In this document: positions 1-64,000 of the stretch, one piece after another
How the letters are laid out: the number at the start of each line of letters is the position of its first letter
Numbering within the stretch: the first letter of the stretch is position 1
Assembly (NCBI GenBank): GCA_012513915.1
Contig: JAAZBG010000033.1
Coordinates: 1-64,000, forward strand
Source of the DNA: Fibrobacter sp.
GTDB taxonomy: Bacteria > Fibrobacterota > Chitinivibrionia > Chitinivibrionales > Chitinispirillaceae
Reading direction: 5' to 3'
Length of the DNA stretch: 64,000 nt
Translations under genes and position numbers: made by a program
The notes under the pieces: model-generated
Databases searched by the model: none
What the model saw: only the letters and a program-made list of their open reading frames with translations
What the model was told of the DNA's origin: nothing

Positions 1-375
1 AAAAATACATTTGACAGATTTAAAAAAAATGCAGTATCGTTTGATTACTCATATCGGGGGGTATCTATGCATAACGTGTCTTCGTTCTAAACGCTACAAT
101 AACTTCATTACACGTTTTCTACAGTATCAGGTATCTTAACTGGACACCGAAAAGTAAGTCATTTCCAGGAAGGCGTTTACAAATGATAAGTTCGTCTTTA
201 AGAATACTATTTGTCATGCTTTCGAATACTGTATGGTGCATTGGTAATATTATTTCTTAGTGTTGACATAAAGAAATCTGTCAGACGCTTTTATGTGTGG
301 TATGCATCCGGTTAATTATACATTGACCGCGAACTATAAAATATAACACGTCCTATCCTTGGAAGGGGGGGATAT

Positions 376-3084
376 ATGTGCAAACCAGGTAATCATGACA
401 GGTTTGATAGCTTGGTAAACAGATTGTGCTGCTGTTTTTTATTCATTGCTGGAATGGTACTTTCAAGCCCTGTAATTGTTTCTCATCAGGCAATACAGGC
501 TGCAGAAATTGATGAGACTATGCCTGGTACAATCCCATCTCAAATCACCGCCGACTGGGAGGATCAGGATGGCGCATCGTCAAGTAATTATGCAACACTT
601 GCAGCGCAAATTGTAGAAGCACTTCCTGATGAGTTCAAGACGCTGTATGCCAGTAAAAAAGCAAGTGTTACCGGTGATAAAAACATCTATTATCTCGCTT
701 GTCACTACCGGCGTGTTGCAAAAATGAAACCATATTCGGATGATATACAAACACTCATATTTGCAAAACATCATAATTTCGGGGGTTTCCTTGTTGGATA
801 TCATGATAATGCTGAGTCAATGTATTCCGATGATGAATGGGCTGCAAAAGGTGCTATTTGTATTCTAAACATGAAAAATTATTATTCAACACATGAATAT
901 CTACTTAAAAACGACAAAGCTGTTTTAAGAGATCCATGTATCTCTTTTGACGCCCAAAAGGTTCTATATGCCATGTCAGGTTCTTCCAGAGGATCCGGGT
1001 ATAAAATTTACGAAATGGAAATTGCAAATCCGTCAAATACGAAACAGCTTACAACCAATCCTGACGGTGTGGTTGTTTCGGATTTCGAACCATGTTATCT
1101 TCCAAACGGAGACATTGCATTCAGTTCTACACGATGCTTTGGAATGGTTGACTGCGCATGGAATCCGACAACAAACATGTTCATTATGAATGGCGAAGGT
1201 AACTATATCCGTCGTGTCGGATTTGATCAGGTGCATACTTTTTATCCGGTTCTCAGAGATGACGGAACACTGCTGTATACCCGCTGGGAGTATAATGACC
1301 GTGTTCTTACCAACTGTATGGGCTTGTTCTATATGAATCCTGACGGAACGCATCAGACAGAATTTTATGGAAATCAATCAAGCTGGCCATATACAAAAAT
1401 TCATGCCAGACCAATTCCAAATTCCGACAAAGTGATATGCGTTGGTGGGGGACATCATGGACCATACTCAGGTGAACTAATGATAATCGACCGCTCACTG
1501 GGTACAAATGGAAAACAGTCTGTTCAGATGATTGCTCCGGTTCGCGAATGTAAAGCTACGGTTTCGAAAACAGATATGTCTATGGGTAATGTAGCGTTTT
1601 TATTTCAGACACCGCTGCCTCTTGATGAAGAGAATTTTATCGTATCATGGCGAAAAACTGAAACAGAAAAACTATATAAACTTTATTTTATGGATGTTGA
1701 CGGAAAAAGAGAGCTCATTGCGTGGGATGATCAGTCATTAAGTCAACCTGTTTTTGTCAAAGCAAGAAGAACTCCACCAATGCCTGCTGTTACAGCAAAC
1801 TATGCCGACAGTATGGGAGAATTCACCATGCAGGATGTGTATGTCGGTGCTGGTATGAAGAATATAAAAAGAGGAAAAGCTAAGAAACTTCGTGTGGTTA
1901 AGCTTAATTACCGGGTTCAGGGTGGTTCAGATGGTTTCACTACTCAGAGTGGTGATCAGGCTAGTGGTTTTGTCTCTGCACCGGTTGCCAGATTTGGTGC
2001 TTCGTGGGAATCAAAAACCGTTCTTGGTGAAACACCGATTTTCCCCGACGGTTCAGCATCATTTAAAGTTCCAGCAAGAACACCTGTCTATTTTCAGGTA
2101 CTTGATTCAAATAACTACTGTATTGCAACCATGCGAAGCTGGTCGACGCTTATGCCCGGTGAAAAATTTGCGTGTGTCGGCTGCCATGAGTCAAAACTTG
2201 ATGCTCCTCCGGTTGGAACGGTTCCGATGGCTACAGAGGCTACTGATCTTGAAAATACTCTCGGAGTAGAAGATCAGTATTTTGATTATCGTACGTTTAT
2301 TCAGCCCATCTGGGATAAAAACTGTATCAGCTGTCATAAAGCAGGTCATTCATCTGGTATTGATCTTTCTGGAGATCTTATTGCTTCCGGTGACATTGCT
2401 GAAAAAGGATTCTCGGCATCAAAACGCAGCTGGACACGATCGTATCTTTCCCTGACCGAAAATTCTTTAAATTTTTTTGGTGGCAGCAGCAGTGCAAAAG
2501 TCAATTATTGTACCATCTTTTCTCCACCGGAACAGCAGTCACCGAATTCGTTTGGAGCTGTAAGAAGCAAGCTTATGTCAACACTGAAAGCAGGTCATAA
2601 CGATGTATTACTGACCGACAAAGAACTTGGCATTATTGCATGCTGGATTGATCTATGCTGTCCTCATGCAGGTTATTACAACTATTACATGAATGCTGCT
2701 GATTCAGCAAAATATGCAAAACTTGAAAACAAGCGTATCGCCTGGGAAAAGATCGAAGCTGAGAATCTCAGAGCACTGGCAAAAGTAGCCATTGCTCAGG
2801 ATGATTATAAAATTCAGAGAATAACAAAATTATCGTCAAAGAAGATTGGCATTACATTCCTGCCGAAAGAACGTTCTCTTGTGCTTAATAATGCCGGTGA
2901 TGGAAAGTTGCTTATCGTGGATCTGAAGGGCACGGTGATTTCAAGTGTTAATCTGTCCGGAAAACTTACTGGAAGTAAATTGACAATATCATTACCGGTC
3001 ACTTTGGCTGGTGGAGTTTACATTGCAAGATTTGAAGGTGTAACCGGAACTCATCAGAGAGTGATTTCTGTTACAAACAGATAA
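376..3084 (+). CDS. HzsA-like (hydrazine synthase alpha middle-domain type) secreted diheme c-type cytochrome with C-terminal sorting-like domain
   Basis: 902 aa; N-terminal hydrophobic signal; TolB/propeller-like middle with HzsA-type motifs; two CxxCH (CVGCH, CISCH); C-terminal LLIVDLKGTVISSVNLSG...GGVYIARFEG resembles a sorting domain. Confidence 0.75.
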   Translation: MCKPGNHDRFDSLVNRLCCCFLFIAGMVLSSPVIVSHQAIQAAEIDETMPGTIPSQITADWEDQDGASSSNYATLAAQIVEALPDEFKTLYASKKASVTGDKNIYYLACHYRRVAKMKPYSDDIQTLIFAKHHNFGGFLVGYHDNAESMYSDDEWAAKGAICILNMKNYYSTHEYLLKNDKAVLRDPCISFDAQKVLYAMSGSSRGSGYKIYEMEIANPSNTKQLTTNPDGVVVSDFEPCYLPNGDIAFSSTRCFGMVDCAWNPTTNMFIMNGEGNYIRRVGFDQVHTFYPVLRDDGTLLYTRWEYNDRVLTNCMGLFYMNPDGTHQTEFYGNQSSWPYTKIHARPIPNSDKVICVGGGHHGPYSGELMIIDRSLGTNGKQSVQMIAPVRECKATVSKTDMSMGNVAFLFQTPLPLDEENFIVSWRKTETEKLYKLYFMDVDGKRELIAWDDQSLSQPVFVKARRTPPMPAVTANYADSMGEFTMQDVYVGAGMKNIKRGKAKKLRVVKLNYRVQGGSDGFTTQSGDQASGFVSAPVARFGASWESKTVLGETPIFPDGSASFKVPARTPVYFQVLDSNNYCIATMRSWSTLMPGEKFACVGCHESKLDAPPVGTVPMATEATDLENTLGVEDQYFDYRTFIQPIWDKNCISCHKAGHSSGIDLSGDLIASGDIAEKGFSASKRSWTRSYLSLTENSLNFFGGSSSAKVNYCTIFSPPEQQSPNSFGAVRSKLMSTLKAGHNDVLLTDKELGIIACWIDLCCPHAGYYNYYMNAADSAKYAKLENKRIAWEKIEAENLRALAKVAIAQDDYKIQRITKLSSKKIGITFLPKERSLVLNNAGDGKLLIVDLKGTVISSVNLSGKLTGSKLTISLPVTLAGGVYIARFEGVTGTHQRVISVTNR

Positions 3085-3100
3085 GTACGTTATCATTTAC

Positions 3101-3136
3101 TGATATGTCAACAAAATGAGTTTTGTTGACATATCA
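3101..3136. terminator. Perfect 16-bp hairpin with 4-nt loop between the HzsA-like and Rid-like genes
   Basis: tgatatgtcaacaaaa-tgag-ttttgttgacatatca; arms are exact reverse complements. Confidence 0.65.
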
Positions 3137-3175
3137 TAAAATATCGAAGTTCGGCTCATAGTAATGGAGGATTAA

Positions 3176-4357
3176 ATGCAGACATCATATGAAACACAAC
3201 AACGTTTGAAATGCAGCAGGTTTTCGACAGAATCAGGAGCTGAAGAATACTACATTGTTGCTACAGCACGTGAGGGTATCTCCTTTTTTGAAGCGATTGA
3301 CGAAATTTTTGCATTGTATGAAGCAGCTTTGATTGAAAACGGGCTTGAACAAACGACATTGCAGATGATACGGTTTTATTTGAGCGATATTACCAATGAT
3401 TTCCCCAAACTCGCTGAATCTGCATTGTTTAATTATGTAAAGAATGGTGCAGTGTCACTGGTCGGACAAACACCTGTCAATGGTGGTACTCTCGGGATTA
3501 TCGCCTATCATATTAAAAGCAACAATGGATATTTTTCTCAAAAAGTTAATAATAATCTAAAGAACTATAAAAATCAGAATGTTTTTTCTGCCGGAAAAAA
3601 TTATTCAATGGTATGGAATACCTGTCTGGTTGACAATACATCAAAAAACTCAGAACAGCAGACTGTCGGGATCTTCGATAAAACCAAATCCTTTCTTGAT
3701 AATCATAGTATGACTATCAGAAATAATACTGTACGGACCTGGATTTATTGCAGAGACGTTGATAACAATTATGCCGGAATGGTGAAGGCTCGTCGCGAAT
3801 TGTTCGATACAATTGGTCTTACACATAAAACCAGATATATCGCATCAACCGGCATTGAAGGAAAAACTGTTGATCCGGGTTGTCTAATAGTTATGGATGC
3901 ATTGTCAATAGAGAATATTTGTGAAGAACAATTAATCAGAATCGAAGCTCCTGAAAATCTTTCAAGTACACATCATTACGGTGTGACATTTGAACGTGGA
4001 ACCCGGGTTCGTTTTGGAGACAGGTCTCACCTGCATATATCAGGAACTGCAAGCATAGATCCGGCCGGAAATATTTTATTTCCAGGTGATGTAAGAAATC
4101 AGCTGCAGCGTACTATTGACAATGTCGAAGCACTGCTTGCATCACAAAATGCTGATTTAACAAGTATGCAATACCTCATTCTATACATGAGAGACCCGAA
4201 GAGTTATCCGCTTATTGAAGATATTATTTCATTACGGATACCATCAGATGTTCCTTTGATTGCCGTTGAGGGACCGGTGTGCAGACCCGGATGGCTTGTC
4301 GAAATTGAAGGTGTAGGGATTATCCATGATAATAATGAGTTTCCTGTATTTGAATGA
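3176..4357 (+). CDS. RidA/YjgF-superfamily protein, probably two Rid-like halves
   Basis: 393 aa; C-terminal half HLHISGTASIDPAGNILFPGDVRNQLQRTIDNVEALLASQNADLTSMQYLILYMRD is Rid-like; GGAGG upstream of ATG. Confidence 0.7.
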   Translation: MQTSYETQQRLKCSRFSTESGAEEYYIVATAREGISFFEAIDEIFALYEAALIENGLEQTTLQMIRFYLSDITNDFPKLAESALFNYVKNGAVSLVGQTPVNGGTLGIIAYHIKSNNGYFSQKVNNNLKNYKNQNVFSAGKNYSMVWNTCLVDNTSKNSEQQTVGIFDKTKSFLDNHSMTIRNNTVRTWIYCRDVDNNYAGMVKARRELFDTIGLTHKTRYIASTGIEGKTVDPGCLIVMDALSIENICEEQLIRIEAPENLSSTHHYGVTFERGTRVRFGDRSHLHISGTASIDPAGNILFPGDVRNQLQRTIDNVEALLASQNADLTSMQYLILYMRDPKSYPLIEDIISLRIPSDVPLIAVEGPVCRPGWLVEIEGVGIIHDNNEFPVFE

Positions 4358-4408
4358 GAATCTGTTAATATTAAATCACACTGATAACATTATATAAAAG
4401 GATGTAGT

Positions 4409-5230
4409 ATGTCACGAACAGGTGAAATGTACAAAATAGGAAAAATGCTTTGTGCTGCGCTATTTTCCTTTTTAATTATTGTTCATGCTGATGAATCAGT
4501 TAAGTATCTGCATTTTTATGATGCTGCGGATAACAGTATCATGTTTTATGAATTCAAATATGAGGGAGACGTTAATACCGAGCGAACATTATACATGGCA
4601 GATTCAACATTCATTAAAAGAACAATAATTGAGAATACTGCAGGTGGAACAATCGAGACATCCTATAATTTTAATGGAGACACGCTGTTCTGCTCAAAAA
4701 TTACAACTGATGGAAATCAGAAAGTACTGAATGTTAAAGACCAGTTTGGGGTTGACCAGTTAGATGGTGATGTCAGGTTCAATGGTGATGGAAATGAGTA
4801 TGATATTTTACAGAGCGGTAATCTGATCAATAAAATCAAGTATGCTGATGATGGTACAATTTCTATTTGCAGCAATGACGGCGAAGTGCTGTATTATGCT
4901 AAAATGAAATCAAACGTAGGTGTTATTTATCGATACAAAAACAACCAAATAGCTCCGGTTTTAAAAGTTCTTGGTAATAATCGTTTTGAATTCAGTTTCA
5001 ATTTGTCAGAACCTTCAACTGTATGTGGTGAACTGATATCGCTTTCTGGTAGACAAACAGGCAAAATATTTAAAAAGGTATTTGCTGCAGGTGCCGGTAA
5101 AGAAATGATTAACGTGAGCAAGGCAATGCCTGCAATAGCCAACGGAGTCTATTTCTTAATTGTAACAGTAGATGGAAAAAAAGTAATGAATAAAAAAATC
5201 CTCATACAACGATCAGCCGGAGGGTTCTGA
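4409..5230 (+). CDS. Hypothetical secreted protein with C-terminal sorting-like domain
   Basis: 273 aa; signal peptide; C-term FSFNLSEPSTVCGELISLSGRQTGKIFKK...ANGVYFLIVTVDGKKVMNKKILIQ. Confidence 0.65.
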   Translation: MSRTGEMYKIGKMLCAALFSFLIIVHADESVKYLHFYDAADNSIMFYEFKYEGDVNTERTLYMADSTFIKRTIIENTAGGTIETSYNFNGDTLFCSKITTDGNQKVLNVKDQFGVDQLDGDVRFNGDGNEYDILQSGNLINKIKYADDGTISICSNDGEVLYYAKMKSNVGVIYRYKNNQIAPVLKVLGNNRFEFSFNLSEPSTVCGELISLSGRQTGKIFKKVFAAGAGKEMINVSKAMPAIANGVYFLIVTVDGKKVMNKKILIQRSAGGF

Positions 5231-5232
5231 AA

Positions 5233-7128
5233 ATGTGTTTAGAAAAAATGTTTACAATAGGTATTACGCTATCGGTTATTATTACAAATGCATTTTCTGC
5301 AGATGTTAATGATGTTGTGCCTCCGAATATTGTTTTTGAAGCGCTGGCGCTCAATAGAGACATTGCCACAGCTGCAAAACCCATTTATCTGTCACCGACA
5401 GATCTTGTACCATCACCAGATAAAACAAAACTGTATGTAGCAGAACAAACAGCAAAAAAAGTCGCAATAGTAAATGTTACGACAAAGAGCGTCACAAAAA
5501 AAATTAAGTTACCAAATGAAGTAACCGGAATTGCAGTTTCTCCTGATGGCTCGAAACTCTACGCCACATGTTCTTCAGAATTGTGGCCGGAGGGTTTTGT
5601 TTATGAAATTGATGAGTCTTCCGGAAGTATTACTCAAAAAATAAAGGTCGGCCACAGTGCGCGTGCTCCTGTTATAAGCCCTGATGGAAAAACGTTGTAT
5701 GTATGTAACCAGTTCTCTGATGATATTTCAGTAGTTGATATCAATGCCGGTAAGGAAATCAGAAGAGTTAAAGTGACCCGGGAACCGTATGCTGCAAGGA
5801 TCACGCCTGATGGAAAAACACTGGTGGTCGCTAACTCTCTCCCTTTAGCAAGAGCAACTGATACTGCAAGCGCTCACTGTGATATCTCTTTGATAGAAGT
5901 GAATAACGATTACAAAATCACCACATTTGGTTTAACTCAGGGAAGTCATTCTGTGTTTGGAGTAACGATTACTCCTGATGGAAAATATGCTTTGATAACA
6001 CACCTGGTTGGCTATTATACGCTTCAGGCAACACGAATAGATGCTGGATGGGTTCACACTAATGATCTGGCAATCCTTGACATAGACAATAAAAAACTGT
6101 TGAATGATATATCGCTTGATTATTCAACAGATATCGGGTGCGCAAATCCCTGGGGTGTTGCATGTACCGATGATGGTAAGTTTGTCTGTGTTGTCCATGC
6201 CGGGAGTAATGAACTGTCAATAATCGATTTTACTCAGCTGCTGGAACTATCAAAAGGAACGACCTGGCTCGCAGGAAAATTTGGTACTCTGAACAAAACA
6301 TCTATCCGTAAACGTGTTACTGTAGAAGGAAGAATTCCAAGAGCTCTTGCAATTATTGACAACAAGGCATATACTGCCGGATATTTCAGTAATTTTGTTG
6401 AAGAATTTAATATTAGTTTGTCAACAGGAAAATCATCTGCAAAAATAGAGCTTGGAGATGAACCGGCTATGACCATGGAACGAAATGGTGAGTATCAATT
6501 CTATTGTGGTGATATTTACCATTGCACCGGAGCATGGCAATCGTGCAATTCCTGTCATCCACATACCCGGCCGGATGCTTTAAACTGGATTTTGTCAGGT
6601 GCTAATGGTGCGCAGAAAAATGCCAAATCGATGCTCTACTCCTGGTGGACACCGCGAACCAACTGGAATGGGAAAAGAGCTAACACCAGAGAATCGATAT
6701 ATTTCGGTATACTAAATGAGCTCGGTAGACAACCTCAGGATTCCATTCAATTGCCCATGGAAGCCTTCTTCATGCGACTCAAACCGGTTCCAAGCCCTTA
6801 TCTTGTCAAGGGGAAATTGTCAGAGTCTGCACAACGTGGCAGAGAGATTTATTACAACAAAGCTAAAGTAGATTGTATCGAGTGTCATCCGGGAAAACTG
6901 TTTACTAATTTAAAATATACACCTTCAATTTGTAATGATATCTGGGATGCAACAGCGCAGATAAAAGTTCCAAGTCTCAATGAATGCTGGCGAACATCAC
7001 CATGGGATCATATTGGAAGTTCCATTAGTATGGACAGTGTGTGCATAAATAGACTTCATTCTACAAATGCCTACAAGCTTTCAAGTCAGGAGTTGAAAGA
7101 TCTCGTTGAATTTGTCCTTTCATTATAG
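5233..7128 (+). CDS. YVTN beta-propeller / cytochrome c peroxidase-like (MauG-type) diheme protein
   Basis: 631 aa; repeated SPDGKTLYV-type blades; CNSCH and CIECH heme motifs; signal peptide. Confidence 0.75.
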   Translation: MCLEKMFTIGITLSVIITNAFSADVNDVVPPNIVFEALALNRDIATAAKPIYLSPTDLVPSPDKTKLYVAEQTAKKVAIVNVTTKSVTKKIKLPNEVTGIAVSPDGSKLYATCSSELWPEGFVYEIDESSGSITQKIKVGHSARAPVISPDGKTLYVCNQFSDDISVVDINAGKEIRRVKVTREPYAARITPDGKTLVVANSLPLARATDTASAHCDISLIEVNNDYKITTFGLTQGSHSVFGVTITPDGKYALITHLVGYYTLQATRIDAGWVHTNDLAILDIDNKKLLNDISLDYSTDIGCANPWGVACTDDGKFVCVVHAGSNELSIIDFTQLLELSKGTTWLAGKFGTLNKTSIRKRVTVEGRIPRALAIIDNKAYTAGYFSNFVEEFNISLSTGKSSAKIELGDEPAMTMERNGEYQFYCGDIYHCTGAWQSCNSCHPHTRPDALNWILSGANGAQKNAKSMLYSWWTPRTNWNGKRANTRESIYFGILNELGRQPQDSIQLPMEAFFMRLKPVPSPYLVKGKLSESAQRGREIYYNKAKVDCIECHPGKLFTNLKYTPSICNDIWDATAQIKVPSLNECWRTSPWDHIGSSISMDSVCINRLHSTNAYKLSSQELKDLVEFVLSL

Positions 7129-7179
7129 GTAATGGTGATCAGGGAATTTTAATAGCTGTTTACTAAACAATAAAATAAG

Positions 7180-8523
7180 GTGGGAATAAAAATGCACATT
7201 GTAAAGTCTTTGCTAATAGTTTCGTTATTGTGCAGTTATAGTTTTTCAGATGGAGTCGATTCTGCTAAAATAAAGTTTAATTATTGGGGGTTCTTTACTT
7301 TTGGAATGGTTCAAAGTTCTGTATACAGCCTTGGTGACGGTGTGGACTATGATTTTACCAATCAAATCCTTAATGATTTCGATGCCGGAATAAAAAGCAC
7401 AGCAAAATTTGAAGAAAATGGGAAAATAAGGTTTCACGTTGGGTTGACAACTGCATATCAGGTGCTTAATACTAAAATTGTCAGTGCTGAGGCAGGAAGA
7501 AGAAAGTGGGTTGTGTATCTTATTGATGCTGCAATTGAGGATGCAATTAAAAAAGGAGATCATACATTTTTTGGAGAATTCGGATATTTCCCTGTGAAAT
7601 ATAATCCTGATGCACGCAATCTTGGGGAATATCTTTTCAGGAGCGGAACCTATCCGGGATATGTCTGCTCCGGGTTTGAACTTTCTGACAAAGAGAAACT
7701 GATAGGATTACATGGGAAATATAGCTATGCTATTAGTGAAAAAAGCAGTTTTACAACAGATCTATGGTTTACAAATGAATGCCGTGATTTTCCTATTCAC
7801 GATTTTTCACTGTCGTATATTCTTTCTGTAAATCTTGCAGGAATATTTGACTTTGGGGCAGGATTGTCACACGCCCATATGATCTCATTTGACAAAACAC
7901 ATGTTGAACCAGGTACTGATACGATGAGAATGAAGTCATCAATCAACAGGCAATGGGTACAGATATACGATACTACAAGTGGCGATACGATCAATGCTAC
8001 ATTCAGAGGTACAAAGGCCATGGCACGGTTCTCTTTTGATCCCAAAGCTTTATTTGGAACTACTGTTTTTGGTAAAGAGGATCTTAAATTATATGGTGAG
8101 TGGGCCTTTATTGGAATGAAAAATTATCCAGTCTATTATGAGAAGCCAATTGAGCGTATGCCGGTAATGCTTGGATTTAATGTTCCAACGTTTAAACTTC
8201 TTGATGTCTTATCATGTGAAGTTGAATATTACAAATCGCCCTATTTAAATACTGCTGAAAACATCTGGTTAAAACGATCTCCGTTACCGTATACTAATGC
8301 ACCCTCTCCTGATAGTATACTTACCAGTCATGATGATGATCTCAAATGGTCAATCTATGCAGCTAAAACATTCAAACGATTTAAAATTAGCGGTCAGATC
8401 GCAAGTGATCATATTTTAAAATTACCCTACGTTCCCGGAGCTCCATCGCAAGGTGTCTACAGGGAGATTTGTCCAGGAACCAAAGACTGGTACTGGATGT
8501 TACGTGTAATGTATTTCTTCTGA
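7180..8523 (+). CDS. Hypothetical outer-membrane beta-barrel-type protein
   Basis: 447 aa; signal peptide; aromatic-rich alternating strands; ends in aromatic residues (YWMLRVMYFF). Confidence 0.5.
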   Translation: MGIKMHIVKSLLIVSLLCSYSFSDGVDSAKIKFNYWGFFTFGMVQSSVYSLGDGVDYDFTNQILNDFDAGIKSTAKFEENGKIRFHVGLTTAYQVLNTKIVSAEAGRRKWVVYLIDAAIEDAIKKGDHTFFGEFGYFPVKYNPDARNLGEYLFRSGTYPGYVCSGFELSDKEKLIGLHGKYSYAISEKSSFTTDLWFTNECRDFPIHDFSLSYILSVNLAGIFDFGAGLSHAHMISFDKTHVEPGTDTMRMKSSINRQWVQIYDTTSGDTINATFRGTKAMARFSFDPKALFGTTVFGKEDLKLYGEWAFIGMKNYPVYYEKPIERMPVMLGFNVPTFKLLDVLSCEVEYYKSPYLNTAENIWLKRSPLPYTNAPSPDSILTSHDDDLKWSIYAAKTFKRFKISGQIASDHILKLPYVPGAPSQGVYREICPGTKDWYWMLRVMYFF

Positions 8524-8582
8524 GGAAATGTAAGTCGTAAGTGACAAAAAGAGAATGCATGTTAACACAAGATTTTAAGTTT

Positions 8583-8664
8583 ACCACAGAGGACACGGAG
8601 GACACAGAGATAAGAAAATAGGGTTAAAAACATTCTTGATTCAACCCTCAGTGTCCTCTGTGGT
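8583..8664. repeat. Intergenic inverted repeat with CACAGAGGACAC motif
   Basis: accacagaggacacggagg (8583-8601) versus cctcagtgtcctctgtggt (8646-8664): 18/19 complementary. Confidence 0.7.
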
Positions 8665-8905
8665 TACTTATTAGTCTGCAAATATCAGCAGCCCCTGTCA
8701 GAACAGATCATCAACGTTTATCTTTTCCTCCTTTCGATACAATTCTATAATTAACACAACCCGCGCAAAATCAAATTACAGTTGCATTTGAACTGCTTCC
8801 TGATTTATATACAGGGGTTACGGTCAGTATCATATAGCAGATATAGCTGGTTATAGTATTGACCAAACAGGATGTACATCGGAAAATCGGCGGAAGGATG
8901 TTTTT

Positions 8906-9490
8906 ATGCCAAATAGCATATCCAAATTGAGCAGGGTGCTTGAAGCACTGTTTTTCTACTCTGAGAATCTGGTACTTAAAAATGAATTGGAACGGCTTCA
9001 GCATGAAAAAGAAACTGCTGATGCCCTTTCCAGGGTTTCGGGAATCGAAAATGCAGAAATACTTAAAGAACTGGTTGATAGAGGAATACGACCCGAGACA
9101 CTTACTGCGTTTTGTCTGGTACCTATAATTGAAGTTGCCTGGGCAAGTGGGTCTATCTCACCAGAGGAGCGCAAAGCTGTCCTTGATGGTGCAGCGAAGC
9201 ATGGATTTGGGGCGGATCACGCAATTCTTAATGAGTGGCTTAAGAAAAAACCGGAACCATCACTACTTGATGCCTGGGAAAAATATATGGCAGGGCTCTG
9301 TGAAGTGGTTTCAAAAGCGACGATGAAGGAACTTCGTAAAGATGTGCTTGACCATGCCCGTATCGTTGCTGAAGCATCAGGGGGATTCCTTGGCCTTGTT
9401 GATTCGGTATCACCCGCTGAAAAGGCCGTACTTTCAAAGATTGAAACGTTCTTTAAGAAAACCAGTCTATGTGAACAGAAATTATCATAG
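8906..9490 (+). CDS. TerB-like hypothetical protein
   Basis: 194 aa; VPIIEVAWASGSISPEERKAVLDGAAKHG resembles a TerB-type helical domain. Confidence 0.4.
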   Translation: MPNSISKLSRVLEALFFYSENLVLKNELERLQHEKETADALSRVSGIENAEILKELVDRGIRPETLTAFCLVPIIEVAWASGSISPEERKAVLDGAAKHGFGADHAILNEWLKKKPEPSLLDAWEKYMAGLCEVVSKATMKELRKDVLDHARIVAEASGGFLGLVDSVSPAEKAVLSKIETFFKKTSLCEQKLS

Positions 9491-9502
9491 AAAGCATACG
9501 CA

Positions 9503-12232
9503 ATGAAACAAATTGAGAATCCCTGGGGTTTGTCGTCCGATGAGGTGATGAATGAATCCCAATGCCCCATCAGCGGGCTCACAAAAACTCAGGTAAGCGA
9601 GAGGGTTCAGACGTTTGGTACCAACCGTCTTGTCTCCAAAACGCAGGAGCCATGGTACCTGATTCTGTTTGAACAGTTTGCAAATCCGTTAGTGTACATT
9701 CTTGTCGGAGCAGCTACTCTGAAAGCTGTTGTTAAAGGGATTACTGATGCGCTGGTGATTATCGCGGTGCTTATTTTTATGGCCCTGATTGGTTTCATTC
9801 AGGAGATGAAAGCCCGCAAAGCAATGAATGCCCTCCTTAAAATGAGTGCACCAAAAGCAAAAGTACGCCGCAATGACAAACCACTGCTTATTGACGCAGC
9901 GGAACTGGTTCCTGGTGATCTGCTTATCCTTGACGCCGGTGACAGAATCGCCGCAGATGCGAGAATTGTGGAGTGTGCAAATCTCAGGGTGAATGAGTCG
10001 ACGCTCACTGGTGAATCGATGCCGGTTGACAAAGTGAGTTCTGCTGTGGCGCCTCAGGCATCAATCCATGATCGTAAAAATATGGTGTTTATGGGGACAA
10101 CGGTCAGTAACGGTCGTGCACTGGCGGTGGTGACTGCCATAGGCATGCAGACAGAGATTGGGCATATTGCCGAAGCGATTCAAAATACCGGGAAAGAGAT
10201 CACACCGCTTCAGCAGAATGTCAACAAACTGGGCCACTCCCTGATCTGGATTGTGCTGATTGCCTGTATAGTACTTGCTATCGCAGGGTTGATCAATGGC
10301 ATGGCATGGATTGATGTTCTTCTGCTTGCAGTTGCCGCGGCTGTTTCGGGTATCCCGGAAGGATTACCGGCTGCAGTTACGGTGGTGCTTGCGATCTGTG
10401 TGAACAAAATGGCAAAGCGCAATGTTATCATCAGGAAATTGACATCAGTTGAAACGCTGGGAACAGCAACAGTTATCTGTACAGACAAAACGGGAACACT
10501 TACTCTTAATGAGATGACAGTCAAAGAGGTATGGCTTGATGGACGTCATTATACCGTTACCGGCGGCGGTTATGCGCCAAACGGCGATTTTTTACTTGAC
10601 GATAAGAAGGTAACTGATGATAAAACCCTTTCCAAATTACTTGGGATTGCCACGCTTTGTAATGATGCTGTATTGACCGGTAAGGATGCAGTATGGAGCA
10701 TTCTTGGTGACCCGACCGAAGGGGCACTGCTTACCGCTGCTGCAAAACTGGGTATTTATAAAAAAGATATCGAACGTGTACAGCCACGCCTTGATGAAAT
10801 TTCATTTGACAGTCAGAATCAGTACATGGCTACCTTACATAATGATAATGGTGTGAGGACAGTATATGTAAAGGGTTCGATTGAAAAAATGCTTCCCATG
10901 TGCACCAGCATCGAAACAGAGTCCGGTGCGACAGGACTTGGTCAGGAGTCAATTGACAGGATACTTGCTGTTAACCGGACTATGGCTGGAAAGGCACTTC
11001 GTGTGCTTGCGGTTGCTGCTGCACCGTATCCTGTGGAATCGGGGAAGCTGCATGCGGAAAGTTTTGCAGGAAAACTGACCTTTATTGGGCTTATCGCAAT
11101 GATCGATCCTGCACGTGAAGAGGCAAAGGATGCGGTTGCAAAGTGTAAAAAGGCGGGGATCAGGGTTGCGATGATCACCGGTGATAATCCTGACACTGCT
11201 GTCGCGATTGCATCACAGATTGGCATTTGCGAAGCGGGGGCAAAGGGGACAACAAGTAAAGATATCGAACATTTGTCGCAGGAACAGCTTGTTGAACTGT
11301 GCAAAACACAAACAGTGTTTGCCAGAATCGAGCCGCTTCACAAATTGAGAATTGTTAACGCGTTTCGTAAATCGGGACATATTGCGGCGATGACCGGTGA
11401 TGGTGTCAATGATGCACCGGCGCTTGAAGCCGCCAATATTGGTGTTTCGATGGGTATTACCGGTACCGATGTAGCAAAAGAGGCATCGGATATGATCCTT
11501 GTTGATGATAATTTTGCATCAATTGTGAGTGCGGTGGAGGAGGGGCGCATTGTCTTTAATCGTTTGCGTAATGCAGTGTTCTTCCTTCTGATGACCTGTT
11601 TCTCAGAACTGCTGACACTTTTTATGAGTGTTCTGTTCTATGGTGAATCACCCCTTGAGCCGATCCAGATTTTGTGGATTAATCTTGTAACCGGAGCGAT
11701 GGTTGCAATACCGCTTGGACTTGAACCGGGTACCGGCAGGGAGCTGTTGCAGCCGCCACGCCAGTCGGGTGTCGGGCTTATTTTTAAAGGAATGGTGTTC
11801 AGGTTGATGTTCATTGCACTGTGTATGAGCATGATTGTAACCTGGCTGTTTCATCATGCACCGATTCCTGAGGGAATTGATGGTGTTGTGAGGCATGAAG
11901 TGCGTCAGACAATTGCATTTACAAGCATTGTGATTTTTGAGTGGTTATTCGCGTTTCAGGCCCGTTCAACGGAAATTGGTGTTTTGAAACTTGGATTATT
12001 CAAAAATCCATGGCTGATAGTGTGTATGTTTATAGGTCTGGGGCTTCAGATGATTGTTGTCTTTCTTCCACAGGCAAATGCACTGTTTAAGACTCATCCA
12101 TTGACAGGAGCAGAGCTTGCCTGGGCGGCACTTCCGGGAATCGCTGCGGTGATTATTGAGAGTATTCGAAAGAAATTTTCACCGGAACTGTTTAGTAAGG
12201 GTCAGTGGAGTAATGACAAAGTGGTAAAATAA
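9503..12232 (+). CDS. Cation-transporting P-type ATPase (P2/Ca2+-type)
   Basis: 909 aa; CTDKTGTLT, TGES, MTGDGVNDAPAL, SGIPEGLPAAVTVVLAI. Confidence 0.95.
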   Translation: MKQIENPWGLSSDEVMNESQCPISGLTKTQVSERVQTFGTNRLVSKTQEPWYLILFEQFANPLVYILVGAATLKAVVKGITDALVIIAVLIFMALIGFIQEMKARKAMNALLKMSAPKAKVRRNDKPLLIDAAELVPGDLLILDAGDRIAADARIVECANLRVNESTLTGESMPVDKVSSAVAPQASIHDRKNMVFMGTTVSNGRALAVVTAIGMQTEIGHIAEAIQNTGKEITPLQQNVNKLGHSLIWIVLIACIVLAIAGLINGMAWIDVLLLAVAAAVSGIPEGLPAAVTVVLAICVNKMAKRNVIIRKLTSVETLGTATVICTDKTGTLTLNEMTVKEVWLDGRHYTVTGGGYAPNGDFLLDDKKVTDDKTLSKLLGIATLCNDAVLTGKDAVWSILGDPTEGALLTAAAKLGIYKKDIERVQPRLDEISFDSQNQYMATLHNDNGVRTVYVKGSIEKMLPMCTSIETESGATGLGQESIDRILAVNRTMAGKALRVLAVAAAPYPVESGKLHAESFAGKLTFIGLIAMIDPAREEAKDAVAKCKKAGIRVAMITGDNPDTAVAIASQIGICEAGAKGTTSKDIEHLSQEQLVELCKTQTVFARIEPLHKLRIVNAFRKSGHIAAMTGDGVNDAPALEAANIGVSMGITGTDVAKEASDMILVDDNFASIVSAVEEGRIVFNRLRNAVFFLLMTCFSELLTLFMSVLFYGESPLEPIQILWINLVTGAMVAIPLGLEPGTGRELLQPPRQSGVGLIFKGMVFRLMFIALCMSMIVTWLFHHAPIPEGIDGVVRHEVRQTIAFTSIVIFEWLFAFQARSTEIGVLKLGLFKNPWLIVCMFIGLGLQMIVVFLPQANALFKTHPLTGAELAWAALPGIAAVIIESIRKKFSPELFSKGQWSNDKVVK

Positions 12233-12242
12233 GCGAGATACT

Positions 12243-12265
12243 GGGGACGTGTACTGCACGTCTCC
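12243..12265 (+). terminator. Rho-independent-like hairpin after the P-type ATPase
   Basis: ggggacgtg-tactg-cacgtctcc, 9-bp stem including one G-U pair; weak T-tract. Confidence 0.5.
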
Positions 12266-12808
12266 ATTCTACCGCCGATAGTATGATATCCTCTTTACAA
12301 AAAATACACGGTTAACAATACAACACCCCTGATTAAAAATATCTAATGTAAAATAGTGGTTGTTTCCGGTCGGATCGATCGGATCAGTGTTTGAGCCTGT
12401 CGGATCAAGTGACCCCACCCTGGCTCAAAGCAGCCAGACCTACTCTGAAGATGGTGTTGTAATTATGCAAAATGATAATGTGGTGGTTGTGGCCGTTGTC
12501 GGTGAAAGGTGTAATTTAGTGTGGTGCGAAGTAAAGATAGTGAATTTATCATTTCTGCAGCAGCCTTTTGGTGGAATACTTGGTGATCCTTATATATATG
12601 AAGTGTATTTAGATGATGGTGCTATGAGAAGTTAAAATTCGAATAATAATTGTTTACCAAATTACCTAAATGTTAATGGTAGTTTAAAAAAAACAACATA
12701 TTTTGGCTAAAAAAGAAAATCTCGGTTATATTTTAAACGGGGGGGATCTGGGGAGCATGGATACTTTTGGGTAAAAAGTAATCTCAAAATATTTTTGCGT
12801 ATAAGTGG

Positions 12809-12862
12809 TAATGTACCTCTTCAGAGTGATTTTCTAAAAAACTCAACAACAGAGGTACATTA
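12809..12862 (+). promoter_or_regulatory. 5'UTR hairpin sequestering the Shine-Dalgarno of the CE1-like esterase gene
   Basis: taatgtacctct (12809-12820) is the exact reverse complement of agaggtacatta (12851-12862); the ATG is at 12863. Confidence 0.6.
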
Positions 12863-14137
12863 ATGAATCTGATAAGAAAAAACGTGCTGAGTGTTTCTGC
12901 TTTCATTTTTGGAATGATTACTTTATCATCAGTCCAGGTTGCTTCCCAAACGCCTCCAGAGGTTCCCCGTGCGGAATGGGTTGGTAGTGCATCTGTTCCC
13001 AGTTATGTCAAAATGTATATACATGTCCCGTCGAAGCTTGCCGCTAAACCTCCTATAGTTGTTTCAATTCATGCTTGTCAGAGTTCTGTTTCAGGGCAGG
13101 TTAGCGCTAATGCAAAAATCAAGGCTGCAGCGGACAAAAATGGGTTTATTATGATTTTCCCTGATAATCCTGGACGTAACTGCTGGGATGTAGGTTCTCC
13201 TCAAGCCCTCGCACACGACAAAGGCGGAGATCCCCATGCAATTGCTCAAATGGTAAGGTACGCACTTAAAAAATATAATGCTGACTCCACCCGTGTTTAT
13301 GCTGTAGGTGGATCATCTGGTGCAATGATGACACAGGCGCTGCTTGGAGTATATCCGGAAATCTTTACTGCAGGCGCACCAAGGGCTGGTGTTGCTTGTG
13401 GCTGCTGGGCTGTGGAGTATGAAAAAAGCGGTACTGCGCAGTGGAGTGGACCGTGTGCCAGCGGTACGGTGACAAAAACTGCGGAACAGTGGGGTAGTCT
13501 CGTTCGTGCAATCAATCCGAATTATTCAGGACATCGTCCGCGTGTAATGATTTTCCACGGGGAAAGTGATCAGACTATTAAATTTCAGAATTTTAACGAA
13601 TCGATAAAGGAATGGACAAATGTACTTGGATTGAGTACAACACCTGACTCAACAGACAAAATCTCTCCTCCAGCTGCAGGGTATGCCTACAACCGGAAAT
13701 TCTGGAAAAACAAATGCGGATATGTTGTTCTTCAGGCATGGTCAGCCCCTGGACAACCTCACTCAATGAATTACGAGGAAGACGCAATACTTAAATTTTT
13801 TGGTCTTGACATTGCGGGAGGTCAGGATCCTGAAATTGCTGCCGATTGTACCGGTATTGGCAGAGAACAAAAAATCGCGGAGTCTCACAAATGGTTTTTT
13901 ATTAAGGATAATACTCTGGTTTTGAACACCATCAAGGCTGAAGATATATCTGTAAAGATTGTAAACACACTGGGACAGATTCAGTGTAGCGGAAATTATA
14001 AAATAAATGCAAGTGTATCATTTCTGTCAATACCATTATCATCGTTACCCTCCGGATATTACATCGTATCTGTTGTTTTCAACAGTAATAAAGGTCAATC
14101 CAAATGCAGTAATTACCGCTTTGTCATAACAAAATAA
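12863..14137 (+). CDS. PHB depolymerase/feruloyl-esterase-like (CE1-type) secreted esterase with C-terminal sorting-like domain
   Basis: 424 aa; signal peptide; GGSSGAMMTQALL nucleophile elbow; PDNPGRNCWD; C-term VKIVNTLGQIQCSG...LPSGYYIVSVVF. Confidence 0.85.
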   Translation: MNLIRKNVLSVSAFIFGMITLSSVQVASQTPPEVPRAEWVGSASVPSYVKMYIHVPSKLAAKPPIVVSIHACQSSVSGQVSANAKIKAAADKNGFIMIFPDNPGRNCWDVGSPQALAHDKGGDPHAIAQMVRYALKKYNADSTRVYAVGGSSGAMMTQALLGVYPEIFTAGAPRAGVACGCWAVEYEKSGTAQWSGPCASGTVTKTAEQWGSLVRAINPNYSGHRPRVMIFHGESDQTIKFQNFNESIKEWTNVLGLSTTPDSTDKISPPAAGYAYNRKFWKNKCGYVVLQAWSAPGQPHSMNYEEDAILKFFGLDIAGGQDPEIAADCTGIGREQKIAESHKWFFIKDNTLVLNTIKAEDISVKIVNTLGQIQCSGNYKINASVSFLSIPLSSLPSGYYIVSVVFNSNKGQSKCSNYRFVITK

Positions 14138-14271
14138 ATTACTGAAATAATTTCTATTTACCGTATTAATTTGTGTGTTGGTAGTGGCTAATTGTAAACT
14201 ATATCGAAAAAGCAGAATCGTCTTAATTGAAGGTTACTTGTAATCAACGATTCAATGCCGGGGAGATACTT

Positions 14272-16032
14272 ATGCAACTTATAATCTGCACCATGATCTT
14301 TTTGTGTCTGATAGTATCATCACTATCAGCTGAAACTGATATATCTCTGAAAGGTATGGTAACAGATGGGGATGGAGCTGCAATCGCAGGAGCATCAATC
14401 GTACTTGTTTCAGATACGATGTTTAAAGGAGTTACTAACGCGAAAGGTGAATTCCGTAATGAGAACAATCCTTCGATTAGTGACCCCGGAATTTTAAGAA
14501 CAAAAGGCTCTGCCGGATACAGAATCGAAGTTACCGGAAGTCATCTCAGGATTGTTATTCCGTCTGATGTTGTCAAGGGTTCGGTAAATATTTTTTCTGC
14601 CAGTGGAAAACAAATTTTTACCATTACATGTGGTGCGATGTGTTACGGTTTACATGAGTATAAGTTACCGGAACTGGCTGTCGGCTATTATATCATACAC
14701 TTTACTGCTGACCGCTTTCAAGTAGTAAAAAAAATGGTAAGTGCCGGAAACCGGATTTACGTGAGTGGTAATTCTTTTTATGTCAATAATTTAAGAAGTA
14801 AATACGATGCTGCTGTGGAGAGTGTTGATACGCTGCTTGTTGATAAAAACGGGTTTAAACCAGAAATGTATCCGGTGACTTCGTATAAGCAAGCAGATAT
14901 TACTGTAATAATGGACCGAACCAAATCCTCCTTGATTAATTCTGTAATGGGCCTGCCTGTTATCAAAGAAATGCCGGATCCGCTTATCATGAAAGATGGA
15001 ACAAAAGTTACTACTATGGCGCAGTGGAAGCTTCGCCGGCGGGAGATGATCCGCATTCTGGAAGATTATGAATATGGACATATGCCACCACCACCCGGAA
15101 ATGTTAAGGGAACAGAAACCACTTCTATGACTCGAATTATCAGCGGGAGTGTAAAGGCTGATTATCGAAAGATACATCTGAGTTTTGGAAAGGATGGAAA
15201 ACTGGGATTTGATCTGGGAATTTTTACTCCGGCTACTTTACCTGCTGAGCATGGTTTCCCTGTTTTGATCTCTGTTGATTTCAGTGCCGGAAAATCAAGT
15301 CTTGGAGCTGCTTCAGCTGCTGTTTCCCGCGGTTATGCAGTGGCAACTATTCAGTATACTCAATTGGGTGCTGACAATAATAATTATAAATCTACCGCCT
15401 TTTTTCCCTCTTATCCGGAATATGACTGGCGTGATTTTTCTGCCTGGGCCTGGGGAATTTCCCGCGCGGTCGATTACCTGATAACCGATACTCTGATTGA
15501 TAAAGAAAAAATCATGGTTACCGGCACTTCACGATGTGGGCAGGCAGCTCTTTTGGCTGGCGCTTTTGATGAACGTATTGCGCTTACTGCTCCGGTTGCC
15601 GGCGGTATGGCATTTCGTTTCTCTGGCAAAGAAATGGGTAGGGGGCTAGGGCAGGGGATCACTGAGATTGTTGATCAGAATACAATCTGGTTTGGTCCGC
15701 TTCTGGAGAAATTCAGGAATCAGACCCCGCGTCTTCCATGTGACCAGCACTGGCTTCCAGCGCTTACTGCACCGCGTCTTTTCATAATGTTAAATTCTTT
15801 CGCTGATGAATACGGAAGAGCCTATGCAGCGGTTCAGACTTTTCTGGGAGCCAGGCCAGTGTATGCTTTCCTGAATGCGACAGATAAGCTTGGAATGAAT
15901 TTCAGGGAAGGAGGTCATGGCATGACTTCTGAAGATTGGAAGGTGCTTCTTGATTTTGCCGACCAGAATTTGTTGAAAAAAGGGGGCGATAGAAACTTTA
16001 ATACGATTCCACCATCCAATAAGCTTCCTTGA
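14272..16032 (+). CDS. CE15-like glucuronoyl esterase family protein with N-terminal carboxypeptidase-regulatory-like and sorting-like domains
   Basis: Supplied ORF starts 14227; ATG at 14272 has GGGGAG upstream; VTGTSRCGQAALLAGAFDERIALTAPVAGG; late HGMTSEDW. Confidence 0.8.
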   Translation: MQLIICTMIFLCLIVSSLSAETDISLKGMVTDGDGAAIAGASIVLVSDTMFKGVTNAKGEFRNENNPSISDPGILRTKGSAGYRIEVTGSHLRIVIPSDVVKGSVNIFSASGKQIFTITCGAMCYGLHEYKLPELAVGYYIIHFTADRFQVVKKMVSAGNRIYVSGNSFYVNNLRSKYDAAVESVDTLLVDKNGFKPEMYPVTSYKQADITVIMDRTKSSLINSVMGLPVIKEMPDPLIMKDGTKVTTMAQWKLRRREMIRILEDYEYGHMPPPPGNVKGTETTSMTRIISGSVKADYRKIHLSFGKDGKLGFDLGIFTPATLPAEHGFPVLISVDFSAGKSSLGAASAAVSRGYAVATIQYTQLGADNNNYKSTAFFPSYPEYDWRDFSAWAWGISRAVDYLITDTLIDKEKIMVTGTSRCGQAALLAGAFDERIALTAPVAGGMAFRFSGKEMGRGLGQGITEIVDQNTIWFGPLLEKFRNQTPRLPCDQHWLPALTAPRLFIMLNSFADEYGRAYAAVQTFLGARPVYAFLNATDKLGMNFREGGHGMTSEDWKVLLDFADQNLLKKGGDRNFNTIPPSNKLP

Positions 16033-16203
16033 GTACTAACATATCCATTAGTATCTGTATGATATCGTTTATCATCAGATTTTCCAGTTGTACAGGACTT
16101 ATGTACGGATTTATGACTACTTACTTTACTATCACATCTTTTAATACTATCAACCAGTAATCGCATAACAAAACAATTTTTTTTATCCAGGAGGAGTGCT
16201 CAA

Positions 16204-18069
16204 ATGTTCAAAATATTTACAGGAATTTTTATTTTGTGCTGTTCAATTGTTCCAGTTCTGGCGGCAGTTGAAATAGTCATAAATGGGACTGTAAAAGATG
16301 ATAAAGGCATGGTCATTTCCGGAGCTGTTGTGACCCTTAGCTCGGACACTTTACTTAAGGATACTACCGATGCGAGTGGTAAATTTGCAATAAGCAATCA
16401 AACTCCCATAAGAAAAAATGGTGAACAGCATTCGTTGACGGGGATCAGAAGTATCAGTATAAAAAATAATCGACTCAGGTTATTTATCTCATCACCGGCG
16501 AGTAATGTGGTTGTGTCTGTATTTTCTGCCAATGGTGAAAAATGCGCTTGTATTAATTTAGAAAATCTGGAACAGGGTTTGAATACTTATGCACTGCCGT
16601 TGTTAACAGATGGCTTTTATCTGATGAGTGTCAGGATAGATCAACATATCTCAACCTGTAAACTGGTACAAACCGGAAATGAAATATACATAACAGGGCA
16701 AATAGAACAAGTGGGATCAGCTCAAATATTTCGGAATGCAGCAGTAGAAAATATTGACACGCTAATAATTAAAAAAGAAGGGTTTGCATTTGTAAAACAA
16801 CCGGTTGGATCATACAAACTAACTGGAATTGAAATTACCATGAAGAAGGAAACTTCGGAGGCACGGTATGCCTATGGAGCCAGTGTTGAAAATTCGTGTT
16901 TTGATTGTGTTGTACCGGAGTTAGTTGATGCTTCCAGGCTGACTGTTAAGAATTCGAAACTTCCAGATCCATTTAAAAAAATTGATGGCACCAAAATAAC
17001 AAAAAAAAGTGAATGGCGCTGTCGCAGACAGGAGATACTTTTACAGGCAATGAAATACATATATGGAGAAAAACCAGTACCGCCTCAGGTGGTAAACGGC
17101 ACCGTCACCAATAACAGAATTACCGTACACGTGGAGGATAATGGTAAGAAGATTGATTTTAGTGCTACTGTCAAATTGCCGTCTTCAGGAAAAGCTCCCT
17201 ATCCGGCAATTATAACAATGGGAACTTTTGGCTCAGAGATCGCTAATAAGGCAAGCAGACAAGGGGTGGCTATTATTACTTACGATTATTCGAAAATTGG
17301 TGCCGAACAGCAACCCGAGGGAAATGTTGACAGAAGTAGAGATTTTACGGGACTTTTTTATGATATCTATGGTGGCAAACATTCGGCAGGTCTTTTAATG
17401 GCCTGGGCGTGGGGGGCCAGCAGGATGATTGACGTACTACAGAAATCCGGTGGTGATATCATTGATTACAGGCGGCTGGCTACAACAGGGTGTTCAAGAA
17501 TGGCTAAAGGTGCATTTGCGGTTGCGCTTTTTGATGAACGGGTAGCTCTTGCGCTGCCGGAAGAAACAAGCGTTGTTGGAATTCCCGCCTACCGAATCGC
17601 TGATGCAAAATGTCCGGAAAATACAGATAACAATTTTAGAGGTCAGTTATGGCTTAGTAATAACTTTAAACCCTTCGTAAAAAATACAAGTCTGCTTCCT
17701 ATTGATGCGCATGAAATAATCGCAACATTTGCACCCAGAGGATTATACAGCATGGAAAATCAGGCGGCAACGCAAATGTGTGCACTGGGTGGGAATATGG
17801 CAATTCAGGGAGCTATGGAAGTTTATAAGGCGTTAGGCTGTTCTCAGAATCTTAGCTATAACTCAAAGACACCTAATGGAACCGGACATTGTTCATATAC
17901 CGATAATTTCACAGATATGTTAAATAAAAATATCAGTAAATTCCTGAATCATCAAACTGCGCAAACAGGGGGCATTGTTGCTGGTGGCAGTACTCTTAAC
18001 AAGTCAGACTGGATCGACTGGAAAGCCCCTGTGTTGGAAAATGATACTGATCTCTACGAAACAGATTAA
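16204..18069 (+). CDS. CE15-like glucuronoyl esterase family protein, second copy
   Basis: 621 aa; TTGCSRMAKGAFAVALFDERVALALPEE; late HCSYTDNF; AGGAGG upstream of ATG. Confidence 0.82.
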   Translation: MFKIFTGIFILCCSIVPVLAAVEIVINGTVKDDKGMVISGAVVTLSSDTLLKDTTDASGKFAISNQTPIRKNGEQHSLTGIRSISIKNNRLRLFISSPASNVVVSVFSANGEKCACINLENLEQGLNTYALPLLTDGFYLMSVRIDQHISTCKLVQTGNEIYITGQIEQVGSAQIFRNAAVENIDTLIIKKEGFAFVKQPVGSYKLTGIEITMKKETSEARYAYGASVENSCFDCVVPELVDASRLTVKNSKLPDPFKKIDGTKITKKSEWRCRRQEILLQAMKYIYGEKPVPPQVVNGTVTNNRITVHVEDNGKKIDFSATVKLPSSGKAPYPAIITMGTFGSEIANKASRQGVAIITYDYSKIGAEQQPEGNVDRSRDFTGLFYDIYGGKHSAGLLMAWAWGASRMIDVLQKSGGDIIDYRRLATTGCSRMAKGAFAVALFDERVALALPEETSVVGIPAYRIADAKCPENTDNNFRGQLWLSNNFKPFVKNTSLLPIDAHEIIATFAPRGLYSMENQAATQMCALGGNMAIQGAMEVYKALGCSQNLSYNSKTPNGTGHCSYTDNFTDMLNKNISKFLNHQTAQTGGIVAGGSTLNKSDWIDWKAPVLENDTDLYETD

Positions 18070-18262
18070 ATTTTCTTAATGCAGATTTGAATACAGAAAT
18101 GCAACAGTACCTCAACAGACTTCGGGTTGAAGTGTAACCATGCGATAAAGTGCAATGGAGAACCGCATAAAGTATATATTAGTATCCGGATATTGCGTCT
18201 GATATGAGACTTGATCAAATCCTATGGCACTGCATCCATAATAAAGAAAGTGGAAAACATTC

Positions 18263-18967
18263 ATGACATTATGTGAAACGACAGGAAAGACTAAGAATAT
18301 AACCCGTCGCCAGGCATCAATAATTGCAGGCTGTTCCTTGCTATTAATGGCCATTCTTGCACCGATAGCCAATTTGGGTGCAGTTGTACATTTGATTGTT
18401 AAAGGGGATCCTGCTGCAACGCTATCGAATATTGTATCATCAATGGGTATGTTCCGTGCGGGAATTTTTCTTTTTCTGATAGTTGCAGTTCTTGACGTAA
18501 TAGTGGCGTGGGCTCTGTATATAGTATTTACAGAATCAAACAAGGGATTGTCTATGTTTGCCGCGTGGTTGAGATTAGTATACACGGCTATACTTGCGAC
18601 GTCAACAAATCATCTTTTTCAGGTTATGTCGCTTCTGGGAAATTCCGGGTGTGAAATGTTTGAGACGAACCAGATGGCTGCGCAGGTCATGTTCCAATTG
18701 AATTCTTTTCAGTCCGGATGGGATCTGGGATTACTCATTTTTGGAGCACATCTGATAGTTCTTGGTTACCTGGTTATAAAATCTATGGATTTCCCAAAAT
18801 TTCTGGGTATTCTTATATCTATCGCGGGTCTTGGCTATATGATTGATAGTATCGGAAAAATTCTTGTATCGGGTTATAGTCTTCAGATTTCAATGTATAC
18901 ATTCATTGGTGAAGTGCTCTTGATATTCTGGTTATTTTGGAGAGGAATTAAAGGATTTAAAAATTGA
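18263..18967 (+). CDS. DUF4386-type integral membrane protein
   Basis: 234 aa; several TM segments; N-terminal RRQASIIAGCSLLLMAILAPIANLG typical of the family. Confidence 0.7.
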   Translation: MTLCETTGKTKNITRRQASIIAGCSLLLMAILAPIANLGAVVHLIVKGDPAATLSNIVSSMGMFRAGIFLFLIVAVLDVIVAWALYIVFTESNKGLSMFAAWLRLVYTAILATSTNHLFQVMSLLGNSGCEMFETNQMAAQVMFQLNSFQSGWDLGLLIFGAHLIVLGYLVIKSMDFPKFLGILISIAGLGYMIDSIGKILVSGYSLQISMYTFIGEVLLIFWLFWRGIKGFKN

Positions 18968-18991
18968 TCCGATGACTAAAAAATAAATATA

Positions 18992-19801
18992 TCAGGTAAG
19001 TAGCATGTAAACAAAAACAGTCAGCAGAGACACTATGAAGCTGCTGGCAAAATTAACTACGTCATTGTTTATCAGAGGGTATCCGGAGAATACCTTATTG
19101 TTAGTGCCATCAGTTACCCGCTTTTCAGTAATCATCTGTTTTGCCTCACAATAGTATTTCACTTGCAGCGTAGCTCCCAGAACACTGTCTAAAAGCGACC
19201 CGGCAAATCCGCCAAACAGGCATAATGTAAATAACAATAAAGCGTGGCTGCTATCATTGTATACATGGTGATACCCTATTGTAAATACAGCAGCAATAAG
19301 AACCGCTCCGGCAAAAGATGCCATTGTACCAGCAAATGTAATTCCTCCGGAGAGTCCTTTACGTAGTGGCTTAAAATTCAAAATAGAAACAGTGGGCTTC
19401 TTGCTGAGAACACCTAATTCAGAACCCCATGTATCAGCATTTGACGATGCAATTCCGGTTGCAAAACCAAGAATGAATATATGATTACCGGTCAGATAAA
19501 AGAGTATGGCAAAAAGTAATGCAGGCATTCCATTGGCAGCTACCTGAGCAATATCTCGTGCCCCGCATTTCTGGTGAATTGATGAAAGTTCTTTTTCAAG
19601 ATGTTTACAGAACTTTCCGGCAATTGTTGACGAAATAAAAAAAGTAATTAGCAGTGACAGAAAATACAAACCACCACATACCGTAAGTACTATCCCCATA
19701 CATAGTGCGCCGAACAGACCGTTTATGGTTAATGATTTTTTATTATAGGCATACAGTGCGATCACCAGGCATATAATCGTGCCAATGAGAATTTGATACA
19801 T
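18992..19801 (-). CDS. DUF92 family membrane protein (VTE6/phytyl-phosphate-kinase-like)
   Basis: 269 aa; ASSNADTWGSELGVLSKKPTVSIL and GGISFAG-like/GSLLDSVLGATLQ motifs typical of DUF92. Confidence 0.8.
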   Translation of the reverse strand: MYQILIGTIICLVIALYAYNKKSLTINGLFGALCMGIVLTVCGGLYFLSLLITFFISSTIAGKFCKHLEKELSSIHQKCGARDIAQVAANGMPALLFAILFYLTGNHIFILGFATGIASSNADTWGSELGVLSKKPTVSILNFKPLRKGLSGGITFAGTMASFAGAVLIAAVFTIGYHHVYNDSSHALLLFTLCLFGGFAGSLLDSVLGATLQVKYYCEAKQMITEKRVTDGTNNKVFSGYPLINNDVVNFASSFIVSLLTVFVYMLLT

Positions 19802-19809
19802 AAGTTCTC

Positions 19810-20502
19810 CTATGCAATCTTAATCAGAATAGAGTAGAACAGAGATGCTCCTAAAGGAACTGTCAGGTTGTCAAATCCATGTGGTGTTAGTCCCTCCAAT
19901 AATGTCGCGAACAATGCAATTGTCAGACTGTAAATAAGCATTTCCGGTACTGGAAAAAAAAGGAATAATGTATATGCTGTAACAAATGAAAGAATGAACA
20001 TCGTCAGGCACCCCTCAAGACTCTTCTCACTTCCAGATATTTTAAACTTTAGTCTGCCAAACCGTTTTCCAATTACCGCTGCAAAGCCATCACCGTATCC
20101 CATAACAAGAATCCCGAGTGCTCCGATTGACGGATGACTTGAGGGTGAAAATGTAATCAATGCTAATATCAACAGAGAAATTGCATAGTACACAGTACCT
20201 AAATCCTCTTTTCCCCCTTTTCGTTCCATCGCTCCAAACCATTTTTTCTTATAGGAGAGGTAGTTTATGATGACAAAGGTAAATGGACCAACTGATGCTG
20301 CAATATTTGATGTAAAAAGAACCATTGCCAGAATCCACCAGTTGGACAGGAGTATATGGATAAATTTCCTGCTCCCTTCACTGGATAATAATTTTTTCTT
20401 TTGCAGTAAAGTCGCAATTCCGATAATAGCAAATACATATACATAGGAGATAAGAATTCCGATGTATTCAAATGATGAAACTGGCGTAATCAATTTGTCC
20501 AT
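19810..20502 (-). CDS. Phytol/dolichol kinase-like, CDP-diglyceride-synthase-fold membrane protein (VTE5-like)
   Basis: 230 aa; RKFIHILLSNWW; GYGDGFAAVIGKRFG; KSLEGCLTMF; EGLTPHGFDNLTVP. Confidence 0.78.
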   Translation of the reverse strand: MDKLITPVSSFEYIGILISYVYVFAIIGIATLLQKKKLLSSEGSRKFIHILLSNWWILAMVLFTSNIAASVGPFTFVIINYLSYKKKWFGAMERKGGKEDLGTVYYAISLLILALITFSPSSHPSIGALGILVMGYGDGFAAVIGKRFGRLKFKISGSEKSLEGCLTMFILSFVTAYTLFLFFPVPEMLIYSLTIALFATLLEGLTPHGFDNLTVPLGASLFYSILIKIA

Positions 20503-20806
20503 ACTTATTCCAGCTGCTCAGGAAAAATTAATGTAATGCATATAAATTACATTAAAAATCGGTACTGTTGCTTGTTTTTGTATACTATCGGCCCAATAAT
20601 GGATGCTTCCATCATAAAGGTCAGGATACTACTTCGTTTGGATAATAATGAAAATTACAGCTGGTAGCTGGAGTGTCAGTCTATTATTATAACTGTGAAA
20701 GATGTAAAGAGCAAACTAAATGCAGGGTATTAAGCTACTGTTTGAAGAATTACCGTGTTATATATATATTTGTGAAGTAGTTCAGCCCGTCAGAGTATGA
20801 CAGTTA

Positions 20807-21463
20807 TTGAAATACGCTGACACGGCGGACATGAATAAGTGCGCATTTGAAAAAGAATACTTCAAAGAAAAAATAGGTATGGACAAAACCCAAAGAAAGA
20901 TTACACTTGTCAGGCATGGAAAACCTCAGGCCCATGATGACTATTCTTCGTTTTCTATTGTTTCAGGTGAAAATGTAGAACAATTTATCCGGGCATGGAA
21001 TACCTGTAAACTTCACTCTGCAAATGATATTCCCTCTTCGTTAAAAGAAATTATCCAGGATGGAGAGCTGTTCATAAGCAGTGAACTTACTAGAACGCAT
21101 GAATCTTTTCATATGTTGGGAATCAGCGTATTTGAATCAAAGCATCTGTTTAATGAAGCAGATTTACCATACGGTATAGGAAAATCGATAAAAATGCCCT
21201 TTGTTATCTGGATGATTACACTTCGGTTACTATGGAGATTCGGGTTAAGCTGCAATTCAGAATCGTACAAAAATTTTACTATGCGGGTCAGTGATGGTGC
21301 TGATTTTCTTGAAAAAAATAAAAATGTAAAGCATACCATACTAATGGCCCATGGTTTTGTAAATCGCGTATTGAAAAAGGAATTATTAAGAAGGAACTGG
21401 AAACTGATAGCAAATAACGGTAGACACCACTATTGGTCGCATACAACCTTTGAAAAAGTTTAG
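20807..21463 (+). CDS. Histidine phosphatase (phosphoglycerate mutase)-like protein; start codon uncertain (20807, 20831 or 20879)
   Basis: LVRHGKPQ near N-terminus, SSELTRTHES, late MAHGFVNR. Confidence 0.75.
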   Translation: MKYADTADMNKCAFEKEYFKEKIGMDKTQRKITLVRHGKPQAHDDYSSFSIVSGENVEQFIRAWNTCKLHSANDIPSSLKEIIQDGELFISSELTRTHESFHMLGISVFESKHLFNEADLPYGIGKSIKMPFVIWMITLRLLWRFGLSCNSESYKNFTMRVSDGADFLEKNKNVKHTILMAHGFVNRVLKKELLRRNWKLIANNGRHHYWSHTTFEKV

Positions 21464-21520
21464 GAAATAATGCATACGCGTAGAATATACGTACTGCCAT
21501 CGGGTGCATATGGGAATACT

Positions 21521-22093
21521 ATGAGTGAAAATCTATACTTTACTGACCGGAAAGAATTCAGAAAATGGTTATCTGCTGTGGATTTGAATTCAAAAGGTGT
21601 TTGGATTGTTTTTTCCAAAAAAGGAGATAACCATTTTACCGCAAATGATGCATTAGAAGAGGCTTTGTCGTTTGGATGGATTGATGGAGTAATAAAAAAG
21701 ATCGATGATAATAGGTATAAAAAGTATTTCTCGCCCAGAAAAAAAGGAAGCAGATGGTCGGATAAGAATAAAGTCATTGTTGATAAACTAATAAAATCAG
21801 GGATGATAACAGAACGTGGATTACACGCTATTCAAAGAGCAAAAGAGGATGGATCCTGGGAGATAGCAGATCAGAAGCATATTGAGAATGATAAGTATAA
21901 GGAATTTGAAAAAAGAATTTGTACAAATACAAAAGCATATGCTCATTATCAAGAGATGCCTCAATCAATAAAAAAGCAATTTGTGGGCCTGTTTAATGAG
22001 CCCAAAAGAGAAGACACCAGAGAAAGAAAGTTAAAAGCGCTGATAGAGTTGCTTGAAAACAATGTAAGGCCTATGGATAAGTATAAGAAATAG
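21521..22093 (+). CDS. YdeI/OmpD-associated family protein
   Basis: Supplied ORF starts 21470; LYFTDRKEFRKWL...GVWIVFSKKG...EALSFGWIDGVIKKIDDNRYKKYFSPRKKGSRWSDKNK. Confidence 0.85.
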   Translation: MSENLYFTDRKEFRKWLSAVDLNSKGVWIVFSKKGDNHFTANDALEEALSFGWIDGVIKKIDDNRYKKYFSPRKKGSRWSDKNKVIVDKLIKSGMITERGLHAIQRAKEDGSWEIADQKHIENDKYKEFEKRICTNTKAYAHYQEMPQSIKKQFVGLFNEPKREDTRERKLKALIELLENNVRPMDKYKK

Positions 22094-22455
22094 AAGCGTT
22101 TCGCATCTTATTCTGATGTGGTATCGTGAGTGGATATGTCATTCTTAAAAAATCAATTACGCGGGATTGTTACAATATGTTTATCCCATTTTGTAGTAAT
22201 TGCTTTCAAGTGAAGCATTATATGAATCAATTGCATTGGATAACATTCATTCTCTTCTTTACAGTAGTATATCAGCTTTACGGAGCTGACACCACTGATG
22301 TGTATAGAAACGCAGAGAACCTTGATTCAACTGTGCAATGTGGTTAATTTCCTCAAAATATTCAACAATGTAGTTGTATCAGCTCAATGTAAGCACTATT
22401 TTAGACTCAAAAATTAAAAAAATCAAAATGTCTATCAACCTAATAGGAGTGCAAA

Positions 22456-23604
22456 ATGTTATATCGGGAGTTTGGAAAAACAGGAGAAAAAGTAAGCATT
22501 TTGGGTTTTGGCCTTATGCGATTACCGGTAATAGATGAAGATTTTGGAAAAATTGATTATGACAAGGCAATTCCAATGGTTCGTTACGCAATTGATCAGG
22601 GAGTAAATTATCTGGATACAGCCTGGCCCTACCATAACGGCAATAGCGAAGCATTTTGTGCTAAAGTTTTGGAGGATGGTTATAGGGAAAAAGTCAATGT
22701 TGCTACCAAATTGCCAATATGGGAGGTAAAAGTTCATGAAGACTTTTATGGTTTTTTGGATCAACAGCTGGAACGATTGAAACTGGAAACCATAGATTTT
22801 TATTTATTGCATGCGTTTAACCATGGAACCTGGGAAAACTGTAAAGCAAATGATTTTGGATTGTTTCTGGATAAAGCGAAAAAATCCGGAAAGATCAGGT
22901 TTGCAGGCTTCTCTTTTCATGATGATCTTGATTTGTTTAAAGAGATTATTGATGCATATCCCTGGGATTTTTGCCAGATTCAATTGAATTACATGGATGA
23001 AAACTATCAGGCCGGTCTTGAGGGAATGAGGTATGCACATGAACGCGGACTTGGAGTTGTCATTATGGAGCCCCTTAGAGGAGGAACGTTATCAAAAAGA
23101 GAAATTCCAAAAGAACTGGAAGACATATGGAATCAAGCTGAAATTAAAAGAACACCTGCTGAGTGGGCACTGAAGTATTTGTGGAACAAAAAAGAAATAG
23201 GTATCGTGTTAAGCGGAATGAACGAAATGTGTCAGGCAGAAGAAAATATTCGTATTGCATCAGAATCGGAAGCCGGTTCATTGACAGCTGAGGAAAACAA
23301 AATAATTGACCACGCCAAACAATTCTTCATTGAAAGAACGATTGTCAATTGTACCAATTGCAGATATTGTATGCCTTGCCCTGTTGGAGTAAATATCCCC
23401 GAAATTTTCTGGGCTCTTAATCATGCTGCACAGTTTAATGATCATGGCAAGGCGGAATTTTGGATTAACGGGTGGCTCGGTCAGGATGCCAGACCTTCAA
23501 ATTGCGTAGAGTGTGGTTTATGCGAAAGTAAATGCCCCCAAAATATACAAATTCGAAAATACCTGAAAGTTGTTAAAGAAAAATATGAAAAGGTTATTTC
23601 ATAG
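22456..23604 (+). CDS. Aldo/keto reductase with C-terminal 4Fe-4S dicluster
   Basis: 382 aa; YREFGKTGEKVSILGFGLMRLP; CTNCRYCMPCPVGV and CVECGLCESKCPQ. Confidence 0.93.
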   Translation: MLYREFGKTGEKVSILGFGLMRLPVIDEDFGKIDYDKAIPMVRYAIDQGVNYLDTAWPYHNGNSEAFCAKVLEDGYREKVNVATKLPIWEVKVHEDFYGFLDQQLERLKLETIDFYLLHAFNHGTWENCKANDFGLFLDKAKKSGKIRFAGFSFHDDLDLFKEIIDAYPWDFCQIQLNYMDENYQAGLEGMRYAHERGLGVVIMEPLRGGTLSKREIPKELEDIWNQAEIKRTPAEWALKYLWNKKEIGIVLSGMNEMCQAEENIRIASESEAGSLTAEENKIIDHAKQFFIERTIVNCTNCRYCMPCPVGVNIPEIFWALNHAAQFNDHGKAEFWINGWLGQDARPSNCVECGLCESKCPQNIQIRKYLKVVKEKYEKVIS

Positions 23605-23782
23605 AAAACCGTAGATCTGTTTATGGATTTCTAAATTTATATTAATAAACATATGCTGTTTATCTCCCATACAATACTTTTTAGGGAAATCGGTAGTAAA
23701 GAAGTAATTCAAATGTTGATAGTTGACAAATAGGTGTGTTTTGTGAGGTTTCAGGTCTGTAAACATCAAAAATGGTGTAAAA

Positions 23783-25753
23783 CTATCCGTTTTTGTTATG
23801 TAAAGCATTGTAGATCTTACCTGCAATCTCATGCAGCGATATTGGTTTTGTCAATAAATCAATTATTCCAATTTCCCTGACTAGATCTTTGTCAACTGAT
23901 TCATTATAGCCGGTACACATGATTATTGGAATGTCCTGACGTACCGATAAAATTTCAGATGCCAGTTCCTTACCGGTCATTACCGGCATTGTCATATCGG
24001 TTATAACAATATCAAAATACCGGGGATTTTGCAGAAATCGTTTAAGAGCGTTTTTACTGTCAGTTGTAGCGGTCACTTTATAACCAAGTATGGTTAGCGC
24101 TGCCCGCATTGCGTTAACAATAGCATTCTCATCGTCAACCAGAAGTATACGTTCAGTTCCTCTTTTCAGATCATTGCCTTGTATCAGCTGAGTCAAAACA
24201 AGATTTTCGGCAATCGGAAGGTAAACAGTAAATGCCGAACCCTTCCCCGGCTCACTGTTGACGGTTATCGTTCCGTTAAGACTCTTGATAATCCCATGTA
24301 TGACAGAAAGTCCCATACCGGTACCTTCTCCTATTTTCTTTGTTGTAAAATAGGGCTCAAATATGCGTTTTAACACATCTTTGTCAATTCCTGTTCCTGT
24401 ATCTCTGACACAGATCTTTTTATACTGTCCAGCTGTAAGATTGTTGGTGCGTGCGGCTGCCTCCTGATCAAGATTAACCGTAGTAAGCGTTATATCAAGC
24501 ACTCCACCATTTTCTCTCATGGCATGTGATGCGTTTGTACATAAGTTCATTAGTATCTGATGAATCTGTGTGGGATCAGCAAATATCAAGTCGGTTGCTG
24601 AATCACTTTCATAGCGTATTTCGATTGTCGAAGGTGTAGTGGGTCTGATAAGTTTCAATACTTCACTGATAATATCACTTACGATAACCGGTTTTATCTC
24701 TTTCTGTTTTTGACGACTGAACTTCAGTATCTGCCCGATCAGGTCCCGGGCACGTTCTGTTGCACCTAAAACCTCCCGGAGCTTCATTTCCTGATCACTC
24801 CCTGGAGGTGTATCGAGTAGTATCATTTCTGTATATACCAGTATTGGTGATAAAATGTTGTTCAGATCATGTGCTATTCCACCGGCAAGTGTTCCGATTG
24901 CTTCCATTTTTTGAGCATGTTGTAAACGTTCTTCAAGCTCTTTCCGTTCTTTTTCGTTATTGATCTTTTGTGTAACATCCTCCATTATTTCAATAATACC
25001 TTGTATAGTTCCTTTTGAATCTTTAACGGGAGTTGCGATAAACCTGAATGATTTTCTGGTGTCATCAATTTCAAGCTCTCTAACGCACTCGTGTTTCTGC
25101 CCATCTTTGATAGCAAGGGCAACAGTACATGCATCGCACTGCAGTTTACAATGTTCCGGGCAGAATGCATCGTATGTAGTTGTTATCCCCTGTCTATTAT
25201 TGCTGTCAATTACTGGAAACCATTTTCGCACCTGATGATTACAGGTAACAATTTTCATATCCGGACTTATCAATGTGACGCCAATATCAAGATTATCGAC
25301 AAGATTTCGATACTTTTCTTCACTTTCATTAAGTGCATCTTCTGCTCTGCGGCGTTGAAGCCGCTCCTCAGCTTCTCGTAATGCTCTCTTTACTGATGGT
25401 GCAAGCCTTGTTATTCTCTGTTTCAGCACATAGTCGGTTGCGCCAGCTTTTATACTATCGGTTGCAACTTCCTCCCCAAGCATTCCGGATAATAAAATAA
25501 ACGGAATTTCAGTGTTGAGTTCACGAACAATCCTGAGCGCTGTCAACCCGTCAAATTGTGGCAGTGAAAAATCGGACAGTATGACATCAAAGTGTCCGGA
25601 GGAAAATGTTGTAATAAATTCATCCTTGTTGTCAACGTGCACAATATCACACGACAAGCCTTCCGATTCAAGCGTCGCACTAACCAGCTCGGCATCAACC
25701 GGATCGTCTTCAAGGTGAAGGATACGTACTTTGTTTTTTTTGTCAGCACTCAT
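23783..25753 (-). CDS. Hybrid sensor histidine kinase/response regulator (REC-PAS-HisKA-HATPase-REC)
   Basis: Supplied ORF extends to 25783; ATG at 25753 gives ATGA overlap with upstream RR; GGIAHDLNNILSPIL, GTGMGLSVIHGI, two REC domains. Confidence 0.92.
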   Translation of the reverse strand: MSADKKNKVRILHLEDDPVDAELVSATLESEGLSCDIVHVDNKDEFITTFSSGHFDVILSDFSLPQFDGLTALRIVRELNTEIPFILLSGMLGEEVATDSIKAGATDYVLKQRITRLAPSVKRALREAEERLQRRRAEDALNESEEKYRNLVDNLDIGVTLISPDMKIVTCNHQVRKWFPVIDSNNRQGITTTYDAFCPEHCKLQCDACTVALAIKDGQKHECVRELEIDDTRKSFRFIATPVKDSKGTIQGIIEIMEDVTQKINNEKERKELEERLQHAQKMEAIGTLAGGIAHDLNNILSPILVYTEMILLDTPPGSDQEMKLREVLGATERARDLIGQILKFSRQKQKEIKPVIVSDIISEVLKLIRPTTPSTIEIRYESDSATDLIFADPTQIHQILMNLCTNASHAMRENGGVLDITLTTVNLDQEAAARTNNLTAGQYKKICVRDTGTGIDKDVLKRIFEPYFTTKKIGEGTGMGLSVIHGIIKSLNGTITVNSEPGKGSAFTVYLPIAENLVLTQLIQGNDLKRGTERILLVDDENAIVNAMRAALTILGYKVTATTDSKNALKRFLQNPRYFDIVITDMTMPVMTGKELASEILSVRQDIPIIMCTGYNESVDKDLVREIGIIDLLTKPISLHEIAGKIYNALHNKNG

Positions 25754-26217
25754 TTGGCACTCATCGCTGATTTTTTGATACATCCGGGTGGAGGTTCATT
25801 AAACAATGCCCAGAACATTCCAAGCTCTTTCACAGCACGAACAAACTGTTTAAAGTCAACGGGTTTTACCACGTAAGCATTGACCCCGAGTTTATAACTT
25901 TCTACGATATCCCTTTCTTCGTGAGATGATGTAAGAATAACGGTAGGGATGTACATTAAATTTGCATCGGATTTAATATGACGAAGAACCTCAAGGCCGT
26001 TTATTTTCGGCATTTTAAGGTCAAGAAGCACAACTGCCGGATTTCCGGGAGGAATACTCTGAAACGACCCGCGGCGGTGAAGATAATCAATCGCTTCTTC
26101 GCCGTTATGAACTACCTGGACACTGTTTGCCAGATTATATTCATTGAGTGCGCCCAGCGTAAGTTCAATATCATTAGGATCATCTTCTGCAAGTAGAATC
26201 TCTTTAATTTTTTTCAT
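25750..26217 (-). CDS. Response regulator, Rcp1-like single REC domain
   Basis: 155 aa; ILLAEDDPNDIELTLGALNE...VVLLDLKMPKINGLEVL. Confidence 0.93.
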   Translation of the reverse strand: MKKIKEILLAEDDPNDIELTLGALNEYNLANSVQVVHNGEEAIDYLHRRGSFQSIPPGNPAVVLLDLKMPKINGLEVLRHIKSDANLMYIPTVILTSSHEERDIVESYKLGVNAYVVKPVDFKQFVRAVKELGMFWALFNEPPPGCIKKSAMSAK

Positions 26218-26257
26218 ACGTGTCTATCCGTTTCCGGTTAAGTATGCCAGGCACTTT

Positions 26258-27805
26258 TTACCCGTTGATCAGTGAAAAATAGAATGATGCCCCGTGACCA
26301 ATTTCTCCTTCAGCCCATACAGTTCCTCCATGCCTGTTTATGATTCGCTGTACATTAGCAAGACCTATCCCTGTACCTTCAAATTCGCTGGCACTATGAA
26401 GGCGCTGAAACACTCCAAAAAGTTTGTCCAGGTATTTCATATCAAAACCCACGCCGTTATCTTTGACAAAATACACTGTCTCGTTCCTTTTTTCTCCGGC
26501 GAAAGAACCGATATGTATTCGGGTGTTTTCGAGATTTCTGGTAAATTTCAGTGCGTTACCGATAAGATTGGTTAACACGGCGTTTAACATTGATGGATCG
26601 GCACATGTTTCAGGAAGATCATCAATGGCCCACGTTATCGAGCGGTTGGATGTTTCACTGCTGAGCCCGTTAATCACATCTCTGACCAATCTGTTCATGC
26701 TCACCTGCGTTTTATTCAGTTCCTGTCTTCCTGTTCGGGAAAGTTGCAGTAACTGATCGATGAGAAGGCCCATCTTTTCCGCTGATTCCGAGATCACCTG
26801 AAGGTAGTGTTTTCCTTTTTCGTTAAGAGTACCTGTATCCTGAGATTCCAGAAGTTTAATAAACCCGTTGATATGCCTGAGTGGTGCACGAAGGTCATGT
26901 GAAACTGAGTAGGAGAATGATTCCAGTTCTTTGTTGATAAGTGTAAGATTTTCGGTGCGCTCCGCAACCCGTTTTTCAAGCTCCTCGTTCATCCGGCGCA
27001 TCGCATCTAAACTGTCCCGAAGACGGGAAGTCATCCGGTTAAAGGCTGTCGCAAGCGTTAGTACTTCTCTTGTTCCGGCCAATTCAGCCTGAAGCTCAAT
27101 CTCTCCCTCACCGATTCTCCGGGCCGTATCAGTAATCTTTTCAAGTGGTTTATTTAGAAACAAATTGAGGAGAATTACTGTTAAAATACTGATTCCAACA
27201 ATAAGGATTATTGTATGAATAACGCTCTCGATGATAATTGACATAAATAACTTTTTCAGGAATTCGTCTGTTGAATACAGTACAAGATCACCTAATTCCC
27301 AGGTTTTTTCTCTCGAGTCTTTATATTTGATTCGGATTTTAGGTTGTTCATTACCTTCAAAATTAAGCTGTGAACTATCTTTTAGATCTTTTGCCAGCAC
27401 TACCTCTTTGTTTGCATTCAAAACCACACCAGTCCAGAGTTTTCCATCCTGCAGGACTGCAATGCCGCTAAGATAGGGGTTATTGATTTCATGGAGCAAA
27501 ATATTGTTTGCTGCATTTTTGTCAAGATTCCAGAAGGGGAGTGATATCTGAAAGGCTAATCTGTTGGAAACCTGTTCTATCTGCTCATTCATATGTTCAA
27601 CAACTCTGGTCCAATTACTCCGGTAGGAAATGAGACCATTTACAGCCATGATTACAATGATGGCGATAAGCTGAACCAGGACAACCCGTCCATATAAGGT
27701 TGTGATTTTTTTTAACATGACACGACATATCCTCTGAAAAGACGATACTGCGTTTATTGGACTTAGTAATGATATATATGCTTTTAAAGTCAGCAGATGT
27801 CTCAT
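26258..27805 (-). CDS. Membrane sensor histidine kinase with HAMP domain
   Basis: 515 aa; two TM segments; HAMP; SFSYSVSHDLRAPLRHINGF; FEGTGIGLANVQRII. Confidence 0.93.
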   Translation of the reverse strand: MRHLLTLKAYISLLSPINAVSSFQRICRVMLKKITTLYGRVVLVQLIAIIVIMAVNGLISYRSNWTRVVEHMNEQIEQVSNRLAFQISLPFWNLDKNAANNILLHEINNPYLSGIAVLQDGKLWTGVVLNANKEVVLAKDLKDSSQLNFEGNEQPKIRIKYKDSREKTWELGDLVLYSTDEFLKKLFMSIIIESVIHTIILIVGISILTVILLNLFLNKPLEKITDTARRIGEGEIELQAELAGTREVLTLATAFNRMTSRLRDSLDAMRRMNEELEKRVAERTENLTLINKELESFSYSVSHDLRAPLRHINGFIKLLESQDTGTLNEKGKHYLQVISESAEKMGLLIDQLLQLSRTGRQELNKTQVSMNRLVRDVINGLSSETSNRSITWAIDDLPETCADPSMLNAVLTNLIGNALKFTRNLENTRIHIGSFAGEKRNETVYFVKDNGVGFDMKYLDKLFGVFQRLHSASEFEGTGIGLANVQRIINRHGGTVWAEGEIGHGASFYFSLING

Positions 27806-28046
27806 AGGATGTCAGAAATTCATTGCAGCATATATTACATTACATAGTAACGTAAACGGTAGGGAATGTCAAATACAAACATAGAGGGTATGACCGGTAA
27901 TGGAAGGGGAAGAGCAGTGTGCATCACAATGGATTTTACAGGGAAAGTCGGTTCGGGAAAAACAGAACTATTGTTTTTAGAACATAATTATGCTATGATA
28001 GAACCGATATATCAATCTGTAATGTTATTCATCGAGAGTACTATTT

Positions 28047-28802
28047 ATGAAAAGTAAACAAATAGTTCTGTTGATTACACTGCTTTTTTCACAAATTTTG
28101 TTTGCAAGGGATACTGTCAGAGTCGGAACGTTTATGCTTGCGCCGTTTATGATGGGATCTGATAATGGCAAACAGACTACTGGAGTAGGGGCTGATTTCT
28201 GGATGAAATTTGCAGGACCGCAGATGAATGTTGACGTTGAAATGTTTGGACCATTCCCGATAAAGAGGGCATTGAAACTGCTTGAAGACGGTTCCATTGA
28301 TGTCATTCCCAACATGACAAAAATTCCCGAACGTGAAGAGAAATTCCTGTTCTCCGAAGTGCCCCTTTCCGAGATAACTCCCTGCATTGTGGTACGTAAA
28401 GATAATTCATTAAAGAAAGTTACAAAACAGGAAGATCTTTACAATTTTAAAATGGTGCATCTTGATGCTACATATATTCCAGTAATTTTAAGACATCCCA
28501 CAATAAAAATAGAATTTCTTACCGGAGATAGCTATTTCCAGGGTTTAATCGATATGCTTGAAGCCGACAGAGTCGATGCATTTATACATATCAATTATTT
28601 TTCGCTTAAATACGAATTAATGATACGCGGTAAAAAGGATGCATACCGGATACTTGAATTACCGGATGAAAAAATAAGGGTATACTGTGTTTTCAGTAAA
28701 ACGGAACGAGGAAGAAAATTCTGCGACATGTTCAATAGTGTAAACGCATCTCTTTTTAATGCGCACGTGTATGACAGTTTAGCGGAAGAGATGGTGGAAT
28801 AA
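28047..28802 (+). CDS. Periplasmic substrate-binding protein (SBP_bac_3-like)
   Basis: 251 aa; signal peptide; GADFWMKFA...RALKLLEDGSIDVIPNMTKIPEREEKFLFSE. Confidence 0.8.
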   Translation: MKSKQIVLLITLLFSQILFARDTVRVGTFMLAPFMMGSDNGKQTTGVGADFWMKFAGPQMNVDVEMFGPFPIKRALKLLEDGSIDVIPNMTKIPEREEKFLFSEVPLSEITPCIVVRKDNSLKKVTKQEDLYNFKMVHLDATYIPVILRHPTIKIEFLTGDSYFQGLIDMLEADRVDAFIHINYFSLKYELMIRGKKDAYRILELPDEKIRVYCVFSKTERGRKFCDMFNSVNASLFNAHVYDSLAEEMVE

Positions 28803-29082
28803 ATAATAACTTCTGATAAGCGTTTGAGAGTGGATATGATTTGTTGACAAACGCGCACGCTCATCGTGTGTCACGGGGCCCCTCAGGTAAGACAATCGAT
28901 CAATGAATGTTATCAACAACTCCCGATTGTAACTTTACATAGATGCAATAAACTGTTTGCCTGATTGACAAGTTTTTACATAAGAATCCAGACCAATAAT
29001 ATATACCTGAAAGATAATCAATCCTGACGACACTTTTTACCTGGTAACACCCGTACTTATGTAATGACTGCGAGGTGTTCGT

Positions 29083-31095
29083 ATGAAATTACTATATTTT
29101 ACACTATTGTTTTTTTCATCAATACTACCAATTGCTGCTAAGGTGATACAGTACGAACTGACCGTTGATGAACGGTTAAGTTCTCTTGCTGGTAAAGCTG
29201 TTAAGGTACTGACCATTAATGGAACAATACCGGGACCGACACTACGGTTTACTATTGGCGATACTGCCCGGATAACGGTAGTAAATCATTTATTGCGGGA
29301 GCAAACCTCTATTCACTGGCATGGCCTTCTTGTACCATATCAGCAGGATGGTGTGCCCTATCTCACTACATCACCGATTTATCCCGGAGCTTCGCATGTC
29401 TTTGAGTTTGAGCTTAAACATACCGGAACGTACTGGTATCATTCCCATACAGGCCTCCAGGAACAGCGTGGTGTGTATGGATCAATTGTCGTTGATCCAG
29501 CTATACGGGACACTATCAACAAAATTGACAGAGAATATGTTGTCGTTCTTTCAGACTGGACTAATGAACGCCCATCTGCAGTCTTAAATACTCTTATGCG
29601 CGGCAACGAGTGGTACTCAATAAAGAAGAAAAACGCTCAATCATTCGCTGGTGCTATCAGAGCAAATGCTCTGAGCCATTATTTAGAGCAACAAATGAGC
29701 CGCATGCAGCCTATGGATATCTCGGATGTCTACTATGATGCATTTCTTGCAAACGGAAAAGATTCGATTGCGTTACCGGCACGAACCGGAGAGAGAATTA
29801 TGCTTCGAATAATAAACGCTGCCGCATCAACCTACTTTTACCTTGGTTCTGCCACGGGTCCAATGACAATTGTCGCAGCAGATGGTCCATCGGTCATACC
29901 GGTACCTGTCAGACGGCTGCTTATTGCAACAGCCGAAACATACGATCTGATTGTAACAGCTCCCGATAGCGGTAGTTACGAGGTCCGGGCAACAGCACAG
30001 GACGGTTCCGGACATGCATCAATTTTTCTTGGCAGCGGTACAGTGCATCACGCAGAGGATCCGCCTAAAGCAAATCTTTATACCATGGATGAGATGCTCG
30101 ATGGTGCTTTACAGAGCAGCAAAGCCGTATTTGATTCGTCAAAAGAGCGACCGCAGGCTCCCTATCAGCTTTTGCGGGCTCCTCAATCGACTGCATTTGC
30201 AGCATCACATCCGGTGCGTACGATAGAGTTACGAATGACCGGTAGTATGCGACGATATATATGGTCATTTGATGGAAAAACTCTGGATGAATCGGATGCA
30301 ATAAAAATCGCTAAAGGAGAAATCGTACGGATTGTGCTTATTAATAACACCATGATGCACCATCCGCTGCATCTTCATGGTCATTTTTTTCGGGTGATCA
30401 CCGGGGAAAATGATTATGCTCCATTGAAGCATACTGTAGACATTCCTCCCATGGGAAGGCGCATTATAGAGTTTGAAGCAAATGAGGTTGGCGACTGGTT
30501 TTTCCATTGTCATTTGCTTTACCATATGCATATGGGCATGGCAAGGATTTTCAGCTATAAGGAAATGGGTGAAAATCATAAACCAGATTTGGGCAATTCA
30601 ATGAAACATGAGCCGGTTCTTATGATAGAGGGGGCATTCTTACATTCTATGACTATGGGAATGATGGCGATCATGTATAAAGAAAATGATGTTTATTTCG
30701 ATGCTATGGCTGATTACTCTCTGTCAGGGCATCATGAAACGCAAATTGGATACAGACGTTTTGTTGGAGAGAATTTCTCTTTCTCACTTGGTATTGATCC
30801 TTTACGATTATACTCTCAGGAATCAGGTGTATTCTTTGGTGAGGTTAAGTATTTGCTTCCTTTTTTTATTGAAAGCGGCCTGCGGTTTACGACCGGGGGA
30901 GTGCTGACCGTATCGCTTGACAACCAATTACACCTGACCCCGCGTCTTGGCATGAACAACAGCATGGCATATACTCCCCATCATGACTTGGAATATTTCG
31001 GGTATCTGGAATATATACTTTTAAAAAATGTATCATTGATTGCATCATACCATACAATGTACGGTGCGGGTTTTGGAATCGGATTCAGATTATAA
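29083..31095 (+). CDS. CopA-type multicopper oxidase with C-terminal beta-barrel-like (CopB-like) extension
   Basis: 670 aa; HWHG, HSHTGLQ, HPLHLHGHFFRV, HCHLLYHMHMGM; Met/His linker then strand-rich region ending FGIGFRL. Confidence 0.88.
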   Translation: MKLLYFTLLFFSSILPIAAKVIQYELTVDERLSSLAGKAVKVLTINGTIPGPTLRFTIGDTARITVVNHLLREQTSIHWHGLLVPYQQDGVPYLTTSPIYPGASHVFEFELKHTGTYWYHSHTGLQEQRGVYGSIVVDPAIRDTINKIDREYVVVLSDWTNERPSAVLNTLMRGNEWYSIKKKNAQSFAGAIRANALSHYLEQQMSRMQPMDISDVYYDAFLANGKDSIALPARTGERIMLRIINAAASTYFYLGSATGPMTIVAADGPSVIPVPVRRLLIATAETYDLIVTAPDSGSYEVRATAQDGSGHASIFLGSGTVHHAEDPPKANLYTMDEMLDGALQSSKAVFDSSKERPQAPYQLLRAPQSTAFAASHPVRTIELRMTGSMRRYIWSFDGKTLDESDAIKIAKGEIVRIVLINNTMMHHPLHLHGHFFRVITGENDYAPLKHTVDIPPMGRRIIEFEANEVGDWFFHCHLLYHMHMGMARIFSYKEMGENHKPDLGNSMKHEPVLMIEGAFLHSMTMGMMAIMYKENDVYFDAMADYSLSGHHETQIGYRRFVGENFSFSLGIDPLRLYSQESGVFFGEVKYLLPFFIESGLRFTTGGVLTVSLDNQLHLTPRLGMNNSMAYTPHHDLEYFGYLEYILLKNVSLIASYHTMYGAGFGIGFRL

Positions 31096-31116
31096 CTTAA
31101 AGGTAAGGAGTGTTTT

Positions 31117-31443
31117 ATGAAACGGATATTTATAACAGCATTGATTGGTTTCTGTATTGTTGCTACTATCATTGATAGTACAGCTAAAGAGCTGAAAAAG
31201 AATGATGGTGTGGTAAAACCTTATCCATTATCAATCTGCCTTGTAACAGATAGTGACCTGGGTTCAATGGGTTCACCAATCACAAAAGTATATGATGGCC
31301 AGCAGATAAAATTCTGTTGTAAACCATGTGTAAAGGAGTTTGAGAAAAATCCTGCTGAGTACCTTAAAAAGCTGACCGAATTAACTCAGAAAAAGGATGA
31401 TTCTACAACGGTGCTTAATGACTCTGTACCGGTTGGTAAATAG
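31117..31443 (+). CDS. Small secreted YHS/TRASH-like putative metal-binding protein
   Basis: 108 aa; signal peptide; CLVTDSDLGSMGSP...YDGQQIKFCCKPCVKEFEKNPAEYL. Confidence 0.7.
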   Translation: MKRIFITALIGFCIVATIIDSTAKELKKNDGVVKPYPLSICLVTDSDLGSMGSPITKVYDGQQIKFCCKPCVKEFEKNPAEYLKKLTELTQKKDDSTTVLNDSVPVGK

Positions 31444-31659
31444 AGTGTATAAATGTTACAAAGCTCAATACACTGCGCTGAGAATCACGGTTGTGGTGTG
31501 ATTGAGTTTTAGCTTAGCCTGATAGAATTTTTCCAACTATCGTAAAAATGTCAAGAAGCAATGATGTCAATTTGAATTATGTGAATTTCCAAATATCATG
31601 AAGATTCTTCTTAGCCCAATAAAAAGTTATACTGCTGGAAATATATTGAACAACCTGCA

Positions 31660-32064
31660 CTACGTATGCTTATCCCGAAGGTATTTAATCAAACCATCCC
31701 TGTCAGATCTGATGCTTGCTGCAAGTGATCGTGCGTCCTCATCGGTTTCGAAATACTTATCACCCCAGAGTACAAGTTCCAATAAGACTGGCATGAGATC
31801 GAGGCCCTTTGGAGTCAACTTGTAGAGGACTTTTACTTTGTTTCCGGGATAGTCCTTTTTTTCAATCAAACCATTTAGTTCAAGATTCATAAGCCTGTTG
31901 GCAAGAGTGTTTGTAGCAATTTTTTCATTTGCCTTTAAAAATTCACTAAATGTTTGCATTCCTCTGAAAATCATGTCCCTTATTATGAGCAGCGCCCATT
32001 TATCACCAAGCATTTCCAGAGTAGTACTGATAGGACACAAGGATCGGCGGTTGGTTTTCTTCAT
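31660..32064 (-). CDS. HxlR-family transcriptional regulator
   Basis: Supplied ORF begins with TTG at 32100; ATG at 32064 gives MKKTNRRSLCPISTTLEMLGDKWALLIIRDM, canonical HxlR N-terminus. Confidence 0.9.
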   Translation of the reverse strand: MKKTNRRSLCPISTTLEMLGDKWALLIIRDMIFRGMQTFSEFLKANEKIATNTLANRLMNLELNGLIEKKDYPGNKVKVLYKLTPKGLDLMPVLLELVLWGDKYFETDEDARSLAASIRSDRDGLIKYLRDKHT

Positions 32065-32310
32065 AACCGAAAAAATAACAAAATAATTTGCAACTGGCAA
32101 TCTGTTTATTTATATTACTTGTTACTTGCAAGTTGAAAGTAATTAAATTAAAAAGTTGCAGGAAGCAAATATGACTTCATGCCAACACCATTACACAATC
32201 TGAAAGGAGCAGTTTTGAAAGCACCGAATATTGTTTTTGAAGGAAATAATCACAAAGTTATCGATTCGCGAATATCCCATCACAATTCATCATCTTCAAA
32301 GGAGTCTATC

Positions 32311-33078
32311 ATGTACCGTGTAGCATCACTTATGTCGTTAGTGCTGTGTATCGTTACCTTACTCGCCGCGGGTCCTCGTCCTTCACCGCATTGTAAACCA
32401 CATCAACCAATCACAGTAACCTGGCTTGGCCATGCGGCATTTGAAGTAATATCGTATGGGGGAACCAATCTGCTTATTGATCCCTTTATAACGTATAATC
32501 CGGCAACTCCTGATCAACGTAAAGATCTTACTCAGTACAAACCTTCAGCTATTCTGGTAACCCATAACCATGGTGATCATCTTGGTGATGCGCTTGAGAT
32601 ATCGAAAAAAACGGGCGCTCCGATCATTATCACCTATGATCAGGTTGAAGAACTCAAACTTGAGAATGCCATTGGGTGCAATATTGGTGGTACAATTACT
32701 ATCGGGGATGTGACCATTCATGTGGTACCTGCAACTCACGGCACTACAAAGGATGGCATCTCGTTTGGGTATGTTCTGACATTTAAAGACGGACGCAGCC
32801 TCTACCATACAGGTGATACATGGATAAACGCAGATATGGTATTCACTCAGTCGCTGTATCATCCCGATATCGTGCTGACCTGTGCGGGAGGTGGCCCCTT
32901 TACACAGGATCCGGAAACTGCTGCGTATGAAATGCGTACAATTCTGAACCCGTCAGTAATCATCCCTATGCATTATGGTACATGGCCTGTCCTTGCAACC
33001 GAAAACGATGTCGTGGAAGCATTTAAAAACGATCGGCGACTTAAGATAATGATACCTGGAGAACCAAAAACATTCTGA
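32311..33078 (+). CDS. Metal-dependent hydrolase, metallo-beta-lactamase fold (UPF0173-like), secreted
   Basis: Supplied ORF starts 32179; ATG at 32311 preceded by AAAGGAG and followed by signal peptide; WLGHAAFEV, THNHGDHLGDA, YHTGDTW. Confidence 0.88.
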   Translation: MYRVASLMSLVLCIVTLLAAGPRPSPHCKPHQPITVTWLGHAAFEVISYGGTNLLIDPFITYNPATPDQRKDLTQYKPSAILVTHNHGDHLGDALEISKKTGAPIIITYDQVEELKLENAIGCNIGGTITIGDVTIHVVPATHGTTKDGISFGYVLTFKDGRSLYHTGDTWINADMVFTQSLYHPDIVLTCAGGGPFTQDPETAAYEMRTILNPSVIIPMHYGTWPVLATENDVVEAFKNDRRLKIMIPGEPKTF

Positions 33079-33088
33079 TCAAAGATAC

Positions 33089-33114
33089 CAGCTACCGTTC
33101 TCTTACGGTAGCTG
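33089..33114. terminator. Hairpin between convergent genes
   Basis: cagctaccgt-tctctt-acggtagctg, perfect 10-bp stem. Confidence 0.7.
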
Positions 33115-33144
33115 TCCTATGATTAAATAATTAAGGAACCTGAT

Positions 33145-35682
33145 TTAATTTCTTCGCTCTCCACCGGAGAAAATATGCCAGATATTAATGAAATCATCCC
33201 ATGTCGATTGAATACCTGCCTGAAACGTGAAGTGTGAACTATACCTGTTCTTTTCCGAAACAAGTTGTTCCTCAATGCCCAGCGCTATAAAATTAAAAAT
33301 GCCGATTGTATATCCGATACAAAGGGCATGTTTACTCAATGATAGTTTTTCTTTACGGTATTGACAATTCGCGAAGGATGGATTCAATAGACCATGAGCA
33401 GAAAACGTTTTCTGAATTACCGGGTCGGATATAAGCAGTAATTTTACCAACGAACTTGTCCAGTGACACTTCGGGTTGTGTAGTGAATTTAACTTGTCAA
33501 CAATATTTACATCAACACCAACACAACCATAAACTTCCCAGTCGTTTGAGTTTACATAGGTGTTATTCAACCGTAAACCGGTTTTCAATCTGGGTTGAAT
33601 CACTCCGGATGACAGCGCCCATCGTATATTGATACCCCATCCGGTAATTCCATTGTTTGTTGAATATAATAAGTTCATATCAACCGGTTCCGGTTCATAT
33701 AAATATGCTTTTAATAAACGATGATCGGTAAACCCGATTAATCCGCTATACTGTGTATTTGATTTTTTGGTGTTGACAGAAAGATTTGTTGTCAGATCCT
33801 CAAAATCTTTCTTTATTTCACTTTTAATACCTGCCCGGTTATGCTTTTCAAAATGATATCCGTAATCATTGAGCAACCCGATGACTGCGTCAATTTCATT
33901 TCCTTTGCTTATCATGTGTTTTGTTTTTTTGTACCGTTTATAGAATTCTTTATCTGTGATTGATGTGATTATCTGTGGCGGGACTGATCCGGAATCCAGA
34001 TGTACCCACTTTCCAAAATACCCTCCATATGGTTCATTGCGATGCATGGCGGCATCTTTTATTGTCAATTGCCAGTTTGCCCATAGTCTGTCAATTGACG
34101 ATTGTAATAAGACGATAAAATCCGGATCACAGCTGTAACTCCATTTGTACAATAAATCAATCGGTATTGGTTCTATCAGATGATTATTAGGCGAAAGGCA
34201 TTCAACCTGTTCGTAGATATGATCCATTACGTTACTCAGTAAATCGTACTCTTTTTGTATATAGAGCGTATTGTCATTTGTATCGGTTCCGGTATAGTGC
34301 TCATAACATAGTTGTGGATACAATGGATTGATAATTAAACTGCCTGGTTCATTATATTTTCTGAATAACCGTACTGCATCATACATTCCTGCATAGAAAT
34401 CAAATTTCCGGAATCCGATATCAAAGAAACCAAAAAAATTACCAAAGTAGCCACTCATTTGATTCATATAATTTTTTGTTGGTACTACCTGACTTTCAAT
34501 AACATCATTCTCTTCAAGTAGTGTGTACAGTTCGTTTTTACGCGATGCTTCAAATACCTGAGGAAAATTATTTTTTAAAATATCGATTATATTCTCAGGT
34601 TTATATTGTTTTAAAACTTTATATTTCGGATAAACCTTGTTATCAGGATTCAGGTATGCAAATGTAATATCTTTGTTTACAGTCTGATCATTATGCTGGG
34701 AAAGTGTCTGATTCCATTGATAGCGATCATTTGCCCTGTTTAATCCGTGAGAGACTAATTTATAGGCGAGTCGTATAGGCTCGTTATTATATAGTCCACC
34801 ATCAGATAACACGGGTTGTGTTATAGTTGCAGAACATTCCCTGAAAGCATATTCCCAGATATCGATGTTCTGCAGTTCATCTTCAGAAAGATTAGCGAAG
34901 CATTGATGCGTATTAATGGTCATGACATTAAGGTGATCGAATGGAGGAAATGCAAGAGGAAATGCAGAAGATGCATAGATCAGACTTTTCAGAATTCTTA
35001 TATTATCAGGATCGTTTTCTGGTGCGCTTTTTTTTAATTGAAGGAAATTCCATAGCAGGTTGAGATCTTTATAATAGTAGTTTCTGAATTCAACAGGTCT
35101 GTTTTCTACCTTGTCAACTTTGACGACAAATGCATCTTTTGATCTGGGAATGTTCAGTTCTCCAAGTTTCTCGCATATCGGATCGTTTCGGTTAACTGTG
35201 AGTGCTAAAACAAGGTCCATCACATTTGCGTTCATCGATTTTGTCTGCAATTTATAAAATGCAGAATCAAGGACTGCATCAGCGATCGAGTTCATTCTGC
35301 TTCTATTGAAAAGTCCTCGTGAATCGGTACACTCTTTAAAATAGTCTATACCAATAGGTATCCAGGCTTTGTAAAAAAAACTTGACGTATCGACAGGACT
35401 TATTGTATCAGCAAGCGAAAATACGGTAAGTAATGCATTAATTGCACCGGCAGATGCCCCGGTTACTATTTTTACATCAATTTTATCCCTGTTTAGTTTA
35501 AGCCATTCAACAGAATAATAATGATATCCTGCCTGATAGGAACCCAAAGAAACTGCTCCGCTGGAGATCAGTGCTAATGGTATACGGCGGTGTGTTTGCA
35601 TAGTGTCATCCGGTGCAGATTGACTATACGTTATGCAAACAATAATTAATATTATCAGCGTTATGCTGGAATTCCTCTGCAT
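33145..35682 (-). CDS. Patatin-like phospholipase, secreted, with strand-rich C-terminus
   Basis: 845 aa; signal peptide; GASAGAINALL (GxSxG), SDGGLYNNEP (DGG). Confidence 0.85.
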   Translation of the reverse strand: MQRNSSITLIILIIVCITYSQSAPDDTMQTHRRIPLALISSGAVSLGSYQAGYHYYSVEWLKLNRDKIDVKIVTGASAGAINALLTVFSLADTISPVDTSSFFYKAWIPIGIDYFKECTDSRGLFNRSRMNSIADAVLDSAFYKLQTKSMNANVMDLVLALTVNRNDPICEKLGELNIPRSKDAFVVKVDKVENRPVEFRNYYYKDLNLLWNFLQLKKSAPENDPDNIRILKSLIYASSAFPLAFPPFDHLNVMTINTHQCFANLSEDELQNIDIWEYAFRECSATITQPVLSDGGLYNNEPIRLAYKLVSHGLNRANDRYQWNQTLSQHNDQTVNKDITFAYLNPDNKVYPKYKVLKQYKPENIIDILKNNFPQVFEASRKNELYTLLEENDVIESQVVPTKNYMNQMSGYFGNFFGFFDIGFRKFDFYAGMYDAVRLFRKYNEPGSLIINPLYPQLCYEHYTGTDTNDNTLYIQKEYDLLSNVMDHIYEQVECLSPNNHLIEPIPIDLLYKWSYSCDPDFIVLLQSSIDRLWANWQLTIKDAAMHRNEPYGGYFGKWVHLDSGSVPPQIITSITDKEFYKRYKKTKHMISKGNEIDAVIGLLNDYGYHFEKHNRAGIKSEIKKDFEDLTTNLSVNTKKSNTQYSGLIGFTDHRLLKAYLYEPEPVDMNLLYSTNNGITGWGINIRWALSSGVIQPRLKTGLRLNNTYVNSNDWEVYGCVGVDVNIVDKLNSLHNPKCHWTSSLVKLLLISDPVIQKTFSAHGLLNPSFANCQYRKEKLSLSKHALCIGYTIGIFNFIALGIEEQLVSEKNRYSSHFTFQAGIQSTWDDFINIWHIFSGGERRN

Positions 35683-35804
35683 AATGTTCCCGCTATGTTT
35701 ACTAACAGGTGATCAGATCAAGTAAACTTGGTCCTGAAAAATAGTAACATTCAAACAGAATGAGATTATTAACTGCTATCAACGCTCGCTAAAGGGTACA
35801 GGAA

Positions 35805-37232
35805 TCAAAATTGAATATCACCATATTTATTTTTAAAAAACTCCAGTATATCGGTCGGACATTTTTGCTTAAGTATTGAAGCTATATCCTGAAGATCTTT
35901 ATATGATTTCAATTTTCCATGAGCATCGGTGATTACTTTATTCGCATGGTTATGGAGGTCGTTGGCATCTATATCTATGTTTTTATTTCTGATATCAAGA
36001 GCGGTGAAATACAGCCTTAATTTACTGATAGTAATTCCTTTTCCGAAATCCCGTTCAATTCTTTTGCAAATAGTGCTGGAGTCTTTATTGTTGTCTCTGG
36101 CAACATCATCTGTAGAGAGTTTCGGATTTTCAGCTATTTTCCGGAGCACGTTTATTGTTATGGCATCCAGAGGTAGTGGGGGATTGGGACGATTCTGCAT
36201 ACTGGTATCATCGGTTACCATTATGGGAACCGTATCTGCTAAAAGTAAATTCTGTTCCTGCCGGGTTAAATTTACTGGATTCTTTTGTGTATCAGTTGAT
36301 GACACAGATGGGATTGTTACCTGAGTTCCCTTGCCGTTATCTGATTTAATCATTGATCGGATTCGAATTAAAAAGGTGATTACCAGTATATATAGGATAC
36401 ACGAAACTATTGATAATACTATAATTAATTGATGACTTTTATGAACTGATGAACTATTTATAATCGGTTGATTTTGCAAGTTCTTTTTAAAAAGTATACT
36501 GGAAATTATTACTGTGTATTCTGTATTCAATGGGAATGGATTACCAGTTTGAATGCATAAACTAAAAAATCTTTCTCTATCAAAATTTTCAACAACTGTA
36601 TTTTTATACCAGCGTGGGGTTACTAATGAATTGATTGGAAACGTTGAAATAAAGTTGTTTTTCTGCAATTGAAATTCTGTATACTTAACGCTAAAATCAT
36701 ACCTGCGATTAGGTTTTCTTAGTGGATCATCGCATGGCAACGTATCTTTAGCAGGAAGTTTTTCAGGATATTTCAATCGGGAATGGCAATGCATCTCAAA
36801 TGGAACACTTGAACTATCGCTACTATAACCGATCATGTTTATTTCAATGTAATCAAAATTAGAAATGTCTATAACTTTTTTTGGGTCTTTGAACCAGATT
36901 TCTATACCTGCAAAAGGTTCATTATGCATTTTTCTATTGGGGATATTAAATTTACACCATATAAAATTCTGAGGATTCTTTACCAATGATGCTTCAGAGC
37001 TGCCGCAATTTACCGTATCAATGTATGCGACAGTGGTACATTGTTCATTGGGGAAAAAAGTATATACATTATTAGAATCTGATATCTGGTTGGCCCCGGA
37101 TAGACCATTGATTCTATTATCGCTTGAGTCAAGTATGACAGGAATAATGAATAGTAATGATCCTACATACCACAAATAAGATAATCGCATATCAAATTCC
37201 CCTGATGAACGAGAACTATTGACTGATCTCAC
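35805..37232 (-). CDS. Predicted transmembrane one-component regulator: extracytoplasmic domain, TM helix, C-terminal HTH-like region
   Basis: 475 aa; N-terminal TM; second TM LIIVLSIVSCILYILVITFLIRIRSM; HTH-like LSTDDVARDNNKDSSTICKRIERDFGKGITISKLRLYFTALDI. Confidence 0.5.
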   Translation of the reverse strand: MRSVNSSRSSGEFDMRLSYLWYVGSLLFIIPVILDSSDNRINGLSGANQISDSNNVYTFFPNEQCTTVAYIDTVNCGSSEASLVKNPQNFIWCKFNIPNRKMHNEPFAGIEIWFKDPKKVIDISNFDYIEINMIGYSSDSSSVPFEMHCHSRLKYPEKLPAKDTLPCDDPLRKPNRRYDFSVKYTEFQLQKNNFISTFPINSLVTPRWYKNTVVENFDRERFFSLCIQTGNPFPLNTEYTVIISSILFKKNLQNQPIINSSSVHKSHQLIIVLSIVSCILYILVITFLIRIRSMIKSDNGKGTQVTIPSVSSTDTQKNPVNLTRQEQNLLLADTVPIMVTDDTSMQNRPNPPLPLDAITINVLRKIAENPKLSTDDVARDNNKDSSTICKRIERDFGKGITISKLRLYFTALDIRNKNIDIDANDLHNHANKVITDAHGKLKSYKDLQDIASILKQKCPTDILEFFKNKYGDIQF

Positions 37233-37596
37233 TTATCTGACCGTACAAACATGTATTATCTGAACATTGCAGTGAGCTGCCCGGTTATTTCAAGTTAAGA
37301 TAATTTATGTTCTCTATACCAGTTATCATTTTTTAACATTTTTGTAGTTTTGTGCTCATTAATGACATTTCTATATGAGAATTACTTGTTAAGTACTTAC
37401 AAAAGAAACAGTTTGCATTCTAATTGCAGGTATCATATAATCTTGCAAAATAGCTTTATAATGTATTTAATTGATTATTAATAAAAACGGGACTTTATTA
37501 TTGAATTTTAGCGATTATACATTTCAATCTTTCATGTACCGCTAATACGCTGAGAAATATATTAAACGCTACCATTTTATTTGAAAGGTGCGACAA

Positions 37597-39570
37597 ATGA
37601 TACCTGTCGTTTTGACAATAAATAAACAGATTACCGGTGCAACAATACTTCTTCTGTCAATTGTTGCATTAGGTGTCGGAATTATTTCGTACCTGCTTGC
37701 TTTCAACGCCATGGAAAAACAGCAGGTGGAAACTGCACCACAGATGGCTATACAAGGTTCACAAATTATCAGGAATAAATTAGATTCGTACCTTTTTACT
37801 ATCAATGCAATTGCGGAGCGCAATGACATCCGTTCAATGGATTGGAACATTCAGAAACCGGTTCTTGAACAGGAGATTAAGCGGGTCGGATTTCTTGGTA
37901 TGGGTATTATTGACCCAGGCGGGAACGCAATATATCCGGATGGTTCTACCGCATCGTTAGGGGACAGAGCATATTTTAAAGATGCAATTAAAGGAAAATC
38001 CTGTTTTTCAGAAGTAATAATTTCAAGAGTTAATAATAAACCTGTTATGATGGTTGCTGCGCCGGTAAAAAATAAGAATAATCAGATAGCTGCAGTCCTG
38101 ATTGCACGTCTTGACGGAACATGGCTGAGTGACATAACGGATAACATCGGATTTGGAAAAGGCGGATACTCCTATATTATTGATAGTAAAGGAACGTTTA
38201 TCGCCCATGTAGATAGGGAATTTGTGAGTAAACAGCGAAATTTCATAATTGAATCAGAAAAAGATTCCTCATACGCTGATATTTCCAGAATATTGCAAAC
38301 TATGACTGATGGCACAACCGGTTATGGTGAATACAGGTTTTCAGGGGCAGATCAGTTTATTGGTTACACATTGATTCCCGAAACGACATGGTCTATCGCT
38401 GTTGGTGCGGGAAAAAAACAGGCATTTAAACTGATCACTACCATGCGGTCTTATATCATTTTTTTATCTTTTGGATTTATAATAATCGGAGCAGTTATAT
38501 CCATATTGATTTCCAGAAGTATTGTTCGGCCTGTTATTAAGACGACCGCAATGCTTAAAGATATTTCCGAAGGTGATGGTGATCTGACGAAACGTCTTGA
38601 AATAAACACCAATAATGAAATTGGAGATCTGGCTCAATATTTCAATAAATTTATTGAGAAATTGCAGGATATAATCATAAGCATAAAAGATAACGCAGAT
38701 GTCGTTGCTGTATCAGCAGCTAAATTTTCTACAGTATCTTCAGGAATTTCTTCAACTATTAAAGAAATCAATGCTGAAACAAAGACTGTTGCATCGACAA
38801 CAGAGAAATCGTCCGAAAATATTAAGAGCCTTGCTGCTACTGCAGAAGAAATATCAGGGGCAACAAATGGTGTTGCATCAGCAGTTGAAGAGATGAGTCT
38901 CTCATTGAATGAGGTTCTGAAAAATTGTCAGAAGGAGTTTATGATTGTTGAGGACGCAACCAGCCAGGTACAAAACAGTACGAGTATTATTAGTCAACTT
39001 GATGCCGGAGCTAAATCGATCAGCAGAATTGTTGATATTATTGATAATATTGCAAAACAGACAAACCTGCTTGCACTGAATGCCACAATTGAATCGGCAT
39101 CGGCCGGTGAAGCTGGAAGAGGATTTGCCGTAGTGGCGAACGAAGTAAAGAATCTTTCCAAAAAAACATCACTTGCAACACAGGATATCGCCAAACAGGT
39201 TAAAGACATGCAGATGAATGCAGAGTCTGCGGTTCAGGCAATTGGGAATTTTTCCAAAATGATCAACGATATTAATGATGTTTCAAAGACTATTGTTATT
39301 GCTGTTGAAGAACAAAGTAAAGCTGTAAACGAAATAACAAAAAACATCAGCAGTGTAAGTTCAGGTACCCGGAATGTTGCTGAAAATGTCTCTGAATCAG
39401 CCCGGAACCTGACACATGTATCTGAAACAATAAGCGGTGTGAGCAGCCATGTTGATGGAATATCACTACGTATTTCTGATATCAACAGGAGTACTGATGA
39501 ACTACAGAAACTTTCCGGGAAGCTTAAAATGAATATTTCTCAATTTAAAATTAGTAATTCTGTAAAGTAG
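37597..39570 (+). CDS. Methyl-accepting chemotaxis protein (dCache-HAMP-MCPsignal)
   Basis: Supplied ORF starts GTG 37588; ATG at 37597; [38 protein letters not shown]. Confidence 0.95.
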
Positions 39571-39999
39571 CCGGATTACATGCCATAAGTACTGTTGTTT
39601 GATAAATTGTTCCATTGTTACTATATTTAAGACAAGATGCATAATGATTGTATTTTATACAATGACAATTGGGTAAATCAGTGCACACAGTTTCGGGTAA
39701 CTATGCTTTAGTGCGAACCTCTGATTCATATTTTTTCCACAAAGAACTTTTCGAATAAATCAATCTTTTATTAGTGTGTTATCACCGGTTGAAAGATAGG
39801 TGCATAATCCGGGTTAAACTCTGTCGTTTAGCAATGGTTTTACAACGGAAGTGCGGATATTATCTCATTTTAAAGAATAAACTCGTGTCAAAAAGGTAAG
39901 GATATAGTATTTTAGCCAGAACATGCAGAAATAAACTGTATTGGACTTTAACATTGCAATGGACTCCAGAGATATTGTCAGCGGTTATAATTTAAGCAA

Positions 40000-40317
40000 A
40001 TGGAAGAGTGTATGCCACCAAAATCAAAATCAGAGAAATCACAATCGCTTACGGATCAACTTTCTGCAAAAGATACACTATCTTTCGAAGAGGCGTTGGG
40101 AGCACTTGAAGATGTTATCACCGAACTCGAAAAAGATGATTTGTCATTAGACAGGGCACTCACTATTTTTGAACAGGGCATAGCTCTTATGCGGCAGTGT
40201 GATGCCAGACTTGGGAGTGCTCAGGGTAAAATGAAAGAACTGCTCAAGAGTGAAAACGGTGAATTCGTTGAAAAAGTTCTCGGAGATTCACTGGAATCGT
40301 TTTTAAATAGGGAATAA
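40000..40317 (+). CDS. xseB: Exodeoxyribonuclease VII small subunit
   Basis: 105 aa; LSFEEALGALEDVITELEKDDLSLDRALTIFEQGIALMRQCDARLGSAQGKM. Confidence 0.92.
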   Translation: MEECMPPKSKSEKSQSLTDQLSAKDTLSFEEALGALEDVITELEKDDLSLDRALTIFEQGIALMRQCDARLGSAQGKMKELLKSENGEFVEKVLGDSLESFLNRE

Positions 40318-40318
40318 C

Positions 40319-41191
40319 ATGAGTAAAATTAAAGACTATCTCGAAAAAGTAGCTAAAGTTACCGATGAAACACTTGAGAGAGTGCTTCCGTCAGAATCAA
40401 TATATCCTGAGTCAATTCACAAACTTATGAGGTACAGCACATTCGCTGGCGGTAAACGGATCCGTCCCAGTCTGGTTCTTGCGACCCATGAAGCATGCGG
40501 AGGCGTATTTAATAACGAAAACGCACTGCTTACCATTGCGGCGATTGAAATGCTTCACACGTTCTCGCTTATACATGATGATCTTCCGTGTATGGATGAT
40601 GATGACTTTCGTCGCGGAAAACCGACTGCACACAAAGCATTTACTGAAGCGCTTGCGGTTCTTGGCGGTGATGCGCTCTGCATTGAGGCATTCGAGATAC
40701 TTTCCCGCACCGGACGTGTCGATATGATTCAGGAGATTGCAAAATCGCTTGGTACAAAGGGAATGATTGCAGGGCAGGTGGTTGATATTGAATCTGAAGG
40801 AAAACCGGTAACCCTGGAAACTCTCCAGTATATTCACGATAATAAAACTGCTGCACTGATTCGTGCATGTGTCAGATGCGGAGCGCTGCTTGCCGGTGTA
40901 TCCGATGAAGCACTTGCAAAGCTGACATCATACGGTAATAGTATCGGTCTTGCATTTCAGGTTGTTGATGATATCCTTGATGAAGAGAGTACTACAGAGC
41001 AGCTTGGCAAAACTGTCGGCAGTGACCGGGAAAAAGGAAAAGCCACCTATCCATCAATTGTCGGTATGGCAGAATCTAAAAAGATCGCACGGGATCTGAT
41101 CAATCAGGCATGGAAAGATATCGAATTTCTTGGTGATAAGGGAGCGATTCTTCACGAACTTGCCGAGTATATCATTACAAGGATTAATTGA
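40319..41191 (+). CDS. ispA: Polyprenyl (farnesyl/geranylgeranyl-type) diphosphate synthase
   Basis: 290 aa; GGKRIRPSLVL; DDLPCMDDDDFRRGKPT; FQVVDDILDEE. Confidence 0.93.
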   Translation: MSKIKDYLEKVAKVTDETLERVLPSESIYPESIHKLMRYSTFAGGKRIRPSLVLATHEACGGVFNNENALLTIAAIEMLHTFSLIHDDLPCMDDDDFRRGKPTAHKAFTEALAVLGGDALCIEAFEILSRTGRVDMIQEIAKSLGTKGMIAGQVVDIESEGKPVTLETLQYIHDNKTAALIRACVRCGALLAGVSDEALAKLTSYGNSIGLAFQVVDDILDEESTTEQLGKTVGSDREKGKATYPSIVGMAESKKIARDLINQAWKDIEFLGDKGAILHELAEYIITRIN

Positions 41192-41272
41192 TTCACTCAC
41201 GATAGATCCCGCCTGAGCCGATGCTGTATTTTATAGCCATCTAAAAACGTTCTTACGAAATGGGTTGATACT

Positions 41273-42031
41273 ATGGGAATTGGATCGGTTATACATAAAG
41301 CGGGTGTTGCACTTGTGTCAGACAGCAGGTCGCTTATATATGGTCGTGATCTTGTTCGTATATGGGCTCTGGATCATCTCCGGCAGGTTACAACTCATGA
41401 TAAGTCAGTGCTGGATATCGGATGCGCCAGAGGCGATGATCTTCTTGGAATACAAAATGGATTCAAGGGTGATATTAACCTTTATGGTCTTGAGACATAC
41501 GAGCCATACCGCAAAATCGCAATCGATAATGGAATTAATGTAGCGGAATTCAATCTTGAATGTGATAGAATGCCATTCAGTAATAGTTCTTTTGATGTTA
41601 TTATTTTGAACCAGATTCTTGAGCACACCAAGGAACTGTTTTTCATCTTTGATGAGCTTGCAAGGGTGATTAAACCGGATGGTATCCTGATTATCGGGGT
41701 ACCGAATCTTGCAGCATGGCACGATCGTCTGATGCTTCTGCTTGGAGAACAGCCTACCGGAATGAAAGTGCTTGGTCCTCATGTCCGGGGCTTTACCAGA
41801 AATGGGTTTGTCAGGTTTATCGAGGTTGCAGGCTGTTTCAAAGTTGAATCGGTCAAGGGGGCTGGGTTTCTTCCATTTCCAACATCTGTGGCAAAGTTTC
41901 TTGCAACCATCTTCCCATCATATGCATCGTCACTTTTTCTTAAGGTAAAACGTCAACAATCGTCAAAAACATTTGCAGATATTGTAAAAGAGCGGATGTT
42001 TGAGACAAATTACCGGCTTGCAGAGCAATAA
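41273..42031 (+). CDS. Class I SAM-dependent methyltransferase
   Basis: 252 aa; VLDIGCARGDDLLGIQ; FDVIILNQILEHTKE. Confidence 0.88.
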   Translation: MGIGSVIHKAGVALVSDSRSLIYGRDLVRIWALDHLRQVTTHDKSVLDIGCARGDDLLGIQNGFKGDINLYGLETYEPYRKIAIDNGINVAEFNLECDRMPFSNSSFDVIILNQILEHTKELFFIFDELARVIKPDGILIIGVPNLAAWHDRLMLLLGEQPTGMKVLGPHVRGFTRNGFVRFIEVAGCFKVESVKGAGFLPFPTSVAKFLATIFPSYASSLFLKVKRQQSSKTFADIVKERMFETNYRLAEQ

Positions 42032-42111
42032 TGTAACGTTGTCGGTTTTTTTGCATTAGTAAACGAAGAGATGGTCTATTATATTTTATTTTAAAGATTT
42101 GGGAGGTTTTT

Positions 42112-43389
42112 ATGGTAAGAAAGTTACTTACCGGACTCTTTACTGTTGCAGTGTTTGCAACAGGCAGTTTTGCGCAGGCGTATCCGTCAAATGCCCGTAT
42201 TGACGCACTTGGCGGGGCGTTTATTGTGCAGGATCAATCAAAGATTCTTGCGTATGCAGTACAGATGAACAACTACCAGGACAATGCACAGGTGACTTTT
42301 AATTCGCCAATCTGTGGGGTGAAAAATCTGGGTGAAGTAGTATCTGTCGGGGTTGTTGTTAACCGTCCGCTTATGCTGAGTTTTCCATCAGATTCAGGAT
42401 TTTTTTACGGTGCAGCCCGTACAAATCTTGGCGCGCCTATCAACGCAACTGGTGGCAGAGCTCTTGGACCTGACCAGAACATTCCGCATATACTGTTAGG
42501 TCTGAATTTGGAAGCGGTAAAGATCGGTTTCGATCTGTTTTATGAGTATTCAAACTTTAAACAGCACATTGATGATAATCCTGAGGGTGGAAACCATGTG
42601 GAAACAGATGTTTCAGGAAACATACACAATGCCGGTGGAATTGCATCAGTGTTGCTGGATCTTAAAGGAATGAGTCTTCAGATAAAAGGTGGAATCGGCA
42701 TTCCGGGCACCCGTGGAAAACGTGAGGTTACAACAACACCGCCTGAAGGTGGTACAACGACAACGGAAACAACCGAGTCATCGTCTGAATCAGCATTTTT
42801 TGGTGTTCTCGGTGCAGAACTTGGACTGAAAGTCAAGGATTTCAATATCACACTGGGTGGTGAATTTGTCGGCAGTCATTTCCAGATGAAAAATGGCGCT
42901 GGTGTGGTTCAGAACAGGAGCTTCTATAGACACTTTGACCTGTATGCCGGATTTACTACTGAGATTAACAAAAGTGGTCTTGCTGTTCTTATGATCGATC
43001 TCGGGGTTAATTCAAGTGGTTCAGAACCTGACAGTCTTGCCTATGCTGTGGCTCAACGTAAAAACTATACCAATTATATTTATAATGTGATCTATGCTGG
43101 CTACGAACATACCTGGACAAAGGCCTGGTTTTTTGATACTTTCACAGCACGTGCCGGTATGAATTATGCAATCTATTCACAGATTGATCATCAGAAGGGT
43201 GAGGGGACCGGTGGCGAGTATGATTCACGTACAAAGCGTGAAACGGTGTATAATCAGGTTGATCCGCGACTTGGTATTGGTATCACAAAGAGTGTTTTTG
43301 CACTTGATCTTTGTGTAAATCCAACCGTTTGGGCCGGACTAATCAGTGGTCCATCAGTGGCAAAAGTAACAGTCTCACTTGACTTCTAA
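42112..43389 (+). CDS. Hypothetical outer-membrane protein (PorV/TraF-like N-terminus)
   Basis: 425 aa; signal peptide; RIDALGGAFIVQDQSKILAYA; ends in VTVSLDF. Confidence 0.5.
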   Translation: MVRKLLTGLFTVAVFATGSFAQAYPSNARIDALGGAFIVQDQSKILAYAVQMNNYQDNAQVTFNSPICGVKNLGEVVSVGVVVNRPLMLSFPSDSGFFYGAARTNLGAPINATGGRALGPDQNIPHILLGLNLEAVKIGFDLFYEYSNFKQHIDDNPEGGNHVETDVSGNIHNAGGIASVLLDLKGMSLQIKGGIGIPGTRGKREVTTTPPEGGTTTTETTESSSESAFFGVLGAELGLKVKDFNITLGGEFVGSHFQMKNGAGVVQNRSFYRHFDLYAGFTTEINKSGLAVLMIDLGVNSSGSEPDSLAYAVAQRKNYTNYIYNVIYAGYEHTWTKAWFFDTFTARAGMNYAIYSQIDHQKGEGTGGEYDSRTKRETVYNQVDPRLGIGITKSVFALDLCVNPTVWAGLISGPSVAKVTVSLDF

Positions 43390-43433
43390 TTGATCACGAA
43401 TGTGAATCATTCGCAGTTGTAATTTTCTTTTGT

Positions 43434-43476
43434 AACAAAGCAGCCATCCTGAACAGTTCCGGATGGCTGCTTTGTT
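43434..43476. terminator. Bidirectional terminator between convergent genes
   Basis: aacaaagcagccatcc / ggatggctgctttgtt, perfect 16-bp stem, 11-nt loop. Confidence 0.85.
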
Positions 43477-43499
43477 AAGTGGTTTCCGCAAATCAAATA

Positions 43500-44702
43500 C
43501 TACTTGGTCTTATTGAGTTTTTTCAATTTTCTAATCATCAGCAGTGCATCCGGGCCGCTTACTGTTTTTTCGATACCGAAGGCACCGGCAGGTTCAGTTT
43601 TCATTATGCCTCTGTCAACCAATGTACAGATTGCGTTATACGCCGGATGCGACGGGTTTACATCGGGAAATCTGGTTTCCGTATCGATATCGCTGGTTGC
43701 GGGTGATCTATCACCGGTAAGTGCAATAAGTGCATTTTCAAGCATAAGCGCGTACTCACCACGGTTGACAAGTTCGTCAGGATGAAATGTATGGTCAGGA
43801 TATGGTTCAAGACCGCGAATTTCAAGTGGTGCGATATCAATTATGAAATTACGGGCCCAGTGTGTGGATATATCGGTCATTGCAGGTGTGTTTAGCAGGC
43901 TGTCTACAACCATCGTATGCATATCATCGTGCGCAGTGAAATCGGTATCGATGGTTGCCGGACGTTTTCTGGTTACAAATTTGTTGATTTTTAATTCAGA
44001 GATAAACAGTGCGGCGATATCCGCGCGCGAGATTTTATCAGAAAGTGCAACCTTTTTTCCGGCATCAGTACCTGGAGCGGCCCGTTCTATTTTTTGAACA
44101 ATTTCCCACTGTTTATTCGCAGGAGTTATGTAATCGTTATTGATGTCAAGCACTTTACGGAAATCTGATGATGACTTTGGAAATTCGAATGTCTTTTTGT
44201 AAAAGATACCTCTGCGATAGTAAACTTCGGAGTTTTCAGGATCAAGCTTAATAGCCTTTTCATACTGATCCTCAACCTCCTTTACCCATTCACTCACCGG
44301 TTTTCCCTCATATTTCATGCTGATAACCATGGCTTTTGCAACATGAACAAATGGTAGTCTGTTATCAAGTTCCTGCGCCTTGTCAGCAAACTTATACGCC
44401 TCCCTGAACTCTTTTTCTGCACTTTCCGGATCTTCTGCATCCTGAGCTTTTTTAGCGGTGACAAGTGCGAGTCCGGAGTATGCCGGGGCATACTTCTGGT
44501 TAAGCATCAGTGCCCGTGCAAACTCTTCTTCGGCATTCTGGTAGCGCCCGTCATCCCAGAATTTCATGCCCAGTTTAGTATGTGCCGGCGCATTTTCCAT
44601 CACATTTATACCTCTGGAATATCTCTTTCCGCACCCTGCTGAAAACAACAGTATCAATGTAATCGCGACGAGTGGTACGATTCGTAAATTCATTAAGGCC
44701 AA
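43500..44702 (-). CDS. Lipoprotein with TPR repeats and SLH-like domains
   Basis: 400 aa; lipobox-like LLFSAGCGK; TPR YQNAEEEFARALMLNQKYAPAYSGLALV; SLH-like SRADIAALFISEL / FPDVNPSHPAYNAICTLVDRGIM. Confidence 0.75.
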   Translation of the reverse strand: MALMNLRIVPLVAITLILLFSAGCGKRYSRGINVMENAPAHTKLGMKFWDDGRYQNAEEEFARALMLNQKYAPAYSGLALVTAKKAQDAEDPESAEKEFREAYKFADKAQELDNRLPFVHVAKAMVISMKYEGKPVSEWVKEVEDQYEKAIKLDPENSEVYYRRGIFYKKTFEFPKSSSDFRKVLDINNDYITPANKQWEIVQKIERAAPGTDAGKKVALSDKISRADIAALFISELKINKFVTRKRPATIDTDFTAHDDMHTMVVDSLLNTPAMTDISTHWARNFIIDIAPLEIRGLEPYPDHTFHPDELVNRGEYALMLENALIALTGDRSPATSDIDTETRFPDVNPSHPAYNAICTLVDRGIMKTEPAGAFGIEKTVSGPDALLMIRKLKKLNKTK

Positions 44703-44926
44703 TCCTTATTGTAATTGTCATCAAACAGGTGTTACCTGATTAGTCGTGCTGTGCAGTATTAAAATGCCGCGTTTAATAGTTTAATCAATGACAAGTATCA
44801 CACGGCATTCAGAATTTATGCATTCATCCCCGTCTATAGATTAGTAATAAATAAAACCCCGGAGAATTAAAATTTTCTGCTTAGATAACGATTATCGTAC
44901 GGCTGCAGCGAAAAAAGTGACAGCAA

Positions 44927-45652
44927 TCACAGTTTTGTTTTTTTTCTTGCAATGCAGAACAGATATCCTATGTACCTGTATGCTTCCAGTCTGTAAAAAA
45001 CATCAATTTCTTTATGGAATGCCATTTTTATCTGCTTGTCAGCAAAAAAACCACTACTGTCTTCGAGGCGGCGGGCCATGTGAGCGTAGTAATTATCCCA
45101 GCCACTGGGTGGAACAAGTGACATAAAGTGAATATCAAACCCTGTTTCATCAAGCAGGTTTCTATATGATTGCTCATTTTCATAGTCAAAGCGGTCATGT
45201 TCAAAAATGTTCAAAATTTCATCGGGGATTTGTTCTGTTAACAGGATAAGATCCGAGAAACTAACCCATCCGCCACGGCCAAGCCATGAAGATGCAACAC
45301 TCAGTCCCTTTCGGCGGGTAATAAATGACAATATTCCACCCTCCATTAAAATCAGTTCAAACGGGGTCTCTGAGTAGTCAAGAGTGGTTAAATCGGCATT
45401 TACAAAATTTATAAGATGACTTACATTTCGCTCAACTGCCATTTGCCGCGCATAGGCGATATTTTCTGTGCTGATATCAACTGCTGTTACTTTACATCGA
45501 AATTCTGCCGCAAGATTACAGGATGCATCACCATACCCGCATCCCAGATCAAGTACTTTACTTGATGGATTAATGCCGGCGAATCGTGCTGATGCAAAGG
45601 AGAACTCTTTACCGGCCGGTGATGTGTAATTCGAATTCAGATCAGTAACCAT
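44927..45652 (-). CDS. SAM-dependent methyltransferase
   Basis: 241 aa; VLDLGCGYGDASCNLAAEF; VTAVDISTENIAYARQMA. Confidence 0.9.
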   Translation of the reverse strand: MVTDLNSNYTSPAGKEFSFASARFAGINPSSKVLDLGCGYGDASCNLAAEFRCKVTAVDISTENIAYARQMAVERNVSHLINFVNADLTTLDYSETPFELILMEGGILSFITRRKGLSVASSWLGRGGWVSFSDLILLTEQIPDEILNIFEHDRFDYENEQSYRNLLDETGFDIHFMSLVPPSGWDNYYAHMARRLEDSSGFFADKQIKMAFHKEIDVFYRLEAYRYIGYLFCIARKKTKL

Positions 45653-45732
45653 TTATTGTTTCCATTGTTACAGGTTAAAGGCATACTTAAATCCATCTTC
45701 ACCTGATTACAAATATCAGGTGATGTTTAATC

Positions 45733-46869
45733 TTATCTGACTTTCAAAAATATTACAAGGCTTAACACCAGAAGAACAATAGAGATTATATGAAACCGCC
45801 ATGCAATCTTTGATTTTATCTGAAACTCGCCAGCATACATTCCACTTTTACGCATCTTGATCTGGAAATGGTGATGAATAGGGGCCCTCAGAAAAATGCG
45901 TTTTTTAGTCATTTTGTAATACCCGATCTGCATGAATACAGAGACAAACTCCATAATGAATATAAAGCAGACGATCGGGATAAATGCTCCTGCTTTGGTG
46001 AAAATAAAAATGATACCGATAAGGCCGCCAAGCCCGACTGCGCCACTGTCGCCCATAATCACACTTGATGGTGGAGAGTTGAACCAGAGATAGGCAAGCA
46101 GTGTTCCGATAACGGCACCAATAAGTGGTAATAGTTCCTGAAGACCAACGATATGTGGAATTAAAAGATAATTTGCCCAATGAGCATTGCTTGACACAAA
46201 TGATATTACACCAACAAAAAGAAGACTTGTTATCGATGGCACCGCGGCAAGTGTATCGAACCCATCGGTGAAGTTCACGCCATTTGCAAGCACTGCAATG
46301 GTAAGTGTCATAAATGGTATGAACAACCAGAATGGCAGGTAGGGGAAACTCTTATCAATGCTAAGAAAAGGAATGTTGAGTGATCCGTTGATATTTGGAA
46401 TCAGTTCATAGGCTGCGATTGCAACAACAAGCGATATCAAGATGTAGAGAAACAGGCGTAAACCCGCCGAAATTCCATCAGCTTTATATTGAAACTCCTG
46501 CTTTGTCATCTGGCCAAGTGCAACTTTCTTTTTGTTCACCACTTTGGCGATATCATCCACTGCACCGATAATTCCAAAGAATACGTAGATGATCAGTGCT
46601 GATACTACATACGAATTAAACCGGACAGTGACAAGTGTCGTAATGGCTACAATTACAAGAAAAAGAATACCGGCAGGCATAACCGGTTCATGAGCCTTCT
46701 CTTTTGATTCAAATTCTGATGTCATATTGAATTTGCGGAGGAACTTAATAAACGGTGGCATTAAAAGCATAGCAAGGAGAAATGATAGTACAGTCGCAAC
46801 ACCGGTGCTGAGCAGACGACTGTTTAAAGCGTAGAGATTGCTATGGTTATAAAGAAACTCGATTAGCAT
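45733..46869 (-). CDS. MraY-like phospho-sugar transferase (glycosyltransferase family 4)
   Basis: 378 aa, polytopic; GAVDDIAKV; NGVNFTDGFDTLA; IMGDSGAVGLGG; APIHHHFQIK. Confidence 0.88.
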   Translation of the reverse strand: MLIEFLYNHSNLYALNSRLLSTGVATVLSFLLAMLLMPPFIKFLRKFNMTSEFESKEKAHEPVMPAGILFLVIVAITTLVTVRFNSYVVSALIIYVFFGIIGAVDDIAKVVNKKKVALGQMTKQEFQYKADGISAGLRLFLYILISLVVAIAAYELIPNINGSLNIPFLSIDKSFPYLPFWLFIPFMTLTIAVLANGVNFTDGFDTLAAVPSITSLLFVGVISFVSSNAHWANYLLIPHIVGLQELLPLIGAVIGTLLAYLWFNSPPSSVIMGDSGAVGLGGLIGIIFIFTKAGAFIPIVCFIFIMEFVSVFMQIGYYKMTKKRIFLRAPIHHHFQIKMRKSGMYAGEFQIKSKIAWRFHIISIVLLVLSLVIFLKVR

Positions 46870-47157
46870 ATAATATCCAGGATGTAAAAATGTTCTGACA
46901 CTTGAGAATGTTCAACAGTTACAAAATGTAGTTGTTAATAAACATTACAATTATTTGGATTTAAAAATAATTTAACGCGTTCAATTGTAAAAGAGACATC
47001 TGGTAATAATTAAACCTGATTATCCCCTGGTGGAGAGTAACGCTGTGAGTATTACAACTATAGTAAGAGAGAATCAATTAATGAGTTGCAACTTTTCCGA
47101 AAAACACATTCCTGTACTTGAAATAAATTATTTTATAAGTCACTTTTTTGGGAGGAA

Positions 47158-48012
47158 ATGGAGTTTATGGGTGCACTTATTCTTGATGGTAAAGCGTTGG
47201 CGAAAGCAGTTGAAGCACAGCTAAAAGAACGGGTTGATTCTTTTAAGGAGAAAACCGGAGGATCAATACCTCTGCTTGCAACAATTCTTGTCGGATCAGA
47301 TCCCGCTTCTGCAACGTATGTGAAAATGAAGGGAAATGCATGCGCCCGGGTTGGAATAGAGTCCCGCCGTATAGAAATGCCTGAATCAACGACAACCGAA
47401 GAGTTGTTGGAGCAGATCGATGTACTCAACGAAGATGACCAGGTTTTTGGTATCCTGCTGCAACACCCGGTTCCTGATCAGATTGATGAACGTGCGGCGT
47501 TTGATAGAATTGCGATCGAAAAGGACGTTGATGGCGTTACCTGTCTTGGATTTGGAAAAATGGCAATGGGTGAATTTGCATTCGGCAGTGCGACGCCGGC
47601 AGGAATCATGACTCTCCTTGAAAGTTATAATATTCCCATTGAAGGAAAACATGCTGTTGTTGTCGGTCGCAGTCCCATTCTTGGAAAACCGATGGCTATG
47701 ATGCTTCTCAGTAAAAATGCCACAGTCACCATCTGTCATTCAAAAACCAAAGATCTGCCATCAATTGTCAGGACTGCAGATATTGTCGTAGGTGCTGTCG
47801 GAAAACCCGAATTTATCAAAGGTGAATGGATCAAAGAGGGTGCTGTTGTTGTTGATGCCGGATATCACCCGGGCAATGTCGGTGATATTGATCTCAAATC
47901 GGTAATCGATCACTGCAGTGCTTATACCCCGGTTCCCGGTGGTGTCGGACCGATGACCATTGCCACGCTTATTACTCAGACAATGCTTTCGGCAGAACGG
48001 CGTATCGCATAG
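47158..48012 (+). CDS. folD: Bifunctional methylenetetrahydrofolate dehydrogenase/cyclohydrolase
   Basis: 284 aa; [59 protein letters not shown]; start may be 47167. Confidence 0.96.
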
Positions 48013-48171
48013 ATCAAATGTTCTAATCCATGGATGTACAGAGAACGCTTATGAAATTTCAGGAAACAAAATTGTGTGTCTGTGGTAAACTGATCTGAAC
48101 AAATTTTCCCGCCACGGATTATCCCGATCGGCATCAGAGATGTTTTTTAGGAATCGGATACCTGGTAACGT

Positions 48172-50187
48172 ATGAAAATGCAATGGCTTGATGAACTGAA
48201 TACTGCTCAGAAAAAGGCGGTGACCTTTGGTAATGGCCCCTTACTTGTTGTGGCTGGTGCGGGAAGCGGCAAGACAAAAACTCTTGCAAGCCGTGTTGCC
48301 TATCTGGTATCAAGTGGAGTTTCGCCCGAGCGTATCCTGCTTCTGACCTTTACCCGCAGGGCATCACGGGAGATGCTCAGCCGTGCATCACAGATTCTTG
48401 GTGATGAATCGGTGCTTGCTCAGGTCTGGGGAGGGACGTTTCATGCTGTTGCCAACAGACTTTTGAGAATCTATGCGCAGGCACTTTCTATATCTCCGGA
48501 CTTTACCATTATCGATCAGTCCGATAGTGAAGACCTCCTTGATGTGATCAGGACTAAACGGTGTGATGCAGCCAAAAAATCACGATTTCCCCGGAAGGGA
48601 ACACTGCTTGCAATCTACTCAAGAAGAATGAACAGCGGTGATGATCTTGACTATATCCTTAAAAAGTTCTTTCCATGGTGTGAACGCTGGAAAACGGAAC
48701 TGAAAGATATTTTTAAAGAGTACGTGGCGCACAAACAACGCCAGAACATTCTCGACTATGATGACCTGTTGCTCTACTGGTTTTATCTTCTTGATGATCC
48801 AAAAAGTGCAGCGCATGTCGAAGGACGGTTTGATCATATTCTTGTTGATGAATATCAGGATACCAATAAACTTCAATCTGATATTTTACAAAGGATGCGC
48901 AGAACCAATAAAAATATCATGGTTGTGGGTGATGACGCACAGAGTATCTATAGTTTCAGGGCTGCGACTGTGCGCAATATGCTTGACTTTCCGAAGATAT
49001 TTGACAATACGGAAATTGTCACCCTTGAACACAACTACCGGTCAAGCAGTTTTATTCTTGACACAACAAACAGGGTGATTGCGCAGGCGAAGGAGCGCTA
49101 CTCGAAAAATCTGTTCTCCACACGTAATGACGGTACAAAACCGCAGCTTATTACCTGTAAGGATGAACAGCATGAGGCCGATATTGTTGTAGAGAAGGTA
49201 TTGGCTAATTTCGAAGCCGGCATTGCGCTTCATGATCAGGTTGTGCTGTTTCGTGCCGGTTCACACAGCGCAGCGCTTGAACTTGCGTTGGCAAAGAAAA
49301 ATATCCCGTTTCATAAATATGGCGGGTTGCGGTTTCTTGAGGCTGCACATGTAAAGGATTTCATCTCCTACGTAAGGATACTTGAAAACAAACAGGACGA
49401 GATCGCCTGGTTTCGGGTGCTTCAACTGATAAAAGGAATCGGTCCTGTAAGTGCGGGTGCGATCTACACTCATTTGACAGAGAATAACTTCGATATCGAT
49501 AAACTTGACAATGCGCCGGTAGCTACCGATGCCCGCAGGGAACTGCACCATTTTCAAAGGATGCTTCAGGATAGTAGCCGTAAGGATGATGCATCACTTA
49601 TCTCGCAGCTTGAGCGGATAAGTCTGTACTATCTTCCTTTACTTGATGAAAATTATGATAATCCGCAGCCGCGCCGCAATGACATTGAACATATTATTCA
49701 GTTGTCGCAGTCAAGCCGTTCCCGTACACAGTTTCTGTCCGATCTGATTCTCGACCCGCCGGCATCGACCAGTGATCTTGCCGGACCCGGACATCGTGAT
49801 GAAGATCATCTTGTTTTGTCAACAATACATTCATCAAAGGGCTGCGAGTGGGATACCGTTTTTCTGATACACGCTGCGGATGGCTGTTTGCCGTCCGATA
49901 TGGCAACCGGTGATGATAACGACATCGAAGAGGAACTGCGGCTTGCCTATGTTGCAATGACCCGTGCCAAAAACCATCTTTATGTAACATGGCCGATGCG
50001 GTTCTATTCGAAACCATCGACATTTACCGATCATCATGTGTATGGTCAGTGCAGCCGGTTTTTCAGTAACGAAGTAAAAGAAACAATGGAACTCGTTGTA
50101 GATAAAGAGGAAACACCGCAGGATGAGGCGGTGTCGCTGGCACCGGTGGAGGATGTAAAAAGTAAATTGAGAAATTTTTGGGAATAG
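48172..50187 (+). CDS. UvrD/PcrA-family ATP-dependent helicase
   Basis: 671 aa; LNTAQKKAV...VVAGAGSGKTKTL; VDEYQDTN; VGDDAQSIYSFRAA; LSTIHSSKGCEWDTVFL; AYVAMTRAK. Confidence 0.95.
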   Translation: MKMQWLDELNTAQKKAVTFGNGPLLVVAGAGSGKTKTLASRVAYLVSSGVSPERILLLTFTRRASREMLSRASQILGDESVLAQVWGGTFHAVANRLLRIYAQALSISPDFTIIDQSDSEDLLDVIRTKRCDAAKKSRFPRKGTLLAIYSRRMNSGDDLDYILKKFFPWCERWKTELKDIFKEYVAHKQRQNILDYDDLLLYWFYLLDDPKSAAHVEGRFDHILVDEYQDTNKLQSDILQRMRRTNKNIMVVGDDAQSIYSFRAATVRNMLDFPKIFDNTEIVTLEHNYRSSSFILDTTNRVIAQAKERYSKNLFSTRNDGTKPQLITCKDEQHEADIVVEKVLANFEAGIALHDQVVLFRAGSHSAALELALAKKNIPFHKYGGLRFLEAAHVKDFISYVRILENKQDEIAWFRVLQLIKGIGPVSAGAIYTHLTENNFDIDKLDNAPVATDARRELHHFQRMLQDSSRKDDASLISQLERISLYYLPLLDENYDNPQPRRNDIEHIIQLSQSSRSRTQFLSDLILDPPASTSDLAGPGHRDEDHLVLSTIHSSKGCEWDTVFLIHAADGCLPSDMATGDDNDIEEELRLAYVAMTRAKNHLYVTWPMRFYSKPSTFTDHHVYGQCSRFFSNEVKETMELVVDKEETPQDEAVSLAPVEDVKSKLRNFWE

Positions 50188-50215
50188 TGTACAATGGGGG
50201 ATGTGTGCCCGGATA

Positions 50216-50282
50216 GTAGGGGACGGTCGCGACCGTTCCCATACACCGTAAATAATGTAGGGGACGGTCGCGACCCTCCCCA
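50216..50282. repeat. Two tandem copies of a palindromic repeat, gtaggggacggtcgcgacc(g/c)t(t/c)ccca, about 41 bp apart
   Basis: Copies at 50216-50241 and 50257-50282; each contains ggtcgcgacc palindrome. Confidence 0.8.
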
Positions 50283-50304
50283 TCCATTAAAAGGAGAAAA
50301 ATAT

Positions 50305-51147
50305 ATGAGAGGTAGATCACGATTTGCAGTTTTTACAGTCACGGTTGTTTCGACGATGATATTGTCGTGCAGTTCAGTAAACGACGCAATAAGGACATTT
50401 TTTTTGCCTGACGAGGATGAAATTGCGATGGGGAACAAGTTCAGTAAGGAGATAGAAGCTGATAACACCAATTATCCGCCATATACAGGAGATCCCAGAG
50501 TGTCAGGATATATCGATTCACTGGGGCAAACGATTGCAGCTGTACAAAAAGACTGGACATCTTCATTACTCAAGTTTAAATTCAGCATTATAAAAAATGA
50601 CACAATGATTAATGCATTTGCAGTTCCTGGTGGGCATGTTTATTTATATACCGGTCTGCTTCTTGCGGCGGAAAATGAGGCTCAGGTTGCCGGTGTTATT
50701 GCTCATGAAATCGCACACATCACAAAGCGTCATAGTGCTGATATGCTTGTAAAACAGAATGGGCTTGCAATAGTCAACAGCATGATATTCGGTACTGATG
50801 AGTCGTCGATTGGAGTTTTAGCTGGCATTATTGGAAATCTAACATTTTTAAAATTTAGCCGTGAAAATGAATATGAGGCCGACAGCTGTGCCGTTGCCTA
50901 TACCAAAACGGCCGGAATGAATCCACAAGGGATGAGTCAGTTTCTTGGTATTCTTCTGAAAAAATATGGTGAAGAGAGTACACGAATTCTCGAACCTGTT
51001 GCGACTGCAACGTCCACCCATCCAAAAGTTTCCAAGCGTATTGAGGAAGTTAATGGAATTATTCAACGGTCGGCTACTAGTGCTAGTGATACAACAAGGG
51101 ATCTGAATTCGGTCAGGTATGCTGCGATTAAGGCGCTGATAAAGTGA
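50305..51147 (+). CDS. M48-family metalloprotease lipoprotein
   Basis: Supplied ORF starts 50194; ATG 50305 preceded by AAGGAG; HEIAHITKRH; GGHVYLYTGLL; lipobox-like MILSCSS. Confidence 0.9.
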   Translation: MRGRSRFAVFTVTVVSTMILSCSSVNDAIRTFFLPDEDEIAMGNKFSKEIEADNTNYPPYTGDPRVSGYIDSLGQTIAAVQKDWTSSLLKFKFSIIKNDTMINAFAVPGGHVYLYTGLLLAAENEAQVAGVIAHEIAHITKRHSADMLVKQNGLAIVNSMIFGTDESSIGVLAGIIGNLTFLKFSRENEYEADSCAVAYTKTAGMNPQGMSQFLGILLKKYGEESTRILEPVATATSTHPKVSKRIEEVNGIIQRSATSASDTTRDLNSVRYAAIKALIK

Positions 51148-51169
51148 AACTTTAAGATACTTAATTTTT

Positions 51170-51206
51170 ATACGGTAAAGGATTATTGCAACATTCTTTA
51201 CCGTAT
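51170..51206. terminator. Hairpin terminator after the M48 gene
   Basis: atacggtaaag / ctttaccgtat, perfect 11-bp stem, 15-nt loop, followed by ttct. Confidence 0.65.
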
Positions 51207-51307
51207 TTCTGCCATAATCTTCCGCTTTTCACAATCAAGTTCGAACCAGAAAATGCCGATACATATATAAGTATCATCATTAGCATATATACAGGCAGGG
51301 ACGAACT

Positions 51308-52108
51308 ATGGAACTTCCGAAGGTAACATCTGTTGTATCAACGTACACATCTATTCCAGTAAGTGTTCCTGCTGAAACAAAATCCGCACAAACGGGAACA
51401 TCAACGCTCAGGCAGGAACCTGATACTGTAGAACTGTCTCCTCAGGCCGCTGCACTGGCAAAGGCAGTTGACGTAGTCGCAAGGAAGATTGAATCATCAT
51501 GGAACCGGGGAGATCCTGTTCCTCCAATGTTTGTATCCAATGAAAAGCAAATTGACATTATTAAAAAGAGTATTCTTAATAAGTCAACCATACCCCTGGA
51601 TGATAATACTGTTTCAAAGGCTGCTGAAACATTGTGGAAAAATGCGGGGTACCGGCTTGATACTGCACCTCCGCCATCAAATACGAGTTCCGGTAATGCC
51701 TATAATTTTCTAAAAAAATCTGATCGTTTGGAGCTGGATAAGATCTATGAGCAGGCTGAAGCTGATGGATTGGATGCATTCCGAATCGCTGGGGATGCAG
51801 CATTCCCTATTGCACTACAAAGAATGAAAGAAGTCGACATTGCAAACGGTGGCGTTTACTATGATGAATCATACATCACACCTTTATCAAAAGAGGAATG
51901 GGCATTTCTCAATAACGTAGACAGGTTGAATGAAATTCGTTCAAAGATGCATCTTGATACTTACGATCCCGGTAAAGTTACTTCCGCCATGAAAAATTCA
52001 GACAATCTCGCTGGATTGTTTCAGGAGATGCTTGACAATAAAAAACCGGAGTTGCTGTTCAGTGATACTGAAACTGCTTCTATTGTACAAACCCTTTTAA
52101 AATCGTAA
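51308..52108 (+). CDS. Hypothetical protein
   Basis: 266 aa ORF with upstream GCAGGGACG; N-terminal Ser/Thr-rich DTVELSPQAAALAKAV; no family recognised. Confidence 0.6.
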   Translation: MELPKVTSVVSTYTSIPVSVPAETKSAQTGTSTLRQEPDTVELSPQAAALAKAVDVVARKIESSWNRGDPVPPMFVSNEKQIDIIKKSILNKSTIPLDDNTVSKAAETLWKNAGYRLDTAPPPSNTSSGNAYNFLKKSDRLELDKIYEQAEADGLDAFRIAGDAAFPIALQRMKEVDIANGGVYYDESYITPLSKEEWAFLNNVDRLNEIRSKMHLDTYDPGKVTSAMKNSDNLAGLFQEMLDNKKPELLFSDTETASIVQTLLKS

Positions 52109-52163
52109 CCGAGTTATATAGCTCTGAAATCAGCTTAACAACAGTAACTATCTGATTATATCC

Positions 52164-52232
52164 TGATCCCGTCGGGATCAAATCTTTATGGAATACATGA
52201 AGACAAAAAAAATTCCGAGTCCCATTAGGGAC
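52164..52232. repeat. Two short palindromic intergenic repeats
   Basis: tgatcccgtcgggatca (52164-52180) and gtcccattagggac (52219-52232), in an otherwise non-coding region upstream of the DUF499 gene. Confidence 0.6.
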
Positions 52233-52640
52233 GATATATTTATTATCCATATCGCAAGAAAATTTAATTTTCTCCATTGTACTTAGAATCAATTCGGAGC
52301 TCAATTGAACTATTTTTTTCCACTCAGAATGTATTCGAAGGACATTTGAATACCTTTTTAGTCGCAGAATCACTTAGAAGCACAATTGAATTTATCCTGT
52401 ATCCAGAGTACTACAATGCAGAAATGGAGCATTCTTTTTGAAAGATTCTATTCAATTTCAGGTGTTGCTCGTTTATTCCGCCTGTGCCTCTATTTATATT
52501 GTTAGACAAGGTGTTGGATTTTGTTTACACAGCTTTTTTGCAAACTCGGGCTATTGTAACAAATAATATTACCGGAAAAAATCGAAACTACTTTTGCATA
52601 AAAATCCGATTTGTGATAAACGGTTACAGGAGAATGCTGC

Positions 52641-55600
52641 ATGAAAACTGTCAGGGATGCGTGTGTTGTTCAAAAAAATGCTTTTGAAATCAATGTTGGA
52701 GACCAGATTGAGCAACTGGATCAGATCATCTCAACTACCGATGGTACCGACTATTTTGCAAAAACCTTTATCACTGACGGTATGCGGGCATTACTTCACA
52801 AAGGTATCGCACGCCTCGCCGGAAAAACCAACGATTCAATTTTTCATCTCAAACAGGCAATGGGTGGTGGTAAAACACACGTAATGGTTGGTTTTGGCCT
52901 GCTTGCAAAAGACCCCGCACTCAGAAACAAACTAATCAACGATATACCTTATCAAGCAGCTTTTAAAAATGTGAGGATCGCGGCGTTCAATGGCCGGAAT
53001 AATCCACCAACTTTTTTATGGGGTGAAATAGCAAAACAACTCGGTAAACAGCAGTTATTTACAGAATTCTGGGATGCAGGAGCAAAAGCACCCGATGAAG
53101 CCGCCTGGCTCCGGCTCTTTGATGGTGATGAACCGGTACTAATTCTGCTTGATGAAATGCCACCCTATTTTCACTACCTCAGTACTCAGGTTTCCGGTAT
53201 GGGCACTGTTGCCGATGTGCTCACAAGGGCATTTGCAAATATGCTTACTGCTGCTCAAAAACGAAAGAATGTCTGTATAGTCGTCTCCGACCTTGAAGCC
53301 GCCTATGCCACCGGTGGCAAGCTGATTCAAAAAGCACTCGATGATGCAAAACAGGAGATCGGTCGCGCGGAAATCAGCATCACACCGGTCAATCTGGAAT
53401 CAAGTGAAATCTATGAAATTTTGCGTAAACGACTATTTGTTTCTTTACCAAATAAGAGTGTGATTCAGGATGTTGCACAGGCGTTTGCAAAGAAACTCAG
53501 TGAAGCAGCAAAAGCAAAAGCGGTTGAGCGAAGTGCCGAATCGCTTGCAGACGAAATCATGGAAACCTATCCATTTCACCCGCGCTTTAAAAACCTTGTT
53601 GCGCTTTTTAAGGAAAACGAAAAATTCAAACAGATGCGCGGACTCATGGAACTTGTTTCCCGTCTGCTGAAATCGGTCTGGGAACGAAATGAAAATGATG
53701 TATTTCTTATCGGAGCACAGCATTTTAATCTGAATCTGCCCGAAGTTCGGGAAAAACTCTCCGACATTTCCGAAATGCGTGATGTCATCGCGATGGACCT
53801 ATGGAATCAACAGCAATCTGCACACGCACAGTTAATTGATATCAACACTGGTCGGTCAAATGCCTCTGAAGCGGGAACTTTACTGCTTACTGCCAGCTTG
53901 TCAACAGCGGTCAATGCCGTAAAAGGGTTGACCGATGCAGAACTGCTCGAATGCCTGATATCGCCCCTTAATGAACCCAGTGATTACAGACTTGCATTTA
54001 CCGGGCTGCATAAAGTTGCATGGTATCTTCACCAGACACTTGAAGGAAGATACTACTTTGACAGACAGGAAAACCTTACCAAGAAACTTCAGGGATACGC
54101 CGAAAAGGCTCCGCAGAACAAGGTTGACGAACTGATACGGACACGGCTCAACGAAATGTATACCCCCAAAACACGGGAAGCCTACGAAAAAGTACTGCCA
54201 TTGCCAATTATGGATGAGGCTGAAGCGCAGCTCAAACTATGCAGAACACTGCTGATTGTCAGCCCCGATGGCAAAATCCCTCCTGAAGTCGTTAACCAGT
54301 TTTTCAGTTCATTGACTGTTAAAAATAATCTGCTGGTGCTCACTGGTGAAAAAACACAGTTTGCAAGCGTTGAAAAAGCTGCACGGCATTTGTATGCAGC
54401 AATGAAAGCCGACAATGAAATTACCGCCTTACATCCACAGCGTAAAGAATTTGATGAGAAAAAAGCACAATACGAACAGGATTTTCAAACCACCATTCTT
54501 TCCGTTTTTGACAAGTTGTTTTTCCCCGGTGCACAAAGTTCAGTTCCGATGCTTCGGTCAAAAGCACTTGATACTACCTATCCGTCAAATGAGGTTTACA
54601 ACGGGGAACGGCAGATTGTTAAAACGCTTACCTCCGACCCGATTAAGTTGTATACCGATGTTACGGCAAATTTTGATGCACTAAAATCACGGGTAGAGGC
54701 ACTTCTTTTTGGAAATCAGAATGATATGCGTAAAAACGATCTCTCTGATAAATTAAAACAACAATCGCAAATGCCATGGATGCCGCCAAAGGGACTTGAT
54801 CTGCTAATTCAGGAATGCTGTCAACGCGGATTATGGGAAGATCTTGGTAATGGTTATATCACAAAAAAGCCAAAACCCAAAGCTACAGGCGTTCAGATAA
54901 ATGCACTGAGCGACCCGGACGACGCTGGTGCGGTTCGACTGAAAGTAGAGGCCTTAAACGCAGGCCCGGCTCCACGTATCTACTTTGCAGAAGATACATC
55001 CGTGAGTGAAAACTCACAAATCCTGAAGGAAAATGAGCTTGTTACCAATGCACTGCGTGTACAGTTTCTTGTTGTTGACCCCACAGGAAAAAACAACACC
55101 GGATCTCCGGTCTGCTGGGAAAACGCACTTGTATTGCGCAACCGGTATGATGAAACTGCCCGGAGCGTTGAGCTCTTTGTTGCGCCTCGCGGTACGATCC
55201 GGTATACGCTTGACGGATCGGAGCCAAGAAACGGCACCGAATATACCGGGCCGGTATCGTTATATTCTCAGGATGAGATCAGGATGTTATGCTTTGCGGA
55301 ATGCGAAGGTCTTGAGACACGGCGGGAGTTTATTTTTAAGGCTGAGGGTGAAAAGGGAATAAGTCTTGTACGTACTGAGCCTGCGACTATCTATACTGTC
55401 AAGCCGAAACGTCTTGACTCAGCGGCAAAGACCTATGAAGGCTTAACCATTGCACGCGAAAAAGGTGTTGAATTTGAGCAGGTGGTGCTTACGATTGGCA
55501 ACGGTTCGAAAGTAATCACCCTTACCCTGGGAGATATCCGGCTCGGTGCAGAGGTGCTTGAGAAACTGCTTAATGATCTTAAAGCATTTGTGCCGGTCGA

Positions 55601-55715
55601 TTCTCCGGTGTTGATGCAATTCAAACGTGCCCATTTTGCATCGGGATTTGACCTCGAACAGTTTACTCAAAAACTTGGCATTGAACTTGAACAAAATGAG
55701 GTCCGGCAGCAATGA
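52641..55715 (+). CDS. DUF499 domain AAA+ ATPase (putative defence ATPase)
   Basis: 1024 aa; LKQAMGGGKTHVMVGFGLLAKDP (Walker A); EPVLILLDEMPPYF (Walker B); chitobiase-C-like TIRYTLDGSEPRNGTEYTGPV near C-terminus. Confidence 0.88.
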   Translation: MKTVRDACVVQKNAFEINVGDQIEQLDQIISTTDGTDYFAKTFITDGMRALLHKGIARLAGKTNDSIFHLKQAMGGGKTHVMVGFGLLAKDPALRNKLINDIPYQAAFKNVRIAAFNGRNNPPTFLWGEIAKQLGKQQLFTEFWDAGAKAPDEAAWLRLFDGDEPVLILLDEMPPYFHYLSTQVSGMGTVADVLTRAFANMLTAAQKRKNVCIVVSDLEAAYATGGKLIQKALDDAKQEIGRAEISITPVNLESSEIYEILRKRLFVSLPNKSVIQDVAQAFAKKLSEAAKAKAVERSAESLADEIMETYPFHPRFKNLVALFKENEKFKQMRGLMELVSRLLKSVWERNENDVFLIGAQHFNLNLPEVREKLSDISEMRDVIAMDLWNQQQSAHAQLIDINTGRSNASEAGTLLLTASLSTAVNAVKGLTDAELLECLISPLNEPSDYRLAFTGLHKVAWYLHQTLEGRYYFDRQENLTKKLQGYAEKAPQNKVDELIRTRLNEMYTPKTREAYEKVLPLPIMDEAEAQLKLCRTLLIVSPDGKIPPEVVNQFFSSLTVKNNLLVLTGEKTQFASVEKAARHLYAAMKADNEITALHPQRKEFDEKKAQYEQDFQTTILSVFDKLFFPGAQSSVPMLRSKALDTTYPSNEVYNGERQIVKTLTSDPIKLYTDVTANFDALKSRVEALLFGNQNDMRKNDLSDKLKQQSQMPWMPPKGLDLLIQECCQRGLWEDLGNGYITKKPKPKATGVQINALSDPDDAGAVRLKVEALNAGPAPRIYFAEDTSVSENSQILKENELVTNALRVQFLVVDPTGKNNTGSPVCWENALVLRNRYDETARSVELFVAPRGTIRYTLDGSEPRNGTEYTGPVSLYSQDEIRMLCFAECEGLETRREFIFKAEGEKGISLVRTEPATIYTVKPKRLDSAAKTYEGLTIAREKGVEFEQVVLTIGNGSKVITLTLGDIRLGAEVLEKLLNDLKAFVPVDSPVLMQFKRAHFASGFDLEQFTQKLGIELEQNEVRQQ

Positions 55716-56290
55716 GTGCAACAGACGGTTTTGGTGCACCAATCGCGTTCGGTGCACATCATTTTATCGTTGATATCCCGGTTGCTCCGCGGGAACCGGT
55801 GGAAATTATTGAAGATTTCGGCTTTAACGGACATGAAACAAAAAAAGAGATTACCGAGTGCAGAGTTATTCTTGCCCGCGAATTATGGAGCGCAATCCGG
55901 GATCAGGCCCGATCAGATTTTAACGAGCGGCTAAAAAAGAAGAAAATGCAGACAGGTGCCTGGAGTACCGGCAAAAATAAACTGGATCGTTTTCTTGGCA
56001 AAGAGCTTTGTGTTCTTGCCTGGGCTGCTGAACATGCAACGCTTGATGAGTGCGCTATTATTTGTCAAAAATGGTCTGCACTACGCCCCGAGGAACGCTG
56101 GTGGCTCTTTGCAAAAACAGCTGCCGAAGCAGGGGGTGATAAAGATACCAGTCGCGGCTGGCGCAAAGCGCTGTATTGTGCTCTCTCTGACGGCACCAGT
56201 ATTAAAGTTGACAAAAAAATAGTGCCGAAAAGCAGAAAAAATAAAACAGATGAACCACTACCCAATTTATTCGATTTTATTGAAGGATAA
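55712..56290 (+). CDS. DUF3780 domain-containing protein
   Basis: 192 aa; GFGAPIAFGAHHFIVDIP N-terminus; ATGA overlap with DUF499 gene. Confidence 0.75.
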   Translation: MSATDGFGAPIAFGAHHFIVDIPVAPREPVEIIEDFGFNGHETKKEITECRVILARELWSAIRDQARSDFNERLKKKKMQTGAWSTGKNKLDRFLGKELCVLAWAAEHATLDECAIICQKWSALRPEERWWLFAKTAAEAGGDKDTSRGWRKALYCALSDGTSIKVDKKIVPKSRKNKTDEPLPNLFDFIEG

Positions 56291-56295
56291 CCGGT

Positions 56296-56619
56296 ATGCT
56301 TAAAAAGATTGTACTTGAACGGTTCAGAGGATTTAAACGTCTTGAGCTTGACGTCCCGGAAGTACTTGTTTTAATGGGACCTAAAAGCTCCGGTAAAACA
56401 ACGGTGCTTCACACTGAGATCTGGCAGCGGGGTAAAGACCGTGCATCGTTTATCCTTGGTGAGATCAGGAAATTGCTTGGTGCCGATGCAAACACTTTGA
56501 CAACCTCATTGTCAAAAGTTATCGAACGCGCAGACGTAAACCTGTTCCCCGCTGGGAACCCCGCGGTTATACCACCGGAAATTGCAGCTCTTCTTGACTG
56601 GATGACATCAAATGCTTGA
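56296..56619 (+). CDS. Short P-loop ORF: N-terminus of an SMC/AAA_15-like ATPase without the remaining motifs (possible remnant)
   Basis: 107 aa; MLKKIVLERFRGFKRLELDVPEVLVLMGPKSSGKTTVLH then unrelated-looking tail; overlaps next gene by 8 nt. Confidence 0.55.
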   Translation: MLKKIVLERFRGFKRLELDVPEVLVLMGPKSSGKTTVLHTEIWQRGKDRASFILGEIRKLLGADANTLTTSLSKVIERADVNLFPAGNPAVIPPEIAALLDWMTSNA

Positions 56620-59452
56620 ACCAAACTCATGGAACAATAAACCAGCACTTATAGAGCACCTTTTTCCCGTTCAGAAACTGTCGGTCGAAAGTTTTAAAGA
56701 GCAGATGGCTGGTTCCGGTAAAACGCTGGTGAGTCTTGGTGGTTACTGGAAAGGCCGAAAACCACTTATTCTCAATAAAGCATGTATTCTTGGTTCGTTG
56801 CTTCCGTTTACAGGTGCTTTAAAACGGGATCTTGAAATATTTGAGATGCTAATGGGTATGGATAATGAGTCGATTGAAATTCGTCTTATTGAAAAAAATG
56901 CCAAACAGGTTGATTTTTTTAAGGTACATGAGCGTTCCGCACAATACCAGGTCAAGTATAAAGATTTTGTTCGTGATGCATTAAGGCCGGAGGAGTGCGA
57001 TCGTTCGCTCTTCGACCATATCTGGAATGAGGTTAATGAGCATCTTGGTACGTGTGCGACAACATTTCCCGAATTAGTTGAACAAATGGGAATTGCCCGT
57101 TTTGGACATAAGCCAAGAGTTGCAGATGTATTCAGCGGTTCGGGCCAGATTCCATTCGAGGCAGCTCGTTTAGGGTGTAAAGTTTATGCGTCAGATTTAA
57201 ATCCTATTTCGTGTATGCTGACCTGGGGTGCATTTAATGTTGTTGGTGCAAATTCTCAAAAAAGCAACAAAAATAAAGTAGAACAAAACGCATTAGCCCA
57301 AAATATAAGTACAACTATAGACACAATGGGAATTGAAACAGATGGAAACGGGTGGAATGCAAAAGCGTTTTTATATTGCAATGAAGTCAATTGCCCTGAA
57401 ACAGGTTGGATGGTGCCTTTACTGCCATCAAGGGTTGTTAGTTGTAAGAGTTACAAGGTAATTGCCAATTTAATTCCTATACATGCAGAGAAACGATACG
57501 AAATTGATATTGCGTATGTTACTACCGATGAAGAAATAGAAGCTGCAAGAGAGGGCACTGTTCAGGATGGTTATGTTGTTCATTCACCAGATGGAATAAA
57601 TTTAATCCGCACGAAAATATCCACACTTAGGGGTGATTTTACTGAAGGTAAAGTGAGTGGAAATAAATTAAGACTTTGGGAAAAATCTGATTTTATTCCC
57701 CGTAAAGAAGATGTCTTTCAGGAGAGACTTTATTGTGTTTTGTGGAAAAGAAAAAAGAAATCAGGCAAGGGTGAAGAATACGAGTTCAGAAAAGTAACAG
57801 CTGCCGATTTACAACGTGAACAAAAAGTAATCGATTTTATAACTGAACACTTTTCTGAATGGCAGGAAAAAGGATGTATTCCTGACATGAAAATTGAACC
57901 TGGAAATGAAACAGAGCGACTTTACCGTGAGCGTGGATGGACCTATTGGCACCATTTGTTTAATCCACGGCAATTACTATCAGCGGGTCTTGTTCGTCAA
58001 CAAATCAATGGGTTATTAGCTATTCCACTGGCAAGACTTATTAATCAAAACTCACGGTTGTCACGCTGGGATTCTGCAAGTGGTGGTGGTGGTTGTGTAC
58101 AGGCTGTATTTGACAATCAGGCATTAAACACGCTCTATACGTATGGCTGCAGAGCGAGTTCAAATTTTGAAGATTTGTTAACTAAATCATCAAAACATTT
58201 CCCAATAGATGAAGCAATGTATACCGTGAATACACATCCGGCGCAAGAACTTGCAACAGAAAACGACATATACATTACCGATCCACCATACGGTGATGCT
58301 GTAAAATATGAAGAAATAACCGAGTTTTTTATTGCATGGCTTCGTAAAAATCCACCTGTTGAATTCGCACACTGGACATGGGACAGCCGTCGCTCGCTTG
58401 CTGTCAAGGGTGAAGATGATGGATTCAGACAAGGAATGGTTGCGGCGTACCGGAAAATGGGCCAGATGATGCCCGATAATGGGATTCAGGTACTCATGTT
58501 TACCCACCAGAGTGGCTCCATCTGGGCTGATATGGCAAATATTGTCTGGGCTGCCGGTTTACAGGTAACTGCAGCATGGTATGTTGTTACCGAAACCGAT
58601 TCCGCACTTCGTCAGGGTGCCAATGTTACCGGAACGGTATTACTCGTACTCCGTAAACGTATCGAACGCAAAGAATCGTTCCGTGATGAACTTGGCTGGG
58701 AGATTGAAGACGCCGTACGTAAACAGGTCGAAAGCCTCACCGGGCTTGACAAAACGGTCCGTGAAGAAAACTCCGAAGGTCTCTATAACGACGCCGATAT
58801 CCAGATGGCCGGCTATGCTGCAGCACTGCGGGTTCTTACCACCTATTCCGTTATTGACGGAAAGGATATGGAAACAGAAGCGACGGCACCGCGTAAAAAA
58901 GGACAAAAGAATTTTGTTGATGAACTCATCGATTTTGCGGTACAGACTGCGGTGCAATTCCTTGTTCCTATCGGTTTTGAAAAAGAGCAGTGGCAGCGCC
59001 TTGCACCAATCGAACGGTATTACCTCAAGATGGTAGACATGGAGGCACAAGGGGAAAAGTCGCTTGACAACTACCAGAATTTTGCAAAAGCATTCCGTGT
59101 ACATCATTTCGACGCCCTTATGGCAAGTGCAAAAGCAAACGCCGCACGTATGCGTACCGCAGAGGAATTTAAAGGTGAACTGATGAGCGGTTCCGCAGAA
59201 ATTGCATCAACAACCCTGCGGGCATTATTGTATGCTATGTATGAAGTACAGCGAGACACCGAAATTGACGATGTCCTGCTGCACCTGATGACCAATTGCG
59301 GCCCGAATTACCTTCAGGTAAAACCACTCCTGATTATCATGGCAGATTTTCTTGCAACAAAACGGGAAGATCTCAAACCGATGCACCTTTACGAAAAAGA
59401 AGCATCCTCAGCACGGGTGCTTGCCGAGGCAATAAGAAATCAGAGATTGTAA
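56612..59452 (+). CDS. DUF1156 domain adenine-type DNA methyltransferase
   Basis: 946 aa; VADVFSGSGQIPFEAARLGCKVYASDLNPIS (SAM motif I); YITDPPYGDAVKYEE (DPPY catalytic motif). Confidence 0.88.
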   Translation: MLEPNSWNNKPALIEHLFPVQKLSVESFKEQMAGSGKTLVSLGGYWKGRKPLILNKACILGSLLPFTGALKRDLEIFEMLMGMDNESIEIRLIEKNAKQVDFFKVHERSAQYQVKYKDFVRDALRPEECDRSLFDHIWNEVNEHLGTCATTFPELVEQMGIARFGHKPRVADVFSGSGQIPFEAARLGCKVYASDLNPISCMLTWGAFNVVGANSQKSNKNKVEQNALAQNISTTIDTMGIETDGNGWNAKAFLYCNEVNCPETGWMVPLLPSRVVSCKSYKVIANLIPIHAEKRYEIDIAYVTTDEEIEAAREGTVQDGYVVHSPDGINLIRTKISTLRGDFTEGKVSGNKLRLWEKSDFIPRKEDVFQERLYCVLWKRKKKSGKGEEYEFRKVTAADLQREQKVIDFITEHFSEWQEKGCIPDMKIEPGNETERLYRERGWTYWHHLFNPRQLLSAGLVRQQINGLLAIPLARLINQNSRLSRWDSASGGGGCVQAVFDNQALNTLYTYGCRASSNFEDLLTKSSKHFPIDEAMYTVNTHPAQELATENDIYITDPPYGDAVKYEEITEFFIAWLRKNPPVEFAHWTWDSRRSLAVKGEDDGFRQGMVAAYRKMGQMMPDNGIQVLMFTHQSGSIWADMANIVWAAGLQVTAAWYVVTETDSALRQGANVTGTVLLVLRKRIERKESFRDELGWEIEDAVRKQVESLTGLDKTVREENSEGLYNDADIQMAGYAAALRVLTTYSVIDGKDMETEATAPRKKGQKNFVDELIDFAVQTAVQFLVPIGFEKEQWQRLAPIERYYLKMVDMEAQGEKSLDNYQNFAKAFRVHHFDALMASAKANAARMRTAEEFKGELMSGSAEIASTTLRALLYAMYEVQRDTEIDDVLLHLMTNCGPNYLQVKPLLIIMADFLATKREDLKPMHLYEKEASSARVLAEAIRNQRL

Positions 59453-59480
59453 TTTGATAGAATACTAATAGAAAGGTTGT

Positions 59481-60734
59481 ATGATGGCTCAACGATCATC
59501 ACCAAATAAAAAGCCTGCAGTACCCAGAATAGAATCGATAAGTGTGAAAAATTATCGTGCTCTGAAAAGTATCACCTTAGAGAAGCTCACACCTATGACG
59601 GTGTTACTCGGTCCCAACGGAAGTGGTAAATCGACAATTTTTGATGTATTTAATTTTTTATCGGAGTGCTTTCAATTTGGACTGCGGCACGCATGGGACA
59701 GACGCGGAAGAGGTAAGGAATTAAAGAGTCGTGGTGCTGATGGGCCGATTGTATTTGAATTAAAATATCGTGAACAACCAAAAATGCCGGTGATCACGTA
59801 TCATCTGGCAATTGACGAAGGAAAAAAAGGGCCTGAGGTTGTTGAGGAGTGGTTGCAATGGCGACGTGGCGAACAATATGGTCAACCATTTCGTTTTATA
59901 GATTTCAGGAAAGGCATTGGAAAAGCAGTTAGTGGAGAAATGCCTGACAAAGAAGATAAACGGATTGAGACAAATCTTCGTTCTGCTGATTTGATTGCGG
60001 TAAATACACTTGGGCAATTTTCAGAACACCCACGTGTTGCAGCGTTAAGGGAGTTTATAACCGATTGGTATGTCTCCTATTTATCAATCGATCAGACACG
60101 CAGCCAGCCGGAAGCTGGTCCGCAGGAGCGTTTAAGTAAGAGTGGGGATAATTTACCCAATGTAATCCAATATCTTAAGGAACAGTTTCCCGAACGTCTG
60201 GAAAAAATATTTAAAATTCTCCAGCAGCGAATACCCCGACTGGAGCGGGTTGATGCAGAACCAATGCCTGACGGCCGTCTTCTTTTGCAAATTAAAGATG
60301 CGCCTTTTGATAAACCCGTTCTATCTAAATTCGCTTCAGATGGAACGATGAAGATGTTATCATATTTAACTCTTTTGCACGACCCGGAGCCTCCTCGTTT
60401 TATCGGAATTGAGGAACCGGAGAACTTTCTTCACCCAAGATTGTTACCAGAACTTGCTGAAGAGTGCAGAGCGGCTTCTGAGAAAAGTCAACTGCTTATT
60501 ACGAGTCATTCACCTTTTTTACTTAATGCAATGAAAGCAGAAGAGGTAAGGATTCTCTACAGGGATCATACTGGATTTACAAAAGTAGTCACGGCATCAG
60601 ATATTAAAGGTATTCAGGAAATGCTTGAACAGGGAGCATCTTTGGGTTATTTGTGGATGGAAGGTCATTTTGGACTCGGAGATCCGTTAGTCAATGCAGG
60701 TGCGCCAAAAGAGCTTAAAAAAAGGTCCAGATGA
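59481..60734 (+). CDS. AAA_21-type ABC/SMC-like ATPase
   Basis: 417 aa; [75 protein letters not shown]. Confidence 0.92.
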
Positions 60735-61360
60735 TGGTTGAAAAATTAGTTGTATTTGTCGAAGAATATTCAATGGAAGCCGCACTTGAGATACTTTTGC
60801 CCAAACTGCTTAATGGTGTCACTTTTCAGATTATCCGGTTTCAGTGTAAAAACGACATGCTTAAGCAGCTACCATTACGTCTTAAGGGGTATAGCAGTTG
60901 GCTGCCTGCAAACTGGTCTATTCTGGTACTGGTAGACCGGGATGATGATGATTGCAAAGAACTGAAACGTGAACTTGAAAAACACTGTGCCACAGCCGGG
61001 TTACTCACCAGAACTGCAGCAAAAACCGGGCAGAAATTTAAAGTAACAAATCGAATTGTGATAGAGGAACTTGAATCGTGGTATTTTGGAGATTGGCAAG
61101 CGGTAAAAACAGCCTACCCCAAAGTCAATGCTAACATTGCAGGCAAAGCAGCATACCGTGATCCGGATTTAATAAAAGGCGGTACCTGGGAAGCACTTGA
61201 GCGTGTTTTAAAAAACTCCGGATATTTTTCTACAGGACTTCGCAAAATAGAATGTGCACGAACGGTAACTCCACACATGAACGTTAATGTGAACCGCTCT
61301 AAAAGCTTTAACGTTTTTCATCAGGCAATTACAAAGATTCTGAATGGGAGCATTGGTTAA
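60731..61360 (+). CDS. DUF4276-type Toprim-like protein
   Basis: 209 aa; [15 protein letters not shown] (Toprim-like Glu) and [12 protein letters not shown] (DxD); ATGA overlap with AAA gene. Confidence 0.72.
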
Positions 61361-61372
61361 GGAATACTATTT

Positions 61373-64000
61373 ATGACACTCCGCAGATTCTCATCACGTA
61401 CAGAAAACCTTGACAAGGAATTCTTATCAGTAATTCTTAAAGGCGCAACAGTATACCATCGCATAGCCGGATATTTTCGAAGTTCAATATTTGAACTTGT
61501 CGGTGAGGAGATCGCTGCTATCCCTGAAGTCAAAATACTCTGCAACAGTGAACTTGACCTTATAGACTTTCAGGTCGCAAGCGGTCGGGATAGTGCACTC
61601 AAGGAAAAATGGAATCAGGTTGATGTCGCCTCGGAATCAATTCTCTACAAAGATCACTACAGAAAACTTAAAGACCTGCTGACAAAAGGCAATGTGGAAA
61701 TAAGAGTTGTCCCAAGGGAACGGTTATTTCTTCATGGTAAAGCTGGTGTTATACATTACCCTGATGGACGCCGGGTATCATTTATCGGTTCTGTCAATGA
61801 GACAAAGAATGCTTTCGCATCAAACTATGAACTTGTATGGCAGGACGACGACACTGCAAGTGCAGACTGGGTGGAAGCAGAATTTGCAGCACTCTGGAAC
61901 GATGCCATACCACTTCCCGATATTATTATCTCCGAAATCAACCGTGTCGCAGAACGTCAGGAAATAAAGGTTGATACACTCGAAGCAGATGCAATTCCTG
62001 CTGCAGCAATGGTGGAAGCGCCTCTTTACAGAGGTGGAGAACAGCTCCAACCTTGGCAACGGTCTTTTGTTGCGCTCTTTATTGAACACCGGGCAAAATA
62101 TGGAAAATGTCGCCTGCTGATTGCCGATGAAGTTGGATTAGGAAAAACGCTTTCAATGGCGACAAGTGCTCTTGTTTCTGCACTTCTTGACGATGGTAGA
62201 GTGCTTATTCTTGCTCCGTCAACGCTACTGTTTCAATGGCAGGTCGAACTAAAAGACCGGCTTGGTGTACCAAGCGCAGTCTGGTCTTCTCAAAAGAAAG
62301 TCTGGATAGGGTCCGAAGGACAGCAATTATCGGTCAAGGGGCTATCTGAAACCATTAAAAATTGTCCTTGTCAAATTGCGATTGTCTCCACAGGGCTTAT
62401 TTTTCATCAATTCGATGGACATCAGTTTGGCCGCGAAGCAGCAAACTTACTCGCGCTTAATTATGGAACGGTGATACTTGACGAAGCGCATAAAGCACGT
62501 GTAAAGGGCGGCATTGGACTATCAGCCGATGAGCCAAACAACCTGCTCTATTTTATGAAATGTATAGCAAAAAAAACACGACATTTACTTTTAGGTACAG
62601 CGACCCCTATTCAAACGCGGGTTAGTGAACTTTGGGATCTGCTTGAAATTCTTAACACCGGCGCAGAATTTGTACTTGGTGATGCTCTTTCATCATGGCG
62701 CGATAGTAATGCTGTTATTCCGTATATTACCGGCAAGGAGGATGTTCACTCAACGGAAGTAATCTGGCAGATGCTTTCAAATCCGTTGCCGCCGGGAAGT
62801 GAAGACACTATTATCGGGCAGGTTCGCGATACACTATCGTTATCGGATAAAGAATTTTATTGTTCTGTCAAACATGAAGAACTCGATTTTACCATAAAAG
62901 AAATGGTGCTGCCGCAAGCGATAGGAAGTAATTTCTTTGTAAAAAACAATCCGGTTTTACGCCATGTTGTCGTACGTAAACGGAAGCAACTGGAAGATGA
63001 CGGATTACTTGAAAAAGTGGGTGTGGCGACACATCCGCTTATGGAAAAGCAACACCTTTACAATTCACGATTTTCAGGTATCGGTTTATTAACGAACACA
63101 CCTTTTGAAGTGGCATACAGAGCAACAGAACAATTCTGTAAACTGCTTCAGCAACGTACTAAAGCTGCAGGTTTTATGAAAACACTACTATTACAGCGGC
63201 TTTGCTCAAGTTTTGCATCCGGACTTGCTACAGCACATGCAATGTTAAACAGGGTTGCATTTGATGATGATGAAAATGCTGAAGATGAAGAACACATACT
63301 TGCAGAGATGACATCTGCGGAAATTAATTGTCTCAATGATATTGTTCGTGAATTGTCTCGACCCGAAGCACGAGACCCAAAACTTGAAACAGTCAGATGG
63401 TTTCTCACTGAGTTTACAAGTGACAATAGACACTGGCTTGAGCACGGGTGCATTATTTTCAGTCAATATTTTGATACATCATTCTGGGTCGCACGCGAAC
63501 TTGCAAAACTATTACCTGAAGAGACAATTGCTGTTTATGCCGGTGCAGGAAAAAGTGGTCTCTTTCGTAACAACCAGTTTAATGCGGTAGAACGCGATTC
63601 CATTAAGCGTGCTGTCAAGACACGGGAGATACGGCTTGTTGTCGCTACCGATGCCGCTTGTGAGGGCTTGAATCTTCAAACACTGGGCACTCTTATTAAT
63701 GTCGATTTACCCTGGAATCCATCACGTTTGGAGCAGCGCCTTGGACGAATAAAACGTTTTGGTCAGGCACGCCGGACAGTTGATATGCTTAACCTTGTCT
63801 ACAACGATACACAGGATGAGAAAGTATACAGCGCATTGTCGCAACGCTTAAAAGATACGTATGACATTTTCGGTTCTTTACCGGATACAATTCAGGACGA
63901 CTGGATTGACGATGAAGTAAAGTTAATTGACGCAATGGATGAGTATATTCATTTACGAAAAGTTGCAGAAAATGCATTCACCGTTCGTTATCGCTCATCA
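61373..64000 (+). CDS. SNF2/DEAH-type helicase with N-terminal phospholipase D-like domain, truncated by window end
   Basis: ATG at 61373, reading frame open to 64000 (876 codons), absent from ORF track because no stop; LHGKAGVIHYPDGRRVSFIGSVNETKNAF (PLD HxK...GSxN); LLIADEVGLGKTLSMA; VILDEAHKAR; LLGTATPIQ; LEQRLGRIKRFGQ. Confidence 0.92.
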   Translation, partial: MTLRRFSSRTENLDKEFLSVILKGATVYHRIAGYFRSSIFELVGEEIAAIPEVKILCNSELDLIDFQVASGRDSALKEKWNQVDVASESILYKDHYRKLKDLLTKGNVEIRVVPRERLFLHGKAGVIHYPDGRRVSFIGSVNETKNAFASNYELVWQDDDTASADWVEAEFAALWNDAIPLPDIIISEINRVAERQEIKVDTLEADAIPAAAMVEAPLYRGGEQLQPWQRSFVALFIEHRAKYGKCRLLIADEVGLGKTLSMATSALVSALLDDGRVLILAPSTLLFQWQVELKDRLGVPSAVWSSQKKVWIGSEGQQLSVKGLSETIKNCPCQIAIVSTGLIFHQFDGHQFGREAANLLALNYGTVILDEAHKARVKGGIGLSADEPNNLLYFMKCIAKKTRHLLLGTATPIQTRVSELWDLLEILNTGAEFVLGDALSSWRDSNAVIPYITGKEDVHSTEVIWQMLSNPLPPGSEDTIIGQVRDTLSLSDKEFYCSVKHEELDFTIKEMVLPQAIGSNFFVKNNPVLRHVVVRKRKQLEDDGLLEKVGVATHPLMEKQHLYNSRFSGIGLLTNTPFEVAYRATEQFCKLLQQRTKAAGFMKTLLLQRLCSSFASGLATAHAMLNRVAFDDDENAEDEEHILAEMTSAEINCLNDIVRELSRPEARDPKLETVRWFLTEFTSDNRHWLEHGCIIFSQYFDTSFWVARELAKLLPEETIAVYAGAGKSGLFRNNQFNAVERDSIKRAVKTREIRLVVATDAACEGLNLQTLGTLINVDLPWNPSRLEQRLGRIKRFGQARRTVDMLNLVYNDTQDEKVYSALSQRLKDTYDIFGSLPDTIQDDWIDDEVKLIDAMDEYIHLRKVAENAFTVRYRSS

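Follow-up and report, generated by a model that had tools for sequence, protein, structure and literature searches.

A Type-2 BREX-related operon with two cargo slots in a Fibrobacter sp. genome, and solo DUF3780 genes in phages

The operon and its core genes

The window, by which we mean the whole 64,000-nucleotide stretch of Fibrobacter sp. DNA that was analysed, ends inside an operon of seven same-strand genes. The source assembly is a 5.5-Mb MAG of 341 contigs that is 99.97% complete with an estimated contamination of 8%, and the operon is internal to its contig of 97,975 nt (~98 kb). The genes are the following.

52641..55715, + strand: DUF499 AAA+ ATPase, BrxC-like, 1024 aa
55712..56290, + strand: DUF3780 protein, small subunit specific to the system, 192 aa
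56296..56619, + strand: P-loop stub, 107 aa
56612..59452, + strand: DUF1156 N6-adenine-type DNA methyltransferase, 946 aa
59481..60734, + strand: HEC-01A, OLD-type ABC ATPase, slot B cargo, 417 aa
60731..61360, + strand: HEC-01B, DUF4276 protein, 209 aa
61373..64000 and onward to contig position 64087, + strand: PLD(HKD)-Snf2 helicase, presumed restriction effector, 904 aa

All seven ORFs were found where the original prediction had placed them, and the overlaps and short gaps that it claimed are there as well, with junctions of -4, +5, -8, +28, -4 and +12 nt in order. Its domain names agree with the profile matches. Six of the seven ORFs are intact, the 107-aa stub being the exception. The operon had also been expected to continue past the window, and it does so only with the 87 nt that complete the PLD-helicase gene. 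In the rest of the contig the stop of this gene lies at 64087, and the next gene, about 245 nt further on, is by our own reading of its sequence a metallo-beta-lactamase-fold hydrolase. Given this stop and the gene that follows, the operon is complete with seven genes and has no eighth.

Four of the genes, coding for the DUF499, DUF3780, DUF1156 and PLD-helicase proteins, give full-length matches to one consecutive PADLOC set, that for the Type-2 BREX-related (BR) system (PDLC02189-02193), and to the NCBIfam 'anti-phage-associated' equivalogs (NF042961-NF042964) above their cut-offs. Full-length matches of 314-1674 bits to the four families exclude chance. The DUF499 protein scores 1674 bits against PDLC02192 and 1418 bits against NF042962 (cut-off 1200), and its Pfam matches are DUF499, CHB_HEX_C_1 and Fn3_assoc. 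Its Walker A (MGGGKTH, residues 74-80) and Walker B (LLDE, at 171-172) residues are at least 95% conserved in 24 relatives, and a single chitobiase-C/Fn3-associated domain was scored, at residues 839-886 (Fn3_assoc and CHB_HEX_C_1). The DUF3780 protein matches PDLC02191 with 314 bits, NF042961 above its cut-off and PF12635 with 251 bits. Its AlphaFold2 model (pLDDT 83.8) predicts an alpha+beta fold for which a comparison with PDB folds gave no relative, the best match having an E-value of 0.61. The methylase scores 1557 bits against PDLC02189 and 1267 bits against NF042963, above cut-off, with PF06634 at residues 18-68, and the residues of its motifs DVFSGSG (172-178) and DPPY (557-560) are invariant in 23 relatives. 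The PLD-helicase scores 1484 bits against PDLC02193 and 1159 bits against NF042964 (cut-off 1100) and holds PLDc_2, SNF2-rel_dom and Helicase_C within one protein. The helicase motifs are intact, and together with HxK (121-123) and GSxNE (139-143) they are conserved in 22 relatives; the HKD motif is without the Asp of the canonical HxKx4D pattern. Thus the catalytic motifs are intact in all four core proteins. Sequence searches of the PDB found no relatives of the DUF499 protein or the methylase.

The core set corresponds to what Gao et al. 2020 reportedly described as a 'restriction-like' system. As defined by Rakesh & Krishnan (NAR 2026, PMC12839542), the Type-2 BR system consists of a DUF499 ATPase, a standalone DUF3780 protein, a DUF1156 N6-MTase and an HKD-Snf2 helicase in which the HKD nuclease replaces a TUDOR domain, and 53% of its members have Fn3-like domain(s) before the DUF499 C-terminus. 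Every one of the traits that we tested was found in the window operon: a DUF499 protein of the Type-2 clade, a standalone DUF3780, an N-terminal DUF1156 on the N6-MTase, an N-terminal HKD nuclease on the Swi2/Snf2 helicase and an Fn3-like domain near the DUF499 C-terminus. Judged by these profiles and domains, the four genes are a complete copy of the described Type-2 BR system. The core genes and their domain makeup are shared, and the window operon differs in what it adds, which is HEC-01 in the gap between methylase and helicase and the P-loop stub in the gap between DUF3780 and methylase.

A relation to Hma had been suggested for the locus and it is borne out, although at a distance. Hma, which is Type-1 BR in the terms of the same paper, has the trio of ATPase, methylase and helicase in common with the operon, all three being distantly homologous (PMC8565338, PMC12839542), and the Hma profiles match accordingly (HmaC 6e-54 for the DUF499 protein, HmaB 3e-20 for the methylase, HmaA 1e-34 for the helicase). 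However, PMC12839542 describes Hma as having no DUF3780 and a helicase with an N-terminal TUDOR and a C-terminal REase domain in place of an N-terminal HKD. The window operon has DUF3780 and PLDc_2, and the Hma profiles are much weaker, with 180 bits for the DUF499 protein against the Hma model compared with 1674 against the Type-2 model. That the operon is BREX, DISARM or Hma proper is hardly credible. Such a reading could draw on the distant matches to HmaA/B/C, DrmD, DrmA and PglXI, but gene content excludes it: there is no profile match to PglZ, BrxL, BrxA or BrxB among the seven genes and none to DrmB or DrmC, the DrmD and DrmA matches are partial and cover the helicase core only, and both DUF3780 and the N-terminal HKD are present.

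A 45-nt inverted repeat, 87% identical between its arms, flanks the operon (window 52165-52209 on the + strand and contig 64263-64307 on the - strand). One arm ends 431 nt before the operon starts and the other begins 175 nt after it ends. The core of the repeat is the palindrome GATCCC-NNN-GGGATC, which occurs 16 times in the 5.5-Mb assembly compared with 0 times for a reversed control. The repeat could be either a dispersed REP-like element or a cassette boundary. The gene upstream of the operon was sought in the relatives as a way to find an empty site, and it is present in none of them.

An invariant core with two cargo slots

Type-2 BR loci were gathered from plasmids, the same phylum, Gammaproteobacteria, Alphaproteobacteria, an archaeal phylum and Cyanobacteria. 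The order of the core genes is the same in all 22 complete loci, which include plasmids, Gammaproteobacteria, Cyanobacteria and Methanosarcina-group archaea. What varies is the content of two junctions. Counting a slot as filled when the junction gap is at least 300 nt, slot A (between DUF3780 and the methylase) is filled in 9/22 loci and slot B (between the methylase and the PLD-helicase) in 9/22. The DUF499-DUF3780 junction carries cargo in 0/22, a score that follows from its single long gap being a split DUF499 gene. The difference between the two slots together (18/44) and this first junction has a Fisher P of 0.0002. In the window operon both slots are filled, A by the 107-aa stub and B by the HEC-01 pair.

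The cargo is of many kinds, among them VapC-type toxin-antitoxin genes, Schlafen/AlbA-like ATP-binding and HEPN-nucleotidyltransferase-like proteins, DUF262, Uma2, a PHP-ATPase and a ParA-like pair; names that go beyond the annotation of the records are our own reading of the sequences. Relatives whose core proteins are 58-68% identical differ in what they carry, with nothing in L006 and L133, VapC-type toxin-antitoxin genes in L116 and Uma2 with DUF262 in L130. The extra genes are cargo that varies between close relatives and not parts that define a subtype. Such systems are built from four core genes of fixed order, with a slot for replaceable cargo on either side of the methylase gene.

DUF3780 was found in 2/169, 7/387, 1/395, 2/298 and 5/297 genomes of five groups, and the distribution of Type-2 BR is horizontal and sparse. 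Of the annotated relatives, the one closest to the core (63-68% identical) is on the conjugative Acinetobacter plasmid pB20AB01c (L006:39-8783, 10936-20155), where it adjoins a Tn7-like TnsABCDE set. This neighbour suggests transposon-borne spread of Type-2 BR systems. An apparent DUF3780-methylase fusion in L133 was rejected, as we read the long ORF as extended upstream in a different frame.

The stub matches AAA_15 at residues 1-39 only and below the cut-off; it has a Walker A motif, and the remainder could not be placed. Its relatives within the phylum are the P-loop N-termini of OLD/RecF-like ATPases of 374-528 aa, and no homologue of stub length was seen on plasmids or viral contigs. Considered as a genuine small subunit, the stub was ruled out for want of a homologue of its length. 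It is probably what remains of an ATPase cargo gene that formerly occupied slot A and was deleted.

The HEC-01 pair and its role in the operon

The pair in slot B matches HEC-01 of PADLOC, with which it shares an AAA/OLD-type ATPase and an adjacent DUF4276 gene overlapping by 4 nt. The ATPase, HEC-01A, scores 543 bits against PDLC04182 and is AAA_21 in Pfam. It has a Walker motif [10 protein letters not shown], a Walker B region EEPEN, a signature-like SDGT motif and H343, and these residues are at least 98% conserved in 85 relatives. HEC-01B scores 286 bits against PDLC04202, matches PF14103 and has the invariant residues E11, D69, D71, E113 and E115. The two best PDB matches of its AlphaFold2 model (pLDDT 88.9, pTM 0.86) are the C-terminal regions of the OLD nucleases 6njx (E 3.6e-4, prob 1.00, TM 0.42) and 6nk8 (prob 0.96, TM 0.48-0.50), which we take to be Toprim. 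The model thus gives moderately strong support to a Toprim-like nuclease fold for the DUF4276 protein, in line with the nested AAA-DUF4276 pair of Toprim-like character that had been predicted. Matches to TAL-effector repeats, obtained with the DUF4276 profile against PDB sequences, were spurious and were disregarded in favour of the fold comparison.

HEC-01 is known as an Hma-embedded candidate from guilt-by-embedding work (cited in PMC12988326 and PMC12255303), whereas the window copy lies inside a Type-2 BR operon. Among the 80 nearest GTDB loci, 19 have the pair in or beside a modification system (BREX 9, type I RM 9, type IIG 1). Eight of the BREX copies are directly before pglZ and one is between pglZ and brxL, the type I copies lie in or next to the system and usually between hsdS and hsdR, and the type IIG copy follows an MmeI-type enzyme. 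An embedded HEC-01 most often sits just before the restriction gene. In a Type-1 BR/Hma operon on an Aeromonas plasmid (L018) it separates the DUF1156 methylase gene from DUF499, and on a Persicobacter plasmid it follows an HsdS gene. About three quarters of the relatives were classed as standing alone, which means that the pair need not depend on a host system. On a tree of 85 ATPases the label embedded or alone changes 17 times, compared with a mean of 20.4 for shuffled labels, and at least 8 changes are forced by starred branches; the window HEC-01A falls, together with all nine BREX-embedded copies, in a clade of 23 rows (SH-aLRT 99). By this tree and these neighbourhoods HEC-01 is a hopping module that has moved among systems of the BREX, type I, type IIG and BR kinds, and not a fixed part of one of them.

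Embedding as such is not new. DarTG2 is among the modules already noted between hsdS and hsdR (PMC12255303), and PMC12839542 describes OLD-ABC/TOPRIM modules within BREX/BR loci, so the general principle is known. The latter paper also gives PARIS (AriA-AriB) as often embedded in BREX/BR loci. PARIS has in common with the HEC-01 pair an OLD-type ABC ATPase with a Toprim-type partner, and the AriA profile matches HEC-01A at 1.5e-29. However, the partner in PARIS is AriB (a DUF4435 Toprim) and in the window it is DUF4276, with no AriB match among the profile matches listed.

Two side observations concern the neighbours of HEC-01. A Meiothermus plasmid (L012:11028-14636) has a type I RM system with tandem passengers before hsdR, DUF4433 with macro (DarTG-like) and HEC-01. 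Pairs resembling HEC-01 occupy moron-like positions, away from any annotated restriction system, at L014:7718-9660, a Rahnella prophage region, and at L019:7692-9651, a conjugative plasmid where the pair is beside transfer genes.

We consider it about 85% probable that the operon is a four-gene Type-2 BR restriction-modification-like defence with a HEC-01 passenger and the scar of an earlier passenger. A different reading would make it a new subtype of seven genes, with the stub and the AAA-DUF4276 pair as indispensable parts of the restriction machine. In its favour are the tight overlaps within one apparent transcription unit and the position of the pair, which directly precedes the effector gene just as it does in BREX, type I RM and Hma-type loci. 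Yet no other Type-2 BR locus that we examined has the pair or the stub, the relatives of HEC-01 either stand alone or belong to one of four kinds of restriction system, with the label changes given above, and neither a full-length nor a sister homologue of the stub was seen, which leaves this reading very improbable. The suggestion of a new subtype is not borne out: the four core genes had already been described in the same order, and because they match the Type-2 BR models and the added pair is the known module HEC-01, the locus needs no new name. The observation behind the suggestion was sound and its functional guess, a modification-dependent operon of anti-phage type with a putative defence phenotype, largely right.

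For the four-gene defence with its passenger we infer the following scheme, from defence phenotype and self-methylation to the trigger and every biochemical step. The DUF1156 methylase would mark host DNA at a specific adenine motif, and the DUF499 AAA+ ATPase with DUF3780 would load on DNA and check for the methyl mark. Unmarked phage DNA would then license translocation and cleavage by the HKD-nuclease/Snf2-helicase. The HEC-01 pair could act as a PARIS-like backup in which the OLD-type ABC ATPase senses some phage action, perhaps an anti-restriction protein, and once triggered would release the Toprim nuclease.

Whether the two modules work together is a separate matter. They may be two independent defences that share a promoter, HEC-01 having landed in a permissive slot and acting alone, and we give this somewhat less than an even chance. 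Most HEC-01 relatives stand alone, as in the Rahnella prophage region and the conjugative plasmid, and both slots take unrelated cargo (VapBC, DarTG-like, Schlafen/AlbA-like, DUF262). Against it, the lack of cargo at the DUF499-DUF3780 junction and the preference of HEC-01 for the site before the effector may reflect regulation and not pure chance. The Type-2 BR core is in none of the 80 HEC-01 loci, within a view limited by flanks and contig ends, and the pairing is rare among the loci sampled. As the combination is not repeated in either set of loci, co-operation of the modules has no support from co-occurrence.

Solo DUF3780 genes in phages

Our most surprising result lies outside the window and is to be taken as a lead. 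Scans of viral contigs with single proteins (DUF4276, DUF3780 and the stub) gave no match, and alignment queries gave matches. With the DUF3780 alignment 30 loci were found, whole systems among them. In eight viral contigs DUF3780 is internal to the contig with no other core gene, and the methylase gene is in none of the eight full records, which may be genome fragments. A ninth solo copy is in a cultured phage.

L150:9995-10450, solo DUF3780
L166:3329-4063, solo DUF3780
L167:8717-9250, solo DUF3780
L168:5185-5688, solo DUF3780
L169:9938-10609, solo DUF3780
L170:931-1407, solo DUF3780
L171:8555-9031, solo DUF3780
L173:9743-10216, solo DUF3780
L179:14956-15471, solo DUF3780, gp4 of Proteus phage vB_PvuS_Pm34

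Structural genes back the phage context for L150, L173 and L179 only. The L150 protein, 58% identical to that of the window over 151 columns, is encoded just upstream of the terminase, portal, head protease and major head protein genes, and in L173 the gene is downstream of the tape-measure gene. In the cultured phage vB_PvuS_Pm34 (Hendrixvirinae) gp4 comes after the lysis genes and is 71% identical to its counterpart in L153, which is a complete system. On the DUF3780 tree the solo copies fall in several places among the system copies, with 6 changes, at least 5 of them forced by well supported branches, and 0% of the bootstrap trees have a single origin of the solo copies. Going by this tree, phages appear to have captured DUF3780 alone from Type-2 BR systems in at least five independent events. 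The PEERWW motif, the GWR segment and other conserved residues are kept in nearly all solo copies. Control scans of the same viral collection, which found 26 loci for the PLD-helicase and 24 for DUF499, gave no comparable solo copies of these large subunits: where neighbours were lacking, the locus was cut off by the contig end, apart from one broken helicase (L202) and one weak match. The solo fraction is 8/29 for DUF3780 compared with 1/49 for the controls (Fisher P = 0.001), to be used as a guide only, since some contigs belong to more than one set and short genes are more readily carried.

The repeated capture and the conserved residues suggest that phages use DUF3780 against the Type-2 BR system, the solo protein being a putative anti-defence protein that works as a decoy or dominant-negative subunit. 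A 'reader' role for DUF3780 is a proposal of PMC12839542, and we found no mention of phage-borne copies in the passages of that paper that we searched. Tentatively, and with the balance leaning slightly against it, DUF3780 might decide between restriction and tolerance, and the solo genes, captured at least five times, might let phages disarm Type-2 BR with a counterfeit or dominant-negative subunit. A rival explanation is that the solo phage copies give lysogenic help to a resident system. If the disarming role is true, it would be the first function for DUF3780, and Pm34 gp4 would be an anti-defence protein and the first candidate inhibitor of Type-2 BR. With the solo copies, a single small gene of a sequenced phage is enough to put the role of DUF3780 to the test.

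As a further observation on viral contigs, slot A of three loci (L152, L154 and L155) holds a macro-domain gene matching Meiothermus together with an upstream ORF, and these genes look like DarTG.
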